Assembly (NCBI RefSeq): GCF_014841125.1
Contig: NZ_JACYTQ010000008.1
Location: 1 to 64,000 of the forward strand
Length of the DNA stretch: 64,000 nt
DNA from: Echinicola arenosa
GTDB lineage: Bacteria; Bacteroidota; Bacteroidia; Cytophagales; Cyclobacteriaceae
Reading direction: 5' to 3'
The notes below the pieces were generated by a model, which did not search any database, was not told where the DNA came from, and worked only from the letters and a program-made list of their open reading frames with translations. Numbering within the stretch: position 1 is the first letter of the stretch; each line of letters starts with the position of its first letter. Positions 1 to 64,000 of this stretch are shown here, piece after piece. Position numbers and translations under genes: made by a program.

Positions 1-40
1 AACAAAAAAACCAGAGTCAAACTGACCTTGGGTCAGAAAA

Positions 41-72
41 ATAGAGGCCGATTAATGAAAATCGGCCTCTAT
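41..72 (-). terminator. Rho-independent terminator ending the pectin locus
   Basis: Perfect 13-bp inverted repeat (left arm 41-53, 6-nt loop, right arm 60-72). Read on the minus strand it is followed by a run of five T, so it fits termination of minus-strand transcripts from the GH28 gene that stops at 203. A smaller hairpin (22-36, 6-bp stem) lies just beyond it. Confidence 0.75.
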
Positions 73-202
73 TGGCTAAAATCGACTGTCAAACTTTTTT
101 AACTCTTGTTTTGAGACAGCCTCTTCGTTTTAGGTACCAATTTTTTGGTTCTTAACTCTTTTTTATTTCTCGAGATATGACTTTAAGTACTTTTCCAAGC
201 TG

Positions 203-1633
203 CTATTTCACCTTTTCTTCGTATTTGACTTCTTCTCCATTGATCACCACATTTTCAAACTTCACATCTTTCATGTGATTGACATTGAAAACTTCATCGA
301 CGCTGTCTATACGGCAATTGATCATTTGAAAATTGGTAACCGGAGAGCTCTCGTAGGCATTGGCCATGACAGCATATTTGCCCCCGTTTTTGACCTGTAG
401 ATTTTCTACGATCACATTGCGGATGGTGGGAATATGGTCTCCTTCTTCTTCATAGAACATGTTAAAGCGTACGGCTGCCTCCCGATAAGTTCCCACCACT
501 ACATCGCGCATGTATACATTTTCTACCGTCCCACCTCTTTTGGAACTGGTCTTAATGCGAAGTACCCGGTCCAAATTTGGGCTGTCCATCACAAGATTTT
601 GGGCAAAAACATTTCTCGCTCCTCCTGAAATCTCACTACCGATGACTACGCCTCCATGGCCTTCTTTCATCTCACAGTCTTCGATAATGATGTTTTCGGA
701 TGGGATACCTGGATTTCTCCCATCTTCATTTCTACCAGACTTAATCGCAATGCAATCATCGCCCGTGTCGAAATAACATTCCGTAATCCATACATTTTTA
801 CAGGCTTCGGGATCACAACCATCATTATTAGGACCCAAAGTTTCGATTTTGACCCTTTGCACAATTACATTCTCACACAGTACGGGGTGCAGGTTCCACA
901 TGGGAGAATTAATCAGTTTCACATCTTGGATCAGTACATTTTTACATTCAAAGGGCTGTACAAACTGTGGTCTTAGGAAGTGTCCTTCTCCAAACACCCG
1001 CTCTTCCAATGGCACCTCCTCATGGACCATTTCATGCAACAGTTTCCTGGCCGGATTCTGTCTGCCCATCCCTTCCTTCCAACCATAATGCTTGGCACCA
1101 CACCAAGGCCACCAGTTCTCCATATCCGCATTGCCATCTAAGATCCCGTTTCCGGTAATGGCAATATTTTCCTGCTGATAAGCATAAATAAACGGAGAAT
1201 AATTCATCAATTCCATTCCCTCCCAACGGCTCCGGACCACGGGTAGGTAATCTTTGGCATTTCTACTGAATTTCAAGGTAGCGCCATCCGCAAGGTGTAG
1301 GTTGACATTGCTCAGCAAGTGTACTGCTCCCGTTAAAAATTCCCCTTTTGGAATCACCACTCGGCCACCCCCAGCTTTATGACAGGCCTTAATGGCCGCA
1401 GCGATGGCTTCAGTGTTCAGAAAGTCATCACCTTCCTCAGCCCCGTATTCTGTAATTACAAATTCCCTATCGGGAAATTCAGGTGCTTTGATCAATGCTC
1501 GAATTGAATCTAATTGCGCCCAGGGTCCTGACTCTCTCAATACTGCAACATCAGCCTCTTTCTTTTGACTGCAAGAAAACACCAATAATGTCACTACAAA
1601 CCCTAATAAGTAATACCTGCTTATCAATTTCAT
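203..1633 (-). CDS. GH28 polygalacturonase-type glycoside hydrolase, lipoprotein
   Basis: Family GH28 enzymes hydrolyse alpha-1,4 galacturonosyl bonds of homogalacturonan or rhamnogalacturonan on a right-handed beta-helix. The 476-residue product has a lipoprotein signal (lipobox ending at Cys21). The GH28 signature appears in order: NNDGCD near residue 268, GDDCIAIKSG near 290, GHGGVVIGSE near 327 and RIKTS near 358. These supply the catalytic aspartates, the histidine and the substrate-binding Arg/Lys. It is the last gene of the minus-strand pectin cluster, 153 bp after the GH105 gene and before a strong terminator. An exo-acting enzyme trimming oligogalacturonides is plausible, since Bacteroidota GH28 lipoproteins often are. 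The exact linkage cannot be told from sequence. Confidence 0.93.
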   Translation of the reverse strand: MKLISRYYLLGFVVTLLVFSCSQKKEADVAVLRESGPWAQLDSIRALIKAPEFPDREFVITEYGAEEGDDFLNTEAIAAAIKACHKAGGGRVVIPKGEFLTGAVHLLSNVNLHLADGATLKFSRNAKDYLPVVRSRWEGMELMNYSPFIYAYQQENIAITGNGILDGNADMENWWPWCGAKHYGWKEGMGRQNPARKLLHEMVHEEVPLEERVFGEGHFLRPQFVQPFECKNVLIQDVKLINSPMWNLHPVLCENVIVQRVKIETLGPNNDGCDPEACKNVWITECYFDTGDDCIAIKSGRNEDGRNPGIPSENIIIEDCEMKEGHGGVVIGSEISGGARNVFAQNLVMDSPNLDRVLRIKTSSKRGGTVENVYMRDVVVGTYREAAVRFNMFYEEEGDHIPTIRNVIVENLQVKNGGKYAVMANAYESSPVTNFQMINCRIDSVDEVFNVNHMKDVKFENVVINGEEVKYEEKVK

Positions 1634-1728
1634 TTGCTACTATCTTTAAATCTTTTCTATTTTCAAATCCTCATTTGTCTCTTCCATGCTTACCAACTTT
1701 GTCCAAGTATTTAAAAGGTGGTGTCCAT

Positions 1729-1754
1729 CTACTATCTACTCAGGCAGATAGTAG
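1729..1754. repeat. Inverted repeat upstream of GH28
   Basis: CTACTATCT (1729-1737) and its complement AGATAGTAG (1746-1754) flank an 8-nt loop. A third copy of CTACTATCT lies at 1637-1645, just upstream of the GH28 start codon. There is no T-tract in either direction, so a binding site is more likely than a terminator. The function is unknown. Confidence 0.4.
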
Positions 1755-1786
1755 TACTTTCATTTTTAATCCTTGCAACTAAAACC

Positions 1787-2971
1787 TCACCTTCCCAATT
1801 CCAAGGCCGCTAAAATAAATGGTCCCACTCCTTTGGGATCATTGATCCTGATTTTCTCATTGACATAGTACTCGTAAGTACCATCTCGATAGGGACTTCC
1901 TCCCAATCCTGCCACAGCACAGACTTGGGTAAGACTGACTTCTCCATCAGCTTCCACTTCTATCAGATGATCCAAAATTCCTTCAAAACCTTCTTGGGCG
2001 GTCAGTAAAAATTTCTCATCCAGATAACTCTTATTTACCCCTTTGGCCAAAGCATAAACGAACATACTGGACGCTGAGGCTTCCAGGTAATTTCCTGCTT
2101 GCCCTCCTTTATCGATCACCTGATACCATAAGCCGGTTTCTTCATCCTGATAAGTCGCTACAGCAGTGGCCAATCGCTGTAAGATTCCTCCCAGCACTAC
2201 CCTGCCGTAATGCTCCTCAGGCAAATAGTCCAAAGCATCCACCAGGGCCATGGCATACCAGCCCATGGCCCTGCCCCAAATATTGGGTGACCTGCCAGTT
2301 TCAGGATCTGACCAGGACTGAAACCTGCTTTCATCCCAACCATGGTAAAGCAATCCAGTTTTTGGATCTCTAAGGTGTTTTTCCATCAGGACCAGTTGCA
2401 AAACCCCTTCCTCAAAGGCTGCTTCATCATCAAACTCCAGCGCATATTGCATCAAAAACGGCGTGCCCATATAAGCTCCGTCCAACCACATCTGATTGGT
2501 GTATCTTGCTTTATGCCAAAAACCTCCTTCCTTGGTCCGGGGTTGATACTTCAGCTGCCTGCGCAAAGTCTCAATGGCAGTCTTGTATCGTTCATCGTTC
2601 GTTTTCCCATAAAGATTGAACAGCAACTTGCCTGAATTGATCATATCAATATTGTACGTTTCGTACTTGTACGTTTCTATCTGCCCATTTTGATCAATCA
2701 ACTTATCCGCGTAGGCTTTGATGTATTGGTAGTAAATTTCATCTTCATTCTCTCTCCACAGTTCTTCCAAGGCATGTAGCATCAATCCCTGGGGATAACT
2801 CCACACTGGCCGATCCATAAAGTCGATTTGCCAGGCTTCTGGATTTCGTTTCATCACCGACAGCGCCATCCGCTCCGACCAGTTAAGTTTAGTGTCTATT
2901 TGATTGGTTTGACCATAAGTCAAACGTGTAAAAAAAATGGCCATTATCAGTAGAAAACTTCTTTTCATCAT
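1787..2971 (-). CDS. GH105 unsaturated rhamnogalacturonyl/galacturonyl hydrolase
   Basis: GH105 enzymes use hydration of the 4,5-unsaturated uronate left by pectate or rhamnogalacturonan lyases to release it from oligosaccharides. The (alpha/alpha)6-barrel family signs are visible: NQMWLDGAYMGTPFL with its conserved Asp, NIWGRAMGWYAMALVD, a Tyr/Glu-rich middle (GLWYQVID) and YLEASASSMFVYALAKGV. I start at the tandem ATG at 2971/2968, because the signal peptide MKRSFLLIMAIFF...YGQ begins there; the 15 residues upstream in frame look like leader. The usual length for the family is about 370-400 aa. It acts on products of the PL1 lyase encoded two genes upstream, probably in the periplasm. Confidence 0.9.
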   Translation of the reverse strand: MMKRSFLLIMAIFFTRLTYGQTNQIDTKLNWSERMALSVMKRNPEAWQIDFMDRPVWSYPQGLMLHALEELWRENEDEIYYQYIKAYADKLIDQNGQIETYKYETYNIDMINSGKLLFNLYGKTNDERYKTAIETLRRQLKYQPRTKEGGFWHKARYTNQMWLDGAYMGTPFLMQYALEFDDEAAFEEGVLQLVLMEKHLRDPKTGLLYHGWDESRFQSWSDPETGRSPNIWGRAMGWYAMALVDALDYLPEEHYGRVVLGGILQRLATAVATYQDEETGLWYQVIDKGGQAGNYLEASASSMFVYALAKGVNKSYLDEKFLLTAQEGFEGILDHLIEVEADGEVSLTQVCAVAGLGGSPYRDGTYEYYVNEKIRINDPKGVGPFILAALELGR

Positions 2972-3118
2972 ATCGTATTGATAAAGTATTGATTTGGATG
3001 ATACTTTTGGAATCATGTGTTTCTTTATTCAAAAAGGTTAATAATTGATAAGCCTCATTTTTAATCTTCCTGAGACTCCACCCAAAGTCTTATCTCTCAC
3101 CTAAAATCTAAAGTATTC

Positions 3119-5305
3119 TTAAGGCATTTTCCTCAAGCCATCCCATTTAACATTCCATTTGCCATTATCAGGAAATCCTGGATTGGGTCTATCCGGAGCT
3201 CCCTCCCAACCAACTGCCATCATGGCTACCGTGGTAAGAAGCCCTCCATTTCCAGGGAGATAAATTCTCAGTCTTTTATCCTGATAATTATGACCATTAG
3301 GTAAATAAGTGTTTTTTTCCTCCCCCATAAACAAGGCATCCAAAGCTGTTTCTGGCATATTTAACCTTGCCGCATTCATGGCCATCATAGGGTAATCCCA
3401 TCCCCAAGTGGTTTCCCAGTTCCAGATTTGAAGGATTTTTTCTAAGGTATTTTTCATGATCGTGGTATCAATCATATCTGTTTTCGGTAACATTCCGTAA
3501 GCCCCCAAGACCACAGGGTGATCGTGAAGATAAAAGTCATCTTCATACGCCCGTGGGTGGGTGCTGCTAGGTAAGTAGAGACTATCTTTGATGGCCAAAG
3601 GGGCCAAATTGTCCAAGACTTCCCTCCACCGAGCATTTTCTTCCATCCCCATTCGCTTCTGCCATTCCAGGGCCACATTCAATCCAAAATGCCAGTAGGC
3701 TAGCTCAAAAGGCGGATCATCTGTGGCATTGGCAGGAAAGAGTTCTTGTGCAGGAATCAGAGGAGCAATCAAATGGTATTTACCATCTTTATCACTTTTT
3801 TTTGCAAAGGAGGCCATAAAATCAGCGGTCTCCGTAACGATCTCCTCGTATTTTTCCAATGTGGCTCGGTCCTGTCTTGCCTGATAAAGTTGCTCAACAA
3901 AATAAAGGATATGAGGCTGTTGCCAGATCAGGTAAGAAGCAACACTGGAGGGACTTTCATCACCATAAGGATCTGTCATTTTCTGCCACCTGGCACCATC
4001 AAAGCCCTGCCGCTCTGCTGTGGCTCTGGCTTTTTCCAGTGAACTAAAATACCAAGGTAAGCTCTTTTCCATCAGTTCCACCCTATTCCAAAGTCCAAAA
4101 TGGGCTCCATGCCACCAATGCATCTCCATATGGAACTTACCGTACCAGCTGTTCATGGTCAAGCCAGTTTCTTGGGGAGGCAATGAACCTGCACAATTCA
4201 GCTTGGTGAGGTATTGTGACAGCACTACCCTTCTCTCCAGTTCATGGGCTCTTTCGTCAGTGCATTCAGAAAAGTCAATGGCTCCACCAGACTGCCAAAA
4301 TGCTTCCCATCCCTTTTCACTGCTCTCAGCTGTTGACTCGAAGTCAGGTAAATCCGTTTCTCCCTTTTTAGAGAATAATGCAGAGAATTCCAGTGTTTCC
4401 TGACCTTCTTGGGCATTTAATAGAAAAGTATGTTTACTGGAGGATTCAAAAGCTCCATTCCCCTGCCATTGGATATCGGTAAGATATTGGGTGCTATCCA
4501 ATGTCCGTGACACCCTTACCTGACTTGGCCTAATGACTTCTAAATAAGATTCATGCTTATCCTCTTGGGTCCAATCATAACCTGGGCATACGTGACAATC
4601 AGAACCATAAGGAAAACGGAACTTTATCTTGATCTTTCCTTCTGCCACCAAAGGTGACGTGATTCTGGCTGCAATGCCATCCTTCTCCTGATGCCCATAG
4701 AGTTCCACTTTTACAGGCTTTCCTTCGACAGTATATTCACTGGTAATCTTACCTTTCCATAGGTCAAGCTCCTGATGTATATTTTCTAAATCCTGTACAA
4801 TTACCTTATTTCCATCCTCCTTCTCTATTTCCAAGCCGATGATGCCCAAATGTAAACGGTGAGGGCTGGTTCTAAAATAATCGGTCACTTCTTTTTTGCG
4901 CCCCTCCTTCCACTGGACTGGAAAAGAAATCACCTGTCCAATGGCTGAAGTATCATAGCGTAAAATTTCTTCCCATCGATAATTGTCTGGATTAGGAAAA
5001 GCATGCCATCCCCATTGGCTCTGCGTACCGAGGCTAACTCCCTTTTCATAATATTCGGGAAAAGTCTGCAGACCACTTACATCCACCGTATAGGCAAACT
5101 CTCCATTCCCCACACTGAGTGAGGCAAGGGTATCTGCGTTTTCCAATATCACATTGTGGCGATTGACCAAGGCAAACCGGTCGATCTGTGAAGTGGATGG
5201 AGAGGATGAGCTTTCTTGAGAATCTGAACAGGCAAAAGTAAATAGGCCACCCATTAATAGGGCACACCATGTTGTAATTGGATGAGAAAATGAAAATTTG
5301 ATCAT
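3119..5305 (-). CDS. Six-hairpin glycosidase-like lipoprotein (unclassified)
   Basis: 728-residue lipoprotein (lipobox ending at Cys26). I do not recognise a characterised family with certainty. It has an N-terminal beta-sandwich-like half (SVGNGEFAYTVDVSGLQTF, about residues 60-330). The helical half contains WYGKFHMEMHWWHGAHFGLWNR (about 390-415), WGWDYPMMAMNAARL and YLPGNGGLLTTVAMMAVGW near the end. That organisation resembles (alpha/alpha)6-barrel enzymes of clans holding GH65, GH95 and related families. The conserved Glu/His/Trp cluster in MEMHWWH is a likely active-site strip. Its position between PL1 and GH105 suggests action on pectin-derived sugar or side chains. Substrate and mechanism (hydrolase or phosphorylase) are unknown. 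Confidence 0.7.
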   Translation of the reverse strand: MIKFSFSHPITTWCALLMGGLFTFACSDSQESSSSPSTSQIDRFALVNRHNVILENADTLASLSVGNGEFAYTVDVSGLQTFPEYYEKGVSLGTQSQWGWHAFPNPDNYRWEEILRYDTSAIGQVISFPVQWKEGRKKEVTDYFRTSPHRLHLGIIGLEIEKEDGNKVIVQDLENIHQELDLWKGKITSEYTVEGKPVKVELYGHQEKDGIAARITSPLVAEGKIKIKFRFPYGSDCHVCPGYDWTQEDKHESYLEVIRPSQVRVSRTLDSTQYLTDIQWQGNGAFESSSKHTFLLNAQEGQETLEFSALFSKKGETDLPDFESTAESSEKGWEAFWQSGGAIDFSECTDERAHELERRVVLSQYLTKLNCAGSLPPQETGLTMNSWYGKFHMEMHWWHGAHFGLWNRVELMEKSLPWYFSSLEKARATAERQGFDGARWQKMTDPYGDESPSSVASYLIWQQPHILYFVEQLYQARQDRATLEKYEEIVTETADFMASFAKKSDKDGKYHLIAPLIPAQELFPANATDDPPFELAYWHFGLNVALEWQKRMGMEENARWREVLDNLAPLAIKDSLYLPSSTHPRAYEDDFYLHDHPVVLGAYGMLPKTDMIDTTIMKNTLEKILQIWNWETTWGWDYPMMAMNAARLNMPETALDALFMGEEKNTYLPNGHNYQDKRLRIYLPGNGGLLTTVAMMAVGWEGAPDRPNPGFPDNGKWNVKWDGLRKMP

Positions 5306-5450
5306 ATGGGTACTGTCGTCTTAATTTTAAATTTTACCGTAAATTGACTTTAGGTCAAGATACAGGAACGGGTTTTAATCCATTAAAAATAGATTTACTG
5401 ATTAATATTTAAAATACTAATAATCAGCAATTTAATTAAATTAATTTATA

Positions 5451-6728
5451 CTATTCATTTAAGGTTATAGTTAGTTCATTTACCAAGTTATTAAGATAAT
5501 TTTCCAAAGCGGTATAACCATACTTGTCTGTCCGGTTTCTATCGCTGGGATCAAAAGGATCTAATCCTTCTTTCTTTTCATATCGATCAGGCATACCATC
5601 ATTATCGGTATCTTTTGGTGCTTTTCCACCTTTTACTTTTCCCGGTCCTCGCATTGGCAAGTCCATCTCATCACTTATGGTCCGGCCCTTCATTCCCAAA
5701 GACTTCAAATCAGAAATTAGAAATTCATCCACTTCGTCGCGTTGTAGGGAGGCTCCCACTTCACGGACAACTTGTTCATAGGCCTCTTCTGCTGTCAAAA
5801 CAGGTACTTCAGGATAGTCAAATGGTTCTTCCATCCAAGTTACAGGCTCATAAACTTTTCTTCCAACCACACTCCCGTCTAGCTGTCCATTAAAATTACC
5901 ATCATACCAATTATCCCGGGCATATATATGAAAGTTTTCATTGGATCGATTAAATGGCGGTGTATCACCAGTTTCAGGGCCGGCGATAAAGTAATTGCCT
6001 ACGACATTGGCATAGGACTTCCCTTGCGAACCTCCACCTTGAATGTAACCAGCCACCGCCCAATTATAGACCACATTATTGACATATTGATTGGTTCCTT
6101 TCACTTTGGGATTTCTTGTATGGTTATTGATCCAAAGACAGGATAGAATCGAAACTCCGCCAGAGGGTTGAATCAATCCCCCAGTGGAATGTGTCTGCAA
6201 TCCTTGTCCAATGATGGAATGCTGCAAGGTGACATCCTTTACATCACCATTTAAGTCAAAAGTGCCATCTCTTCCCCAAGTAATTGAAACATGATCAAAA
6301 ATCATATCATGTCCATGAGCCATGGCAACTGCATCTTTACCTTTGTCGCCAACCTTGCCCATCCTTACTCGAATGTAGCGTGTGATAGTGTTATTGGCAT
6401 CTGAATAGGAAAGCCCATTCCCATAAATGGTAATCCCATCACCAGGCGCTGTCTGTCCGGCGATCGTAATATTTTCTTGTACAACTATCCGGGAATTGAT
6501 CCTGATCACTCCGCCCACTTCGAAAATCACCGTCCGATTGGGTTGACTAACAGCATCCCGAAAAGATCCCGCGCCTTCATCATTCAGATTGGTAACCTTA
6601 TATACTTCTCCTCCTCTTCCGCCGATAGCAAACCTTCCAAAACCTTCAGCTCCCGGGAAGGCCAGCTGTTGTCCATAGGTCATGGATGTGACCAAAAAGG
6701 CGAGTACTACTAATACATTCTTTTTCAT
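5451..6728 (-). CDS. PL1-family pectate lyase, secreted
   Basis: Parallel beta-helix pectate lyase cleaving polygalacturonate by beta-elimination with Ca2+. Residues FPGAEGFGRFAIGGRGGEVYKVTNLNDEGAGSFRDAV open the fold, IFDHVSITWG matches the WIDH-type calcium site, and NHTRNPKVKG carries the catalytic Arg segment. A C-terminal calcium-type repeat (DTDNDGMPDRYEKKEGLDP) is present. The start is placed at the internal Met (6728), which begins the signal peptide MKKNVLVVLAFLVTSMTYGQ; an in-frame Met at 6773 would add 15 non-signal residues. It is separated from the upstream susD by a terminator and palindromic repeats, so it may have its own promoter. It supplies unsaturated oligogalacturonides to GH105. 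Confidence 0.92.
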   Translation of the reverse strand: MKKNVLVVLAFLVTSMTYGQQLAFPGAEGFGRFAIGGRGGEVYKVTNLNDEGAGSFRDAVSQPNRTVIFEVGGVIRINSRIVVQENITIAGQTAPGDGITIYGNGLSYSDANNTITRYIRVRMGKVGDKGKDAVAMAHGHDMIFDHVSITWGRDGTFDLNGDVKDVTLQHSIIGQGLQTHSTGGLIQPSGGVSILSCLWINNHTRNPKVKGTNQYVNNVVYNWAVAGYIQGGGSQGKSYANVVGNYFIAGPETGDTPPFNRSNENFHIYARDNWYDGNFNGQLDGSVVGRKVYEPVTWMEEPFDYPEVPVLTAEEAYEQVVREVGASLQRDEVDEFLISDLKSLGMKGRTISDEMDLPMRGPGKVKGGKAPKDTDNDGMPDRYEKKEGLDPFDPSDRNRTDKYGYTALENYLNNLVNELTITLNE

Positions 6729-6862
6729 GTTAATTTTTAATTCTGTGTTTCGGGAATTGCCAATCCATTTCATGACTCAGATCCGTACCAATCCCCCTCT
6801 TTCTCTGCTTACAAAGAATTTTGATTCTTGCATCTTGACGATAGAGATTTAGTCATGCGTAT

Positions 6863-6899
6863 TAAAAAAAGACAAGACCGGGTAAAATATCACCCGATC
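6863..6899 (-). terminator. Terminator after the SusCD/fasciclin operon
   Basis: Read on the minus strand, an 8-bp stem (6892-6899 with 6876-6883, one G-U pair) encloses an 8-nt loop and is followed by a T-rich tract (6863-6870 read in reverse). It lies 137 bp past the susD stop and splits binding/transport genes from the downstream enzyme genes. Confidence 0.6.
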
Positions 6900-6928
6900 C
6901 TGTACTGAATTAACAAACCCCTAGTGTC

Positions 6929-6998
6929 AAGTCAAAATAAATTTGACTTCTCAACTCCGCTCGAAATGAGCTCAATTTGTCAGATCGAGCGGAGTTGA
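6929..6998. repeat. Two adjacent palindromic elements, REP-like
   Basis: First palindrome: AAGTCAAA (6929-6936), 5-nt loop, TTTGACTT (6942-6949). Second: TCAACTCCGCTCGA (6951-6964), 20-nt loop, exact complement TCGAGCGGAGTTGA (6985-6998). The GC-rich 14-bp arms stand out from the AT-rich spacer and resemble dispersed extragenic palindromes of Bacteroidota. Whether it recurs elsewhere in the genome cannot be seen here. Confidence 0.55.
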
Positions 6999-7035
6999 TT
7001 TCACTATTCATGTTTTATATGGAACAGACTTCGGT

Positions 7036-8670
7036 TTACTTACTTAAATCATAGTCAACAAACCAGTTTTCAGGTTGCATCAGCAAGCTTCTGATGCTTT
7101 CTCTCTTGCCCGCTGGGTATTTGGCACTGACCCTGTCCGCCAACATGGAAGGGTCACCCCACCTTTTGGCCATCCGGATCATGGCAAAGTAAGATCGGGC
7201 CTCACCAGCACTTTCCATGCAAGTTTCTTCCAAGAGTAGGCTATCCAACCCTTTTTTATATTCCTCCACCTTCTCTGGTGTGTCTAATTCATCCTTACTC
7301 AAACCTTCAGGGAAAACGGGACCAAGATCTACGCGTCTCCTTACGCCCCAGTTTATGTTAATGGCAGCATTATAGGTCTCATTGTCTAATGGATACTGAA
7401 GATTTCCTTCATTCTTGGAGAGATAATTCTGTACTCCATCATTCAGGAAGGCTTCCGCTTCCTTAAATTTTTCCATTTGATTGAGTGCTTCTGCTATAAA
7501 GAGGTGGATATCCCCAGCCCTGTATAGCGCAATGTGTACATCGTTTTTGTAAATATTATCTGCCGTCTCGTGAGCTCTGCTAAACTTTCTGACCACCCAT
7601 TCACCATTTTGCCTCCAGTATGTGTAATCTTCCCCTCGGTACCGGTCTCCAATGGTGATTCCATCTTGACGAACCTGTTGCTGAAACCTTTGCATCGCCA
7701 CTTCAGTTGGACGCAAATAGTATTTATTGGGCTCAGTGTTGGAGAAAAAATCAATCAGGTGGTTGGTCTGGTGTCGTTGGTAATCAAACGGAACAATGTT
7801 GATCAGTTCCCTTGTCTTGGTAATCGGGTCCCGGTAAAAAAACTGAATCCACTCCCCATTATAATCATCATTACCCAATTTGTAACGACCACTTCCTTGG
7901 TCATAAATAAAGGACATGCCCAAGCTTACGACTTGTTCATAGTTGCCATTCCAAAGATAAAGCTCAATCAGCAAAGGACTTGGTGAGGGACAGATCATGT
8001 TCCAAGTTAAATCTTGCGCTGAAGTACTCACGCCCGGAAATAACAAATCTGACCAAACCAGCACCTTTTTGCCGTCAATGCCATTGACCCCACCTTCCAT
8101 CAAACTGATCAATTGGCCGATCAGCTCATCAAACTGCATGACGGGATATTTGGAAATATCTTCCTCTTTGGTCAAGGGTTGGTCCAAGTACACGGCTTCC
8201 CCATAAAGCTTGGCCAGCATAAGATAAGACCAAACCTTAAATCTAATGGCACCACTCACCAAGGGTTCAAAAACAGCATCTTCTACCGCATCTGGGTTTG
8301 ATTCTTTGTACTCAAAAGCCTTTCGAATATAGTTATTGGCATTATTGATTACATCATAATAACCACTAGGATCTGCAAAGGAATTGTCCTCACTGATCGT
8401 ATGATTATAAATATCCCATAGTTCCTGTGGCGCATTATCTGTGGGTTCCAGAAAATCTCCACGGAGTTCCGAAAGAAAAACTCCCTGATCTGCCACTGTC
8501 TGTACCTTAGCTGCAATGCCCATGTAACCTGAATACAGTTCATTGGTATTGCCGATATAATTTTCTTCCAGTAGGATGTCGTCCGCATCAGGCTCAAAGT
8601 AACTTTCACAGCTGCCCAAAGCCATCAGTCCCACTATTAATGTGCATTTATATAACAATTTATTTTTCAT
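7036..8670 (-). CDS. SusD/RagB-like surface glycan-binding lipoprotein (pair 2)
   Basis: SusD-family lid protein that caps a SusC transporter and captures glycan at the cell surface. 544 residues with lipobox ending at Cys21 (MALGSC), followed by acidic residues (ESYFEPDADD) that fit the Bacteroidota surface-export signal. The C-terminal RagB/SusD region has the typical DIHLFIAEALNQMEKFKEAEAFLN helix and GVRRRVDLGPVFPEG; the N-terminal SusD-like helices contain YDVINNANNYIRKAFEYK. The gene starts 11 bp after its partner susC ends. This pair differs strongly from pair 1, so the two may take different pectin fragments. Confidence 0.93.
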   Translation of the reverse strand: MKNKLLYKCTLIVGLMALGSCESYFEPDADDILLEENYIGNTNELYSGYMGIAAKVQTVADQGVFLSELRGDFLEPTDNAPQELWDIYNHTISEDNSFADPSGYYDVINNANNYIRKAFEYKESNPDAVEDAVFEPLVSGAIRFKVWSYLMLAKLYGEAVYLDQPLTKEEDISKYPVMQFDELIGQLISLMEGGVNGIDGKKVLVWSDLLFPGVSTSAQDLTWNMICPSPSPLLIELYLWNGNYEQVVSLGMSFIYDQGSGRYKLGNDDYNGEWIQFFYRDPITKTRELINIVPFDYQRHQTNHLIDFFSNTEPNKYYLRPTEVAMQRFQQQVRQDGITIGDRYRGEDYTYWRQNGEWVVRKFSRAHETADNIYKNDVHIALYRAGDIHLFIAEALNQMEKFKEAEAFLNDGVQNYLSKNEGNLQYPLDNETYNAAININWGVRRRVDLGPVFPEGLSKDELDTPEKVEEYKKGLDSLLLEETCMESAGEARSYFAMIRMAKRWGDPSMLADRVSAKYPAGKRESIRSLLMQPENWFVDYDLSK

Positions 8671-8681
8671 AGCTGAGCGTA

Positions 8682-11600
8682 TTAGAATTGTAGGTTAAAA
8701 CCAAACTTCACGGTAGTCGGTAATGGCAAAGACCCAAAATCAACTCCTTGCATGTGAGGCTGATAAGAATAGGACAAAACCGGATCAAGCCCTAAGTAAT
8801 CGGTAAGTGTCAGCAAGTTTTCGCCCGCGATATACACTTCCCCACCTTCAATGAAGCTGAGCCTACCCAATTGATAACTTAAGGTTACATTGTTCAATCG
8901 CAGGTACGATCCATCTTCAATCCACCTGTCTGAAAAGCGACTGTTTCCCATCGGATCTCCATACATCGCTTTGGGTATATCGGTTACCTGCCCATCTGTT
9001 TGCCACCTGCGGTCAGCTGCCAAGGATTGGTTTCTAAAGTCACTCAATGATTCCATTTCTCTCCTCACCCCATTGTAGATCTGATTACCAGAGCTAAAGG
9101 TAAATTGGGCCGAGAGTGATAATTTATGATACCTCACCTGCGTAAAAAAGCTCCCAAAAAAGTCAGGGGAAGCATTTCCTATTATGGTACGGTCTTGATC
9201 ATTGATCACACCATCGCCATTCAGGTCTTCAAAAGCTACATCTCCTGCATTAAACTGGTCACCTTTATAGTCTACCAAATTGAGCACATCTGCTTCTTCT
9301 TGCGTGCTGATGATCCCATTAGATACATAACCATAAAAACTATATGGATTTTGTCCCTCTGCCGATACTAGTGCCCAATCGCCAGGCATTTCACGGACGA
9401 GCTGACCATTTTCAGCCGCCATTTCGCTGATAACATTTTTGTTTTTGTTAATCGTACCGCCAATACTCCAATTCCAGTCACGCTGGTCAACTAAGCTAAA
9501 CTGAAGTCCAGCCTCGATTCCTTTGTTTTCCAGTTTGGCTCCATTGACATACATACTTTGAATTCCATACACGGAAGAAATTCCTTTGGGATAAATCACA
9601 TCTGATGAGATGGTTTGATATACTCCAATACTTGCCATCAACCGTTTATTAAAGAAACTACCATCAATGCCAGCATCCACTGTTTGATTTCGCTCCCAGG
9701 TCAGCTGGGTATTGGCCACATTCCCATTTACAATTCCTGCTAGTTGGCGGTAGGCCTGACTGGAAAAATATTGTTGGCTCAACCCTGTTGGGTATTGACT
9801 ATTGCCGGTAAGACCATAACCCAAATGGACATCCAGTTTGTCTACCTTTTGGTTGTCCATCAACCAAGGACTATTTTTAGCTTTCCAAGTCAATTCAAGT
9901 CCTGGAAACACACCTACTCTTCCGGTGTCTTTTCCTGTAGATGACGCTCCATCTGCAGCGACATTCAGTGAAGCCATAAATTGATCTGCAAATTGATAAT
10001 GTGCATAACCAAAGAGACTCATCCAGTTCCAAGAATTATAATATCCTGAAAAATACCTTCCGTCAGCCTCCACATAGGACAAGGTGGTGTAAAAATCGGA
10101 GCTGGTATTTCTCCCAAAACCTCCATCAAATTCATGGCGTGTCATCAAGCCTTGAAAGCCTATACCAGCATCCAGTTGGTTTCCTGCCAAAGCTGCAGAA
10201 TAGTCTGCATTTACTTTGTAAAACAGGTTGGAAACTTTACCGGTACCTGCTCTGGCAGTATTGAGTGCCACTCCTTCTTCCAAAGGAACAATCGTCTGAC
10301 TAGACCTTCCAGGAATGAATGAAGTTTGTCGTTTATAACTGCTGTAATAGCCGAATACACCTTGAATAAGGGTGTTGTCATTGGCTTGATAGTTAAGCCC
10401 CGTATTAAGGAACACATCAAAATTGTCCGACTCCATTTTGGTGTCATTCATGACGGATAAGGGATTGGAAACCCCAAACTGTCTCACAGCATCATAGGCT
10501 GGCAGCTGATTATTGTATTCGTCTTTCTTAAAAGGACTTAAGATGGGCGCTTTGTATAAAGCAGCCATCAGGGGATTGGAAGCATCAGAAAGGATCTGTT
10601 CATGAAGTTTACTGTTCCCATAGGTAAGCCCCATGGATGTTACCAATTGAAACTTCTGACTCAAAGCGATCTGCGCATTGAGGCGGGTGGTATAGCGGGT
10701 GAAATTGGTTTTATCCATGGTCCCACCTTGATTGCTGGCTCCAACAGATAAATCGTATTGGGCAATGGCATCTCCCCCCTTTACCCGAAGGTGATTAGAG
10801 GTCACGAAAGATGACCTATTGATCAGCTCTTGCCAGTTGGTCTGGTTATTATAGAGGAAATTATAATAATAATCTGGATCATCTCTTAGAAAAGGAAAAA
10901 GATCCAACATGTCCCCCATGTCTTCATAGCGGGTAAGTCCCACATCACCAATATAGCTTTTGAAATCGTCTACCCCCAACACAGGGAGTTCCTTGTTATT
11001 AAAAGCAACCCCATATTGACCAGAAAACTCAATAACGGTTTCCATATCATTGGGTGTTGAGGTTTCTATCAATAACACACCATTTGAACCTAGAGATCCG
11101 AATCGTGATGCTTCACTACCTTTTACCAATCGAATCTGGTCAATATCATTGACACTGATCACATTGAAAATACTGGAGGAATACCCTTCTATTATCGGTG
11201 AATTGTTCATATCGGGAAGATATGGCATCCCATTGATGACAATCAGCGGGCCATTGTTCGCTGTAAGGCTTCTGATACCTCTCAAGTTCACGTAAGCACC
11301 TTCTCCTGGCATGCCACTTTTATTAATGACATTTAATCCCGGAAAAGCCCCTTGCAGGACATCTTCCACATATAATGCACTGGGCTTGAAACGCTGGGCC
11401 TGCATTACTTCTGCTTCCATGGCTCCATTTGGAGCATTTTTAACCGGTATTTCATAGTAATCTGCAGTTTGGGGGATCAAAACAACTTCCAAGTAATCCC
11501 TTCCCAGTACAGGAATGATTTTTTCCTGATATCCTGGTGCCCAAACTTTAAGTTTCCCTGTTAATTGATCCACCTCCAGACTAAATTCACCTGATTCATC

Positions 11601-11786
11601 CGATTGTGCTGTACTTTCCTGCTTATCCAATGAGATATAGGCATTGCTGACAGGATCATTATCATAAGGGCTGAGTACTTTTCCCTTGAGTACTTGCTGG
11701 GCCATTGTTCCAGAGGCAAAGACCAAGAGCAAGGCGACAAGCACTCCTATTTTTTTGAATCTATTCATTGTTCCTTCAGTTTTCAT
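8682..11786 (-). CDS. SusC/RagA-like TonB-dependent outer-membrane transporter (pair 2)
   Basis: 1034-residue outer-membrane porin that imports oligosaccharides using TonB energy. Order: signal peptide, CarboxypepD-reg-like domain (VLKGKVLSPYDNDPVSNAYISLD, residues about 33-110), plug with LRGIRSLTANNGPLIVINGMPYL and DIDQIRLVKGSEASRFGSLGSNGVLLIETS (about 165-245), then the 22-strand barrel ending in an aromatic (FGFNLQF). The ATG at 11784-11786 overlaps the stop of the upstream fasciclin gene as ATGA, suggesting translational coupling. The next in-frame ATG (11768) would give a cleaner signal peptide (MNRFKKIGVLVALLL) and is the main alternative start. No N-terminal secretin/STN domain is visible. 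Confidence 0.94.
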   Translation of the reverse strand: MKTEGTMNRFKKIGVLVALLLVFASGTMAQQVLKGKVLSPYDNDPVSNAYISLDKQESTAQSDESGEFSLEVDQLTGKLKVWAPGYQEKIIPVLGRDYLEVVLIPQTADYYEIPVKNAPNGAMEAEVMQAQRFKPSALYVEDVLQGAFPGLNVINKSGMPGEGAYVNLRGIRSLTANNGPLIVINGMPYLPDMNNSPIIEGYSSSIFNVISVNDIDQIRLVKGSEASRFGSLGSNGVLLIETSTPNDMETVIEFSGQYGVAFNNKELPVLGVDDFKSYIGDVGLTRYEDMGDMLDLFPFLRDDPDYYYNFLYNNQTNWQELINRSSFVTSNHLRVKGGDAIAQYDLSVGASNQGGTMDKTNFTRYTTRLNAQIALSQKFQLVTSMGLTYGNSKLHEQILSDASNPLMAALYKAPILSPFKKDEYNNQLPAYDAVRQFGVSNPLSVMNDTKMESDNFDVFLNTGLNYQANDNTLIQGVFGYYSSYKRQTSFIPGRSSQTIVPLEEGVALNTARAGTGKVSNLFYKVNADYSAALAGNQLDAGIGFQGLMTRHEFDGGFGRNTSSDFYTTLSYVEADGRYFSGYYNSWNWMSLFGYAHYQFADQFMASLNVAADGASSTGKDTGRVGVFPGLELTWKAKNSPWLMDNQKVDKLDVHLGYGLTGNSQYPTGLSQQYFSSQAYRQLAGIVNGNVANTQLTWERNQTVDAGIDGSFFNKRLMASIGVYQTISSDVIYPKGISSVYGIQSMYVNGAKLENKGIEAGLQFSLVDQRDWNWSIGGTINKNKNVISEMAAENGQLVREMPGDWALVSAEGQNPYSFYGYVSNGIISTQEEADVLNLVDYKGDQFNAGDVAFEDLNGDGVINDQDRTIIGNASPDFFGSFFTQVRYHKLSLSAQFTFSSGNQIYNGVRREMESLSDFRNQSLAADRRWQTDGQVTDIPKAMYGDPMGNSRFSDRWIEDGSYLRLNNVTLSYQLGRLSFIEGGEVYIAGENLLTLTDYLGLDPVLSYSYQPHMQGVDFGSLPLPTTVKFGFNLQF

Positions 11787-13381
11787 CAGTAGTTATTTTG
11801 GGTGGGTACCAAAGCCCAGTGGTAAAGCTTCATTTCTTCTCTTGAGCTCTTGCCCAAAAGCGCTACCTCCACCTTGATTTTAAATGATCTCACCTCATTG
11901 CCTGAGATATTGACAATACCAACAAGACCACCCAGTCCGTCCCATTTCGTACCAGAAACAGTTCTAGTACTTCGATCATAATTCCATGGTGATGATGGCT
12001 CTACATTCAATTCGGAAGCAACCAGTTCACCATCTACATAGACATTGAGGAAAGGGTGATTTTTAGATTGTACCCCCATGTAGAGATTGTACTCCCCTGG
12101 TGGCACTTCCACTACTGAGGCTGTTGTGGAACCATCGTCATTTTTATCCAGCTTTACAGGGGTATAATCAACGGACAAAGGTTGACCTGGAATATTGTCT
12201 CCAAAAAGTCTGAGTATGGTGTAGGTTCCCGAAACATTCAAACTTGGAAAGGAGTAATTATCGGTTCCTTGAGATCGGATTTCGGTCGCATTGTTAAAAG
12301 TAAACAACTCATCACGCTGCTCATCTGGAACAAATTCGTAATAGTAAAATAATTGCTTAATGGCTGATATATGGACATTGTTAGGAATTTTCAGGAAGTT
12401 AACATCATAGACCCTTCCATTACTCATGCGCTTGAATTGAGGATTTACTCCTTGCACAGAAGTTTTCCATAGCTTACCGAATGCTGATACGAGATCCTCT
12501 TCACTGCCATAATCCTCCACCACCTTATCATAAAAAACGGCATCCATGATCCAGTTCCATGCTGTAAGCGAGTCAGATTGAATAAAAGGCTTTCCAAACT
12601 GATCATATAGTCCCAATAAATTGTCAAAACAGGTTTCCACCACCTCATTGCTCGGAACAAACATGGTTACCTGAGAGAATTCTGACCTAAAGTCAACTTC
12701 TTCGAAAATTGGGTTTTCAATGACGAAAGCAGAATCATAAATGGTATTACCTGATTTGTCCACTCCAATAGGAATACTGTTCGATGCATCAAAAACGGTA
12801 TCATTTTTTGCAAAAACAGAATCCCTGATCATGGAATAGTCATCAGAAAGACTATACAAGTAGTCATAGACGCTTTGGTCTGGCACCATCAATTCGCTGA
12901 TTTCATGAACTACCCCATTTTGGCAAAATTGATTACCATTGGTAACCATGGCATCTGCTACCATGATATTTTCTTCTGAAACCCTGGTTACCGGAATATA
13001 TTTTCCGTTTAGAGATCGAAGCCTGAGTCCATCCCTTAATTTACTCATGTCATAAGTCAGGTTATTGACATGATAGCGAAGCACAAATTCAGCTTCAAGA
13101 TCCATTGCCTGCAACGCCTCCATGGCATCATTGTTCACTGCCCATACCGACAAATACTGGTCTCTTGTAAGTTCTTCCGCAATACCATTGGCTTCCAATG
13201 CCTCAACAAATTTGCTGTACTCTGGCTTGCTTTTAAGATAATCCAATAAGTTAAGTGAAGAGACCACATGGCTCTCATCAGCACCTTCCAATCCATAATG
13301 CTCATCCCAAGTCTCCTTGCAGGAAAAGCAGCAGATCAAAAGCATTCCGATAATATATTTAAGATTTTTCATTTGCTTCAT
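11786..13381 (-). CDS. Fasciclin (FAS1) domain lipoprotein
   Basis: 531-residue lipoprotein (Cys21) with two FAS1-like modules (about residues 45-170 and 175-345). The cues are NLLDYLKSKPEYSKFVEAL, YLSVWAVNNDAMEAL, NGVVHEISELMVPDQSVYDYL and VTMFVPSNEVVE. A C-terminal beta-rich domain (about 365-531, GTYTILRLFGDN...PPGEYNLYMGVQSK...FLNVYVDGELV) looks like a carbohydrate-binding sandwich. FAS1 domains are adhesion modules; no enzyme motif is seen. It lies between a fasciclin paralogue (2 bp upstream) and susC pair 2 (4-bp overlap), the position where SusE/SusF-type accessory binders are normally encoded. Surface glycan binding is therefore inferred. Confidence 0.82.
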   Translation of the reverse strand: MKQMKNLKYIIGMLLICCFSCKETWDEHYGLEGADESHVVSSLNLLDYLKSKPEYSKFVEALEANGIAEELTRDQYLSVWAVNNDAMEALQAMDLEAEFVLRYHVNNLTYDMSKLRDGLRLRSLNGKYIPVTRVSEENIMVADAMVTNGNQFCQNGVVHEISELMVPDQSVYDYLYSLSDDYSMIRDSVFAKNDTVFDASNSIPIGVDKSGNTIYDSAFVIENPIFEEVDFRSEFSQVTMFVPSNEVVETCFDNLLGLYDQFGKPFIQSDSLTAWNWIMDAVFYDKVVEDYGSEEDLVSAFGKLWKTSVQGVNPQFKRMSNGRVYDVNFLKIPNNVHISAIKQLFYYYEFVPDEQRDELFTFNNATEIRSQGTDNYSFPSLNVSGTYTILRLFGDNIPGQPLSVDYTPVKLDKNDDGSTTASVVEVPPGEYNLYMGVQSKNHPFLNVYVDGELVASELNVEPSSPWNYDRSTRTVSGTKWDGLGGLVGIVNISGNEVRSFKIKVEVALLGKSSREEMKLYHWALVPTQNNY

Positions 13382-13383
13382 TT

Positions 13384-14979
13384 TTAGTCTACAGGAGTAA
13401 ATCGAATATGATCCAGCGTAAGTAACTCCCCATCTATGGCCACTATTCTCAGGGTATGACTGGAGGTTTCATCAAAGGTGAACGAACTGGTCATTCTTCT
13501 TTCCAAGGCCCTATCATACTTGCTGTTGGATATTGGCCATTGGCTGCCCAGACGCTTGCCGTCCATGGAGCACTGCAGGTAGCCGGTATTGGATGAGGCC
13601 TTATAACTCAAATAGATCATGGTGATTTCATAACTCCCCTTGATCAATACCGGAGTTTCCATCTCCACCCATCCAGAAGGCCCGAGTTCAAGGCGTAAGT
13701 GGTCATGGTTAAGCGCATCCGCATACCAAATCCCATCTGCTCCTCTGTTATTCCGATAACTCACCACATTGGATTTATATTCAGGAGTGGACTTCCAATT
13801 ATAGCAAGTCACTTCTTCTTCTGTAATGGTCCTGGTGTAAGTAGAACCCAAACTTGGATTCTGATATTGGTCACATATGGCTTGTAGGTCTGAATAATCT
13901 GTCAAGTCCCACAATACCGTCACCCTTTTTGGGGTAAAAAGAGGCATCCAATTATTTATCTCGTGAATGACTCCATTTTTACAATTGATGTTCTCTTGGA
14001 TAAAATGGACACCGCTACCTATCTCCTCATCAAAATTGATCACCAATTGGCCAGACTGATCTGAAAAATTAAGCACTTCATTTGTAGCGATAGTATTGAT
14101 ATTCATCGAGCTCTCACCATCTGGAAAAGCCCCTAAATCGGCAAAAGATCTAAGTTGATTTAACAAATGATAATCAACATATTTAAAAAGTGGATTTTCA
14201 GGATCAGTATAGTTATCATCAGCCACTTCCAATTTGGCTGCCAGATCAGCAAGGCTCATAATTCCTTCCTGCGCATAGACCTCATTGGGCACTGCAAAGG
14301 CGGTCAATCGAATTCTATATTCCAAAGGATTTCCTTCTGCATCACTTCCTTCCACCACAACCGTGTTGAGTATTTCATTTCTTCCTGTGGCTTGGACGGC
14401 TTCACGGAAGATACTGAACCGCTCTTCTGCCAAACGGTCCATGATGGTAGCCCTTACAGGAACCAAAACATCCTCTAATCCATGGATAACTCCATTGGTC
14501 GCTTTAATATCCAATTCTTCAATCCTGGATTCACCATTGATGTAAATGGCGTTCAGACCACCTTCCCTGAATTCTATGGACAAATTATCATCTGTAGCAT
14601 TCCGGTCGTTGATCGTTCCATTTTCAAATTGGCTTTGTGTAATTTCCTTGGAATAAATGGTATGATATTTCACCAGATATTCAGCATCCTCTTTCGGTAT
14701 CTCCGTAACATTGGCAAAGCCATTGTTTTCCAAATAACGTTTTACCCCTTCATTACTTGGTGCAAAAACCGTATAGACACTTCTCAGATTAAGGGTATTA
14801 TACATGTCTGCATGTCTCATCAGCTCCACCCAAAGTGAATATTCTTCTGAACGTGAATCCAGTAAAGATGCTATAGGGAGTTCTTCAAAGGCTGTGAAAG
14901 TGGTGTTCTCATAAGGATCTTCACAGGATCCCAGGGCCATGAATAGCCCCAAAAGGTATATCAAATAAGTCTTTTTCAT
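13384..14979 (-). CDS. Fasciclin (FAS1) domain lipoprotein with C-terminal beta domain
   Basis: 531-residue lipoprotein (lipobox MALGSC, Cys19). The first FAS1 module has LWVELMRHADMYNTL, VYTVFAPSNEGVKRYLENNGF and NGVIHGLEDVLVPV (about 37-165). The second has SIFREAVQATGRNEIL, FAVPNEVYAQEGI and NGVIHEINNWMPLFTPK (about 180-345). The C-terminal region has two Trp/Tyr-rich beta segments (WVEMETPVLIKGSYEITMIYLSYK; HTLRIVAIDGELLTLDHIRF). It is the same length as its downstream neighbour but clearly diverged, so an old duplication is possible. It starts 7 bp after susD pair 1. A surface glycan-binding or adhesion role is inferred from position. Confidence 0.82.
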   Translation of the reverse strand: MKKTYLIYLLGLFMALGSCEDPYENTTFTAFEELPIASLLDSRSEEYSLWVELMRHADMYNTLNLRSVYTVFAPSNEGVKRYLENNGFANVTEIPKEDAEYLVKYHTIYSKEITQSQFENGTINDRNATDDNLSIEFREGGLNAIYINGESRIEELDIKATNGVIHGLEDVLVPVRATIMDRLAEERFSIFREAVQATGRNEILNTVVVEGSDAEGNPLEYRIRLTAFAVPNEVYAQEGIMSLADLAAKLEVADDNYTDPENPLFKYVDYHLLNQLRSFADLGAFPDGESSMNINTIATNEVLNFSDQSGQLVINFDEEIGSGVHFIQENINCKNGVIHEINNWMPLFTPKRVTVLWDLTDYSDLQAICDQYQNPSLGSTYTRTITEEEVTCYNWKSTPEYKSNVVSYRNNRGADGIWYADALNHDHLRLELGPSGWVEMETPVLIKGSYEITMIYLSYKASSNTGYLQCSMDGKRLGSQWPISNSKYDRALERRMTSSFTFDETSSHTLRIVAIDGELLTLDHIRFTPVD

Positions 14980-14986
14980 GGCTAGG

Positions 14987-16456
14987 TTAATTTAGGTTAT
15001 CGTAATATGGGTTTTGGACCAAAAGTCTATTGGCTGACAATTCATTAATGTGTATGGGTAGATAATGACTGTTTTCATCCAAAAGCTTGGACCGAATGAT
15101 GGGAGCAGAACTTGCTGGAGCAGTCAACAAGACTTGTGTGATCAGGTAATCTTTGTATTGGTAATTGTTCCTGCTTCCCACACGAAGGAGGTCGTACCAG
15201 TTTTTTCCTTCTCCCACAAACTCCCGTGCTCTTTCGTCCATCACCAGCTGTAGCATTTCTAGCTCGGTACTGGCCGAAGATACCGGGGCTGAGATTTGGG
15301 CCCTTTCTCTGATCGCATTAACGATTTCTACAGCTTCATCATAACTGTTTGTTCCCTTCATCACCAATGCTTCTGCTTTCATCAAATAGATATCCGCGAT
15401 ACGATAAATAATCCAGTTTTGATCGCTGTATGTTCTAGGAATTCCTGTACCTGCTTCTGCTCCTAAATATTTCCATACTTTGGAATCCTCTTCGGTATAA
15501 GAAGCACCTTTGCCACGAATGTCCTCTTCTTCTTGTTGAAAAAGCTGCGCGGTGTTTTCGGAAATTACATAGCGGCTATTGGTTCCAAACCAAGACACCA
15601 AACTATTGGTCTGGTTTTTATCAAATTCATATTGAAGTTCAAAAATCCCCTCGTTGGAATTACCAGGGTTGAATATGGTGTACCAGTTGTTGTTGTTATT
15701 CATCATCCCTTGAAGCAAACCAAGCTGCCCACTATTGATGACAGCATCACAAGCCGCGATAGACTTATCATATTCTTCCGTCCACAAATAGACATCTGCC
15801 AAAGTAGCATAGATGGCCCATTTGGTGGAACGTCCTTTGGTTTCCCAAATCGTAGGAGCGATCTCTTTAGAATACTCCAGTGCTCCTTCGAGATCCGATT
15901 TGATTTGTTGATACACTTCATTGGCAGGCGACTTTTCCTTCTCAAAAGACTGGCTGTCATCCATGTAAGGTTCCGTAATCAAAGGAACATCTCTAAAATT
16001 TCTAACCAAATAGAAATATGCAAGTCCTCTGAGGAAATACGCTTCTGAAAGGTAAGACTGCATGACATTTTCACTAAATGATGGATCTTTATCCACCACG
16101 GTAGGGCCATATTTAATGACCATGTTAGCATAGTTGATGACCTGATAAAACTTATCCCATTTGACAAATTCATTACCAGGACCAATGTCCCATTGATTGA
16201 TGCGGTAGATATCTACATCGATGGTTCCAAAGCCCATGGAAAGTCCATTGCCTCTCATTTCACCCCAAACCAGCATTTGCTCCATGGATTCACGCAGCCG
16301 TACATATCCGGCTCCCAGCACTGCCTCTACTTCTTCTTTATTGGCCCAATATTCGTCGCTGACCTGGTTATTTTCAGGTTGCAGTTCTAGCCAATCGTTA
16401 CAAGAACTCAAAGACAATGTCAATATCGTTAGTAAGAATATATATATCTTTTTCAT
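14987..16456 (-). CDS. SusD/RagB-like surface glycan-binding lipoprotein (pair 1)
   Basis: 489-residue SusD homologue (lipobox LSLSSC, Cys19, then NDWLELQPENNQVSDEYW). Typical features are SEAYFLRGLAYFYLVRNFRDVPLITEPY with the TPR-like helices, WAIYATLADVYLWTEEYDKSIAACD, WIIYRIADIYLMKAEALV and RAREFVGEGKNWYDLLRVG near the C-terminus. It follows susC pair 1 by 11 bp and forms the extracellular lid of that transporter. This protein is closer to canonical SusD than the pair 2 protein. Confidence 0.95.
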   Translation of the reverse strand: MKKIYIFLLTILTLSLSSCNDWLELQPENNQVSDEYWANKEEVEAVLGAGYVRLRESMEQMLVWGEMRGNGLSMGFGTIDVDIYRINQWDIGPGNEFVKWDKFYQVINYANMVIKYGPTVVDKDPSFSENVMQSYLSEAYFLRGLAYFYLVRNFRDVPLITEPYMDDSQSFEKEKSPANEVYQQIKSDLEGALEYSKEIAPTIWETKGRSTKWAIYATLADVYLWTEEYDKSIAACDAVINSGQLGLLQGMMNNNNNWYTIFNPGNSNEGIFELQYEFDKNQTNSLVSWFGTNSRYVISENTAQLFQQEEEDIRGKGASYTEEDSKVWKYLGAEAGTGIPRTYSDQNWIIYRIADIYLMKAEALVMKGTNSYDEAVEIVNAIRERAQISAPVSSASTELEMLQLVMDERAREFVGEGKNWYDLLRVGSRNNYQYKDYLITQVLLTAPASSAPIIRSKLLDENSHYLPIHINELSANRLLVQNPYYDNLN

Positions 16457-16467
16457 GATTTGCTCGA

Positions 16468-19400
16468 TTAGAAGTTCATATTTACACCCAGCGCAAATCG
16501 CTTTGGACGTGGTGTTGCAGCCTTGTCCACACTGAGCATATAGATGTTACTGGAAAGATTCACTTCAGGATCCTGACCGGAATAATTGGTCCAAGTATAA
16601 AGGTCCTGTGCGGTAAAGAAAATATCGAATCGTTCGATTTTGTTCTTGGTTAAGAAGGCTTTCGGAAGTGAATACCTCAAGGAAACCGTCTTTAATCTTA
16701 TAAAAGAACCATCTTCCACAAACCTGTCTGAGCCTAGGTAATTGTAACCTTCATTGTAAAGGGCCCTTGGAATATCGGTATCATCTCCCTCCAGTCTCCA
16801 ACGCTGAAGCACGGCCGTACTTTGATTGGCCGTTCCGTACATGTTTTCCGTATTGATACGGGTTTGGTTGACGATTTTCTGTCCAAATCTTCCATGCAGA
16901 AAGGTGGTGAACATAAAGTTTTTCCAACGAAGATTGAATCCACCACCTGCTGTAAAGACCGGCATGGCATTTCCCAGATAAACAATGTCATATTGGTCTA
17001 TCACACCATCACCATTTACATCTTCGTATTTGGCATCACCCGGATACACCCGTCTATTTCCATTTTGCATATAGACCAATTCACCATCGATGTCATACAT
17101 TAAGTTACCTTCGTTATCCTTTGCATAGGTCTCTTCTCCATTTTGGTAAACACCCTCATAGCGGTATCCATAAAAGGAGCCAATAGGATTTCCCTCCACG
17201 ATCTTATGTGCATAATTTCCATTGTCGAAGGTGTAATTTTCGAACAGCATATTGTCCGGAAGCGACACCACTTCATTGCGGTTTCTGGCAAGATTGAAAT
17301 TAAATGATAGGCCCAAGTCTTCACGTCTGATGGCATCATAGTTAAAAATCAACTCCCATCCCCTGTTGTATACTTCTCCGGAATTGTAATACCTTACTTC
17401 AGAAAATCCGGTCGAAGAAGGTAGGCTATAGTCTTTCTGGAGCAGGTCTGTCGTTGCACGGTCATAAACTTCGGCGGTGACATAAAGTCTACCTTGCATC
17501 AAAGAAAGGTCAATTCCAATATTAGACTGCGTGATGGTTTCCCAACGGAGGTTTTCCAGCTGGATGCTGGCAGGAGAAATGGCCACCATATCCATATATC
17601 CAGGGGTAATCGGACTGAAAGTACCGATATAAGGAAAGGCTCCTCCGGGAGGATTTCCACTTTTACCCCAGCTGAAACGTAATTTACCTAATTCTATTCC
17701 TGCGATTCCGTCCATAAATGGCTCATCGCCAAACTGCCATGCCAGACCAAGGGAAGGGAATCCTGCCCAACGATTGCTTGCACCCAGGCTAGAATTGGCT
17801 TCCCAGCGGTAGCCCCCGGAAATGATGTATTTACCATTAAAGGTATAATGCCCGTTGGCGATGGCTGCAATCCTTCTTGACATCGAGTTATCTGATTTCA
17901 TGGAAGCCACGGCAGCACCATCTGTAGGGTCACTTAAAGGACCCGAAGCGTTACCGCTTGTTTCGCTGACATATCCAAAACTTCTAGCTTCGTTGGTCTG
18001 CACCAAACCACTCATGATGACGTGGTGCTTATCTGTAATGGCTTTGTTAAAGATCAGCTTGTTTTCAGTGTTGATGTAAAGTTGATCGGATAGCAGGTCA
18101 GAGCTCCTGTTAAAATAAGGATCTGTCCAAAGTACGCCTGTAACGGACTGAGGTAGAAATTTCCTGTTCTTGGTAGTCCTGGCATCAAAACCTACCGTAC
18201 CTGAATATTCTAAGTCCGGATTAAATCGATAGCGCAAACGGAAAATCACCCTGGCATTGTCTGCTTTGGTTTCGTTGCTGGACTCATTGACCAAAGCCAC
18301 TGGATTATAATACTTGTTGGAGGCGTAGCTTCCCTGAAAGTTCTCTAGTGGTGTAAAATACTCAGAAGTCCGGTTGCCATTATCATCCAACACATAAGGA
18401 CTCATATTCGGCATTTTAAACATGGCCATGCCTCGAGCAGAGGACATACCGCTTTCCGACCAGTTAGCATCTTTCAAACTCTGCGAATAGGACATGTCTG
18501 CATTGACACTCAATTTATTTGAAAACTTATAGGTCACACTGGCCATTGAATTAAAACGATCCAATGAGGTTCCCATCGTCGTACCTACATCTCTTAAATA
18601 CCCCAATGAAACTCTGTAAATGGCCTTATCTCCACCACCACTCAGAGAGAAGTTATTATCTAAAAAATAGCCTAATTGGGTAACTTCGTTGACCCAATTG
18701 GTATTTTGATTGTACTCATCAAAGTACACCCACTCTGGGTCAAAGTTAATCTCCTGAGTCTGAAAAAGTCCTTGTGTATAGCCTGATCCAGAAAGATAAC
18801 CTACGTCATTGATGGAATTCCATATGCCATCTTGCATCAGGCTGACATACTGCGCGCCATCCAGCAAAGGAATTGTATTGGGTTCTCTTTTGACTTCAGA
18901 CTTGGTGGAAAAGGAAAAGCGTGTCTTACCTTTTCTCCCTTTCTTGGTCTTAAAAACCAACACGCCATTTGCCCCCTGAGAACCCCAAATAGCCGTGGCA
19001 GCAGCATCCTTGAGTACTTCTATGGACTCGATATCATTTGGGGAGATATTTACGAGTGCCCCAAAGTCCTGGTCATTGGCCGTGGCAAAGTTAAAATCAT
19101 CACCAAAATTGGTAGGATAAGGTACTCCATCCACTACAATCAGTGGTTCAGAATTGGCATTCAAAGAAGAGGTACCCCGAATCCTGATGGAACTTCTGGA
19201 TCCAGGATCAGCACCAGAAATGATATCCACATTGGCCATCCTACCTTGGAGACCTGACTCAATTGAGGTCATGGGTACTTCTTCCAACTTTTTGACATCA
19301 AAGCGCTGGCTAGAAGACACTTGCTCTCTTTCACTGATGCCCAATGAGTTGACTTCTACCCGCTCCGCTACCACTTCTGCACTACCATACTCAAAAGCAT

Positions 19401-19707
19401 CCTCTTTTAGGACAATGTCTAAATTGGTCTGATTACCAAAGGATTCCCTGATGGTTTTAAAGCCAATATAGGAAAATACGATAGTCAGGTTTTGGTCAGC
19501 AGGAATAGCCAATCGATAATTACCGTTTTCATCAGAAACAGTACCGTTTAAACTTCGTTGCTGATCATTCTCTACAAAGATACTCGCACCTATCAAGGGC
19601 TCGCCGCTCTGGTCAGTTATTTTGCCTGTCAATACTGTTTGCTGGGCCATCAAAGGCATCGCGAGTAGCAGCATTAGCAGGCAGCTAATGATATAAAATG
19701 TTTTCAT
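16468..19707 (-). CDS. SusC/RagA-like TonB-dependent outer-membrane transporter (pair 1)
   Basis: 1079 residues with signal peptide ([23 protein letters not shown]), CarboxypepD-reg-like domain ([21 protein letters not shown]...GNYRLAIP), TonB plug ([57 protein letters not shown]) and a large beta-barrel ending in aromatic NMNF. It imports oligosaccharides across the outer membrane with the SusD encoded next. It starts 16 bp after the stop of the 731-aa fasciclin gene, in the same operon. Confidence 0.95.
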   Translation of the reverse strand: [1079 protein letters not shown]

Positions 19708-19722
19708 TTGAATATTATTGGG

Positions 19723-21918
19723 TTATTGTCCTGAATTGAGCACTTTATCGATTTGATAAACAGCTGCATCTACATAAATTTTCGGGAACGTGCTGATCAC
19801 ATCAGCAGTTTCTCCATTTGCAGACCTCAACTGAAGGCCTGACCCATTGTCCAAAAGTGTAATGGCACTGAACGTATCCCCAAATTCCTGTGAGGTAAGG
19901 AATTCTCCTTCCATTTCCATCCCCGGAAAAGCATAGTCATTGATACCGTTTGAATTAATGGGGATAAAGTAATAGCGCAAGTAATCTTCCAATTCGTCAG
20001 AATCGGTAGGAATCAAACCTTGCTCCTTTGCCTGGATAATCGCCTCATTAGTAGGCGCAAAAAGCATGTAGTTATCTCCAAACAAAAATTCAAATTCGTT
20101 TTGGGGATCCACTAAGCCTGCTTGAGACAACAGCTTGGAAAACTCTCCAAACTCTTGTATCGAACTGGTTCCTGAGCTCGCAGAAGCCACAATATACTTG
20201 AAGCTGCCTTCCTCACGGATCAGTGACCTTTCGACATCATAAGTTCTACCATTGATCAACTCACCTCCAACGCTGGTAGCAGGTGTAAATTCACCTAAAT
20301 TATAAATGTTAGAAGAAGCCACTCCTTGGTCAGTGACATAGAGATAGCTGAAGGGATTTCGGGTCCGGTAAACTTTGGTACCACTAATCTCAGTGATTTC
20401 CTCCGTCACAATGTGGTTTTGAACAAAAGCCCTCATGGCCCCTGTGCTCATAGGAACCAAGATTCCTTCCGTATTTTCCACTTGAACAGCCTCGTCTCCA
20501 AACCTTAAAGGATTGCCTTCATCCCAAAAAATTTCACTGCCTCCATATATGGTATTTTTTATGACCTCGTCAGAAGGAATAAAAACCGTAAACTTCAAGG
20601 CATCCCCCATCAAAGCCTGTAATGTTCCTGACTGATAGACCATTTGCAAAAACATCTTGTACTTAGGATCCTTGAGCATCGGACTCATCACCCCTTTGAA
20701 CAAATCAGGGACGATCACTTCATTCAAACCATAATACACGCCATTTACCGCAATACCTTTGGCTTCCACATCTTGGGCAGGGTCAAATTGAATGGTATTT
20801 CCATAGGTACTTTGGATATCCCCTCGTTCTACTTCTGAAGGGAAAACGATGCTTCCGCTATAGACATGGTTAAAGAGTAGCAGCTGCATGGGCAAAAAGG
20901 GAACTTCTTCAAGAGTCGGATAATAAGTACCCCAATATTCATTAAAGAAAGATTGGATAGCTGCATTATTGGGAGCAAAAACATTATATGCATTGGCTGA
21001 TAGTTCGGCCAGGTTCGCATAATCAACCAATCCCGATCCTCCATTATAAGTCCATTCAGAAGCAATCTCAGGAAGTCCGGAATGCGTCTTGACATAAAGT
21101 GAATCCCCTGCATCTGCATAAGATTTTGAGGTCTCATCATCGTACCAATAATCGGTAAAACGATCATAGATACTGATAAAATCGCTGTATTGGCTTTCTT
21201 GCTTGAGTTCTTCATAAACCGTTTCCAATGGCTCAACCACCCTATCCACTACATAGACATAGCCATTGTCAGTGGGTACAGCATATTCTTTAACCGTTGC
21301 ATTGGAAATATTGAAACCACCTGTTCCAGTCCATGTGCTGGTGGGATAGAAATATTCGTAATTAGAGGCTGCATCGATGTTTTTCGAGGTAAAGATATTG
21401 TATGAAAAAACAGGTAAGAACCTCTCTTTGTGAAAAATCGTCCGCTCTTTCCCCGTAATAACATCCAATTCCACAGATATGGTATCCCGACTCTTGGTTC
21501 TGTGTTTGTAATATAGGCCAGCCATGGCGGGCTGATCCACTTCCTGTCCTTGGGGACGGTAATTGACAAAACGTTCACGGCTAAATGAATAATAAACCAG
21601 ATGATACCCAACCAGCTTTTTCACTTCTTTGGTGGGCATATCATCAATGCTACCGTAACCTTTTTCTGAAAGGTATTTTTCGAAAGCCTCATCAGGAGGT
21701 GCCAGGACTGTCACTATCCCCTTCCCCTCTACCAGACTTCGAAATCCTGCTTTATCCACCGCTTCTAAAAACATGGAAAAATCTCCTCGATCTTCCAGTA
21801 ATTCCCAGGCATTTCCTTTTAGCCACTCTGGACGTTCATAATGTTCTTCCCAGCCTACTTCCCTGCAAGCAAATAGCAGAAAGCAAGCTGAAAAAAGGCA
21901 AGTAATCCTTTTGATCAT
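19723..21918 (-). CDS. Multi-FAS1 (fasciclin) lipoprotein, first gene of the SusCD operon
   Basis: 731-residue lipoprotein (lipobox LLFAC, Cys18) with about four FAS1-like modules. Visible cues are FLEAVDKAGFRSLVEGKGIVTVLAPPDEAF (first), YNVFAPNNAAIQSFFNEYW (second), MFLQMVYQSGTLQALM...FTVFIPSDEVI (third) and FSKLLSQAGLVDP...YMLFAPTNEAIIQAKEQG (fourth). The residues after the Cys (REVGWEEHYERPEW) resemble the start of the smaller fasciclin gene (KETWDEHYG), suggesting homology. It leads the operon of two SusCD pairs and is likely a large surface-exposed binding protein. No catalytic motif is seen. Confidence 0.82.
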   Translation of the reverse strand: MIKRITCLFSACFLLFACREVGWEEHYERPEWLKGNAWELLEDRGDFSMFLEAVDKAGFRSLVEGKGIVTVLAPPDEAFEKYLSEKGYGSIDDMPTKEVKKLVGYHLVYYSFSRERFVNYRPQGQEVDQPAMAGLYYKHRTKSRDTISVELDVITGKERTIFHKERFLPVFSYNIFTSKNIDAASNYEYFYPTSTWTGTGGFNISNATVKEYAVPTDNGYVYVVDRVVEPLETVYEELKQESQYSDFISIYDRFTDYWYDDETSKSYADAGDSLYVKTHSGLPEIASEWTYNGGSGLVDYANLAELSANAYNVFAPNNAAIQSFFNEYWGTYYPTLEEVPFLPMQLLLFNHVYSGSIVFPSEVERGDIQSTYGNTIQFDPAQDVEAKGIAVNGVYYGLNEVIVPDLFKGVMSPMLKDPKYKMFLQMVYQSGTLQALMGDALKFTVFIPSDEVIKNTIYGGSEIFWDEGNPLRFGDEAVQVENTEGILVPMSTGAMRAFVQNHIVTEEITEISGTKVYRTRNPFSYLYVTDQGVASSNIYNLGEFTPATSVGGELINGRTYDVERSLIREEGSFKYIVASASSGTSSIQEFGEFSKLLSQAGLVDPQNEFEFLFGDNYMLFAPTNEAIIQAKEQGLIPTDSDELEDYLRYYFIPINSNGINDYAFPGMEMEGEFLTSQEFGDTFSAITLLDNGSGLQLRSANGETADVISTFPKIYVDAAVYQIDKVLNSGQ

Positions 21919-22094
21919 CTTTACTTTGTTTAGGTTATTAAATTGGGTTGATATTTTTTTATCGGCCTGTATACTTAAGTGTCAAATAAACACGTTATTA
22001 GGTAAAGAACCCGATCAATAAAATATACTATCATCAAATAGTTTAGGGTAAAAATTATATTCGTAAGATATCACCGATAAAAAGACCGTCTGGT

Positions 22095-22124
22095 CTGTAC
22101 TGTCCTGTACTGACACCACAGTAC
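22095..22124. promoter_or_regulatory. Repeated CTGTACTG motif, possible operator
   Basis: CTGTACTG occurs twice in tandem (22095-22102 and 22105-22112) and its core CAGTAC follows inverted at 22119-22124. It lies about 180 bp upstream of the first gene of the SusCD operon. Clustered direct plus inverted copies suggest a protein-binding site; this is inference only. Confidence 0.35.
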
Positions 22125-22335
22125 GGGTATGTTTGCATTTTTCAAATATTTTTTGTAATTATAATATGTACTATATTCACCTAAACCTGTATTATTTTTG
22201 CAGTAGATGACTAATATATCCTTGTTAAATCGGTTGCATAAAAAATATCTGCTTATTCTAAGAATTAAAAAAGAACAGAAAATATTGTAATTTTTGCAGA
22301 TTGACATTTCACAAACGATGGTGATAACAAATACC

Positions 22336-22368
22336 AAAAAAAAAGGGACCCCATGGAGCCCCTTTTTT
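22336..22368 (-). terminator. Terminator of the GH2 gene
   Basis: Inverted repeat with outer arms AAAAGGG and CCCTTTT and a GC-rich inner part that pairs well with G-U pairs on the minus strand. It is followed by a T-tract on that strand. It lies 19 bp past the GH2 stop and separates GH2 from the SusCD operon. Confidence 0.75.
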
Positions 22369-22386
22369 AAGCAATCATTTTTGGTT

Positions 22387-24846
22387 TTACTTGGAATGGA
22401 TTGAAATGCTACTTCTTTTCAATCCTCTGGCCTTCGCATCAATTATAATTTCACCAGCTTCTTTTGAGGACTCTACCACTAGGGTCAGTTCACCATTAAA
22501 AACTTTCATTTCAGGAACATGAAACAATTCTGTACTTGTAGGGTCTCCATTGGCTACTGCCTTAAAACTTCCTGCGCCAGTTACTTTAAAACTGACTGAG
22601 TGTTGATCCTGAGGACACAGGTTACCCTCCTTATCTACTATCCTCACCATAACAAATGCCAATTCCTTTCCATTGGCTTGAACAGCATCCTGTTCCGGCA
22701 CCAACTCAATATGATGAGGCTTACTAGCCGTTTTTAGCATTTTTTCTTTTACCGCCTTTCCGGTACTATCGTAAGCCACTACTTTTACTTCCCCTGGTTC
22801 ATACACCACGTCCATCCACATCAGACGATAACGCTCCTGTAAAGTTCCATCCATGGTTTTGCTTTGTTTACCATAGCTTTTACCATTGACAAAAAGCTCG
22901 GCTGTGGGATAATTGGTGTAGACAAATACTGGGGTAATCTCTCCCTCCCTTCCTTTCCAATTCCAATGAGGCAAAATATGTAATGTCTCTTCTTTCTTTT
23001 TCCAAACACTTTTGTAAAGGTAATAGCGGTCCTTAGGGATACCAGCCAAATCCACAATCCCAAACATCGAGCTATGGTTTGGCCAAGCATCTGTATCATA
23101 AGGAGTTGGTTCACCCAAATAATCGAAACCCGTCCAAACAAACTGTCCCATGGTCCAATCATAATCCTCCGCCAAAGCAAAGTCGTCCTCCGGAAGATTA
23201 GACCAATAGCAATATTCCATATCATAAGAAGAGGACTGGTGGTCCTCATGAACGACCTGAGCGGCTTTCTCCACAGGAAAATGATAAACTCCCCTAGAGC
23301 TAACCGTTGACCCAGTCTCTGAGCCCAATACCAAACTGTGTGGCAATCGCTCATAAGTTTCTTGATACCTGTGCGTACGGTAATTCAAACCTGCAATGTC
23401 AATCATGGCTGCGAATCCATTATCCAGCACACAGGATACCCTATCCATACCCGCGGTAACTAACCTTGTAGGATCCTCCCTATGACAGATATCCTGCAGA
23501 AATTTGGCCACCTTATAACCATCTGGGCTACATTGTGTGGGCACCTCATTTCCAATACTCCACATGATCACACTTGGGTTATTTCTGAAATGCCTCACCA
23601 TATTCACCATATCCTTCTCAGCCCACTCTTCAAAATAGCGGTGATAGCCATTTTTACTTTTGGCCACATCCCATTCATCAAATGATTCCACCATGACCAT
23701 CAATCCCATTTCGTCACATAATTCTACCAATTCAGGTGCAGGCATATTGTGAGAGGTTCTTACTGCATCCGCTCCCATATCTTTCAAAATCCTGAGTTGT
23801 CTTTTGATGGCAGAATGATTTACCGCAGCTCCCAAAGGGCCTAGATCATGGTGTAAATTAACTCCCTGGAATTTCCTATGCTCCCCGTTCAAAAAGAAGC
23901 CTTTATCAGCAATAAATTCAATCTTTCTGATTCCAAAACGGGTAGTGTATTTATCGACGATCTGATCATCAATATAGATAGTCGATTGAGCATGGTACAG
24001 ATTGGGAGATTCCGGAGACCATAGCTGGGGATTGTTGACCGTCAAATACTGCTCTAAAGGTCTCCCATGATTTAACTTTTGGGTGTTTTCCTTAACAGCC
24101 ACGGCTTTTCCCTCATCATCCATAATTTCAGTGATGATTTTTAAGTCTGTTCCCTCAGGCACATTCTCCAACTGGGTTTTAATGTTCACAGAAGCGTATT
24201 CTTCCGATACATAAGGAGTAGTAACAAAACTTCCCCAAACAGGAACATGAATCTTTGGTGTGACACGAATATGCACATTCCGATAAAGCCCAGCGCCAGG
24301 ATACCAGCGGGAGGATTGTTCTTTGTTTTCCAACCTTACGGCCAAGCTATTGTTCAAGCCATCTTCGTTCAGATAGGGCGTAATATCAAAAAAGAAGGAA
24401 TTATAACCATAAGGCCAAAAGCCCACTTTTTGACCATTGACATAAACCTGTGCCTCACTCATGGCACCATCAAAAATCAGGTTCACCACCTGCTGTTTTG
24501 GATCAAAGCCTTCCACATCAAAATTCCTTCGGTACCATCCGACTCCCATGTAAGGCAAGCCGCCTGTTCTTCCAGTTTTCTTGGTGGCTACTTTCTCTCC
24601 ATTTTGAGTTACCGCGACCACTTGAAGATCATGTTTCTCATCAAAAGGACCGTAAATGGCCCAATCGTGAGGTACTGTTACCTCTTGCCATTCTTGATCA
24701 TCAAAAGTAGTGGAACTGGCCTTTTCAAAATCTCCTTTGGAAAATCTCCAGTGCTCATCCAAGGCCCATTCCTTTCTGGCATTCTGGGCAAAAATAGGGC
24801 CTACCAAAAGCATCATGGCAAAAAGCAGGCTACAGATATATTTCAT
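22387..24846 (-). CDS. GH2 family beta-galactosidase-type glycoside hydrolase
   Basis: 819-residue secreted GH2 enzyme (signal peptide MKYICSLLFAMMLLVGPIFAQ). Order: N-terminal sugar-binding jelly roll (WQEVTVPHDWAIYGPFDE; GGLPYMGVGWYRRNF), immunoglobulin-like domain, TIM barrel with RKFQGVNLHHDLGPLGAAV, ADAVRTSHNMPAPELVELCDEMG, acid/base Glu in MWSIGNEVP (near residue 430) and nucleophile Glu in LGSETGS (near 508), then C-terminal beta domains. In a pectin locus the likely substrate is beta-linked galactose (galactan or arabinogalactan side chains). GH2 also includes glucuronidases and mannosidases, so this is inferred. It has its own terminator and is probably transcribed apart from the SusCD genes. 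Confidence 0.92.
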   Translation of the reverse strand: MKYICSLLFAMMLLVGPIFAQNARKEWALDEHWRFSKGDFEKASSTTFDDQEWQEVTVPHDWAIYGPFDEKHDLQVVAVTQNGEKVATKKTGRTGGLPYMGVGWYRRNFDVEGFDPKQQVVNLIFDGAMSEAQVYVNGQKVGFWPYGYNSFFFDITPYLNEDGLNNSLAVRLENKEQSSRWYPGAGLYRNVHIRVTPKIHVPVWGSFVTTPYVSEEYASVNIKTQLENVPEGTDLKIITEIMDDEGKAVAVKENTQKLNHGRPLEQYLTVNNPQLWSPESPNLYHAQSTIYIDDQIVDKYTTRFGIRKIEFIADKGFFLNGEHRKFQGVNLHHDLGPLGAAVNHSAIKRQLRILKDMGADAVRTSHNMPAPELVELCDEMGLMVMVESFDEWDVAKSKNGYHRYFEEWAEKDMVNMVRHFRNNPSVIMWSIGNEVPTQCSPDGYKVAKFLQDICHREDPTRLVTAGMDRVSCVLDNGFAAMIDIAGLNYRTHRYQETYERLPHSLVLGSETGSTVSSRGVYHFPVEKAAQVVHEDHQSSSYDMEYCYWSNLPEDDFALAEDYDWTMGQFVWTGFDYLGEPTPYDTDAWPNHSSMFGIVDLAGIPKDRYYLYKSVWKKKEETLHILPHWNWKGREGEITPVFVYTNYPTAELFVNGKSYGKQSKTMDGTLQERYRLMWMDVVYEPGEVKVVAYDSTGKAVKEKMLKTASKPHHIELVPEQDAVQANGKELAFVMVRIVDKEGNLCPQDQHSVSFKVTGAGSFKAVANGDPTSTELFHVPEMKVFNGELTLVVESSKEAGEIIIDAKARGLKRSSISIHSK

Positions 24847-24909
24847 AGCTATAGGTTAATGTTAATACAGAAAGTAAAAATAGTCGACTTTTGGGAGAGA
24901 GCTTGATAA

Positions 24910-25767
24910 TCATTGATCAATTTCAAAGGATTGTACTGGACTATGCTGTTTTCTCAGGTAACCTTTGATCAAACGCTGTGTGTCCCTATTTTCCGATTTT
25001 GGATTAATTATCGAATGAATTTCCCTCTTAGTATCCACCTCTTTACCACAAAAACCATATCCCCTATAAATTCCGTTTTCTATCCATACCACTCCTTTTT
25101 CATTTTCATCCCTTCCTTCGAGCAGGATGGTTTGGTCTATCGGTGGCAAAAAGTTTTCATCGACATAGGCCTTTACCCGAGCATTATATGTTTGTGTGGA
25201 TTCTTTTTGAATGCAAGCGCCTTTACAAGTCCTTATGCTGTATTGGAAACAATGTTGATTGGTGGGATATAAGCCATTGATCTTTTGACAGAGCTGGTAT
25301 TTTTCAGTGATTTGGAACAAACGCTCTCTTCCTTCTGCTTTGGAGGTAAAAGCAGTAATCTCCCTTTCTTCTTTGCGTAGCTTTCGTAAAATCAAGGCGT
25401 TATAGCCATGCTCATCTTGTTCCAAATACAATCCCCATAAAAAAATACTTCGTCTCTGGGCTCGGTTAAAAATAGGCTGATGCTCCTTGATCTTTTCAGA
25501 TTCCCGTAACAAAGCCATCAATTCATTGCCCATATTTTCATAGGCTACAGCATGTGCACGTTGTTGCATCCGCTGTGACTTTCTAGTAGTATTGGAAAAA
25601 TGCTGGTAAAGTCGCTTTCGAATATCATTGCTCTTTCCAATGTAAATAAGCCGGTCATTTTCATCTGAGATATAATAAACCCCTGTAATTCCTGGAGGAA
25701 CAGCATCTATTATCGCTAAAAACTTTTCTTGAAGCATTCCGGTTGTGGACTTTTCGTAGGTAGCCAA
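24910..25767 (-). CDS. Stand-alone GIY-YIG nuclease domain protein (Cho/UvrC-N-like)
   Basis: 285 residues. The GIY-YIG core is at residues 29-60 (GVYYISDENDRLIYIGKSNDIRKRLYQHF), with catalytic Glu in ALLRESEKIKEHQPIFN near residue 92. A Cys-containing stretch, CFQYSIRTCKGAC near 172, matches the region after the nuclease in UvrC/Cho and in the Bacteroidota exonuclease/GIY-YIG fusion proteins. The usual Bacteroidota form carries an N-terminal DnaQ-like 3'-5' exonuclease domain. Here the protein begins just before the GIY-YIG fold, and the 74 bp upstream contain no exonuclease remnant. A nucleotide-excision-type incision role is possible. Nearest genes are unrelated. Confidence 0.85.
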   Translation of the reverse strand: MATYEKSTTGMLQEKFLAIIDAVPPGITGVYYISDENDRLIYIGKSNDIRKRLYQHFSNTTRKSQRMQQRAHAVAYENMGNELMALLRESEKIKEHQPIFNRAQRRSIFLWGLYLEQDEHGYNALILRKLRKEEREITAFTSKAEGRERLFQITEKYQLCQKINGLYPTNQHCFQYSIRTCKGACIQKESTQTYNARVKAYVDENFLPPIDQTILLEGRDENEKGVVWIENGIYRGYGFCGKEVDTKREIHSIINPKSENRDTQRLIKGYLRKQHSPVQSFEIDQ

Positions 25768-25841
25768 TTAACTTTTTCAATTAAACTAACCTCAAAAAAC
25801 ATCCATTTGTTCAAAGAAGCAAAGTATTTCTAGCTCCTTGA

Positions 25842-27503
25842 TCAATTGTAATTTTTGCTGGCTCCTTCCATCAACAGCACCTTATCAATCCCATTTTTCA
25901 AGGAGTAGTTTTTCTTCTCGGATACTTTTATTGGTTGTGGAGGTTTTCTCTTCAGACTGAAAGCCACCACTAGTGCCGTGATAGATAAAACTATCCAGAA
26001 GAGGTCTACCAGGAAAATCTGATTTTCACCAGCCATAAAGGTTTTCCAAAACCAATTACCACTTACCCATCCATTTGCCAGTGGAACCATTAGACCAATC
26101 AGGGCTCCTGAAATCAGTGCGTATTTATTGGTAAAATAGTTGTCTCTTTTGATGACAAAGAACACGGAAAAAGCCAGCCAACTATAAAAGAAAATGTGAT
26201 AGATCGCGGTCATTCGCTCCGGCGTAAAGTCTTGTAAAAATAATTTGACACATACAAAGGTTAGTGCTGTAACGGGAAACATGCTTAAGCAGATCGCCAA
26301 GTAAATCCAAACCACCCATGCATTGAATTTTCGCTTTTTCTCAGAGATGTGTTTTTTGTCCCTCGCGACCAACCAGATCATCACGCCTGAGATGATGACA
26401 AAGCATGAAATAAGGCCTAAAACAAAATAGATAACCTTCAAAAGAACACCACCATAATTCCCAAAATGCAATTGTGTAATCACGGCTGTAGCAGCATTCA
26501 AATAGGACGTTTCAGTAAATGGGTCTACCACATGCTCCTCTTCTCCTGTTATGGCATTATAGATGATCTCACCCCTTCCCGCAAACTTCTTGTCATAAGC
26601 CGTACGTCCCTCAACCCCCACCTTCATATTGGTATCACCATAATTGAAAATTTCTAGGGTAGTCACTTCAAATCCCTCCCATTTTGATGCTGCTTTTTCC
26701 AAAAATTGATTGATGTCAGGGACACTGGCCAATTGTTCATTGGCCAATTCAAATTGAGGTGGATTAAAACCAAAATCATCATACAACTGGTTCGTATCCC
26801 CATCATACATAAAAGTTACCACTGCCGGAGACATGACACTAGTTCCAATAATCAGACAAGTCCCCGTCACCGCATACACAAACTGATAGGGCAAGCCAAT
26901 AATTCCCAATGCGGTATGGGCATCCGTCCATAAATTCTTCAAACTGGCCATTGGCCGAAATACGTAAAAGTTCGATACTATCTTTTTCCAATGTACCAAT
27001 ACACCTGTAATGATGGCAAAAAGAAAGAAAAAGGCAACAAAACCGGCCAGCATATACCCAGATGTACCCCAGAGATTAAGTTGGGCAAAAAAGTGCAAGC
27101 GATAAAGGAATTCCCCGATACTATAATTGCTGGTATAAGTATAAGTCTTAAAATTATCCGTATCCATATAAAAGAAACTGCCAGTTTTGGCGGCTTCACT
27201 GCCGGTAGTATCCTTTGATGCCGCCAAATTCACATTGATGCGTCTTTCGTTGAAGTATTTGGTAAAGGCAATATCCCTACCATACAATTCTCTCTCAAGA
27301 TCCAATGTATCCAGCATCACGTCCAAATCGATGGCTTGAAGGTTGCTCTCTTCAGCTACTGGTTCATTTCTTTCCCAGCCTACTATTTCATCCCTGAAAA
27401 AAGAAAAAGACCCGGCAAAGAAAATGATATAAAGTGCCACACTGATCACAATCCCACTTACCGTATGGGTATGAAAAAGAATATTATAAACCCTGTTGCT
27501 CAT
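25842..27503 (-). CDS. PepSY-associated TM protein (FoxB/PiuB-like iron-uptake membrane protein)
   Basis: 553-residue inner-membrane protein of the PepSY_TM family. It starts with the typical LFHTHTVSGIVISVALYIIFFAGSFSFFRDEI segment (TM1, residues about 9-38), has a periplasmic stretch, then WTDAHTALGIIGLPYQFVYAVTGTCLI and several further TM helices (about 350-540). Members act in ferric-siderophore use, probably as reductases or heme-linked components. It is the third gene of a three-gene operon whose two small partners (spacing 2 and 1 bp) resemble DUF3649 and DUF3325 proteins, an arrangement known from proteobacterial siderophore loci. No TonB receptor for iron is adjacent here. Confidence 0.85.
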   Translation of the reverse strand: MSNRVYNILFHTHTVSGIVISVALYIIFFAGSFSFFRDEIVGWERNEPVAEESNLQAIDLDVMLDTLDLERELYGRDIAFTKYFNERRINVNLAASKDTTGSEAAKTGSFFYMDTDNFKTYTYTSNYSIGEFLYRLHFFAQLNLWGTSGYMLAGFVAFFFLFAIITGVLVHWKKIVSNFYVFRPMASLKNLWTDAHTALGIIGLPYQFVYAVTGTCLIIGTSVMSPAVVTFMYDGDTNQLYDDFGFNPPQFELANEQLASVPDINQFLEKAASKWEGFEVTTLEIFNYGDTNMKVGVEGRTAYDKKFAGRGEIIYNAITGEEEHVVDPFTETSYLNAATAVITQLHFGNYGGVLLKVIYFVLGLISCFVIISGVMIWLVARDKKHISEKKRKFNAWVVWIYLAICLSMFPVTALTFVCVKLFLQDFTPERMTAIYHIFFYSWLAFSVFFVIKRDNYFTNKYALISGALIGLMVPLANGWVSGNWFWKTFMAGENQIFLVDLFWIVLSITALVVAFSLKRKPPQPIKVSEKKNYSLKNGIDKVLLMEGASKNYN

Positions 27504-27505
27504 AA

Positions 27506-27805
27506 TTAGACGATAGGATGGTAAATTTTACTGATAAAAATAACTCCCGAGAATAGCACCGTAATCAAAAGGTATACTCCCCAGGCCTTCCAACCATTTT
27601 TAAACAAAAAAGCCAGAAGAAAAAGTGTGGCCCAAAGCATAAAACCTCCAAACCTCAAAGTGGTCAGTACATGGATATGGTTGAGCCAAAATCCTATGGC
27701 CATGAATAGGGATACAGTCACGGCATAACCTCCAAAGAATCCTGCGGTAATTTTCGCAAAACGCTGTGTCTTTGAAGTGGTCAAGTATTTTTTATTCGCG
27801 GGCAT
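27506..27805 (-). CDS. Small membrane protein, DUF3649-like
   Basis: 99 residues with about three TM helices. FAKITAGFFGGYAVTVSLFMAIGFW recalls the GGYA motif of DUF3649, and the second half (GGFMLWATLFLLAFLFKNGWKAWGVYLL) also fits. It is wedged between the PepSY gene (2 bp) and a DUF3325-like gene (1 bp). A role in siderophore-iron import is inferred from this conserved neighbourhood; assignment to the DUF is by pattern recall only. Confidence 0.65.
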   Translation of the reverse strand: MPANKKYLTTSKTQRFAKITAGFFGGYAVTVSLFMAIGFWLNHIHVLTTLRFGGFMLWATLFLLAFLFKNGWKAWGVYLLITVLFSGVIFISKIYHPIV

Positions 27806-27806
27806 G

Positions 27807-28133
27807 TTAAATCAATTCAAATATCAGGGACAAAACAAAGACCACAGACAAAACTTTATAATTGATGAATTTAAGTGGGCTTAAAATAACGATCAAGCTT
27901 CCTGCTGTCATCAAGAGTATGAAGAAGGAAAAGATTCCTGCTGCAAAACCTGCCGCCACGAGACAGATCAGCAAAGCCACTATTAGCAGTATCCCCCCTA
28001 TCCATTTGGCTTTGTTCGCATTTTGTTGTAACCAAACTTCCAATCCCAGAGATTGGGAAAGTTTAAGCCTCTTTGAAGTATTGTAAAAGCAGAAAAAACC
28101 TAGAAAGGTCAATAGAGCCGCTAACGTTATCAT
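27807..28133 (-). CDS. Small membrane protein, DUF3325-like
   Basis: 108 residues with three to four TM segments (1-18, 43-62, 65-85, 88-108) and a basic cytoplasmic loop (NTSKRLKLSQ). It is the first gene of the iron-type operon and is preceded by a perfect TAnnTTTG promoter box. Size and helix pattern fit DUF3325, whose members sit beside PepSY and DUF3649 genes in iron-uptake clusters. Confidence 0.6.
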   Translation of the reverse strand: MITLAALLTFLGFFCFYNTSKRLKLSQSLGLEVWLQQNANKAKWIGGILLIVALLICLVAAGFAAGIFSFFILLMTAGSLIVILSPLKFINYKVLSVVFVLSLIFELI

Positions 28134-28163
28134 CTTGAGTGATCAATTATTTTTTCATTTAGG

Positions 28164-28195
28164 CAAATATATGGTCATGACTAAATCAATGCAAC
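28164..28195 (-). promoter_or_regulatory. Promoter of the PepSY iron operon
   Basis: On the minus strand, TATATTTG (28164-28171) matches the Bacteroidota -7 element TAnnTTTG exactly. A GTTG (28192-28195) stands 20 nt upstream as a partial -33 element. The predicted start of transcription is about 25 nt before the 28133 ATG. Confidence 0.6.
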
Positions 28196-28341
28196 TTTAT
28201 TTAGATTTAATTTAAATTAAGTATAAAAACACGCCCTGAGAGCCTAACAGGCCTCTTCTTGATGATTATAGGTTTTTACAAAAACCATAACCAACATCTA
28301 TTAAATAAAAGTTATCATAGAAAAATACTGTAATCAAAAAC

Positions 28342-28368
28342 TAAAAAAGCAGCCTTGATGGGCTGCTT
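28342..28368 (-). terminator. Terminator after trmH
   Basis: 8-bp stem AAGCAGCC (28347-28354) with GGCTGCTT (28361-28368), 6-nt loop, followed on the minus strand by six T. It lies 27 bp past the trmH stop and ends the topoisomerase IV operon. Confidence 0.8.
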
Positions 28369-28394
28369 CTACTATCTCTATATTTTATGTAGGC

Positions 28395-29087
28395 TTAAGG
28401 ATTATCAGCATAAAATTGCTTGATATGGATATCTACATTCTTCACCACACCCTTGTACCATTGGAAGCGGAGTAAGTCTTTCTCTTCTTCTGAGAGATAA
28501 TAAATATCAGGATGGGTTTTAGTGATCTTCTGCTTCAGGTCATAAAGGCAAATGGATGCACTCACAGAGATATTAAAGCTTTCTGTAAAACCCGTCATGG
28601 GTATATGCACCACCCCATCGCTTTTTTCGATGACTTCATCACTTACACCGGCATGTTCATTGCCGAATACCAATGCTATCTTTTCACTAGGATTTAATTC
28701 ACTGATGGGGATACTCTTACCATGGGGAGAGGTAGCATAGATTTTATAGCCTTTTTCTCTCAATCCATCAAAGCAGGCATCCACGGCGGGGTTTTCTGCA
28801 CTGTCCTCATAGCGGTGCAGGTCCACCCATTGGGCTGCTCCTCGGGTTACATAGGGGTTGATATGATAAGAAGTGGCTTTTTCAATAATGTGGATGTCCT
28901 GAATACCAAAACAATCACAAGTTCGAATAACGGCACTGGCATTGTGAGGTTTATAAATATCTTCAAGTACCACCGTAAAGTAGCGGGACCTTAAGGCCAA
29001 GACTTCTTCCATCTTGGCCTTTTTATGGTCCGTGATATAATCAGAAAGATATGCTAAAAGGGCTTTATCTGGTTTTTCTATTCCCAT
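28395..29087 (-). CDS. trmH: TrmH-type tRNA (guanosine-18-2'-O)-methyltransferase
   Basis: 230-residue SPOUT methyltransferase that 2'-O-methylates G18 in the tRNA D-loop using S-adenosylmethionine. Motif 1 is LEDIYKPHNASAVIRTCDCFGIQDIHII with the conserved N and R. Motif 2 is IALVFGNEHAGVSDEVI. Motif 3 is VHIPMTGFTESFNISVSASICLYDL, which forms the knotted cofactor site. It starts 2 bp after the parC stop and shares that operon; co-transcription with a topoisomerase has no evident functional meaning. Confidence 0.9.
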   Translation of the reverse strand: MGIEKPDKALLAYLSDYITDHKKAKMEEVLALRSRYFTVVLEDIYKPHNASAVIRTCDCFGIQDIHIIEKATSYHINPYVTRGAAQWVDLHRYEDSAENPAVDACFDGLREKGYKIYATSPHGKSIPISELNPSEKIALVFGNEHAGVSDEVIEKSDGVVHIPMTGFTESFNISVSASICLYDLKQKITKTHPDIYYLSEEEKDLLRFQWYKGVVKNVDIHIKQFYADNP

Positions 29088-29089
29088 TC

Positions 29090-31714
29090 CTAAAAAAGCC
29101 CCAATTGTTCTTTATCATCCTCATCCTCATCTCCCTTCTTTACGTTCAAATCTACTGTAGAACCAACTTCAATGTCTTCATCTGAAGATTCCTTGTCTTC
29201 TTCAGGTTTTGACTCCTTCTTAACCGGTTCCAATAGCTTGATATCCTTGATTGGATGGGAGGAGACTTTGTTACCAACAGCTTTCCAACCCTTGACATCG
29301 ATCAACATGTCCAAGTCATATTCCACCACCTCAGTTTCTTTACCTTTTTTCAAGGTAACTTTTACCTGAGGTTGTTTATCCGTAGAAACCACAACCAGTT
29401 CTGACTTTTTATTATCCGAGATAAAATTGAACTTCTTATTGGTGGTGCTTGTCTCGATCTGGAAACGCTTCACATAATAGTTCTTGCTTGCCCCATCTAA
29501 ATAAATCGCAGAAGTAACTGCCTCTGGATTGTATTTCTCCAGTAACATCAATGTGTTAGGGTCAAACCTATTGGTCAATTCATAAGAAGTCAGTTCATAA
29601 CTACCATCCTTATAGAAAGCAATGATCTTATCATCTCCAAGGAAATTTCCAATCAATCGGCCACGCTCGTCAGTGTTCAACCTTCCAACTGATTCATCAT
29701 AGTAGATATCCAGACCACCAAGCGTAGAAACGCCTTCCATTTTTAATTGGATTTTCCTTACAGGATATCTGGTAAGAATATTACCACCGGCTCCCCTGCC
29801 TTTGATATCAATGTCCTTGAAATCAAAATCGAAGACTTTTACACGGGCCTTGCTGCCTTGGGTAAGGTAGGCAGTGATGATTTCTGCTTCACCATTACTA
29901 TTGGCAGTAAAGTAGAGCACTTTCGAACCCTTGGTTCCTTTGGTCAATACATATTCCCGGTCACGGGTTACGCTCAGGATTTGGAAACGCTTGACCATGG
30001 CCCTTCCTGACCCGCCATCCAAATAGATCATATTATAAACCATGCGCTCATCTCCTTTTCTGAAGACGCCTACATGGATAATGTCTTTTCCGACGAAAAC
30101 CTTGTCCTGAATCTTGGTGACCACACAAGTTCCGTCTTTCTTAAAGGCAATGATGTCATCAAGGTCCGAGCAGTCACTGACAAACTCATCCTTCTTCAAG
30201 CCATGACCAACAAACCCGTCCTGACGATTTACATACAGTTTGGCATTATTGGCAGCTACTACTGTCGCTTCGATGGTATCAAAAGTCCTGATTTCAGTTT
30301 TGCGTTCTCTTCCCTTGCCATATTTCTTTAGCAGGTTTTTATAATAATCAATCGCATATTCCGTCAGATGCTCAAGATGATGGTTGACTTCTTTCAGCTC
30401 ATCCTCGAGTTTCCTCATCAGCTCATCGGCTTTGAAACTATCGAACTTAGAGATTCTTTTGATCTTGATTTCTGTCAGGCGAACAATGTCTTCCTCGGTG
30501 ATCTCCCGGTAAAAATCAGGCTTATAGGGATCCAATCCCTTGTCGATGGTCTGAATAACTGCTTCCCAGGTTTCACATTCTTCAATATCCCTGTAGATCC
30601 TATTTTCAATAAAGATTTTTTCCAAAGAAGAGAAAAGGATTTTTTCCATCAATTCCCCTTTTCTGATCTCCAGTTCCCTTTTGAGAAGTTCTTTGGTCTG
30701 CTGGGTATTGTAAGCCAAAATATCATTCACACTAATAAATACCGGCTTATCATCAATGATCACACAGGCATTGGGTGAGATGGATACTTCACAATCCGTA
30801 AAAGCATAGAGGGCGTCAATGGTCATATCAGGAGATTGGCCGGGAGCCAAAAACACCTGAATTTCTACATCCTTGGCCGTGTTATCCACTACCTTTTTGA
30901 TTTTGATCTTTCCCTTGTCATTGGCTTTGATTATGGAATCAATAAGCGAATTGGTAGTGGTACCAAAAGGAATATCCTTGATCAATAAACTTTTGCTGTC
31001 TCCTTCTTCTATCCTTGCCCTGACCTTGATTTTGCCTCCTCTGAGACCTTCATTGTATTCCGAAAAATCGGCCAATCCGCCCGTTGGAAAATCTGGGAGG
31101 ATATTGACCTTCTTTCCTTTCAATATATCCACAGAGCTATTGATTAGCTCACAGAAATTGTGGGGTAGAATTTTGGTGGACAAACCCACTGCAATGCCCT
31201 CCACACCTTGGGCCAATAGCAAAGGAAACTTTACCGGTAAAGTAACCGGTTCTCTTTTTCTTCCATCATAGGACAATTGCCACTCAGTGGTTTGGGGGTT
31301 AAAGACCACTTCCAAAGCAAACTTGGAAAGCCTGGCTTCAATATAACGGGCAGCTGCTGCCCCATCACCTGTTCTGATATCACCCCAGTTACCCTGTGTT
31401 TCTATCAATAGGTCTTTCTGACCTAGGTTGACGATGGCATCACTAATGGAAGCATCACCGTGAGGATGATACTGCATGGTCTGGCCAATGATATTGGCCA
31501 CCTTGTTGAAACGCCCATCATCCATTTCCTTCATGGCATGAAGGATCCTACGCTGCACGGGTTTCAGACCATCTTCAATGGCCGGAACAGCTCGCTCCAA
31601 AATCACATAGGAGGCATAATCCAAAAACCACTCTTTATACATTCCGGTCACAGGAACGGAATCATGTAAAGCTTCTCCGTTTGCTTCTGGACCGTTATTT
31701 TCTATATCACTCAT
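29090..31714 (-). CDS. parC: DNA topoisomerase IV subunit A
   Basis: 874-residue type IIA topoisomerase A subunit that breaks and rejoins DNA to decatenate chromosomes with ParE. The winged-helix/tower core holds YASYVILERAVPAIEDGLKPVQRRIL, MQYHPHGDASISDAIV and GDGAAAARYIEARLS, where the Tyr is catalytic. The C-terminal half is a beta-propeller wrapping domain. After it comes an acidic linker and the last five residues QLGLF, a match to the beta-sliding-clamp-binding pentapeptide QLxLF. parE lies 46 bp upstream and trmH 2 bp downstream. I call ParC rather than GyrA from pairing with a ParE-type B subunit next door. Confidence 0.92.
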   Translation of the reverse strand: MSDIENNGPEANGEALHDSVPVTGMYKEWFLDYASYVILERAVPAIEDGLKPVQRRILHAMKEMDDGRFNKVANIIGQTMQYHPHGDASISDAIVNLGQKDLLIETQGNWGDIRTGDGAAAARYIEARLSKFALEVVFNPQTTEWQLSYDGRKREPVTLPVKFPLLLAQGVEGIAVGLSTKILPHNFCELINSSVDILKGKKVNILPDFPTGGLADFSEYNEGLRGGKIKVRARIEEGDSKSLLIKDIPFGTTTNSLIDSIIKANDKGKIKIKKVVDNTAKDVEIQVFLAPGQSPDMTIDALYAFTDCEVSISPNACVIIDDKPVFISVNDILAYNTQQTKELLKRELEIRKGELMEKILFSSLEKIFIENRIYRDIEECETWEAVIQTIDKGLDPYKPDFYREITEEDIVRLTEIKIKRISKFDSFKADELMRKLEDELKEVNHHLEHLTEYAIDYYKNLLKKYGKGRERKTEIRTFDTIEATVVAANNAKLYVNRQDGFVGHGLKKDEFVSDCSDLDDIIAFKKDGTCVVTKIQDKVFVGKDIIHVGVFRKGDERMVYNMIYLDGGSGRAMVKRFQILSVTRDREYVLTKGTKGSKVLYFTANSNGEAEIITAYLTQGSKARVKVFDFDFKDIDIKGRGAGGNILTRYPVRKIQLKMEGVSTLGGLDIYYDESVGRLNTDERGRLIGNFLGDDKIIAFYKDGSYELTSYELTNRFDPNTLMLLEKYNPEAVTSAIYLDGASKNYYVKRFQIETSTTNKKFNFISDNKKSELVVVSTDKQPQVKVTLKKGKETEVVEYDLDMLIDVKGWKAVGNKVSSHPIKDIKLLEPVKKESKPEEDKESSDEDIEVGSTVDLNVKKGDEDEDDKEQLGLF

Positions 31715-31760
31715 ATATTATCTAAAGCATTTTGTCAAATAGGAAACACTAAAATAAAGA

Positions 31761-33665
31761 TCAAGCCGCCTCGTTCTCTTCTGAATCTACCTTTTCCACT
31801 TTATCCTTTTCTTCCAAAATGTCCTTTTCCACTTTGAGGTTATCAATGATAAATGATTGTCTGTTTGGGGTGTTTTTGCCCATAAAGAAAGATAGCAAAT
31901 CCGCTATTTTGGTATCCTTTCTTAGGATGATCGGCTCAAGCCTGATATCTTCTCCGATAAAGCCGCCAAACTCCTCGGGAGAAATCTCTCCCAATCCTTT
32001 AAATCGGGTAATCTCTGGTTTATTCCCCAGCTTGGCTATAGCGTTTCTTCGCTCTTCATCCGAGTAGCAATAGATGGTTTCCTTTTTATTTCTTACCCTG
32101 AAAAGCGGCGTATCCAAGATATAAAGGTGTCCATTCTTTACCAGATCTGGGAAAAACTGTAGGAAGTAGGTCATGATCAATAACCTGATGTGCATGCCAT
32201 CCACATCGGCATCTGTGGCGATCACAATCTTCCTGTACCTCAATCCATCAATTCCGTCTTCAATGTTCAGGGCGTGCTGAAGCAAGTTAAACTCTTCATT
32301 TTCATACACCACTTTTTTGGTCATGCCAAAACAGTTTAATGGCTTTCCTCGAAGTGAAAAGACAGCCTGTGTCTGTACATCCCTGGATTTGGTGATGGAC
32401 CCAGATGCAGAATCACCCTCTGTAATAAAGAGCATGGTATTGTTCTTGGCGTCTTCGTTTGCTTTGGCATCATCATAATGCACCCTGCAATCTCTCAGTT
32501 TTTTATTGTGAAGATTGGCCTTTTTGGCTCTCTCGTTTGCCAGCTTTTTAATGCCTGAAATTTCCTTTCTCTCCCGCTCAGACTGCAAGATCCTTTTCAA
32601 AAGGGCATTGGCAGCATCCGGATTCTTGTGGAGATAATTGTCCAGTTCCGTCTTGATGAAGTCATTGACAAAAGTCCTTAAGGTAGGCCCATCAGGCCCC
32701 ACACTTTGAGAACCAAGTTTGGTCTTGGTTTGGGACTCAAAAACAGGTTCCTGCACCCTCACAGCAATAGAAGCAACAATACTCTGCCTTATATCGGACG
32801 CATCATAATCCTTCTTGAAAAACTCCCTTACCGCTTTTACAATAGCCTCCCTGAAGGCTGCCAAGTGCGTACCACCCTGGGTGGTAAACTGGCCATTTAC
32901 AAAAGAGTAATATTCTTCTCCATATTGATTGGAGTGCGTCATGGCCATTTCAATATCATTCCCTTTCAAGTGAATGATTGGATATCTTCTGCTGTCATCA
33001 TCCACTTTTCTGTCCAAAAGGTCGTGTAGCCCTTTGTCAGAGAAATACTTCTTCCCATTGAAATTAATGGTGAGACCAGCATTCAAAAAGGCATAGTTCC
33101 AAATTTGGTTTTCCAGGTATTCTGGAATAAAATGGTAATTTTTAAAAACGGTTGGGTCAGGAGAAAAAACGATTTTGGTACCGTTGCGTTCAGAAGTACT
33201 GGTCACTTCTTTGTCTTCTTTCAGTTCTCCTTTTTCAAATTCAGCTACTTTGGTTTGGCCATCCCGGTAGGATTGCACCTTAAAGTAATCTGAAAGGGCG
33301 TTTACAGCCTTGGTACCCACGCCATTCAGCCCTACAGACTTTTGGAAAGCACCTGAATCATACTTACCACCTGTATTGATTTTGGAAACACAATCAATCA
33401 CCTTTCCTAATGGAATCCCTCTACCGTAGTCCCTTACTTCTACTTTATGCTCACTGATTTTGATCTCGATGGTCCTTCCATGCCCCATCATGTGCTCATC
33501 GATACTGTTATCCAATATCTCTTTAACCAATACGTAGATCCCATCATCCTGGGCACTACCATCACCTAACTTACCAATGTACATACCGGGCCTAAGCCTG
33601 ATATGTTCTTTCCAGTCCAGTGACTTAATACTATCCTCGGTGTATTGTACATTTTTTTCTGCCAT
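31761..33665 (-). CDS. parE: DNA topoisomerase IV subunit B
   Basis: 634-residue ATPase subunit. The GHKL nucleotide site is seen in [30 protein letters not shown] and [15 protein letters not shown] (residues about 45-125). The transducer follows, then TOPRIM with [10 protein letters not shown] (near 417) and [13 protein letters not shown] short Glu/Lys-rich tail ([16 protein letters not shown]) ends the protein. Length fits ParE (about 630), and a long insertion typical of some GyrB is absent. Operon with parC. Confidence 0.93.
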
Positions 33666-33697
33666 TGGTAGTCTACTCGTTTTCGTTGGTATTCAAA

Positions 33698-34192
33698 TTA
33701 AGCATGGGATTGCACCGCTTTCATTTTCTTGGAAAGAATCACAAATAATGCAACAATCCAAATCACAAAAAATACAGCAATGGAGTACAAGCCAATTGGT
33801 GAAGGCTGTCCCGTTTCCTCTATGATCCCATTAATTCCATGAATATATAATGCGATAATGATAATTGAAACATTAAGGACAGCTACAAAGGAATAAATCC
33901 AAGCTAGCATATTTTCCCTAAACGGATCTCCTTTTTGGAACAACCTCCTGAAATTGCGTGTCGCTTTGTTTTCAATCATTTTGGCTGGTGTAATCAACAG
34001 CACATTCAAAATCACAAAAGCACCTATGCCAATGTAAAAGAATATGTCCTTATCGATCACTTTCAGCGGTAATCCATTGGAATCTACTTCAAAACTCACC
34101 TGAGTAGGTAAGGCAGAATAGATATACATAAAGATAACAATGAACAGTAATACAGAAAGCAAATGAAATGCTTTGGCAAATCGATGATTCAT
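33698..34192 (-). CDS. Hypothetical membrane protein
   Basis: About 164 residues with four predicted TM helices (AFHLLSVLLFIVIFMYIYS; IFFYIGIGAFVILNVLLIT; MLAWIYSFVAVLNVSIIIIALYI; LYSIAVFFVIWIVALFVIL) and a soluble stretch between helices 1 and 2. I do not recognise a named family. The start is set at the Met of MNHRFAKAFHLL (34192); an upstream in-frame Met (34255) would add 21 less typical residues. It lies 32 bp upstream of parE on the same strand and may be co-transcribed. Confidence 0.75.
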   Translation of the reverse strand: MNHRFAKAFHLLSVLLFIVIFMYIYSALPTQVSFEVDSNGLPLKVIDKDIFFYIGIGAFVILNVLLITPAKMIENKATRNFRRLFQKGDPFRENMLAWIYSFVAVLNVSIIIIALYIHGINGIIEETGQPSPIGLYSIAVFFVIWIVALFVILSKKMKAVQSHA

Positions 34193-34497
34193 ATAAGCGT
34201 AATTTAAACTGCTAATATAAGGGTTAAGATGAAAGATTTCCCCTTTCTCCATCATTAGATTTTTGCATGCTTAAACCTAAAAGGAAAGGCCATTACGCTT
34301 AATCTACTGACTGTAAGACGGGTCTAGGCCACCTTTTGAGATTTATCAATTCATGTTTTTTTAAGTTTTATTTGTAGTTGGAAATCCATTGACAATTTTC
34401 ATTTACTCCTACAAAAAGACTAAATCTCTTTTCTCAGTTCCAGTTTAGGTTTTCTTATCGTAACTTCGAAGCCTAATTCAAGAAACCTTTCTGTTCA

Positions 34498-34890
34498 ATG
34501 AAAAGATTATTGCTTTCCCTGTTTTTTATTGTCATGATTTTCACACTTGGTATTGCTTGCACTTCCAAATTGGATGTTGGAAATATCAACTTGGAAAACT
34601 GGAAAAGTGACAGGGATGGCTGTAAGGGATTGCGATTGAAGGACCTTGAAGAAATTAAAAAGATCAAGAATGCTTTTTTGGAAGCTACCAATCAGGAGTT
34701 AATCGTTACTTTTGGAAGACCAGATCGGGTATTGCTTTTGGACAAAAGCCAAAGTTTCTTTTACTACTTTCTAGAACCTTCGGATAAATGTGCTGGCCAA
34801 GATACAGAAAAAGAACCCCTAAAGGTTCTTTTCCGAATGAATGCTATCAATAAAGTAAGCGAAGTAACCATTACTACACTTGAGCCTTAA
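34498..34890 (+). CDS. Hypothetical lipoprotein
   Basis: 130 residues, lipobox LGIAC (Cys21). The mature part (WKSDRDGCKGLRLKDLEEIKKIKNAFLEATNQELIVTFGRPDRVLLLDKSQSFFYYFLEP) resembles a small SmpA/BamE-like or DUF4834-type fold, in which a helix and the phrase GRPD precede beta strands, but the assignment is not certain. Its stop is 2 bp from the convergent ROK gene. No function is proposed. Confidence 0.75.
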   Translation: MKRLLLSLFFIVMIFTLGIACTSKLDVGNINLENWKSDRDGCKGLRLKDLEEIKKIKNAFLEATNQELIVTFGRPDRVLLLDKSQSFFYYFLEPSDKCAGQDTEKEPLKVLFRMNAINKVSEVTITTLEP

Positions 34891-34892
34891 GG

Positions 34893-35810
34893 TTAAAAGC
34901 AAAGTGCTGCAGCGCCAAGCGTTCCTGCATTGTTACCCAAAGTGGCTTTGATCAACCTAAGGTCTTTTACATAATAAGGCGTCAAATACTGCCTAACTGT
35001 TTTATCCAAAGCAGGCATCATAAACTCCAGCCCTGCTGAAATCCCTCCTCCAAAATAAATTTCCGTAACATCCAAAATCCTCACTGTAGAGACAATAGCT
35101 TCTCCCAAGATGTTTCCTACTTCCTCAAAAGTCATCAGTGAAACTTCATTGCCGGCATAGGCTGTATCCACCAAAAGGTGCGTGCCCAACTCCTTATCCT
35201 TCAGTTCTCCAGCTTTTTCAGGATAAGCATTGATCATTCTTTCAAGAATTCTCAAAATGCCATTTCTGCCAATAAGGGTTTCCAAACGGGCATTACCACG
35301 GGACATCATGTGGCCCATTTCCATCGCATTGCCCCTAGCTCCTTTGAATATCTTACCATCTAATACTGCTGCACTACCTATTCCAGTTCCCATGGTGATA
35401 AACAGGAAATTGGAAGAGGGCTTTGAAGAAGCAAAGTTAAATTCCCCCACCGCAGCTGCGCTGGCATCATTTTCCAGAAAGAATAATTTGTTTGGATATT
35501 TTTCCAGTAAAGCTCCCTTAAGGTTAAAACCGTCCAGATCAGGAATAGCAGGTATCTCCAAAGTAGTAGTCCTCTCCTTATTGATCAGGCCTGGCAATCC
35601 GATCCCAACTTTATTCACGTCAGGATATTTGGCCAGATACTTTCCAATCACATCAACAAAGCAAGCATTAAAGCCCCTGGGATCCTCTTTATAAGGTCCA
35701 GTATCCTCTTTATCAAAAGATACAATCTCTCCCTCCTGGCTCACTCGGCCAATCTTCAAATGGGTTCCTCCCACATCGACACCTAAAAAGTGTTCGTTTT
35801 GATTATTCAT
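34893..35810 (-). CDS. ROK-family sugar kinase (glucokinase-like) without the zinc motif
   Basis: 305 residues. The ATP-binding motif FLGVDVGGTHLKIG (residues 8-21), VGIGLPGLINKER, catalytic Asp in FFLENDASAAAVGEF (about 114-128), and MGTGIGSAAVLDGKIFKGARGNAMEMGHMM are typical of ROK kinases phosphorylating glucose or related sugars. The CxCGxxGC(x)E zinc cluster normally following the GH motif is replaced by SRGNARLETL: the Glu remains but no Cys. Some Bacteroidota ROK members lack it too, so it may still be active. Confidence 0.87.
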   Translation of the reverse strand: MNNQNEHFLGVDVGGTHLKIGRVSQEGEIVSFDKEDTGPYKEDPRGFNACFVDVIGKYLAKYPDVNKVGIGLPGLINKERTTTLEIPAIPDLDGFNLKGALLEKYPNKLFFLENDASAAAVGEFNFASSKPSSNFLFITMGTGIGSAAVLDGKIFKGARGNAMEMGHMMSRGNARLETLIGRNGILRILERMINAYPEKAGELKDKELGTHLLVDTAYAGNEVSLMTFEEVGNILGEAIVSTVRILDVTEIYFGGGISAGLEFMMPALDKTVRQYLTPYYVKDLRLIKATLGNNAGTLGAAALCF

Positions 35811-35859
35811 GGTTTTAGGTATAATAGGTTTTGGCTTCTAAAATAGTAAACAGATTAAG

Positions 35860-36354
35860 TTACTTCCTAAAATCTTTTGAAAACTCTTGAAAGATTTCGT
35901 GAACTGCAGGACAAACCTGTGTATTCCTTAACGTCAAATTCAAAATTCCGTGCATATTTTTCCTGTTGGTATGTGGATATTCCCTACAGGCTTTGGGTCT
36001 GGCATCATAAACAAAACACTTATTGTCATCCCCCAGAAAGGGGCATGGTGAGCTGTTGAGCACAAAATCTCCCTCTTCGTCCCTGTGTAAATAAGTATCA
36101 ATAAAAGAAGAAGGTTTCATCCGGAATACCTTGGCCAGACGATCAATGTCAGTTTGTATAAAAATTGGACTAGTAGTTTTGCAGCAATTGGCACATTCCA
36201 GACAGTCGGTATGTTCAAATTGAGCATCGTGCGCTTCTTCAAACTTCTTGTCCAACACTTTGGGTTTGATTTTCCTCAACCTATCCTTAAGCTTTTTGTG
36301 GTTAGGGTACTCGCTCCGGGCCTTCTTTTTAAAATTTTCTAAATCCATACTCAC
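35860..36354 (-). CDS. YkgJ-family cysteine-cluster protein
   Basis: 164 residues with the metal-binding pattern CLECANCCKTTSPIF (about 53-67) followed by CPFLGDDNKCFVYDARPKACREYPH (about 101-125). The family is thought to bind Zn or Fe-S and is described as an Fe-S oxidoreductase-like protein of unknown role. An ATG two codons downstream (MDLENFKKK) is an equally good start. Confidence 0.87.
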   Translation of the reverse strand: MSMDLENFKKKARSEYPNHKKLKDRLRKIKPKVLDKKFEEAHDAQFEHTDCLECANCCKTTSPIFIQTDIDRLAKVFRMKPSSFIDTYLHRDEEGDFVLNSSPCPFLGDDNKCFVYDARPKACREYPHTNRKNMHGILNLTLRNTQVCPAVHEIFQEFSKDFRK

Positions 36355-36402
36355 AATACACTTATAATATTAACTGAAACAAATAAATTAATCAGTAAAA
36401 TA

Positions 36403-36433
36403 TTTGGATTTCACGTAATAATTTGTATTTTTA
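36403..36433 (+). promoter_or_regulatory. Promoter of the ArsC-like gene
   Basis: TTTG (36403-36406), exactly 19 nt, then TATTTTTA (36426-36433), one mismatch from TAnnTTTG. Expected transcript start is about 18 nt before the ATG at 36458. Confidence 0.5.
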
Positions 36434-36457
36434 TTCATAACATAACCCAAATTTGAC

Positions 36458-36817
36458 ATGAAAATGCACCCTACTGAATTGTTCTTTTATTACATTCCTT
36501 CGCATTCTATCGATAAGCAAGCCAGGGCTTATGCCAGATCTGTGTCAAAGTATGTAAATGAAATTAATATTGAAAAAGAACATATTACCACAACTGGATG
36601 GAGATCTATCCTCGACAAATTGAAACTAAGGCCAAAAGACTTGCTGAACCGGGCTCATCCCGATTATCAGAATCAAATAGCAGGAAAAACCTGGGATGAT
36701 GAAAGTTGGCTCAATATACTTGTCAAGTATCCCCACTTGATCAAAGCGCCCATAGCGATCAAACGCGAAAAGGCTGTTTTGTGCATCAAACCAATGGAAA
36801 TCCTAAAATTGAATTAG
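36458..36817 (+). CDS. ArsC/Spx-like protein lacking the catalytic cysteine
   Basis: 119 residues with the thioredoxin-fold arrangement of the ArsC family: N-terminal strand (ELFFYYIPSHSIDKQARAYARS), a middle helix (TGWRSILDKLKLRPKDLLNRAHPDY) and the end motif LVKYPHLIKAPIAIKREKAVLCIKP, matching P-x-L-I-x-x-P-I-x-x. Active arsenate reductases need a Cys in the first loop (CxxxxxR); here that loop reads IPSHSIDKQ. The only Cys is near residue 109. It is therefore probably not an arsenate reductase; a regulatory or binding role is possible. It ends in a 4-bp convergent overlap with the CvfB-like gene. Confidence 0.75.
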   Translation: MKMHPTELFFYYIPSHSIDKQARAYARSVSKYVNEINIEKEHITTTGWRSILDKLKLRPKDLLNRAHPDYQNQIAGKTWDDESWLNILVKYPHLIKAPIAIKREKAVLCIKPMEILKLN

Positions 36818-37644
36818 CCATTCAATTCAATACCATCATCCTTGATCAATATTCTCTTACTTTTATATAATTGACCAATAGACTGTTTAAAGTGTTTTTT
36901 ACTCATCCCTAAAGTCTTTTTGATTTCTTCGGGGGATGATTTATCATGAAGGGGCAAAAATTTCTTAACTTTTAAAACGCTTAAGATTTTTTCTGCCCCT
37001 TCTTCGTATTTCTGCCTTCCTAACGGCGTCAACTGCAGGTCCAGCTTACCATCCTCCCTCCTCTTTTTCACATAAACTTTAATCCTATCTCCAATGGCTA
37101 TCGGCTGGAAAACTTCATTCCCATAGATCAGCCCCTCATAATGCTGGTCAATCAAAGCTTTATAGCCCAGATCAGTCTGATCAAAAATCAAGGCTTCCAC
37201 TTCTTGCCCCTCTTCAAACACACTGGTATCGCTCAGCATAAAATCCTGATACTTGGAAACACCAATCAGCCTATTGGTCTTGTAATCCACACAGACCATT
37301 ACGAGGTATTTATTTCCCTCGGTAATTGGTTTTCCCATTTCTGACTTGGGCACAAACAAATCCTTGGGCAAGCCCCAGTCCATAAAAGCTCCAAATTGGG
37401 TCACCTCTTTGACATCCATTATCGCAAACTCATCTGCCAAAGCAATTGGCCTGTCAGTTATCGCTACGGGTCTATCCTCACTATCTGTATAAATAAAAAC
37501 TTCCAGTTCGTCCCCCTCTTTTTCTTCTCCTTTAAGATAGCCCTTGGGCAACAATACCTCTTCCCCATCAGACATTTGAAGGTAGGCTCCATTGGCCGTG
37601 AAACGATTGATTCTGAGCTTGGAAATTTTACCGAGTTCTTTCAT
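36814..37644 (-). CDS. CvfB-like S1 RNA-binding protein
   Basis: 276 residues. Tandem S1-type OB folds are seen: residues about 1-62 (NRFTANGAYLQMSDGEEVLLPKGYL), 70-135 (VTQFGAFMDWGLPKDLFVPKSEM) and 140-215 (GYKALIDQHYEGLIYGNEVFQPIAIGDRIKVYVKKRREDGKLDLQL). A C-terminal winged helix follows (KKTLGMSKKHFKQSIGQLYKSKRILIKDDGIEL). This is the arrangement of CvfB/YitL, which binds RNA and affects virulence-factor expression in Firmicutes; its role in Bacteroidota is unknown. A TACCTTTG box lies just upstream. Confidence 0.87.
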   Translation of the reverse strand: MKELGKISKLRINRFTANGAYLQMSDGEEVLLPKGYLKGEEKEGDELEVFIYTDSEDRPVAITDRPIALADEFAIMDVKEVTQFGAFMDWGLPKDLFVPKSEMGKPITEGNKYLVMVCVDYKTNRLIGVSKYQDFMLSDTSVFEEGQEVEALIFDQTDLGYKALIDQHYEGLIYGNEVFQPIAIGDRIKVYVKKRREDGKLDLQLTPLGRQKYEEGAEKILSVLKVKKFLPLHDKSSPEEIKKTLGMSKKHFKQSIGQLYKSKRILIKDDGIELNG

Positions 37645-37660
37645 AGTTTTAATTTGTTCT

Positions 37661-37668
37661 CAAAGGTA
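37661..37668 (-). promoter_or_regulatory. -7 promoter element of the CvfB-like gene
   Basis: TACCTTTG on the minus strand matches TAnnTTTG exactly and lies 17 nt upstream of the ATG. No TTTG at the expected distance was found, so it is less certain. Confidence 0.38.
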
Positions 37669-37827
37669 CTGAAATATGCTCAAAACTGATTTTTGTTGGT
37701 CAACAATCTGTTAAAATCCCAAAGGTTATTGGATTAACAGGCATTAAAATTTAGCTTTATCCAAAGAATATAAAACACATTATAACCTGGATGGATCCAC
37801 TATCATTCATCCCAAGCCATTTCTTTT

Positions 37828-38727
37828 ATGTTGAAAATAGCTATCATTGGATCAGGTACCATGGGAAATGGTATCGCGCATGTTTTTGCTCAAAACGGGT
37901 ATCAAGTTTCCTTGGTGGACATCAATGAACAATCACTCGAAAAAGCTTTAATTATTATTTCTAAAAACCTTGATAGACAGGTAAATAAAGAAGTTATTTC
38001 AAGCGATAAAAAGAAAAGTACATTATCCAATATCAAGACCTTTACAAATTTAAAAGAAGGTGTTGAATCAGCAGATTTAGTAGTAGAAGCAGCTACCGAA
38101 AATGAATCTATCAAGTTAAATATTTTCAAAGAGCTTGATCAACTTTCCCCTCAAAAAGCCATCCTTGCTACCAACACTTCCTCCATTAGTATCACCAAGA
38201 TTGCAGCTGCTACCAACAGACCTGAAAAAGTAATAGGCATGCACTTCATGAACCCTGTTCCTATTATGAAATTGGTGGAAGTGATCAGGGGATACAATAC
38301 CTCAGATGAAACAACACTCCAAATCATGTCACTTTCCAAAAACTTGGGAAAAGTACCTGTAGAAGTGAATGATTACCCAGGTTTCGTAGCCAACCGTATC
38401 TTGATGCCCATGATCAATGAAGCTATTTACAGCCTACAGGAAGGGGTCGCGGGAGTAGAAGAAATTGACACCGTTATGAAATTGGGAATGGCCCACCCCA
38501 TGGGACCACTCCAACTGGCTGACTTTATCGGACTGGATGTTTGCCTATCCATATTGAAGGTACTTTATGAAGGTTTTGGAAATCCTAAGTACGCCCCTTG
38601 CCCACTTCTAATCAATATGGTCCAAGCAGGCCATAAGGGAGTAAAAAGTGGATCAGGCTTCTATATCCATACACCTGGGAACAAGGACCTGGTAGTGGCT
38701 GAACAGTTCAAAAAACTACATCACTAG
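37828..38727 (+). CDS. 3-hydroxyacyl-CoA (3-hydroxybutyryl-CoA) dehydrogenase
   Basis: 299 residues. The NAD-binding Rossmann motif is at the N-terminus (IAIIGSGTMGNGIAHVFAQNGYQVSLVD). The catalytic His lies in GMHFMNPVPIMKLVEVI (about 136-152), and NRILMPMINEAIYSLQEGVAG plus LADFIGLDVCLSI form the helical C-terminal domain. It oxidises (S)-3-hydroxyacyl-CoA to 3-ketoacyl-CoA in fatty-acid or butyrate-type metabolism. Single-domain length (about 285-300) fits Hbd/PaaH. A 3-bp gap to the deoxynucleoside kinase gene suggests co-transcription. Confidence 0.93.
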   Translation: MLKIAIIGSGTMGNGIAHVFAQNGYQVSLVDINEQSLEKALIIISKNLDRQVNKEVISSDKKKSTLSNIKTFTNLKEGVESADLVVEAATENESIKLNIFKELDQLSPQKAILATNTSSISITKIAAATNRPEKVIGMHFMNPVPIMKLVEVIRGYNTSDETTLQIMSLSKNLGKVPVEVNDYPGFVANRILMPMINEAIYSLQEGVAGVEEIDTVMKLGMAHPMGPLQLADFIGLDVCLSILKVLYEGFGNPKYAPCPLLINMVQAGHKGVKSGSGFYIHTPGNKDLVVAEQFKKLHH

Positions 38728-38730
38728 GAA

Positions 38731-39348
38731 ATGCACATCGCTGTTTCAGGAAATATCGGAAGTGGAAAGACCACCTTGGCCACCATGTTGGGAAAACATT
38801 TCGGTTGGCAAATTGAACTGGAAGATGTGGAGACCAATCCTTATCTAGAGGACTTCTATGAGGATATGAAAAAATGGTCATTCCACTTACAGGTTTATTT
38901 TCTAAACAGCCGATTCAAGCAAGTTAAGAAAATCAACCAAAGTAAATCTGCAACCGTACAGGACAGAACTATTTATGAAGACGCCTACATTTTTGCTGCC
39001 AACTTACATCAATCTGGCTACTTGGAAGAAAGAGATTATCAGAACTATCTCAAATTGTTCCATTCCATGATGGAATATGTCGAACCGCCTGATCTATTGA
39101 TTTACTTAAAGGCAGAAATCCCCAAACTCGTAAGTCAAATACAAAAAAGAGGAAGAGATTACGAAAACAACATCAGCATCAACTATCTGAAAAACCTAAA
39201 CCAACACTATGAGGACTGGGTTTCCTCTTACGATAGAGGCAAATTATTGATCATTGATGTAAATAATACAGACTTTGTCCATAAGCCAGAAGATTTTGGT
39301 CTCATTGTAAACAAGATCGATTGTGAAATCAACGGTCTATTTTCTTAA
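38731..39348 (+). CDS. Deoxynucleoside kinase
   Basis: 205 residues. The P-loop is AVSGNIGSGKTTL (residues 4-16). The conserved Glu pair lies in WQIELEDVETNPYLEDFYEDMKKWSFHLQVYFL. The DRT motif (VQDRTIYEDAYIFA) replaces ERS, and the lid is QKRGRDYENNI. It phosphorylates deoxynucleosides for nucleotide salvage (dNK/dGK/dAK family); base preference is not evident. It converges with the next minus-strand gene with only 5 bp between. Confidence 0.92.
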   Translation: MHIAVSGNIGSGKTTLATMLGKHFGWQIELEDVETNPYLEDFYEDMKKWSFHLQVYFLNSRFKQVKKINQSKSATVQDRTIYEDAYIFAANLHQSGYLEERDYQNYLKLFHSMMEYVEPPDLLIYLKAEIPKLVSQIQKRGRDYENNISINYLKNLNQHYEDWVSSYDRGKLLIIDVNNTDFVHKPEDFGLIVNKIDCEINGLFS

Positions 39349-39353
39349 AGTAT

Positions 39354-39998
39354 TTACACTAACTTCCTTTGCAGCCAGCTAACTATTGCCTTTTGATTTT
39401 CTTCTTTTGGATTGATCAGCAGTTGGTCAATTCTTTTTAGGCTTCCACCAGTCATGATATTTTCGTACATCGGAATACGAATCATTTTGTAGCCATGGAG
39501 CCTGCCAAGCAAATCATACTGGGCATCATTATAGGCATTCAACTTCCACCCTGAAGAACCATTGCCACTGAGATCTCCAGATTCCTCTGATCTTCCAAAA
39601 CACTGTTTGGCAATGGTAGGGCCATTCCAAATTCTTTCATTTAGACCGGACTTCAAGCATTCCTTTTCAAAGGTCCTGCAAAGTCTTTTATAGCTATCTA
39701 CCCAGCTATAAGTAAATACTTCATAAAGAGAAGATTTAAGGGTATTGAGTCGGTAGCGATTAAAATGTACCGCATCGTCATACAAGAAAAGAAAGCGATC
39801 AATTCTAAAATCAAACTTTAATCTTTCGAGCATCACATAATTACCGCTTCCACCCGCCTTGGTGAATAAATCACCCATGAGGTCCTGTGCCTTTTCATCC
39901 AATAATTTATAGTTGGTTTCAAGTTTGAAGTCTTCCTCTACATCTAAATTATTGTCCAAAAGAATTTGGACCAGGTTTTTTACTTTAAGTTGATGCAC
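39354..39998 (-). CDS. Conserved hypothetical protein
   Basis: 214 residues, no signal peptide or TM. Mixed alpha/beta composition with KFDFRIDRFLFLYDDAVHFNRYRLNTLKSSLY and NERIWNGPTIAKQCFGRSEESGDLSGNGSSGWKLNAYNDAQYDLLGRL. The Asp-rich and Cys/Gly segments hint at a nuclease-like (PD-(D/E)XK-type) organisation, but no motif is firm. Gene 40031 precedes it by 32 bp on the same strand and may be co-transcribed. Confidence 0.7.
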   Translation of the reverse strand: MHQLKVKNLVQILLDNNLDVEEDFKLETNYKLLDEKAQDLMGDLFTKAGGSGNYVMLERLKFDFRIDRFLFLYDDAVHFNRYRLNTLKSSLYEVFTYSWVDSYKRLCRTFEKECLKSGLNERIWNGPTIAKQCFGRSEESGDLSGNGSSGWKLNAYNDAQYDLLGRLHGYKMIRIPMYENIMTGGSLKRIDQLLINPKEENQKAIVSWLQRKLV

Positions 39999-40030
39999 TT
40001 ATTTTTCTTTTTAATTTCGGAGCTCTATTC

Positions 40031-40183
40031 TCATTCATTGATTTCACTGTCCATGATCCTTTCTTTTAGGTTTCCTTTTGAACCTGGAAATGTAGTCTTG
40101 GAAGAAATATCGATGCCTATCAAAATCATAATAATTAGAAAAATAATAGTTAGAATAAGAAATACTTTTTTCTTTGTTTCCAT
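40031..40183 (-). CDS. Small single-pass membrane protein
   Basis: 50 residues: basic start (METKKK), one TM helix (VFLILTIIFLIIMILIGIDI) and a short tail with SSKTTFPGSK and an acidic end. I start at 40183 because a good promoter (40223-40253) predicts transcription start near 40216, downstream of the other in-frame ATG at 40225. Function unknown. Confidence 0.6.
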   Translation of the reverse strand: METKKKVFLILTIIFLIIMILIGIDISSKTTFPGSKGNLKERIMDSEINE

Positions 40184-40222
40184 AATGAAAACTTTTCCTT
40201 TATTTTTCGGTTTCGTAATACC

Positions 40223-40253
40223 CAAAATTAAAAGAAAGTTCGCTTATTGTAAA
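40223..40253 (-). promoter_or_regulatory. Promoter of the small membrane protein gene
   Basis: TAATTTTG on the minus strand (40223-40230) matches TAnnTTTG exactly. TTTA (40250-40253) stands 19 nt upstream as a near -33 element. Expected 5' UTR is about 33 nt to the ATG at 40183. Confidence 0.6.
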
Positions 40254-40353
40254 GGAACGCCCTGAGAATATAAATACCTAAAAAGCATTTTGTCATTTGG
40301 TTAATCCTTCATTAATGAATAAATTATATCAGAAAACTGTTTAATATTTAATT

Positions 40354-40686
40354 ATGTACGAGTTGATTAACAAAGATGTTATTCATCAATTTTTAGGAGA
40401 TGACCCTGAACTGATCAAGCCAATGCTTGAAATGATTCTCCATAACAATTTGCCTGAGCTAAATGACCTGGACAAGTATTTTGATGAGGAACAATATGAT
40501 GAAGTAAAAATAAGATGTCACAAGGCAAAGTCTGCAATGGGATATGTGGGTTCTTCACACACTCAAAAAATCCTTCAAGAGATAGAAAAAGATGTAAAAG
40601 AAGCCTACCCCAAAAGGAAAAATGACCTGATCAATGATATTAGGTTAATTGAAAAAGAGCTCCATCAGCTGATAGATGATATTTAG
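40354..40686 (+). CDS. Hpt (histidine phosphotransfer) domain protein
   Basis: 110 residues of four-helix bundle type. The phosphoacceptor is the His in IRCHKAKSAMGYVGS (about residue 56), matching HxxKGxSxxxG with a small change (Ala for Gly). Such proteins shuttle phosphate between a hybrid histidine kinase and a response regulator; no partner gene is in the window. Confidence 0.85.
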   Translation: MYELINKDVIHQFLGDDPELIKPMLEMILHNNLPELNDLDKYFDEEQYDEVKIRCHKAKSAMGYVGSSHTQKILQEIEKDVKEAYPKRKNDLINDIRLIEKELHQLIDDI

Positions 40687-40723
40687 GTCAACTTAGCCTC
40701 TTTGTTGACCATTTAAACTTTTT
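40686..40723 (+). terminator. Possible terminator after the Hpt gene
   Basis: GGTCAAC (40686-40692) pairs with GTTGACC (40704-40710) across an 11-nt loop, with a six-T run about 7 nt later. The first G is the last base of the stop codon. The T-run is distant, so it may be weak. Confidence 0.4.
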
Positions 40724-40775
40724 TGATTTGTTATAATTCTCGGACTTGCCCATATTCAGGGAAAAATTCCCAAAT

Positions 40776-43136
40776 ATGAAACAAGTACATTTACTGTTAT
40801 TAATTATTTTTAATACCACACTGACCAGCTTTGGACAACAAAGTGACTTATCGGTCGAAAAAATCATGAGAGACCCTAAATGGATGGGCAATTTCCCTTC
40901 AAATGTTCGTTGGGGAGAAAATGGTGAAAACATTTATTTTAATTACAACCCTGATCAAAACCCATCTGACTCCCTTTATAAAATCTCCATTTCCAATTTA
41001 GACCTTATTACCAAAGTCAGCTGGAAAGAGCAAGTTGCTTTAGTACCGACAGGCGAGTACAATGCTGATAAAAGCAAAAAGATCTATACCCGGGATGGAG
41101 TTCTTTATTCCTATGATAGCAAGAAAGATAAAGAGCAGGAATTATTGTCACTTGGAGAGAGAATCTCTAACCCAACTTTCCTTAAGGATGAAAGTATCAT
41201 TGCTTTTGAGATGGCTGATAATATTTTCACCTATGACATAGAAGAAGGAAAAATCAGTAAACTCACCAACATCAAAACAGGTAACAAACCATCAAAAAAA
41301 GAAGATGAACTGTCAAAAAAAGAAAGTTGGCTGAAAAAAGAAAACACTGAATTGCTGAAAGTGATTCAGGAAAGAGAAGAAAAAAAGGAACTTTCCAAAT
41401 CATATAGAGCAGCGACAAAGAAAAAAGAACCCTATACTTATTATGCCGGTAAAAAAAGGATTTCCAATTTACAAATCACACCCAACGGTAAGTTCATAAC
41501 CTTTAACCTGATCACCAGTAGTGAAGAAAGAAAGAATACCTTTGTACCTGATTTCACAGATGTCTCTGGCTACACGACCAACCTAAACACACGGCCAAAA
41601 GTTGGTGAGGAACCTAGTAAGGTTGAAATGGCCATCTACAATATAGAAAAAGATACTGTATACCTGGTAAATACTGAAAGTCTTCCTGGAATAACTGATT
41701 TACCCGATTATGTAACAGATTATCCTGATAAAGAATGGAAAAAGGAAAACCGTTCGGTCATTCCTGCCAATCCTAAATTCTCTTCCAAAAGTAAAGCAAT
41801 AATTAATATAAGGTCCACAGACAATAAAGATAGATGGATCGCTTTATTGGATTTGGAAACAGGTGAATTATCATCTCTGGATAGACAAAGGGATGAAGCG
41901 TGGATAGCAGGGCCCGGGATTGGTTATGGTTTTGGAGGGGGAACATTGGGTTGGTTACCTGATGATCAACACATTTATTTCCAATCTGAAGCTTCAGGCT
42001 ACTCTCACCTTTATCTACTTAATGTGGAAACAGGTAAAAAAACCGACTTAACCCCTGGTCAATACGAGGTGTTTGATCCTCAATTATCCAATGATAAAAA
42101 GTACTGGTACCTGACCACTTCTGAGGTGCATCCTGGGGAAAGGCATTTTTATAAAATGCCAGTGATGGGAGGAGAAATGATCAAACTGACTTCTATGCAA
42201 GGTAACAACCAGGTTAGTCTCTCTCCTGATGAAAAACACTTGGCTATTCTGCACAGTTATAGTAACCAACCTTGGGAGCTTTATATCAAAGAAAATAAAA
42301 TTAAAAGCAATTCAAGACAATTAACCTCTGGTCAAAGCAGCGAGTTTAAAGCCTACCAATGGAAGGATCCTGAACATGTTACCTTTGAGGCCAGTGATGG
42401 ACAAACCGTCCATGCAAGAATGTATAAGCCTTCCGCTGAAGCCTTCAATGGTGCTGCTGTGATCTTTGTTCATGGAGCTGGTTATCTCCAAAATGCCCAT
42501 ATGTGGTGGTCTAGCTACTTTAGAGAATATATGTTCCATAATTTACTTTCAGACTTAGGATATACAGTATTGGACATTGATTATCGAGGCAGTGCTGGCT
42601 ATGGCAGAGACTGGAGGACCGGAATATACCGACACATGGGAGGCAAAGACCTTTCAGACCAAGTGGACGGTGTAAACTACCTAATAGAAAATGAAGGTAT
42701 AGATCAAAGTAAAGTAGGGATCTATGGTGGAAGCTATGGCGGTTTTATTACCCTGATGGCCTTATTCAATGAAAGTGATACTTTCCACTCTGGTGCGGCA
42801 CTGAGATCAGTAACAGACTGGGCCCATTACAACCATGGTTACACCTCTAATATTCTCAATGAACCATTCAACGATCCCATTGCCTACAAAAGATCCTCTC
42901 CTATTTATTTTGCTGAGGGTCTCAAAGGGCATTTGTTGATGGCACATGGAATGATCGATACCAATGTTCATTTCCAAGATGTAGTTAGACTTTCTGAGCG
43001 TTTGATTGAATTAGGAAAAGACAATTGGGAAATGGCCGTTTATCCCGTAGAAGATCATGGTTTCGTGGAACCTAGCAGTTGGACAGATGAATACAAACGA
43101 ATCTTAAAGCTTTTTAATCAAACACTCCTAGAGTAG
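40776..43136 (+). CDS. S9-family prolyl oligopeptidase/acylaminoacyl-type peptidase
   Basis: 786 residues from the chosen start, secreted (signal peptide MKQVHLLLLIIFNTTLTSFGQQ). An N-terminal beta-propeller with PD40-like repeats (about 25-540) precedes the alpha/beta-hydrolase domain. That domain has HGAGYL, IDYRGSAGYGRDW, nucleophile Ser in GIYGGSYGGFITLM and catalytic His in YPVEDHGFVEP; the Asp is in HGMIDTNVHF. It cleaves short peptides, probably periplasmic. A charged Lys/Glu-rich stretch (about residues 185-220) is inserted in the propeller. The upstream in-frame Met (40746) would precede a non-signal leader. Confidence 0.92.
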   Translation: MKQVHLLLLIIFNTTLTSFGQQSDLSVEKIMRDPKWMGNFPSNVRWGENGENIYFNYNPDQNPSDSLYKISISNLDLITKVSWKEQVALVPTGEYNADKSKKIYTRDGVLYSYDSKKDKEQELLSLGERISNPTFLKDESIIAFEMADNIFTYDIEEGKISKLTNIKTGNKPSKKEDELSKKESWLKKENTELLKVIQEREEKKELSKSYRAATKKKEPYTYYAGKKRISNLQITPNGKFITFNLITSSEERKNTFVPDFTDVSGYTTNLNTRPKVGEEPSKVEMAIYNIEKDTVYLVNTESLPGITDLPDYVTDYPDKEWKKENRSVIPANPKFSSKSKAIINIRSTDNKDRWIALLDLETGELSSLDRQRDEAWIAGPGIGYGFGGGTLGWLPDDQHIYFQSEASGYSHLYLLNVETGKKTDLTPGQYEVFDPQLSNDKKYWYLTTSEVHPGERHFYKMPVMGGEMIKLTSMQGNNQVSLSPDEKHLAILHSYSNQPWELYIKENKIKSNSRQLTSGQSSEFKAYQWKDPEHVTFEASDGQTVHARMYKPSAEAFNGAAVIFVHGAGYLQNAHMWWSSYFREYMFHNLLSDLGYTVLDIDYRGSAGYGRDWRTGIYRHMGGKDLSDQVDGVNYLIENEGIDQSKVGIYGGSYGGFITLMALFNESDTFHSGAALRSVTDWAHYNHGYTSNILNEPFNDPIAYKRSSPIYFAEGLKGHLLMAHGMIDTNVHFQDVVRLSERLIELGKDNWEMAVYPVEDHGFVEPSSWTDEYKRILKLFNQTLLE

Positions 43137-43155
43137 ACTTTTGATTGAACACCCT

Positions 43156-43192
43156 ATAATCCCTGACAATTTTTTGTCAGGGATTATTTTTT
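43156..43192 (+). terminator. Terminator of the S9 peptidase gene
   Basis: Perfect 13-bp stem (43156-43168 with 43175-43187) and 6-nt loop, followed by a run of T. It lies 19 bp past the stop. Confidence 0.88.
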
Positions 43193-43336
43193 GATTTTGA
43201 AATTGAATGAACCCTTAAAAACCAAATATTTTTTAAAACTATAGTAGTTAAGCATATCAAACTTTATATTAGATTACTTAATGTGTTATTAAGTTAAAGG
43301 CTTTTAACTTAAAAGCTTGTAATTGCGGAGAGGTCA

Positions 43337-43459
43337 ACACAGCTGCGAGACAGGGGGCCATGAGGGAGGAACCTTAAGCTGTGTCTTGATTTTTCTTCCG
43401 AAACTCTTCGGAACAGCTTTGCTTCGTTTCTTTTCATCTAAGGTAAATGCAAAGCATTT
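43337..43459. other. Structured non-coding stretch, possible RNA or element remnant
   Basis: Three inverted repeats in 123 bp: ACACAGCT (43337-43344) with AGCTGTGT (43377-43384); TTCCGAA (43396-43402) with TTCGGAA (43407-43413); AAATGC (43445-43450) with GCATTT (43454-43459). Composition is richer in G+C than the flanks. No known RNA family recognised. Confidence 0.3.
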
Positions 43460-43686
43460 CTGAAAGCCATTAATAAACATAAAGTCTGAATAAAAGAAAT
43501 GAAGATTAAAGTCTTGAAACAGGGTCAATTTCTAGAAAAATCATTTCCAATTGCCAATATTTAAACTATTATCTCATAACAATAGACTTTGCCAAAATTT
43601 ATATCTTTCACAAGAGCTGTTAGATATACAAATTAACTAACTCAGTTTTTCAAATGCTTAATTACTAACATTAAACTAATTTAACC

Positions 43687-44229
43687 ATGAAAATTCTGAA
43701 AGGCATTTTATTCGCCATCTTGGGCATCATCGTCATAGCCCTTGTTGCAGCACTATTTATCAGTAAGGAAATCAATGTTGAAAAGACAGTAACCATCAAC
43801 AAGCCCGTTGAAGAGGTTTTTGATTATGTTAAAATGCTGAAAAACCAAGACAAATTTTCTGTATGGATGCAGATGGACCCCAACATGAAAAAGACCTTTT
43901 CAGGAACAGATGGAACCGTCGGCGCAGTTGCTGCTTGGGACAGCCAAAATTCAGAGGTCGGTAAGGGTGAGCAGGAAATCATTGGCCTTGAAGATAATAA
44001 ACGTATAGATTATGAATTACGGTTTATTGAGCCATTTGAGGCCAATGATGAAGCTTACATGCTCACAGAAGAGGTATCTGGTAACCAAACCAAGGTTGTT
44101 TGGGGATTTCATAGTGTGGCCGGCTATCCAATGAACTTGGTCATGAAATTGATGGGTATGGAAGAAATGCTCGGAGGACAACTGGAAGAAGGTTTACAAA
44201 CACTAAAATCACAAATGGAGGCATCATAA
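43687..44229 (+). CDS. SRPBCC-family (START-like) membrane-anchored protein
   Basis: 180 residues: N-terminal TM anchor (ILKGILFAILGIIVIALVAALFI), then a START/Bet v1-like fold (INKPVEEVFDYVKMLKNQDKFSVWMQMDPNMKKTFSGTDGTVGAVAAWDSQNSEVGKGEQEII). Such proteins bind hydrophobic ligands; many are annotated polyketide cyclase/dehydrase without evidence. The function here is unknown. It converges with the OmpA gene across a shared terminator. Confidence 0.87.
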   Translation: MKILKGILFAILGIIVIALVAALFISKEINVEKTVTINKPVEEVFDYVKMLKNQDKFSVWMQMDPNMKKTFSGTDGTVGAVAAWDSQNSEVGKGEQEIIGLEDNKRIDYELRFIEPFEANDEAYMLTEEVSGNQTKVVWGFHSVAGYPMNLVMKLMGMEEMLGGQLEEGLQTLKSQMEAS

Positions 44230-44260
44230 AAAAGGGGCTAAATTTGCCCCTTTTGCTTTT
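44230..44260. terminator. Bidirectional terminator between convergent genes
   Basis: AAAAGGGGC (44230-44238) pairs with GCCCCTTTT (44246-44254), 7-nt loop. T-rich flank on the plus side and A-run on the other, so it can serve both the SRPBCC gene and the minus-strand OmpA gene. Confidence 0.82.
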
Positions 44261-44270
44261 TAATTGATCC

Positions 44271-46073
44271 TTATTGGATGATTACCATTTCAACCCTTCT
44301 GTTTTGCTCTCTTCCTTCTTCTGTGTCATTGCTGCTTATCGGCTGAGAACCTCCTAATCCCCTCAACCTGATTCTCTCAAACTCCACTCCTTGGTTTACC
44401 ATATAATCCCTGATGGCCCCTGCCCTGTCCATGGACAATTCCTTGTTCAAGGATGCATTGCCCACATTATCGGTATGACCTTCCAGTCGGATTTTTAAAT
44501 CAGGATTTTCCTTTAAAAACTCAACAAGCTCATCGATATATCTCATCGAGTTTTCATTGGCAATTTCAGACGTACCTTTTTTGAAAAGCACCTCTTCCAA
44601 TACCATTTTCACCCCACTCTTGGCAGGCGTCAAAAGGATTGTTTCCGCTCTCTGTTCTAATTCTTCTATCGACAACGAAACAGGAAGATAATTGGGCGAA
44701 GAAACAGTCAGTTTGGATGTACCCTTTCTCAATGTTAATTCTACGGGCCCTTGATGATCATTCTCTACACCTATACTTTTTCCATCTTGATCTTTAAAAA
44801 CGACCTTAAACGGAATGTTCTTTAATGTATTATTATCTGCTGCATTCAGGGTAATGCTATTTCCTTTATCTATTGGAGCTTCCTCAATTTTAGAGGTCTC
44901 TGCTTCCACCTTTTCTAATTTCTCTACCTCTTTTTCTCCTGCGGTAATTTCAGAAATGCTTTCCTTTTGAATCACCTCATTTTCTGGCTGAACTGTTTCT
45001 TCTAATGCAACAGTAGTTGAAGGCTGATTAATTGGAGTATTTGCAGATGTTTCACTTTGCTCAATTATTGGAGCAATTGACTGTTCAACTGCTCTTTGGT
45101 TGCTGGTTCTGACTGGAAAATTAGCAGCTAAGAAACGGTTTGGATTGGCATTCTCCATATTCACTTCCTCCAAAACAATTTCTTCTTTCCTTTGCATCAT
45201 AATATCGCCATACCCTTCACTATCTTTCGTCGTGGTCACAAAAGCGGTATAAGGGCTATTCGGATCAATAAAATAGGAAAGCTCCACACCTCTGGTATTG
45301 ATATCATCTTTTAATCTCTTAGGCTTGGTCCAATTTTCCCAGGTATTGTCCAAACGTTGGGCATAAAAAATATCCCTTCCTTCTTCTGTCCCATGGCCGT
45401 TGGTAGAGAAATATAAGATCTGTTTATCATCAGATAGAAAAGGGGTCATCTCCTGCTCATAACTATTGATTACGGGGCCAATATTTTTAGGAACGGACCA
45501 TTTCCCATTGGACTGTTTGAAACTCACATAAATATCTTCATTTCCATAGGACCCATAAGAGTTCATGGACATCACCAGTATTTCACCCGAAGGGTGCAGT
45601 CTGGCACTAAAGCTTCTTCCATTGTTTCGAAAACTTCCAAAATCCAATTGGAACATGTATTCCCATTCCGTCTCTCCTACTCTTTTGTATTGATGGATAC
45701 CATGGGCTTTCTTTTTGCCATCATGATAAACCAACGCAGTCTGGTCATCAGGGAAACCTATCAAAAGATCATATCCTGATGTGCTCAAACTTTTGACAGG
45801 CCTTGCTTCCTGCCATTGGTTAAAGTCGTTTTTCTTACTGTACCATACATCCCCCAAATCCTTGCCTCCTCCTGTATTGTCTGGGTGATAAGCAACACTC
45901 AGAAATAATTCTTCCTTCGAAGAAATCACGGGTTGTTGCTCATCATAAGGTGTATTTACCTGTCTAAGGGCATATACACCCTGGGCAAAGGATGGTGTAA
46001 AAGCACAAAAAGCAAGCACAGGAACAGTGCTTGCTTTTAAAATACTTGACTTAATTTTTTCAGTTACTTTCAT
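44271..46073 (-). CDS. OmpA-family protein with PD40 propeller
   Basis: 600-residue outer-membrane-associated protein. Signal peptide is near the start (VPVLAFCAFTPSFAQG). A WD40/PD40 propeller (about residues 35-300) has repeats such as MTPFLSDDKQILYFSTNGHG and RDIFYAQRLDNTWENWTKP. A low-complexity Glu/Thr-rich linker (about 315-400) follows, then a short beta domain. The C-terminal peptidoglycan-binding OmpA domain (VLFKKGTSEIANEN...LEGHTDNVGNASLNKELSMDRAGAIRDYM...NRRVEMVI) ends it. It probably links the envelope to peptidoglycan. It starts 1 bp after the deoxyhypusine-synthase-like gene, so they form an operon, which is an odd pairing. Confidence 0.9.
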   Translation of the reverse strand: MKVTEKIKSSILKASTVPVLAFCAFTPSFAQGVYALRQVNTPYDEQQPVISSKEELFLSVAYHPDNTGGGKDLGDVWYSKKNDFNQWQEARPVKSLSTSGYDLLIGFPDDQTALVYHDGKKKAHGIHQYKRVGETEWEYMFQLDFGSFRNNGRSFSARLHPSGEILVMSMNSYGSYGNEDIYVSFKQSNGKWSVPKNIGPVINSYEQEMTPFLSDDKQILYFSTNGHGTEEGRDIFYAQRLDNTWENWTKPKRLKDDINTRGVELSYFIDPNSPYTAFVTTTKDSEGYGDIMMQRKEEIVLEEVNMENANPNRFLAANFPVRTSNQRAVEQSIAPIIEQSETSANTPINQPSTTVALEETVQPENEVIQKESISEITAGEKEVEKLEKVEAETSKIEEAPIDKGNSITLNAADNNTLKNIPFKVVFKDQDGKSIGVENDHQGPVELTLRKGTSKLTVSSPNYLPVSLSIEELEQRAETILLTPAKSGVKMVLEEVLFKKGTSEIANENSMRYIDELVEFLKENPDLKIRLEGHTDNVGNASLNKELSMDRAGAIRDYMVNQGVEFERIRLRGLGGSQPISSNDTEEGREQNRRVEMVIIQ

Positions 46074-46074
46074 G

Positions 46075-47046
46075 TCATTGGTCTAATACAATCGCAAATA
46101 CTAATGGTGCCACGATGGTCGCATCAGATTCGATGATGTATTTAGGCGTATCAATTCCCAGTTTACCCCAGGTGATTTTCTCATTTGGTACTGCTCCTGA
46201 GTAGGAACCATATGAGGTGGTGGAGTCAGAAATCTGGCAGAAATAGCCCCATAAAGGCACTCCATCCCTCTGAAGATCCTGGTGCAACATGGGTACCACA
46301 CAGATTGGGAAGTCTCCTGCAATGCCTCCACCGATTTGGAAAAACCCTACAGTGCTGTCATCTGTGGCATTTTCTGTATACCAGTCTGCTAAATACATCA
46401 TATACTGAATACCGCTCTTAACGGTATGAACATTTTTCACATCCTTTGTGATACAATGTCCTGCGAACATATTTCCCAGCGTGGAATCTTCCCATCCCGG
46501 AACGATGATCGGAAGATTCTTCTTAGCCGCCTCTAAGAGCCAGCTGTTTTTAGGGTCAATCTGATATGATTGTTCCAGCTTTCCTGAAAGCAAAATTTTA
46601 TAGAAGAATTCATGCGGGAAGTAGCTTTCACCAGCTTGATCAGCCTTCATCCATTCTTCGAGGATTACATCCTCAATCCTTCTCATTGCCTCCATTTCTG
46701 GAATACAGGTATCAGTGACCCTGTTCATATGTCTGTCTAGCAAATCCTGTTCCTCTTCTGGAGAAAGTTGACGATAATGTGGAACTCTTTCGTAATAATC
46801 GTGTGCAACAAGGTTGAAGACATCCTCTTCTAAGTTAGCCCCAGTACATGTGATGATATGAACTTTGTCCTGACGAATCATTTCCGCCAGTGAAATCCCC
46901 AACTCAGCAGTAGACATAGCTCCAGCCAATGTCACCATCATTTTACCATTATTGTCCAAATGGGTCTTATAGCCTTCAGCTGCATCTATCAAAGCCGCTG
47001 CATTAAAGTGCCTAAAATTGTGCTTGAGAAATTCTGTAATTTTCAT
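46075..47046 (-). CDS. Deoxyhypusine synthase-like enzyme
   Basis: 323 residues of the NAD-dependent deoxyhypusine synthase family. Visible are VTLAGAMSTAELGISLAEMIRQDKVHIITCTGANLEEDVF (NAD-binding Rossmann part), NLPIIVPGWEDSTLGNMFAGH and the end NEKITWGKLGIDTPKYIIESDATIVAPLVFA. The Lys of WGK corresponds to the catalytic lysine of the eukaryotic enzyme, and GGGIAGDFPICVVPM is conserved. Bacteria lack eIF5A, and family members in bacteria are reported to make homospermidine or related polyamines from putrescine or agmatine; that role is inferred here. It has a strong promoter and precedes the OmpA gene by 1 bp. Confidence 0.9.
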   Translation of the reverse strand: MKITEFLKHNFRHFNAAALIDAAEGYKTHLDNNGKMMVTLAGAMSTAELGISLAEMIRQDKVHIITCTGANLEEDVFNLVAHDYYERVPHYRQLSPEEEQDLLDRHMNRVTDTCIPEMEAMRRIEDVILEEWMKADQAGESYFPHEFFYKILLSGKLEQSYQIDPKNSWLLEAAKKNLPIIVPGWEDSTLGNMFAGHCITKDVKNVHTVKSGIQYMMYLADWYTENATDDSTVGFFQIGGGIAGDFPICVVPMLHQDLQRDGVPLWGYFCQISDSTTSYGSYSGAVPNEKITWGKLGIDTPKYIIESDATIVAPLVFAIVLDQ

Positions 47047-47071
47047 CCTATATAGCGTTTAAATAATTTAT

Positions 47072-47102
47072 CAAAATTACTACTGATATGACATGATACA
47101 AA
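47072..47102 (-). promoter_or_regulatory. Strong promoter of the deoxyhypusine synthase-like operon
   Basis: On the minus strand TTTG (47099-47102), exactly 19 nt, then TAATTTTG (47072-47079). Both elements match the Bacteroidota consensus perfectly. Transcript start is expected about 19 nt before the 47046 ATG. The -33 box abuts the upstream gene's terminator. Confidence 0.75.
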
Positions 47103-47128
47103 AAAAGCCCGGAAATAACCGGGCTTTT
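47101..47128 (-). terminator. Terminator of the OmpH gene
   Basis: AAAAGCCCGG (47103-47112) pairs with CCGGGCTTTT (47119-47128), 6-nt loop, followed on the minus strand by a T-run. It lies 28 bp past the OmpH stop. Confidence 0.88.
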
Positions 47129-47156
47129 ACTGTATCTTCTTATTTCCTACGGTTGA

Positions 47157-47789
47157 TCATTCAGCTGAAGTGGTGTCAGTTGTGCTGGATGTATCTTTTG
47201 AGGAAGAGCTGTAAGCGTCATTTAGTCCTTTGGTTACTGAAGTCGTTACATCAAGGGCATCGTGGGCATACCATACACCACCACCTCTAGTGTAAGAAAG
47301 AATCATTTCCAAGTTGTTCTCTTCAGCATAACCTTTAAGGAATTCCTGAATTTTATCATAAACTTCGTTATAAAGATTTGCTTCATCTGCAGAAAGCTCC
47401 TGCATCAAGTTATCTCTATAAGTCACCAAGTTTCTTTCTTTTTTCATCAAGTCTTCTTGCTTGGCCCTTGACTGGTTAGGTGTCATGTTCTGTGCAGATT
47501 GCTGAAAATTAGCTACTTCCTGCTCAAAACCCTTGGCCCTGTTAGAAAGCTCGCTTTCATAGCGCTTGCCCTTTTCAGAAATTTCAGAAGACTTATCTTT
47601 GAAGTACTGATAGTTATTGATCACACTATCCGTGTTGATGTAAGCAATGTTCAAATCGCTCAATTCAACTGTTCCTTCACCGGAAGTACCAGCGCCGGCA
47701 GTAGTGCTTTCATTTCCCTTATTATTACAAGCCACCAAAAGGGTTCCTGCAATTCCTAAAATTCCTAGTGCTTTACTAAATTTTCTCAC
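47157..47789 (-). CDS. OmpH/Skp-family lipoprotein
   Basis: 210 residues, lipobox LLVAC (Cys21), low-complexity Gly/Thr/Ser linker, then a Skp-like coiled coil (ELSDLNIAYINTDSVINNYQYFKDKSSEISEKGKRYESELSNRAKGFEQEVANFQQ...QEDLMKKERNLVTYRDNLMQEL). A short beta end (NNLEMILSYTRGGGVWYAHDALDVTTSVTKGLNDAY) and a Ser/Thr tail follow. Skp-type chaperones hold unfolded outer-membrane proteins in the periplasm. Being a lipoprotein is unusual for canonical Skp but common in Bacteroidota. Confidence 0.9.
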   Translation of the reverse strand: MRKFSKALGILGIAGTLLVACNNKGNESTTAGAGTSGEGTVELSDLNIAYINTDSVINNYQYFKDKSSEISEKGKRYESELSNRAKGFEQEVANFQQSAQNMTPNQSRAKQEDLMKKERNLVTYRDNLMQELSADEANLYNEVYDKIQEFLKGYAEENNLEMILSYTRGGGVWYAHDALDVTTSVTKGLNDAYSSSSKDTSSTTDTTSAE

Positions 47790-47817
47790 GTTTCTGGTTT
47801 ATTAATTCAACTTGCCG

Positions 47818-47847
47818 CAAATATAAACAAACTTCTCATTCTACAAA
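47818..47847 (-). promoter_or_regulatory. Promoter of the OmpH gene
   Basis: Minus-strand TTTG (47844-47847), 18 nt, TATATTTG (47818-47825). Both boxes match the consensus. Expected 5' UTR is about 22 nt. Confidence 0.7.
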
Positions 47848-47903
47848 TCTAATTCGATAATGATCAAAGTTTTTATAAAGAAAGTTTAACATTCTTTCGT
47901 GAA

Positions 47904-47935
47904 CCCAGTCTTCTCTCAAAAGAAGATTTCCTGGG
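47904..47935 (-). terminator. Hairpin overlapping the HDAC gene stop
   Basis: CCCAG-TCTTCT (47904-47914) pairs with AGAAGA (47921-47926) and CTGGG (47931-47935), with a 4-nt bulge and 6-nt loop. It covers the final codons and stop of the histone-deacetylase-like gene. It has no T-tract, so it is a weak terminator or a 3'-end stabiliser. Confidence 0.35.
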
Positions 47936-48821
47936 CCAGCCTATACGTATTGGCATGGGCTTCAACTATATGGCCTATTTTTTCTGAATACCCCCCTCCC
48001 ATACAGCACATGATGGGGATTTCATGGCGAAAAGCAGCGTTCAACACTATTCTGTCCCGCTCCTTACACCCATTGATACTAAGTCCTAACCTACCTAACT
48101 TATCGGTAGCCAATACGTCCACCCCGCATTGGTAAATAATAAAATCTGGCTCTACCTGATCAAGCAAAGGAGCCAAATGGGATTTCAAAGTGCTGATGTA
48201 GAATTCATCCCCCACTTTGTCGGGCAAGCCTACGTCCAGATCTGATTTTTCCTTTTGAAGTGGATAATTGGACGCGCCATGCATGCTGAAGGTAAAAACT
48301 GCTGAAACATCCTGAAATATTTCAGCGGTTCCATTTCCTTGGTGCACATCCAAGTCCACTGCCAGAATTTTGCTGGCCAGTCCATTTTGGATCAAATAAT
48401 TCGCCGAAATCGCAATGTCGTTCAAAAGACAAAACCCTTCTCCTCTATTTGAAAAGGCATGGTGAGTTCCCCCAGCGATATTCATGGCGATACCATATTC
48501 CAAGGCAAAAAGGCAGGCTTGTACCGAACCATGCATGATATGGATTTCACGATCCACCAAAGATTGGCTCAGTGGAAAACCGGTTTTTCTGATTTCGGAT
48601 TTGGAAAGATTCAAGCTGGTCAACTTATCGACATAACCGGTATGATGCGTATTAAGAATCCACTTTGCCTCCAAGGCTTCCGGCTCAAATAAATTCTCTC
48701 GAGTTATTGTGCCTTCGTACAGTAACTGCTCCGGCAAAAGATCATATTTCTCCATCGGAAACCTATGTCCAAAAGGTAATGGATGAGCGTACTTAGGCGA
48801 CCAAGCTATTTTTAAAATCAT
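47916..48821 (-). CDS. Histone deacetylase-fold amidohydrolase
   Basis: 301 residues of the HDAC/AcuC/acetylpolyamine amidohydrolase superfamily. Zinc site and active site are seen in NIAGGTHHAFSNRGEGFCLLNDIAISANYL (His pair), LAVDLDVHQGNGTAEIF (Asp and His ligands) and YQCGVDVLATDKLGRLGLS (Asp ligand), followed by the GGGY motif (CMGGGYSE). It removes acetyl groups from an acetyl-lysine or acetylpolyamine; the natural substrate is unknown. With the polyamine-type enzyme about 900 bp away, a polyamine role is possible but unproven. Confidence 0.92.
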   Translation of the reverse strand: MILKIAWSPKYAHPLPFGHRFPMEKYDLLPEQLLYEGTITRENLFEPEALEAKWILNTHHTGYVDKLTSLNLSKSEIRKTGFPLSQSLVDREIHIMHGSVQACLFALEYGIAMNIAGGTHHAFSNRGEGFCLLNDIAISANYLIQNGLASKILAVDLDVHQGNGTAEIFQDVSAVFTFSMHGASNYPLQKEKSDLDVGLPDKVGDEFYISTLKSHLAPLLDQVEPDFIIYQCGVDVLATDKLGRLGLSINGCKERDRIVLNAAFRHEIPIMCCMGGGYSEKIGHIVEAHANTYRLAQEIFF

Positions 48822-48825
48822 TGGG

Positions 48826-48859
48826 CAAAATAAAACCGTTTGTTAAAATCAACAAACGG
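48826..48859 (-). terminator. Terminator of the 48888 gene
   Basis: CCGTTTGTT (48836-48844) pairs with AACAAACGG (48851-48859) across 6 nt. On the minus strand it is followed by TTTTATTTT. It lies just upstream of the HDAC start codon, so HDAC expression may depend on read-through or an embedded promoter. Confidence 0.7.
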
Positions 48860-48887
48860 CGAATACAATTAGTTGTGTGAGGGTTTA

Positions 48888-49448
48888 TTATTCTTCTTCT
48901 ACGTCTTCAGATTGAAAAGCATACATGGTTTCATCCAGCTTAATAGTGTCATCATTAAACTCCTTGATGAATTTAAGGATGGCCGCTTCATCTACATGGT
49001 CAATATGTAAAGCTACATCCAATCCAATCCCATAGTCGTGATTGGTATCAAGATCAATAAACTCCTGTACCTTAACAGCTTCCTCCTCTTCTAGTTCCAT
49101 GATGATTTCTGTAATAAACCAGCCTATTTCTTCCTCATTACTATTGAGAGGCTTAAGATTACCATTTTCATCTTCCTCATAATTGATCCCATTGAAGTTG
49201 GGGAACTTCTGAGCAGCTTTGTGCTCGGCCAATTCATATATCTCACTGGAGTGATGAAGGCGCAAGGTGTAAAGGGCCGCATCATAAATTACTTCCCTAC
49301 CTTCATACATACCTACAAAGTAAAAGTTAACAAACTCGTCACTATTACCCTCAGATGGAACGATTTTAAAAGGTTTTTTGGAAGCCTTCAATTCTGCTTT
49401 AAAAGCATCGATAGTCTCGGGCTTGAACCCATCATTTTTGTATTGCAT
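48888..49448 (-). CDS. Conserved hypothetical acidic protein
   Basis: 186 residues, strongly acidic (tail AFQSEDVEEE; middle EEDENGNLKPLNSNEEEIGWFITEIIMELEEEEAV). A mixed alpha/beta N-terminal half (FVNFYFVGMYEGREVIYDAALYTLRLHHSSEIYELAEHKAAQKFP) is present. No signal, TM or enzyme motif. I do not recognise the family. Confidence 0.75.
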   Translation of the reverse strand: MQYKNDGFKPETIDAFKAELKASKKPFKIVPSEGNSDEFVNFYFVGMYEGREVIYDAALYTLRLHHSSEIYELAEHKAAQKFPNFNGINYEEDENGNLKPLNSNEEEIGWFITEIIMELEEEEAVKVQEFIDLDTNHDYGIGLDVALHIDHVDEAAILKFIKEFNDDTIKLDETMYAFQSEDVEEE

Positions 49449-49632
49449 ATCTGTAAATAAAAGGGTGAATTGAATATCTACTTATCGCACTTGGTAAAAA
49501 TTTAAAAACAGTTACATATTAATCTTGCAACCACCATTTTATAAGTAATTAAATTACAATTAATTACCAGAAAAAAAAATGATTACAACAAAAAAACAAC
49601 CTTCATTTTTTACCAGCTTGTGATAAGCATAC

Positions 49633-50004
49633 TCATCGATTTTTGCTAAACAAAGAAACGCCAAAAAGGGCATTTATTATAGATAAAATAAAACTAAATA
49701 ATAAAGCCCACCAAAAGCCATCTACAATGAAGCCAGGAACTATCTCTGCAGCAATCAAAATGATCAATGCATTAATCACCAAAAGGAACAAACCCAAAGT
49801 AACTAGGGTTATGGGGATGGTTAAGAAAATCAAGATGGGTTTGATGGTAAAGTTCAACAAACTGATGACCGCAGCGATCACCACAGCCACCCAGAAGTTC
49901 TCCACTGATACCCCTGGCAATAAATAACCAGTAATAATGACAGCAAGGCCAGCGACAGCCAACTGAACCAATATATTGCCGCATCCGGAGTTTGAATCAC
50001 TCAT
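49633..50004 (-). CDS. YvlD-like phage-holin-4 superfamily membrane protein
   Basis: 123 residues, nearly all membrane: four TM helices (LVQLAVAGLAVIITGYLLPGV; WVAVVIAAVISLLNFTIKPILIFLTIPIT; LGLFLLVINALIILIAAEIVPGF; FWWALLFSFILSIINALFG). NFTIKPIL and TLGLFLLVINA are typical of the YvlD/Phage_holin_4_2 family. Function unknown; it is a chromosomal protein, not a phage sign. Confidence 0.87.
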   Translation of the reverse strand: MSDSNSGCGNILVQLAVAGLAVIITGYLLPGVSVENFWVAVVIAAVISLLNFTIKPILIFLTIPITLVTLGLFLLVINALIILIAAEIVPGFIVDGFWWALLFSFILSIINALFGVSLFSKNR

Positions 50005-50151
50005 AAGGAAAATATTTGATGAAAGTTAAAAACACTTCATAATACAAGTAAAAAAGTAGCATCACAACAATATCTTGCTCAAAAAACATGAATTATGTCA
50101 TATTAAATAAAAATTATCAAGTCCTTACTTAAATTTTAGCATAGAAGAATT

Positions 50152-50159
50152 TATCTTTG
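50152..50159 (+). promoter_or_regulatory. -7 promoter element of the desaturase gene
   Basis: TATCTTTG matches TAnnTTTG exactly, about 25 nt before the GTG start at 50185. No good -33 TTTG at the usual distance. Confidence 0.45.
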
Positions 50160-50184
50160 TGTTCTTAAATCAATTCTAAATTAC

Positions 50185-50934
50185 GTGATATTAATAGTCT
50201 TCTTTCTTCTCCATTGGTATTTCTCTTTGTTTTGCCAAAGTTTCTTTCTACATAGATATGCCGCTCACCAAATGTTTATTATGAACAAGTTTTGGGAGAG
50301 GTTCTTCTATTTTTTTACTTGGGTATGTCAAGGTAGCTCTTACCTTTCTCCAAGAGCTTATGCCATATTGCACAGGATGCATCATGCCTATAGTGATACT
50401 CCAAAAGACCCACACAGCCCACATCATACCGAAAACCTTTTCACCATGATGTGGAAAACAAAGAACATCTACAATGACTATTTCTCTTTCAAACTAAAGC
50501 CTGAAGAGCGATTCTCCAAAGATGTTCCTGACTGGAAAAAATTTGACCTGATGGCCGATAGTATGATGATCAGGGTGGCATGGGGATTATTGTATGTAGC
50601 TATTTATGTCTTGAGCATCAGTGTATTTGAACTACCTGGCACCCATTGGTGGATGTACTTCTTACTTCCAATTCACTTCATGATGGGACCTGTACATGGA
50701 GCCATCGTCAACTGGAGCGGACATAAATACGGTTATGCCAATTTTGATAATAATGACCAATCGAAAAACAGCTTATTGTTGGATGTATTGATGCTGGGTG
50801 AACTGTTCCAAAACAACCACCACAAACTTCCAAATAGACCAAACTTTGCCGTAAAATGGTATGAATTTGATCCTACCTACCCTATTGTAAAGCTATTACA
50901 CTTTACAAGAATCATTAAGCTGAGAGCACAATAA
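50185..50934 (+). CDS. Acyl-CoA/acyl-lipid fatty acid desaturase
   Basis: 249 residues from a GTG start. Membrane desaturase with its three His clusters: HRYAAHQ (residues about 24-30), HRMHHAYSD (about 67-75) and NNHH (about 209-214). These bind the di-iron centre that introduces a double bond into fatty acyl chains. Two TM pairs surround them. The GTG start is needed because no ATG precedes the first His box. It has a terminator (50943-50974) and stands alone. Confidence 0.9.
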   Translation: MILIVFFLLHWYFSLFCQSFFLHRYAAHQMFIMNKFWERFFYFFTWVCQGSSYLSPRAYAILHRMHHAYSDTPKDPHSPHHTENLFTMMWKTKNIYNDYFSFKLKPEERFSKDVPDWKKFDLMADSMMIRVAWGLLYVAIYVLSISVFELPGTHWWMYFLLPIHFMMGPVHGAIVNWSGHKYGYANFDNNDQSKNSLLLDVLMLGELFQNNHHKLPNRPNFAVKWYEFDPTYPIVKLLHFTRIIKLRAQ

Positions 50935-50942
50935 AATCAGCT

Positions 50943-50974
50943 ATAGGCCACACAAACCAGTGGCCTATTTTTTT
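50943..50974 (+). terminator. Terminator of the desaturase gene
   Basis: ATAGGCCAC (50943-50951) pairs with GTGGCCTAT (50960-50968), 8-nt loop, followed by a seven-T run. Confidence 0.88.
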
Positions 50975-51001
50975 ACCACAATAAACTAATTTTTTAATTT
51001 A

Positions 51002-51017
51002 AACTATCTAGATAGTT
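51002..51017. promoter_or_regulatory. Perfect 16-bp palindrome, likely BlaI operator
   Basis: AACTATCTAGATAGTT is an exact palindrome 110 bp before the blaI-like start and overlaps the -33 element of its promoter. BlaI/MecI repressors bind palindromes at their own promoters, so autoregulation is inferred. Confidence 0.5.
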
Positions 51018-51046
51018 GTTAAACTAAATCATTCTAATTAATTTAG
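51015..51046 (+). promoter_or_regulatory. Promoter of the blaI-M56 operon
   Basis: GTTG (51015-51018), 20 nt, TAATTTAG (51039-51046), one mismatch from TAnnTTTG. The palindrome overlaps the -33 box. Confidence 0.45.
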
Positions 51047-51126
51047 GCTTGCCGATAAGAAGATCAACAACTTGCTTGTTATTTACAAACTAAATGATTA
51101 AGTTGAAGAAAAAACAACTATATAAG

Positions 51127-51489
51127 ATGAGAGAGTTAACTAGAGCCGAAGAACAAGTCATGCAAATTCTATGGGATGTCGAGAAAGGATTTGTCAAAGA
51201 TATCCTAGCCAAAATGTCCAACCCAAAACCTGCCTATAATACAGTATCAACGATCATACGGATACTGGAGAGAAAAGGCTTCGTAAAACACAAAGCTTAT
51301 GGCAAGTCGCATGAATATTACCCAATCGTAACAAAAGATCAGTACAGGAGTTTTTCGATTAAAAACCTACTGTCAGGTTATTTCGGTGGTTCATTTTCCA
51401 AATTGGCTTCTTTCTTCGCAAAGGACGAAAACATGGATATCAATGAGCTGGAAAAATTAATGAATGAGGTAAAAGATGACGTAAAATAA
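51127..51489 (+). CDS. BlaI/MecI/CopY-family winged-helix repressor
   Basis: About 120 residues starting MRELTRAEEQVMQILWDVEKG. The winged helix (KPAYNTVSTIIRILERKGFVKHKAYGKSHEYYPIV) is followed by a helical dimerisation tail (SGSFSKLASFFAKDENMDINELEKLMNEV). An in-frame ATG at 51094 would add 11 basic residues not usual for the family. BlaI is cleaved by or responds to the BlaR-type M56 peptidase that follows 5 bp later, so both form a sensor-repressor pair for cell-envelope or beta-lactam stress. Confidence 0.9.
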   Translation: MRELTRAEEQVMQILWDVEKGFVKDILAKMSNPKPAYNTVSTIIRILERKGFVKHKAYGKSHEYYPIVTKDQYRSFSIKNLLSGYFGGSFSKLASFFAKDENMDINELEKLMNEVKDDVK

Positions 51490-51494
51490 GTCGC

Positions 51495-53945
51495 ATGGCA
51501 CATTTGGTGAATTATATCTGGCAGAGTACCTTCTGCTTGTTATTTTTTTTCGGGATCTATTGGTGTTTCCTTAGAGGGGAGAAAGTATTCAATTTCACCA
51601 GGATATTTCTTCTTGTCTCCCCTGTTTTGGCACTTTTATTTCCATTGATAGAAATCCCGGTCCAATTTTCAAAGCCCTCCATTTCACTGGAGGAAACAGA
51701 CTTCCTTCAGTACTTGACAGCTAATTCGGCCGAAGAGGACATAGTTGGAACATTTGGTCTACCGGAGGTCACCGTAAGTAGCACTAAGCTCCCCATCCTT
51801 TTGGAGTGGAAGGACTACTTATTTATAGGTTACCTCTTGATCGCCACTATCCTTGCCTGCCGTTTGCTTTGGCAATTGATGCAGCTGAGATTATTGAAGG
51901 AAAAAGGCTGGTACCAAACCGTTTATAGACTTAAGGGAAATTATTTTTTAATCCCTACTTTTGGTCTGGCGCCAGTTTTCTCATTTTTCGACAAGCTTTT
52001 TTGGGATGATACCCAAAACCTTAAAGCTGAAGAGAAAGAACAAATCATCAAACATGAGATAGAGCATATCAAACAGGGACATTCCTGGGATATGATCTAT
52101 TATCAAATTTTGAGCATTTTATTTTGGTTCAACCCAGGCATCCACCTGATGAGAACTGCCCTGATCGATACACATGAATTCTCGGCTGATGCAAATGTGG
52201 TAAAACAAACAGCCAATAGAGAATCTTATACCAATCTTATCGTCAAAATAGCATTCAAGGGACTTGATCTTCCTATTGGCAACCATTTTATAAGATCGAC
52301 AACCTTAAAGCGGATTATGATGATGAAAAAAGCAGAAAAAACCAATTGGATCAAATTACTGATGGTAATCCCATTAACAGCTATGCTGTTGGGTTTGGTT
52401 TCCATGAAAACCACCAGCTCAGATGGTTTCTTATCTGAGTTTACCAATTTAAGCATTTCCTCCATCCGAGAGCAAATTGTAGCAGCACAGGATTCAATCA
52501 ATGTCAATACCCGGGTATTTAAAATCAAATCCCCAAAACACTATGAATACGTTTCATCTTTACAGGATGGAAAAGTTACTGCTCAGTATGGTGATCTGCA
52601 ATACGAAATCAGCGGTATTTCCGACAATGATGAGTACAGCAAAGTACTGGAAATGCTGCACATTTTCAAACAAAAGTCTTCCTTCACCAAGGACTATGGA
52701 ATAGAAGACCTTAAGCAAACCGCCGATTCCATGCCTGCTCCAAAAGGTGGAATGGAAGCTTGGAATAAGTTTTTGTCCAAAAACCTAAAATTCCCTCAAG
52801 AAGCCAGGCAGCTAGGAGCGAAAGGAACAGTGTATGTAGAGTTTGTGGTTGACAAAGAAGGTCATGTCCTTTCTCCCACCATCAAAAAATCCATGGGTAT
52901 GGGTCTGGATGATGAAGTACTGAGAATGTTCAGTCTTGAGAGCATGCCAGAGTGGAATCCTGGAATGGACAGTGGGGAAGCGATTAATACCTTAATGGTA
53001 TTGCCTGTAAAATTCAAAGTATCAGGAGGAGAAACAGCCCAAAGAAAGTTATTCTTTTCAAATCCAAGTCAGCAAAAAACCAATAATGAAGTTTTTGATG
53101 TAGTGGAAGAAATGCCTGCTCCCTATGGAGGCATGGATGGATGGCTCGATTACTTGACCAGCAACCTCAGATATCCTGAACAGGCAAAAGAGAATGGTAT
53201 TGAAGGGACTGTATATGTATCTTTTATAGTAGACAAAACAGGAGTGTTAAAAGATCCTCAAATCCTCAGAGGAATTGGTAACGGAGCAGATGAAGAAGCA
53301 TTGCGTGTCATTAGAAATGCGGACAATTGGATTCCAGGTAAACAACGTGGAAAAGTCGTTGATGTAAAAATGCGAATGCCTATTCGCTTTGCTCTTGCAG
53401 ACGAAAAAAAGAAAAAATCCAACAGACTGAATGAAGTGGTTGTGATAGGTTATGGAGCCCAGGCGAAAAAGTCACCTACTGACGGAGCTTCAGTAAGTGG
53501 AAAAAACGCCAAAGATCTAAGTCAAGCATTATATTTTATCAATGGAGAAGAATACGATAAAGAAATAATAAGTCAGATTTCTCCTGTAGACATAGAGAGC
53601 ATCAATGTACTTAAAGATGAGAAGGCCATCGATAAATATGATAAAAAGGGTGAAAATGGTGTTGTGGAAATAACCTTAAAAGAAGGAGTTACATTACCTA
53701 AACAAAACCCTAAAGGCTCTTCAAGCGTGGAAAAGGAAGCTCCAAAAATTGAAATCACTGAAAAACTGGCTGCTGACAGAAAGCCGCTTTATGTGATAGA
53801 TGGAGTAATTCAAACTGATGAAGAAATGAAGAATATGGATCCTAAAAACATTGCCTCCATTAAAGTGATAAAAAATGGAGATGCCATCAATTTATATGGT
53901 TCAAAAGCTCAGGACGGTGTGATCTTGATCACTACAAAAAAATAA
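51495..53945 (+). CDS. M56 (BlaR1-like) metallopeptidase fused to TonB-C and plug-like domains
   Basis: 816 residues. N-terminal TM helices lead to the M56 zinc site HEIEH (187-191), with ALIDTHEFSADANVV completing the site, and a last TM helix (LLMVIPLTAMLLGLVSM, about 290-306). The periplasmic part carries two TonB C-terminal-like repeats, each opening MPAP(K/Y)GGM and having GTVYV(E/S)F(V/I)VDK (about 412-512 and 538-638). RLNEVVVIGYGAQAKKSP and two SusC-plug-like repeats follow: ALYFINGEEYDKE...IESINVLKDEKAIDKYDKKGENGVVEITLK and PLYVIDGVIQTDEE...IASIKVIKNGDAINLYGSKAQDGVILITTKK. It pairs with BlaI. The fused TonB and plug modules are known in Bacteroidota M56 proteins, but their purpose is not established. 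Confidence 0.9.
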   Translation: MAHLVNYIWQSTFCLLFFFGIYWCFLRGEKVFNFTRIFLLVSPVLALLFPLIEIPVQFSKPSISLEETDFLQYLTANSAEEDIVGTFGLPEVTVSSTKLPILLEWKDYLFIGYLLIATILACRLLWQLMQLRLLKEKGWYQTVYRLKGNYFLIPTFGLAPVFSFFDKLFWDDTQNLKAEEKEQIIKHEIEHIKQGHSWDMIYYQILSILFWFNPGIHLMRTALIDTHEFSADANVVKQTANRESYTNLIVKIAFKGLDLPIGNHFIRSTTLKRIMMMKKAEKTNWIKLLMVIPLTAMLLGLVSMKTTSSDGFLSEFTNLSISSIREQIVAAQDSINVNTRVFKIKSPKHYEYVSSLQDGKVTAQYGDLQYEISGISDNDEYSKVLEMLHIFKQKSSFTKDYGIEDLKQTADSMPAPKGGMEAWNKFLSKNLKFPQEARQLGAKGTVYVEFVVDKEGHVLSPTIKKSMGMGLDDEVLRMFSLESMPEWNPGMDSGEAINTLMVLPVKFKVSGGETAQRKLFFSNPSQQKTNNEVFDVVEEMPAPYGGMDGWLDYLTSNLRYPEQAKENGIEGTVYVSFIVDKTGVLKDPQILRGIGNGADEEALRVIRNADNWIPGKQRGKVVDVKMRMPIRFALADEKKKKSNRLNEVVVIGYGAQAKKSPTDGASVSGKNAKDLSQALYFINGEEYDKEIISQISPVDIESINVLKDEKAIDKYDKKGENGVVEITLKEGVTLPKQNPKGSSSVEKEAPKIEITEKLAADRKPLYVIDGVIQTDEEMKNMDPKNIASIKVIKNGDAINLYGSKAQDGVILITTKK

Positions 53946-53971
53946 GCAAAAACCGGAAAGCTACGCTTCTC

Positions 53972-54003
53972 CTTGGTCTTCCAAAACCTGTTTCTTAATT
54001 TAG
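53972..54003 (+). promoter_or_regulatory. Candidate promoter of the THX gene
   Basis: CTTG (53972-53975), 20 nt, TAATTTAG (53996-54003), one mismatch from TAnnTTTG, about 45 nt before the THX start. Confidence 0.42.
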
Positions 54004-54048
54004 ATTTTAAGCATAAATAAATTCTTAAACCAAAAAATCTAAAAAACA

Positions 54049-54165
54049 ATGGGAAAAGGAGATATGAAAAGCAAAAGAGGCAAAATCAACCGTGGAACCT
54101 ACGGAGCTAGCAGGCCTCACAAAAATCAAAATATTGCAAGTAAGAAGGAAAAGGCAAACAATTGA
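54049..54165 (+). CDS. 30S ribosomal protein THX
   Basis: 38-residue, very basic product beginning MGKGDMKSKRGKINRGTYG. This is the THX signature (MGKGDxKTKRGKIxRGxYG), a small protein that stabilises the 30S head. It is short enough to be missed by length-filtered gene calling. It has a terminator directly after and a candidate promoter before, so it is probably an independent transcript. Confidence 0.9.
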   Translation: MGKGDMKSKRGKINRGTYGASRPHKNQNIASKKEKANN

Positions 54166-54190
54166 TTGACCACCAACCTTACCAATATAT

Positions 54191-54219
54191 AAAGCCGGAT
54201 TTATTCCGGTTTTTTTTTT
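54191..54219 (+). terminator. Terminator of the THX gene
   Basis: AAAGCCGGA (54191-54199) pairs with TCCGGTTTT (one G-T pair) across a 5-nt loop, followed by a run of about ten T. Confidence 0.85.
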
Positions 54220-54349
54220 GCGGTATCCGATAACCCCATTTAACCATACCAAGTAAAATATTAGAAATTCTTTGAATATTTAAACCTCCTTAAATCCACG
54301 GCCCCCTCCTACTTCGTAGTTAGCTGTATAATCAACTAACGACTACAAA

Positions 54350-55378
54350 ATGAAAATTGATCTGAACAAAACCTTAATCGCAAGCTTAACAGTAGGTATA
54401 AGCTTATGCAATCTATCATGCACCAATGATGATGACATGGACATGCCTGACAATGGCGACATCGCTTCCTTGTTTGTTTCCAGCAACACCAGTGGTATGA
54501 TCTCTATCATGGACTTTACAGACCCCAGCAATGTAAGCACAAGCACAACTGCATCAGCTGGAGCGGACGCAGATGGCATCTATTATGATGCAGAAGACGA
54601 TGAAATCATTCAGCTCGTGAGGTCCAACAACTCTTTAAATGTTTATGGAGACTTTAAAGCTTCGTTAATGAATTCCGGAATTTCCATTTCGCTTGGATTG
54701 AACACCATGGGTGACTTTGTGAGCGGAAGGGAAATCGCTGTGTACAATGACATGGTAGTAGTGGCCGAATCTCCAGTTGAGGCCAATGGCAATCAAAGCA
54801 GTTTTTATGTGTACCAGACAACTTCCTCAGGCTTTAGCTTGATGAATACCTATAGAGTTGACTTTGCATTATGGGGAATCCATATTGAAGGAAACACCCT
54901 GTATGCCATTGTGGACAAGGACAGTGACCTTGCTGTATTCAATAATTTCTTTGCCAACGCAGACGGAATGATCAATCCTTCCAAAAGGGTAACCATTGAA
55001 GGGTTAGTGAGGACACATGGACTGACCTATTCTATGGAAGATGACTTGATGGTCTTGACCGACATTGGGGATGCGGGATCGGACAGTGATGGTGGTTTGA
55101 CCCTTATTACCGATTTCAGCAATAAACTAAATGCCACCTCCAATGGCGGAATGATTTCATCCAGCCAGCAGGCCCGAATCGAAGGTTCCAATACTTCCCT
55201 GGGGAACCCTGTGGATGTTGCATACAGTGAAGACAGCCAAATGATATTTGTGGCAGAAAGAGCCAATGGAGGAGGTAAAATACTGGCCTTCAATTATTTC
55301 ACTTCAAACGGAAATCCATCACCGACATTTAGCCAATCTGTGGAAGGAGCTTCCGCAGTATATTATTATGAAGACTAA
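54350..55378 (+). CDS. Hypothetical beta-propeller-like lipoprotein
   Basis: 342 residues with lipobox LCNLSC (Cys24), then an acidic stretch (TNDDDMDMPDNGD). The mature part is a series of beta-rich repeats (ISIMDFTDPSNVSTSTT; LNVYGDFKASLMNSG; LYAIVDKDSDLAVFNNFF; MVLTDIGDAGSDSDGGLTLITDF; MIFVAERANGGGKILAFNYF), the pattern of a six- or seven-bladed propeller. No catalytic motif. Function unknown; probably surface or periplasmic. Confidence 0.8.
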   Translation: MKIDLNKTLIASLTVGISLCNLSCTNDDDMDMPDNGDIASLFVSSNTSGMISIMDFTDPSNVSTSTTASAGADADGIYYDAEDDEIIQLVRSNNSLNVYGDFKASLMNSGISISLGLNTMGDFVSGREIAVYNDMVVVAESPVEANGNQSSFYVYQTTSSGFSLMNTYRVDFALWGIHIEGNTLYAIVDKDSDLAVFNNFFANADGMINPSKRVTIEGLVRTHGLTYSMEDDLMVLTDIGDAGSDSDGGLTLITDFSNKLNATSNGGMISSSQQARIEGSNTSLGNPVDVAYSEDSQMIFVAERANGGGKILAFNYFTSNGNPSPTFSQSVEGASAVYYYED

Positions 55379-55401
55379 TAATAATCGACTATTATATCAT
55401 G

Positions 55402-55431
55402 AAGCGCTTGAACTGGATCAAGCGCTTTTTC
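55402..55431 (+). terminator. Terminator of the propeller lipoprotein gene
   Basis: AAGCGCTTGA (55402-55411) pairs with TCAAGCGCTT (55418-55427), 6-nt loop, then T-rich sequence. Confidence 0.87.
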
Positions 55432-55610
55432 TTTGCTATATAAACTTGAAATTTTATTTCTATTTCTTTCAATTTCTTTCGAACAACAAAACCGGGCAAA
55501 ATCCTTTTTAAACTTAAAATAGGCTTGATTTTACGCAACAAACCTTTTTCTCTATCGTTTTAATAGGGAATTCAAACGGGAAATATTTTTACATTTCTCC
55601 ATTTCGAAAG

Positions 55611-55642
55611 CTTGCAAATTCAACAATTGAATTGTTACTTTG
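55611..55642 (+). promoter_or_regulatory. Promoter of the riboswitch-met operon
   Basis: CTTG (55611-55614), 20 nt, TTACTTTG (55635-55642), one mismatch from TAnnTTTG. Transcription would start about 20 nt before the aptamer. Confidence 0.45.
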
Positions 55643-55670
55643 TGCTATCCTTTACTTTTTAAAAGTACAA

Positions 55671-55782
55671 GGATTTATACAGAAGAGGTGAGAGACAGGC
55701 TCATTGACCCTCTGGCAACCTGGAAAATCCAAGGTGCCAATTCCTGCCAAATGTGAATATCCGCATTTGGAAATATAAATTC
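55671..55782 (+). ncRNA. SAM-I (S-box) riboswitch aptamer
   Basis: Sequence matches the S-box core: AGAGGTGAGAGACAGGCTC, then TTGACCCTCTGGCAACCT, then AAGGTGCCAATTCCTGCC. The closing P1 helix is GGATTTATA (55671-55679) with TATAAATTC (55774-55782). The last hairpin is CCAAATG (55747-55753) with CATTTGG (55764-55770). S-boxes bind S-adenosylmethionine and turn methionine genes off when it is plentiful. It precedes metY-metX-hom. About 196 nt lie between aptamer and the metY ATG; no obvious intrinsic terminator is seen there. Confidence 0.9.
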
Positions 55783-55789
55783 TTAAACA

Positions 55790-55903
55790 ATGAATTTTAT
55801 AAAAAGGATTACACCAAAGACGAAACAACAAGCAACAATTTCTTTCAATTTCTTTTTGAAGACATCAGAGATGATCTGCATGCTGATGCCCAAGACTTCT
55901 TGA
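55790..55903 (+). CDS. Candidate Met/Cys-rich leader peptide
   Basis: 37-codon ORF between the S-box and metY. Its end reads SEMICMLMPKTS: three Met and one Cys within six codons (55871-55888), close to its TGA. A small hairpin (55888-55910) overlaps this end. Low-complexity start and no database check available, so this may be chance. Confidence 0.25.
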   Translation: MNFIKRITPKTKQQATISFNFFLKTSEMICMLMPKTS

Positions 55904-55966
55904 TCTGGGCCCCACTACTATTATTTAATTTCTACTTCTTTTAATAATTCTTTGTCAATTAACTAA

Positions 55967-57286
<1,320 letters not shown>

Positions 57287-57289
57287 AAA

Positions 57290-58345
57290 ATGAACTTACA
57301 ATCACCGTATCTGATCACCGATATGAGCCAAGAAGTTTTCCATTGTGAGGAAGAATTGCAATTAGACTCAGGAGAAAGCCTTCCGGAATTCCAACTGAGC
57401 TATACGACCCAAGGACACCTTACAGCTAAAAAAGACAATGTCATTTGGGTACTGCATGCTCTTACAGGAGATGCCAATGCACACGAATGGTGGAGTGGAT
57501 TGGTTGGAGAGGACAAGTTCTTTGACCCAACCAAATATTTCATCGTCTGTGCCAACCTATTAGGTTCTTGCTATGGTTCCACGCAGCCATTGAGTGAAAA
57601 TCCCAAGACCGGAAAGCCTTATTACTATGACTTTCCAAACCTGTCCACCAGGGACATGGCCAAGGCATTTGACAAACTTCGGGAACACTTGGGTATCGAA
57701 AAGATAGATACGGTGATTGGTGGTTCATTGGGTGGCCAAGTGGCCCTTGAATGGTCTTATAGCCTACAGGAAAAAGTAAAGAAAACCATTATCGTTGCTT
57801 CCAACGCCAAGACATCCCCTTGGACCATTGGCTTTAATGAAGCGCAGAGAATGTCCATTGAATCTGACAGCACTTGGGGACAAAATTCCCCCGATGCGGG
57901 CAAAAAAGGATTGGAAGCCGCCAGGGCCATTGGTATGCTAAGTTACAGGCACCAGGACATCTTTGAAACCAGCCAAAAAGAAACCGAAGAAAAGACTGAC
58001 CATTTCAAAGTCAGCTCTTACCTAAGGTACCAAGGCCAAAAGCTGGCCAACAGGTTCAATGCGCTGTCTTATTGGGTATTGACCAAAGCAATGGACAGCC
58101 ATGACTTGGGCAGAGGCAGAGGCGGTACAGCCAAAGCACTGTCTGAAATCAAGTCAAAAGTACTTTCCATTGGCATCAACACCGACTTGCTATTTACCAA
58201 AGAAGAATCACAGTTCATCAGCAAGAATGTCCCTAATGGCACTTATAGAGAGATCAGCTCTATCTATGGCCATGATGCATTTTTGGTAGAAAATGAACAA
58301 TTAAACTATATTTTAAAATCTTTTTATCTGGAAAATAATGGCTAA
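57290..58345 (+). CDS. metX: Homoserine O-acetyltransferase
   Basis: 351-residue alpha/beta-hydrolase-fold MetX, transferring acetyl from acetyl-CoA to homoserine. The nucleophile Ser is in VIGGSLGGQVALEWS (about residues 141-155), with an NVIWVLHALTGDANAHEWW oxyanion region. Catalytic Asp is in GINTDLLFT and His in YGHDAFLVE near the C-terminus. The N-terminal Gly/Trp pattern fits acetyl rather than succinyl transferases. It provides substrate for MetY encoded upstream and overlaps hom by 8 bp. Confidence 0.95.
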   Translation: MNLQSPYLITDMSQEVFHCEEELQLDSGESLPEFQLSYTTQGHLTAKKDNVIWVLHALTGDANAHEWWSGLVGEDKFFDPTKYFIVCANLLGSCYGSTQPLSENPKTGKPYYYDFPNLSTRDMAKAFDKLREHLGIEKIDTVIGGSLGGQVALEWSYSLQEKVKKTIIVASNAKTSPWTIGFNEAQRMSIESDSTWGQNSPDAGKKGLEAARAIGMLSYRHQDIFETSQKETEEKTDHFKVSSYLRYQGQKLANRFNALSYWVLTKAMDSHDLGRGRGGTAKALSEIKSKVLSIGINTDLLFTKEESQFISKNVPNGTYREISSIYGHDAFLVENEQLNYILKSFYLENNG

Positions 58346-59570
58346 ACAGATTGGCTTATTCGGTTTTGGTGTGGTGGGACAAGGATATTATAGTATTGCA
58401 AAAAAACACCAGCAAAACCTACTTCCCAAGACCATAGTAGTACAAAACAAAAAGAAGGAAAGAAACCCTGAGCTTTCCTTTTCTTTTGACCCAAATGATA
58501 TTTTAGATTCAAATTATGATATTGGTCTGGAATTAATTTCTGATCCGGAAGAGGCCTATCATATTGTAAGTACATTGCTCAAATCAGGTAAAAAAGTGGT
58601 TTCTGCCAATAAAAAGATGCTGGCCGCTCACCTGCCGGAATTTCTGCAATTGGAGAAAGAATTTGGTGGGAGTTTGCTTTATGAAGCTGCTGCAGCTGCA
58701 GGAATCCCTATCATCACCACCTTGGACACCCATTTTGCCGGAGACCAAATTGAAAAACTGGAAGGAATCTTAAACGGCTCTTCCAACTACATTCTCAGCC
58801 AGCTTTTTGAAGAAGGCCTGACTTTTGAAGAAGCCCTCAAGTTGGCCCAGGACAACGGTTTTGCCGAAGCAGACCCTACTCTGGACATTAATGGCAGCGA
58901 TGTCAGCAGCAAACTGGCCATTCTAATACTCCATGCCTTTGGTAAATTTGTCCCTGAAAAAGACATCCCAACTTTGGGCGTACAGCATATTAGAAAAGAA
59001 GATGTCATCCTGGCCCAAAAGCTAGGGCTTAAAATCAAGTTGATCGCCAAAGCCCAAATTACAGCCGACGGGATAACAGCTTTTATCCTACCCTCATTGG
59101 TCAACCCAAAAAATGCATTGTATTGGGTTGAAAATGAATACAACAGCGTCAAGATAATTTCCCGAAATCTTGGAGAACAGTTTTACAAAGGAAAAGGAGC
59201 AGGCAGCTTACCTACCGGAGCATCAGTCTATGCTGACCTGACCAAGTCTGAAAGAGGTTATTCCTACTCTTATGACAAACTAAATGGTGAACTTCCAAAA
59301 ACATTCCAGCCAAAAAGCGGGAATTTGGAAGTGATCGTCCGTGCCCATTCAGAAAACGCCATCAAATCACTTGTTCCAGAAGCTGAAATAGTTTTCAACC
59401 AGGAAGCTTATTGGAGTGTGGCGACCATTTCAGCCCAATTACTGCAAGAAAAACAGACTTTGATTCAGGAAGAAGAAATATCGATTGTTGCCCTAAATGA
59501 AACGGCGACCAAAAAAGATGTCCTACAGGCATTGAAAGAAGAGGTGAAGGTGACCATTAGCTTGAACTAG
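58338..59570 (+). CDS. hom: Homoserine dehydrogenase
   Basis: 410 residues. NAD(P)-binding motif IGLFGFGVVGQGYY at the N-terminus, KKVVSANKKML, substrate region ILNGSSNYILSQLFEEGLTFEEALKLAQDNGFAEADPTLDINGSDVSSKLAIL with the catalytic Lys and Asp, and SLPTGASVYADL. The C-terminal 70 residues (NLEVIVRAHSENAIKSLVPEAEIVF) may be a reduced ACT-like domain. It converts aspartate semialdehyde to homoserine. Placing hom under the S-box ties homoserine supply to methionine demand. Confidence 0.94.
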   Translation: MAKQIGLFGFGVVGQGYYSIAKKHQQNLLPKTIVVQNKKKERNPELSFSFDPNDILDSNYDIGLELISDPEEAYHIVSTLLKSGKKVVSANKKMLAAHLPEFLQLEKEFGGSLLYEAAAAAGIPIITTLDTHFAGDQIEKLEGILNGSSNYILSQLFEEGLTFEEALKLAQDNGFAEADPTLDINGSDVSSKLAILILHAFGKFVPEKDIPTLGVQHIRKEDVILAQKLGLKIKLIAKAQITADGITAFILPSLVNPKNALYWVENEYNSVKIISRNLGEQFYKGKGAGSLPTGASVYADLTKSERGYSYSYDKLNGELPKTFQPKSGNLEVIVRAHSENAIKSLVPEAEIVFNQEAYWSVATISAQLLQEKQTLIQEEEISIVALNETATKKDVLQALKEEVKVTISLN

Positions 59571-59613
59571 GCATTTTAACTGTAAAAATCCATGCTTTTG
59601 GTTAAATTAAAGC

Positions 59614-60003
59614 ATGGAATATTCACAAATCAAAGAAACTTGCCTTTATATCCATGATCTGGACAAGGCAGCATCATTTTACCACAACATCCTAGGTATG
59701 CCGGTGATTTCCACAGAGGAAGGCCGGCATATTTTTTTTAGATGTGGCAGCTCTGTCTTGCTTTGCTTTATCCCCGAAAAGACAAAAAATGAAAAAGTTT
59801 TGCCTCCCCATTTTGCCAAAGGAAAACAGCATATTGCTTTTGAGGTAGCTTCAGAAGTCTATCATTCCACTAAGGAAAGCCTGCTTCAAAAAGGAATTAC
59901 CATCACACATGAACAAAGCTGGAAGGATGGTTTGGAAAGTTTTTACTTTGAGGATCCCTTTGGCCATGTACTTGAAATAGTACCAAAAGGAATATGGGAG
60001 TAG
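59614..60003 (+). CDS. VOC-family (glyoxalase/bleomycin resistance) protein
   Basis: 129 residues with two beta-alpha-beta-beta-beta modules. LYIHDLDKAASFYHNILGMPVISTEEGRHIFFRCGSSVLLCF is the first and HIAFEVASEVYHSTKESLLQKGITI...WKDGLESFYFEDPFGHVLEIVPKG the second. Metal-ligand candidates are His and Glu in the first module and HVLEIV (Glu) in the second. Substrate unknown. Its last codons lie inside a perfect 15-bp hairpin. Confidence 0.88.
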   Translation: MEYSQIKETCLYIHDLDKAASFYHNILGMPVISTEEGRHIFFRCGSSVLLCFIPEKTKNEKVLPPHFAKGKQHIAFEVASEVYHSTKESLLQKGITITHEQSWKDGLESFYFEDPFGHVLEIVPKGIWE

Positions 60004-60023
60004 TCAGAACTACTCCCATATTC
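59990..60023. terminator. Perfect hairpin at the end of the VOC gene
   Basis: GAATATGGGAGTAGT (59990-60004) pairs exactly with 60009-60023 around a 4-nt loop (CAGA). It contains the last four codons and stop of the VOC gene and ends 8 bp before the convergent AGCS gene's stop. There is no T-tract, so it may be a bidirectional terminator or 3'-end stabiliser. Confidence 0.55.
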
Positions 60024-60031
60024 TTCAATGA

Positions 60032-61474
60032 TCAATCCCAGAAATCGGCATTTTTAATACCTGCTTCTTTGGCTTTGAACACAGGGTCTTTGCCCTCTTT
60101 TTGCTGTCTTTGGTAATCCTTCAAGGCCAGTAAAGCCGGTCTACCCAACAGTAAAATAGCGACAACATTCAACCAGGCCATGACGCCCACACCAATATCC
60201 CCCATCATCCAGGCTACTTCCGCTGTCCTGATGGCGCCATAGAAGGTGGCCACTAAAATCAATACCCTTAATGCCCAAATGGCCCAAGGAAAATGCTTGG
60301 TGCGGTTCAGATAACTAAGATTCGTTTCGGCAATATAATAGTAGGCCATGATGGTCGTAAAGGCAAAGAACAGCAAAGAAATTGCAATAAACCCTCTTCC
60401 CAAATCCGGGAAATGTGTTGCTACAGCATACTGGGTATATTCCGGGCCTATCTCCACACCGGGTAAATTCTCAATTAAGAACCCACCATCAGGATTGATG
60501 ACATTATATTGTCCAGTGAAAAGGATCATCAGGGCTGTCGCTGTACAAACAAAAAGCGTATCCACATAAACAGAAAAGGCCTGAACCAAACCCTGTTTGA
60601 CCGGATGGCTCACTTCTGCAGCCGCTGCAGCATGAGGTGCCGTGCCCTGCCCTGCTTCATTGGAATAGATTCCTCTCTTGACTCCCCACGCGATGGCCAT
60701 ACCAAAAACACCACTGAACGCCGCTTCCATATTAAAAGCTGATTTCACGATCAATGTAAGGATGGTCGGGACTTCTGTGATGTTCATTGAGATGATGACC
60801 ACAGCCATCAAAATATAGGCTGCTGCCATAAAAGGAATCACCACTTCCGCTACCTTACTGATTCTTTTGACACCACCAATGATAATCAAGCCCAAAACCA
60901 AGGTAATGCCAATACCAGTATAAGTTACCGGCACATCAAAAGCATTCTGCATGCTCAGGGCAATGCTGTTACTCTGTACCCCGGGCATGAACAAGGCTGT
61001 ACTAAGGATCGTGGCGAAAGCAAACAGCAAGGCATACCATTTTACCCCTAGGCCTTTTTCGATATAGTAAGCTGGACCACCCCTGTACTGACCATCATTG
61101 ACTTCTTTATAGATTTGTCCCAAAGTGGACTCCACAAATGCGGAGGCAGCCCCCAGAAAAGCAATCACCCACATCCAGAAAATAGCTCCGGGGCCTCCCA
61201 TGGCGATGGCGGTCGCTACCCCAGCGATATTTCCGGTCCCTACCCTTCCTGATATGGCAATGGCGAATGCCTGAAATGACGAAACCCCTTTTTCGGATGA
61301 TTCCCCTTTAAATAATAACCTAACCATTTCTTTCAAGTAGCTCACCTGAAGAAAACCGGTCCTGATGGAAAAATAAATACCTGTGGCCAGACAAAGGACA
61401 ATCAATGCATTGCTCCAAACTAATCCATTGATGGCCTCAATTACTTCTTTCATATCAATTATTTTAAGCTCCAA
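60032..61474 (-). CDS. Alanine/glycine:cation symporter (AGCS family)
   Basis: 480 residues with about eleven TM helices. AGCS motifs: FQAFAIAISGRVGTGNIAGVATAIAMGGPGAIFWMWVIAFLGAASAFVESTLGQIYKE (sodium and substrate site), GGPAYYIEKGLG, and WGVKRGIYSNEAGQGTAPHAAAAA. It imports alanine or glycine with Na+ or H+. An alternative start at the Met of MKEVIEAING (61453) is possible. No regulation is evident. Confidence 0.93.
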   Translation of the reverse strand: MELKIIDMKEVIEAINGLVWSNALIVLCLATGIYFSIRTGFLQVSYLKEMVRLLFKGESSEKGVSSFQAFAIAISGRVGTGNIAGVATAIAMGGPGAIFWMWVIAFLGAASAFVESTLGQIYKEVNDGQYRGGPAYYIEKGLGVKWYALLFAFATILSTALFMPGVQSNSIALSMQNAFDVPVTYTGIGITLVLGLIIIGGVKRISKVAEVVIPFMAAAYILMAVVIISMNITEVPTILTLIVKSAFNMEAAFSGVFGMAIAWGVKRGIYSNEAGQGTAPHAAAAAEVSHPVKQGLVQAFSVYVDTLFVCTATALMILFTGQYNVINPDGGFLIENLPGVEIGPEYTQYAVATHFPDLGRGFIAISLLFFAFTTIMAYYYIAETNLSYLNRTKHFPWAIWALRVLILVATFYGAIRTAEVAWMMGDIGVGVMAWLNVVAILLLGRPALLALKDYQRQQKEGKDPVFKAKEAGIKNADFWD

Positions 61475-61664
61475 TTATACTTTTACATTTGGGTTTATCA
61501 GTGGAGAGATCCCAAAGAAAAGAAAAATTTCTTAAAATAATCGAAATATTCTATTAACACACCCGATTTTTAGGACAACTGGCAGGTTGCTTTCCGATGT
61601 ACTGAAAAAGTAAGTTATACGTTATATCCACCATAATAAATGGTTTCATTTTAATCCAATTAAG

Positions 61665-61696
61665 ATTGGTTTAATACGGATACCTGATTAATTTTG
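61665..61696 (+). promoter_or_regulatory. Promoter of the ftsX operon
   Basis: TAATTTTG (61689-61696) matches TAnnTTTG exactly. ATTG (61665-61668), 20 nt upstream, is a partial -33. Expected transcript start is about 11 nt before the ftsX ATG. Confidence 0.55.
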
Positions 61697-61713
61697 AGAG
61701 AATTCAAATCAGC

Positions 61714-62604
61714 ATGAGCAAATCTTTAAGGAAAAAGAAAAGACTGGGAAGTTTTAAATTTATGAGTGTGCTTTTTAGCACCACCCTCTCCCTTTTTATT
61801 GTGGGGCTTTTTGGGGTCATTGTTATTCAGGCCAAAACCTTGACTTCCATTATCCGCGAGAACATTGAAGTACAGGTATTCCTGAACAAAAATATTACCG
61901 AAGCTGACCGTGCCAAAATTGGCAAGATGCTGGAAAACCAAGACTATGTCCTTCAAAAGGAAGATGGTGCCCAATTGTCTTACATTTCTGCTGATGAGGC
62001 AGCAAAATCTTTTTTGGAAGATACGGGAGAAGATTTTAGCAAATTCTTGGATGACAATCCCCTTCGGGACAGTTATGTCATTTCCATTCATGAGGCTTTT
62101 CAAACCTCTGAAAAGATGGAAAACATCGTCGCCGAAATCCAAAAATTGGACGGGGTCTTTGAGGTAACTTATATGAATGACTTGGTGGAATCGATCAACA
62201 AAAACCTGCTAAAAGTCAGCATTGTCCTCGGTGCTTTCATTCTGATTTTGGTGATCACTGTCATCATCTTGATCAACAATACCATCAGACTGGCCCTTTT
62301 CAGCCAGCGCTTCCTGATCAGAAGCATGCAACTGGTAGGTGCCACCCGTGGATTCATCAGAAAACCCTTCCTCAACAGGTCTTTTTTCTTTGGGAGCCTT
62401 GCAGGAATTCTTTCTTCTGCCCTACTTTACGGTCTGATAGAATATACCAAGGCCAATATCGATGGCTTTGCCCTATTACAAAACAACAAATTGATTTTAA
62501 TGCTCTTTGGTGGGCTTATCGTTCTTGGAGCGATACTATCCTTTTTCAGCACACTGAGAGCCGTTAACAAATATTTAAACATGTCTTTGGACGAACTTTA
62601 TTAA
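61714..62604 (+). CDS. ftsX: Cell-division ABC transporter permease FtsX
   Basis: 296-residue FtsX/MacB-like permease: TM1 (FMSVLFSTTLSLFIVGLFGVIVI, residues about 15-38), periplasmic PLD domain (NIEVQVFLNKNITEADRAKIGKMLENQDYV...FDVSY-type sequence), then three TM helices (LLKVSIVLGAFILILVITVIILI; SFFFGSLAGILSSALLYGLI; LILMLFGGLIVLGAILSF). FtsEX drives peptidoglycan hydrolase activity at division. ftsE is not adjacent. It heads an operon with DUF3098, uppP and truB (1 bp gaps or less). Confidence 0.9.
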   Translation: MSKSLRKKKRLGSFKFMSVLFSTTLSLFIVGLFGVIVIQAKTLTSIIRENIEVQVFLNKNITEADRAKIGKMLENQDYVLQKEDGAQLSYISADEAAKSFLEDTGEDFSKFLDDNPLRDSYVISIHEAFQTSEKMENIVAEIQKLDGVFEVTYMNDLVESINKNLLKVSIVLGAFILILVITVIILINNTIRLALFSQRFLIRSMQLVGATRGFIRKPFLNRSFFFGSLAGILSSALLYGLIEYTKANIDGFALLQNNKLILMLFGGLIVLGAILSFFSTLRAVNKYLNMSLDELY

Positions 62605-62605
62605 G

Positions 62606-62812
62606 ATGGATAAGAACAACCTTCCTTTTTCAAAGAAAAATTATACCCTGATGTTGATCGGAATCGCCATTATTGTAGTGGGATTCGTGATCATCGGAAT
62701 GGACAGTGAACCACACGGATTTGGTTTTATGGGTCTTACTTTGGGACCTATTATCACTTTGGCCGGTTTCATTTTTGAATTTTACGCCATTTTTTACAAA
62801 TCAGAAAAATAA
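62606..62812 (+). CDS. DUF3098 membrane protein
   Basis: 68 residues with two TM helices (YTLMLIGIAIIVVGFVIIGM; LTLGPIITLAGFIFEFYAIFY) joined by a short loop (DSEPHGFGFMG). This is the DUF3098 pattern, commonly between ftsX and uppP in Bacteroidota. Function unknown; position suggests envelope work. Stop meets the uppP ATG directly. Confidence 0.87.
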   Translation: MDKNNLPFSKKNYTLMLIGIAIIVVGFVIIGMDSEPHGFGFMGLTLGPIITLAGFIFEFYAIFYKSEK

Positions 62813-63610
62813 ATGACAATCATAGAAGCGATCATTTTGGGCATCATTCAGGGCTTGACTGAATTTTTGCCTGTGTCCAGTAGTGGCCATATCGAATTGG
62901 GTTCCTTCCTTTTGGGGGTTCAGGCTGCTGACAATTTACTCTTTACCGTGGTGGTTCATGCCGCCACTGCTCTAAGTACCATTATTGTTTTCCGAAAGGA
63001 CATTGCTAGCATATTTAAGGACCTGTTTAAGTTCCAGTGGAATGATGGTACACAGTTCACGGCCAAAATTTTATTATCGATGATTCCTATAGGCATTGTC
63101 GGTGTGCTATTTGAAGAACAGATAGAGGCCCTTTTTGGAGGAAAAATCGTGTTAGTAGGTGCCATGTTATTGTTTACCGCTGTCTTGCTGGCTTTTTCAC
63201 ACTTTGCTACCAAAAGACAGGGGCATGTTACTTTCCCCAAGGCCATCGTGATTGGCATAGCCCAAACCATTGCCATCATGCCCGGAATCAGTCGATCCGG
63301 TTCCACCATTGCCACTGCTTTATTGATCGGCGTAGAAAAAGAAAGGGCTACTCGGTTTTCCTTTTTGATGGTCCTTTTGCCCATCTTAGGTGCCTCTGCC
63401 ATCAAACTATTGAAATTCTTTAAAGACCCTAGCATTGCTGAAGGAATCACTGCAGTTCCATTGACAGCTGGCTTCTTGGCCGCTTTCTTGGCTGGGCTTG
63501 CTGCCTGTATTTGGATGATTAATATTGTAAAACGAGGAAAGCTTATTTACTTTGCCATTTATTGCGCCATAGTGGGTACTATTGCCGTAATTGGCGGATT
63601 AAGCATGTAG
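62813..63610 (+). CDS. uppP: Undecaprenyl-diphosphate phosphatase
   Basis: 265-residue polytopic BacA/UppP enzyme that dephosphorylates undecaprenyl pyrophosphate so the lipid carrier can be reused for peptidoglycan and other polymers. Motifs: [16 protein letters not shown] (residues about 15-30) and [32 protein letters not shown] (about 161-190). About eight TM helices. Confers bacitracin resistance when overproduced in other species. Confidence 0.95.
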   Translation: [265 protein letters not shown]

Positions 63611-63611
63611 A

Positions 63612-64000
63612 ATGGATCAACAACCTTATGGAGAAGTATTCCTGATCAACAAACCCTTGGAATGGACCTCATTCGATGTGGTCAAAAAGGTGAGGAATGC
63701 CTTAAAGATTAAAAAAGTAGGCCATGCGGGCACATTGGACCCTTTGGCAACGGGATTATTGATTATTTGCGCTGGTAAAAAAACCAAAAGCATCAATGAT
63801 TTCATGGGGCAGGAAAAAGAATATACCGGGACTTTTGTGCTGGGAAAGACCACCGAATCCTTTGATTTGGAACAAGAGGTCCAAGAGGTGGCAGACCCTT
63901 CACACCTGACCTTAGCGGAGATTGAAAATGCCTGTGTCCGATTGACCGGGGATATCATGCAGGTTCCCCCTACCCACTCTGCCATCAAAAAGGATGGCAA
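63612..64000 (+). CDS. truB: tRNA pseudouridine-55 synthase TruB, partial
   Basis: Starts 1 bp after the uppP stop and runs off the window end; 129 codons are visible. The start MDQQPYGEVFLINKPLEWTS is typical. GHAGTLDPLATGLL (about residues 38-51) carries the catalytic Asp, and QVPPTHSAIKKDG is the conserved RNA-binding segment. TruB makes pseudouridine at tRNA position 55. Confidence 0.94.
   Translation, partial: MDQQPYGEVFLINKPLEWTSFDVVKKVRNALKIKKVGHAGTLDPLATGLLIICAGKKTKSINDFMGQEKEYTGTFVLGKTTESFDLEQEVQEVADPSHLTLAEIENACVRLTGDIMQVPPTHSAIKKDG

Follow-up and report, generated by a model that had tools for sequence, protein, structure and literature searches.

The window, a stretch of 64,000 nucleotides from the Echinicola arenosa genome (contig NZ_JACYTQ010000008.1), carries on its minus strand, between positions 7036 and 21918, seven genes that are transcribed in the order FAS1 (731 residues), SusC1, SusD1, FAS1 (531 residues), FAS1 (531 residues), SusC2 and SusD2. 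The open reading frames have the order, strand and coordinates given in the initial annotation of this DNA, and the gaps between them are 15, 11, 7, 2, −1 and 11 bp in the order of transcription, as expected from the claim of gaps of 15 bp or less or small overlaps. Both barrels belong to the SusC/RagA family, as they exceed the TIGR04056 cut-off of 368 bits and contain a plug domain, and both lids belong to the SusD/RagB family by PF07980 (cut-off 23.1 bits), SusD2 barely so. The two SusC proteins are 30.5% identical and the two SusD proteins 24.1%, consistent with the proposal that the locus encodes two distinct SusCD transporters.

Table 1 Genes, domains and putative transcription signals in and around the seven-gene module.
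Feature	Coordinates	Strand	Description
Terminator-like hairpin	22339..22368	-	After the upstream GH2 gene; z −2.68 for 22325-22390
FAS731	19723..21918	-	First module gene; lipoprotein with four tandem FAS1 domains; PF02469 E 2e-28; lipobox LFAC
SusC1	16468..19707	-	TonB-dependent SusC/RagA transporter, 1079 aa; TIGR04056 715 bits; PF07715 plug and N-terminal CarboxypepD_reg
SusD1	14987..16456	-	SusD/RagB lipoprotein, 489 aa; PF07980 109 bits, PF14322 76 bits
FAS531a	13384..14979	-	Lipoprotein with two FAS1 domains and C-terminal DUF5108 β-sandwich; PF02469 E 9.9e-25, PF17133 E 1.5e-9
FAS531a C-terminal domain	13387..13926	-	Residues 352-531; CBM35/CBM6-like by predicted fold
FAS531b	11786..13381	-	Lipoprotein with two FAS1 domains and C-terminal β-sandwich; PF02469 E 1.2e-15
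FAS531b C-terminal β-rich domain	11789..12364	-	Residues 340-531; weak CBM-like match by predicted fold
SusC2	8682..11786	-	Second SusC/RagA transporter, 1034 aa; TIGR04056 537 bits; PF07715
SusD2	7036..8670	-	Divergent SusD-like lipoprotein, 544 aa; PF07980 26.5 bits
Hairpins after SusD2	6872..7010	-	Long stem within 6935-7010; terminator-like hairpin 6903-6872 with T run
PL1-like pectate lyase	5451..6773	-	TSP3-like repeat; weak match to NCBIfam PelZ, 95 bits vs cut-off 840
728-aa protein	3119..5305	-	Weak similarity to kojibiose hydrolase, NF053734 38 bits vs cut-off 800
GH88/105-type unsaturated uronyl hydrolase	1787..3016	-	PF07470 390 bits
GH28 polygalacturonase-type enzyme	203..1633	-	PF00295 100 bits

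The region that follows SusD2 folds with a z value of −5.9, none of 200 shuffled sequences folding as well, and its hairpins probably mark the 3′ end of the seven-gene unit. At the other end, the predicted hairpin after the GH2 gene separates that gene from the module. No promoter was identified; a Bacteroidota-type motif is present at six sites in the window, against 3.3 expected, none of them upstream of the module. Sigma-70-like sites number 37 in the window versus 40 in shuffles and terminator-like hairpins 19 versus 14.6, and a search of positions 1-30000 against Rfam gave no match.

Pectin enzymes at the locus

The four genes for the PL1-like lyase, the 728-residue protein, the GH88/105-type and the GH28-type enzyme lie downstream of the module on the same strand. 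A homologue of the PL1-like lyase at another of the loci described below (L088) passes the Pectate_lyase_4 profile (PF00544); the 728-residue protein matches no Pfam family and recurs adjoining SusD2 in other copies of the module. The window's own genome contains a second seven-gene copy, beside a PL11 rhamnogalacturonan lyase together with a PcRGLX lyase and an esterase. The assignment as a pectin locus is thus supported by the enzymes at both copies. More widely, PL1, PL11, GH28 or GH105 genes are found near 31 of 67 complete cassettes and near none of the other 36, a raw count that covers about 3 kb on each side and carries no background rate.

Domain structure of the FAS1 lipoproteins

All three lipoproteins contain FAS1 (PF02469, cut-off 22 bits), with scores of 99.5 bits for FAS731, 87.6 bits for FAS531a and 58.3 bits for FAS531b, as expected from their earlier description as fasciclin lipoproteins. 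An iterated FAS1 profile built here places the domains of FAS731 at approximately residues 28-235, 228-410, 405-587 and 582-731, and this is the only one of the three to consist of FAS1 throughout; both 531-residue proteins have a FAS1-FAS1-β-sandwich layout. The lipobox cysteine is invariant in each family, as Cys18 of FAS731 (7 of 7 aligned sequences), Cys19 of FAS531a (66 of 66) and Cys21 of FAS531b (62 of 62), and a lipobox rule is positive for 53/71, 55/79 and 61/76 of the FAS proteins compared to 4/74 and 7/74 of the SusC barrels. The three proteins share with surface glycan-binding proteins (SGBPs) both a lipoprotein signal and a position alongside SusCD. The best matches of the lipoproteins in the PDB, by sequence and by fold, are TGFBIp and periostin, proteins of the human extracellular matrix that have four tandem FAS1 domains, as FAS731 does; FAS731 differs from them in being a bacterial lipoprotein encoded in a SusCD operon, and the likeness noted is one of domains.

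The 531-residue proteins had been described as ending in β-sandwich-like domains, and the AlphaFold2 models agree (pLDDT 85.7 for FAS531a and 81.7 for FAS531b). The DUF5108 family (PF17133, cut-off 27.4 bits) is matched by FAS531a alone, with 38.3 bits, and by 28 of 33 FAS531a C-terminal domains at E ≤0.05. FAS531b does not match it, and its C-terminal β-sandwich has no Pfam family above its cut-off; Laminin_G_3 appears in this domain below the cut-off (E 0.0026), in one of six. Foldseek searches with the FAS531a model returned the entries 7ehg (E 2.8e-7), 2w1w (1.4e-6), 2w47 (6.1e-6) and 5fui (2.4e-5), and the matches include a CBM35 solved with delta-4,5-anhydrogalacturonic acid. The Foldseek output gives no aligned range for these matches, and insecticidal Cry toxins score similarly to the CBMs. 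For FAS531b the match to 7ehg is weak (E 4.5e-4), and its matches include stabilin-2, a hyaluronic acid receptor according to the PDB title. Profile searches of PDB sequences with the C-terminal domains found no CBM, and the CBM_6 family PF03422 matched one of the 33 FAS531a C-terminal domains (E 0.004) and none of 26 in a second set. Thus, in the predicted structures, the FAS531a C-terminal domain resembles the CBM35/CBM6 β-sandwich by fold only, and that of FAS531b does so weakly.

Conservation of the module in other genomes

A scan keyed on one motif of the FAS531a C-terminal domain gave 132 motif stretches, of which 125 were confirmed and the best 80 were kept, 79 of them distinct. All seven genes are present in the same order in 68 of these 79 named loci, in which FAS531a is present by construction of the scan and the other six genes are not; nine of the 11 incomplete loci are cut by the ends of the locus. 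Two loci (L106 and L107) form an inverted duplicate on one contig, and L107 was left out of the divergence, domain-layout, family-spread and flank counts; four others (L097, L117, L163 and L167) coincide with copies from genomes G810, G007, G253 and G150. Among Bacteroidaceae, the module is found in 26 of 27 DUF5108 loci examined with their flanks; these 27 were drawn from the 47 distinct matches listed, and two further matches are L098 and L099. Full-length FAS531a occurs at ten places in eight of 395 genomes of the phylum, all ten within the module, and seven of the ten had gone into the search profile. The module therefore recurs in free-living and gut Bacteroidota of several families. The initial annotation had proposed a search for the same order in related genomes; the co-occurrence of FAS1 genes with SusCD is indeed conserved there, and its recurrence in 68 of 79 loci shows the arrangement to be more than chance.

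Across 68 cassettes, the seven genes diverge in step with one another (r 0.88-0.97), which fits joint inheritance; partial correlations did not single out FAS-SusCD pairs. Of the seven proteins, the three with FAS1 have diverged most, with mean identities of 33-41% compared to 45-54% for the Sus proteins, so that what the module conserves is its composition rather than its sequence. One locus (L046) has a related arrangement without FAS531b and is the sole such case among the loci fetched.

The idea that FAS1 is generally linked to SusCD was considered and rejected. In relatives, eight of nine other FAS1 loci (12.7-18 kb) are without SusCD, the ninth being L046, which indicates that FAS1 has other roles too. 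The other FAS1 loci of the window's genome are mixed: one has a FAS1 lipoprotein directly after SusD (L005), one has FAS1 and, downstream of it, SusC and a SusD-like fragment (L003) and one is without SusCD (L004).

Comparison with known systems

No description of the module was found in the open-access literature searched. The closest published arrangement is the B. thetaiotaomicron RG-I locus BT4145-BT4183 (PUL77), assigned to RG-I from transcription and an HTCS mutant. In the review passages on this locus, the SusCD pairs are BT4164/65 and BT4168/69, and between them lies the SGBP BT4167, named as RG-I-binding; a published table places a DUF5108 protein within BT4164-69, and BT4163, BT4164 and BT4165 appear together in a list of changed proteins of PUL77. 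Judged from these descriptions rather than from sequences, the locus very probably contains the module as genes BT4163-BT4169. Both loci have two SusCD pairs flanking surface proteins with a DUF5108 protein among them. They differ in that the passages describing the B. thetaiotaomicron locus do not mention FAS1, and in that the window copy has PL1, GH28 and GH105 in place of the B. thetaiotaomicron enzyme set. In the initial annotation, FAS1 proteins were held to replace the SusE/SusF-type binders of classical loci. FAS1 lipoproteins do occupy that slot, and no SusE/SusF family is among the Pfam and NCBIfam matches of the three proteins, but the arrangement is not unprecedented, given the B. 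thetaiotaomicron locus that is very probably alike.

Like SusE/SusF-type and other SGBPs, the module proteins are lipoproteins encoded after SusD, modular and extended, with a β-sandwich distal to the lipid anchor; unlike the SusE/SusF type, they are built from FAS1, number three per module and are common to two SusCD pairs. The levan and dextran utilisomes of B. thetaiotaomicron are described as four-component complexes of one SusCD type, one SGBP and one GH (PMC7618045). By analogy, the accessory surface lipoproteins of the module may likewise assemble on SusCD, although the module has two SusCD types, three FAS1 lipoproteins and no GH within its seven genes.

Discussion

Taken together, gene content and order, conservation, lipobox cysteines, domain layout, fold resemblance and the nearby pectin enzymes make it likely that all seven genes contribute to a single outer-membrane module that takes up pectin fragments, with the FAS1 lipoproteins as accessory SGBPs. 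From these observations we infer surface exposure, pectin binding, the binding domain and the fragment taken by each SusCD pair. In such a module, the enzymes adjoining it, at the surface and in the periplasm, would cut the pectin chains, and the tandem FAS1 domains would form a rigid stalk or scaffold on the cell surface. The C-terminal β-sandwiches of FAS531a and FAS531b may carry carbohydrate sites at which pectic chains or oligosaccharides are captured before being passed to the SusD lids, and SusC1-SusD1 and SusC2-SusD2 would act as two different TonB-dependent importers. FAS731 lacks such a C-terminal end domain; of the three, it would most likely serve as a spacer, as a scaffold or in binding a partner.

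The initial annotation had gone further and proposed a FAS1-based pectin capture system. The association of FAS1 lipoproteins with two SusCD pairs, the conserved order and the pectin enzymes nearby stand, but capture by the FAS1 modules themselves is not supported as proposed: the resemblance to carbohydrate-binding domains lies in the C-terminal domain of FAS531a, and FAS731 consists of FAS1 only. It could still be argued that the FAS1 domains bind pectin and that the β-sandwiches are secondary, as FAS1 makes up all of FAS731 and two thirds of each 531-residue protein, eight FAS1 domains are kept per module, and other organisms have FAS1 in proteins of the extracellular matrix and in proteins linked to polysaccharides, stabilin-2 for example. 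We regard this as unlikely: FAS1 is not known to be a family of carbohydrate binders, and FAS531a has a separate domain with a CBM-like fold. Adhesion is the role for which FAS1 is best known, and eight other FAS1 loci from relatives have no SusCD nearby, so that the three proteins might instead be adhesins or cell-envelope scaffold proteins whose place in the operon serves to time their expression and which are not involved in capturing glycans. Their fixed positions in a two-transporter operon across distant families and the CBM-like end domain fit glycan uptake better, and the slot after SusD is normally taken by surface glycan-binding proteins; hence, we consider this reading very improbable.

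How closely the two halves of the module work together is a separate matter. The distinctness of the two SusC and of the two SusD proteins would also be seen if two independent SusCD systems of the usual kind, each having a FAS1 protein to itself, happened to lie in one operon, took different pectin fragments and formed no joint machine; dual SusCD pairs are described in a review as ordinary in B. thetaiotaomicron pectin loci, namely those for arabinan, homogalacturonan and RG-I. This is a serious possibility, albeit one we do not favor, as the seven genes are found as a unit in 68 of 79 loci and only one fetched locus shows a related arrangement without FAS531b. Their staying together argues for joint use and not for physical assembly. 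Accordingly, we propose only tentatively, and think it rather doubtful, that the seven genes encode a single double utilisome in which a FAS1 scaffold would hold both SusCD transporters side by side and which would sort different kinds of pectin fragment between the two pores. If this were true, a FAS1 adhesion module would have become the scaffold of a nutrient importer, with a composition fixed over several families of the phylum.

The accessory surface proteins of Sus-like systems usually vary between loci; by contrast, this module retains one set of three FAS1 proteins and two SusCD pairs in free-living and gut Bacteroidota alike. A testable role in pectin use is thereby suggested for DUF5108 and for many FAS1 lipoproteins of gut bacteria, among them those of Bacteroides. 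The module also provides a defined set for asking how two-transporter loci are built; whether components are mixed and matched in complex loci is left undecided in the Discussion of the utilisome paper (PMC7618045).

Finally, in the FAS proteins that are positive for a lipobox, the five positions after the cysteine include an acidic residue in 40 of 53, 33 of 55 and 53 of 61 cases, a feature that is only suggestive of surface exposure.

Composition and conservation of the module

The window forms one end of its contig, and in it three FAS1 (fasciclin) lipoproteins of 731, 531 and 531 residues are interleaved with two different SusCD pairs in the order FAS731, SusC1, SusD1, FAS531a, FAS531b, SusC2 and SusD2. 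The initial annotation had read this order and its tight spacing from the sequence alone and called for a search of related genomes; the observation stands, and the same order was recovered in 68 of 79 named loci and in 26 of 27 Bacteroidaceae loci fetched with flanks. In composition and gene order the module is a real and conserved unit. Because its gaps are short and terminator-like hairpins flank it, the seven genes probably form one transcription unit; the hairpins are only suggestive, since such sites overall are not notably rarer in shuffled sequence (19 in the window versus 14.6). Motif scans of the window identified no promoter for the module.

Features of the module and its flanks in the window
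Feature	Position	Strand	Detail
Terminator-like hairpin	22368-22339		after upstream GH2 gene
Seven-gene module	21918-7036	minus	gaps FAS731 to SusD2, in order: 15, 11, 7, 2, -1, 11 bp
Terminator-like hairpin	6935-7010		after SusD2; z -5.9
Terminator-like hairpin	6903-6872		after SusD2; with T run
728-aa protein gene	3119-5305	minus	near SusD2

The 79 loci were kept after named genomes had been scanned for the FAS531a C-terminal motif TP[VLP][LI][IV]KG[KSR]Y[KE]; going by record names, we take their hosts to be Chitinophagaceae, Sphingobacteriaceae, Flavobacteriaceae, Hymenobacteraceae, Cyclobacteriaceae, Bacteroidaceae and Tannerella. Nine modules are truncated by the end of the locus or contig, and in two loci, L143 (Flavobacterium palustre) and L166 (F. 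fluvii), FAS531a occurs alone with an adjoining GH2 gene. L143 also has an adjoining GH28 gene, and both loci lack SusCD. When 395 genomes of the phylum were searched with a FAS531a profile, ten full-length places were found in eight genomes (605-866 bits), and all ten, the window included and seven of them having themselves built the profile, sit in the seven-gene module; the next match, at 119 bits, covers only the first FAS1 region. Of nine other FAS1 loci retrieved from relatives, eight have no SusCD nearby.

The C-terminal domain of FAS531a corresponds to the Pfam family DUF5108 (PF17133), matched in the domains of 28 of 33 relatives. DUF5108 was found in 20 of 301 sampled Bacteroidaceae genomes, in 11 of 15 from the genus with Phocaeicola coprophilus and in 18 of 158 from another genus, taken for Bacteroides; it is rare elsewhere (4 of 296 genomes in a phylum sample, two above the cut-off; 1 of 123 genomes from the family to which the compared genome G664 belongs). 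One of the 26 complete Bacteroidaceae loci (L247) has FAS731 split over two frames, and the single exception (L251) has a sub-threshold DUF5108 match.

The window locus has orthologues in Echinicola pacifica and E. salinicaeni, whose FAS531a proteins are 72% and 78% identical to that of the window, and in E. shivajiensis (together L100-L102). The same seven genes recur on contig C15 of the window's own genome, where genes for a PL11 rhamnogalacturonan lyase, a DUF4861 protein, a lyase of PcRGLX type and a GDSL esterase come after them; this gene content marks the surroundings as an RG-I locus. In a midpoint-rooted FastTree phylogeny comparing 100 modules over 2516 columns from four genes (no support values), one branch holds the window, L100-L102 and gut Bacteroidaceae and Tannerella copies, and the other holds all remaining modules, including the C15 copy and Echinicola RG-I copies; the branches were sampled through different searches, so that their make-up is not a census. 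With that sampling bias and no support values, the Echinicola window-type modules group with gut Bacteroidaceae and not with other free-living Bacteroidota, which could reflect lateral transfer.

Several variant arrangements were also seen. L046:898-15350 (genome G002) carries FAS731-like, SusC, SusD, FAS531a-like, SusC and SusD genes with no FAS531b match. In the window's own genome, a single-FAS1 protein of 211 residues lies directly behind another SusD (L005:3241-5460, contig C1), and a 453-residue FAS1 protein precedes another SusC that is accompanied by a SusD-like fragment (L003:1-6508, contig C12). In [Flexibacter] sp. ATCC 35208 the whole module is present on a single contig as an inverted duplicate with identical scores (L106/L107), which may be an assembly artefact, and in one genome from the presumed Bacteroides genus two modules lie in opposite orientation within ~40 kb (L242 and L255, G1162:C38).

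Anatomy of the FAS1 proteins

With an iterated FAS1 profile, built from and trained on the same protein set, FAS731 has four FAS1 domains in the window copy and in 63 of 68 complete copies (five in three, three in two), while FAS531a and FAS531b have two each in all 68. The lipobox cysteine is invariant in FAS731 (7/7 aligned), FAS531a (66/66) and FAS531b (62/62), the last two alignments including 65 of the 80 and 61 of the 76 relatives to hand. A simple lipobox rule was positive for 53/71 FAS731, 55/79 FAS531a, 61/76 FAS531b, 67/76 SusD1 and 69/70 SusD2 sequences, and for 4/74 and 7/74 of the SusC barrels.

The β-sandwich-like ends noted for the 531-residue proteins are seen in AlphaFold2 models, which consist of two FAS1 folds and a C-terminal β-sandwich (pLDDT 85.7 for FAS531a, 81.7 for FAS531b). 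Top Foldseek matches of both models were TGFBIp and periostin. FAS531a also matched a xylan-binding-module entry (7ehg, E 2.8e-7), CBM35 entries 2w1w (E 1.4e-6) and 2w47 (E 6.1e-6, solved with delta-4,5-anhydrogalacturonic acid), and CBM22 and CBM6 entries, though Cry toxins and a xanthan lyase were matched too. The output gave no aligned range, and the CBM-like matches were placed on the C-terminal domain because of its all-β make-up and the target length. Such matches are weak for FAS531b (7ehg, E 4.5e-4), and sequence profiles of both C-terminal domains gave no support for CBM kinship. The FAS1 proteins are the fastest-diverging members of the module (mean identities 41, 39 and 33% versus 45-54% for the Sus proteins), as would be expected of ligand-facing or surface parts.

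Enzymatic surroundings and a model for pectin uptake

Counting matches of at least 100 bits within ~3 kb on each side, PL1, PL11, GH28 or GH105 lies beside 31 of 67 complete modules and any of nine query enzymes beside 42, both being raw counts. P. coprophilus nearly reproduces the window's enzyme set: its module is flanked on one side by GH28, GH105, a 728-aa-type protein and PL1, and on the opposite side by PL11. A genome that we take to be B. ovatus carries the module twice, once next to PL11 and once next to PL1 and a 728-aa-type protein. The 728-aa protein itself has no Pfam family and is weakly kojibiose hydrolase-like (38 bits, where the cut-off is 800); its type directly follows SusD2 in at least eight gut-type copies (L207, L211, L239, L241, L243, L245, L248 and L250), and it is a putative enzyme travelling with the module.

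Published accounts point to a similar arrangement in B. theta: BT4145-83 is assigned to RG-I by Martens et al. 2011 (PMC3243724), a 2021 review (PMC8002723) gives SusCD pairs BT4164/65 and BT4168/69 and BT4167 as the SGBP binding RG-I, PMC10434189 has a DUF5108 protein among BT4164-69, and PMC13088901 names BT4163-65 together within PUL77. The layout is shared, in that two genes, one of them a DUF5108 gene, separate the two SusCD pairs. By this match of published gene layout the B. theta RG-I locus very probably contains the module, and BT4163 would very probably correspond to FAS731. No paper describing FAS1 in this setting was found among the mainly open-access papers searched, and the module, which very probably takes in a known RG-I locus, is new as a described form of Sus-like uptake system.

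The model with the best support is that of an importer of pectin fragments, in which two SusCD pairs would work with three FAS1-based surface binding proteins, the β-sandwich ends holding glycan and the FAS1 domains serving as stalk or scaffold; glycan binding, surface exposure and assembly of the proteins are what we infer. The FAS1-based pectin capture proposed in the initial annotation survives in outline, while its assignment of binding to FAS1 itself points to the wrong, or at least an unproven, domain. That both SusCD pairs share one FAS1 scaffold as a double utilisome seems to us rather unlikely; the Discussion of the utilisome paper (PMC7618045) leaves component mixing in complex loci as an unknown. 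A symbiont paper (PMC10199937) mentions an expressed fasciclin-domain protein in a section that also covers SusCD pairs.
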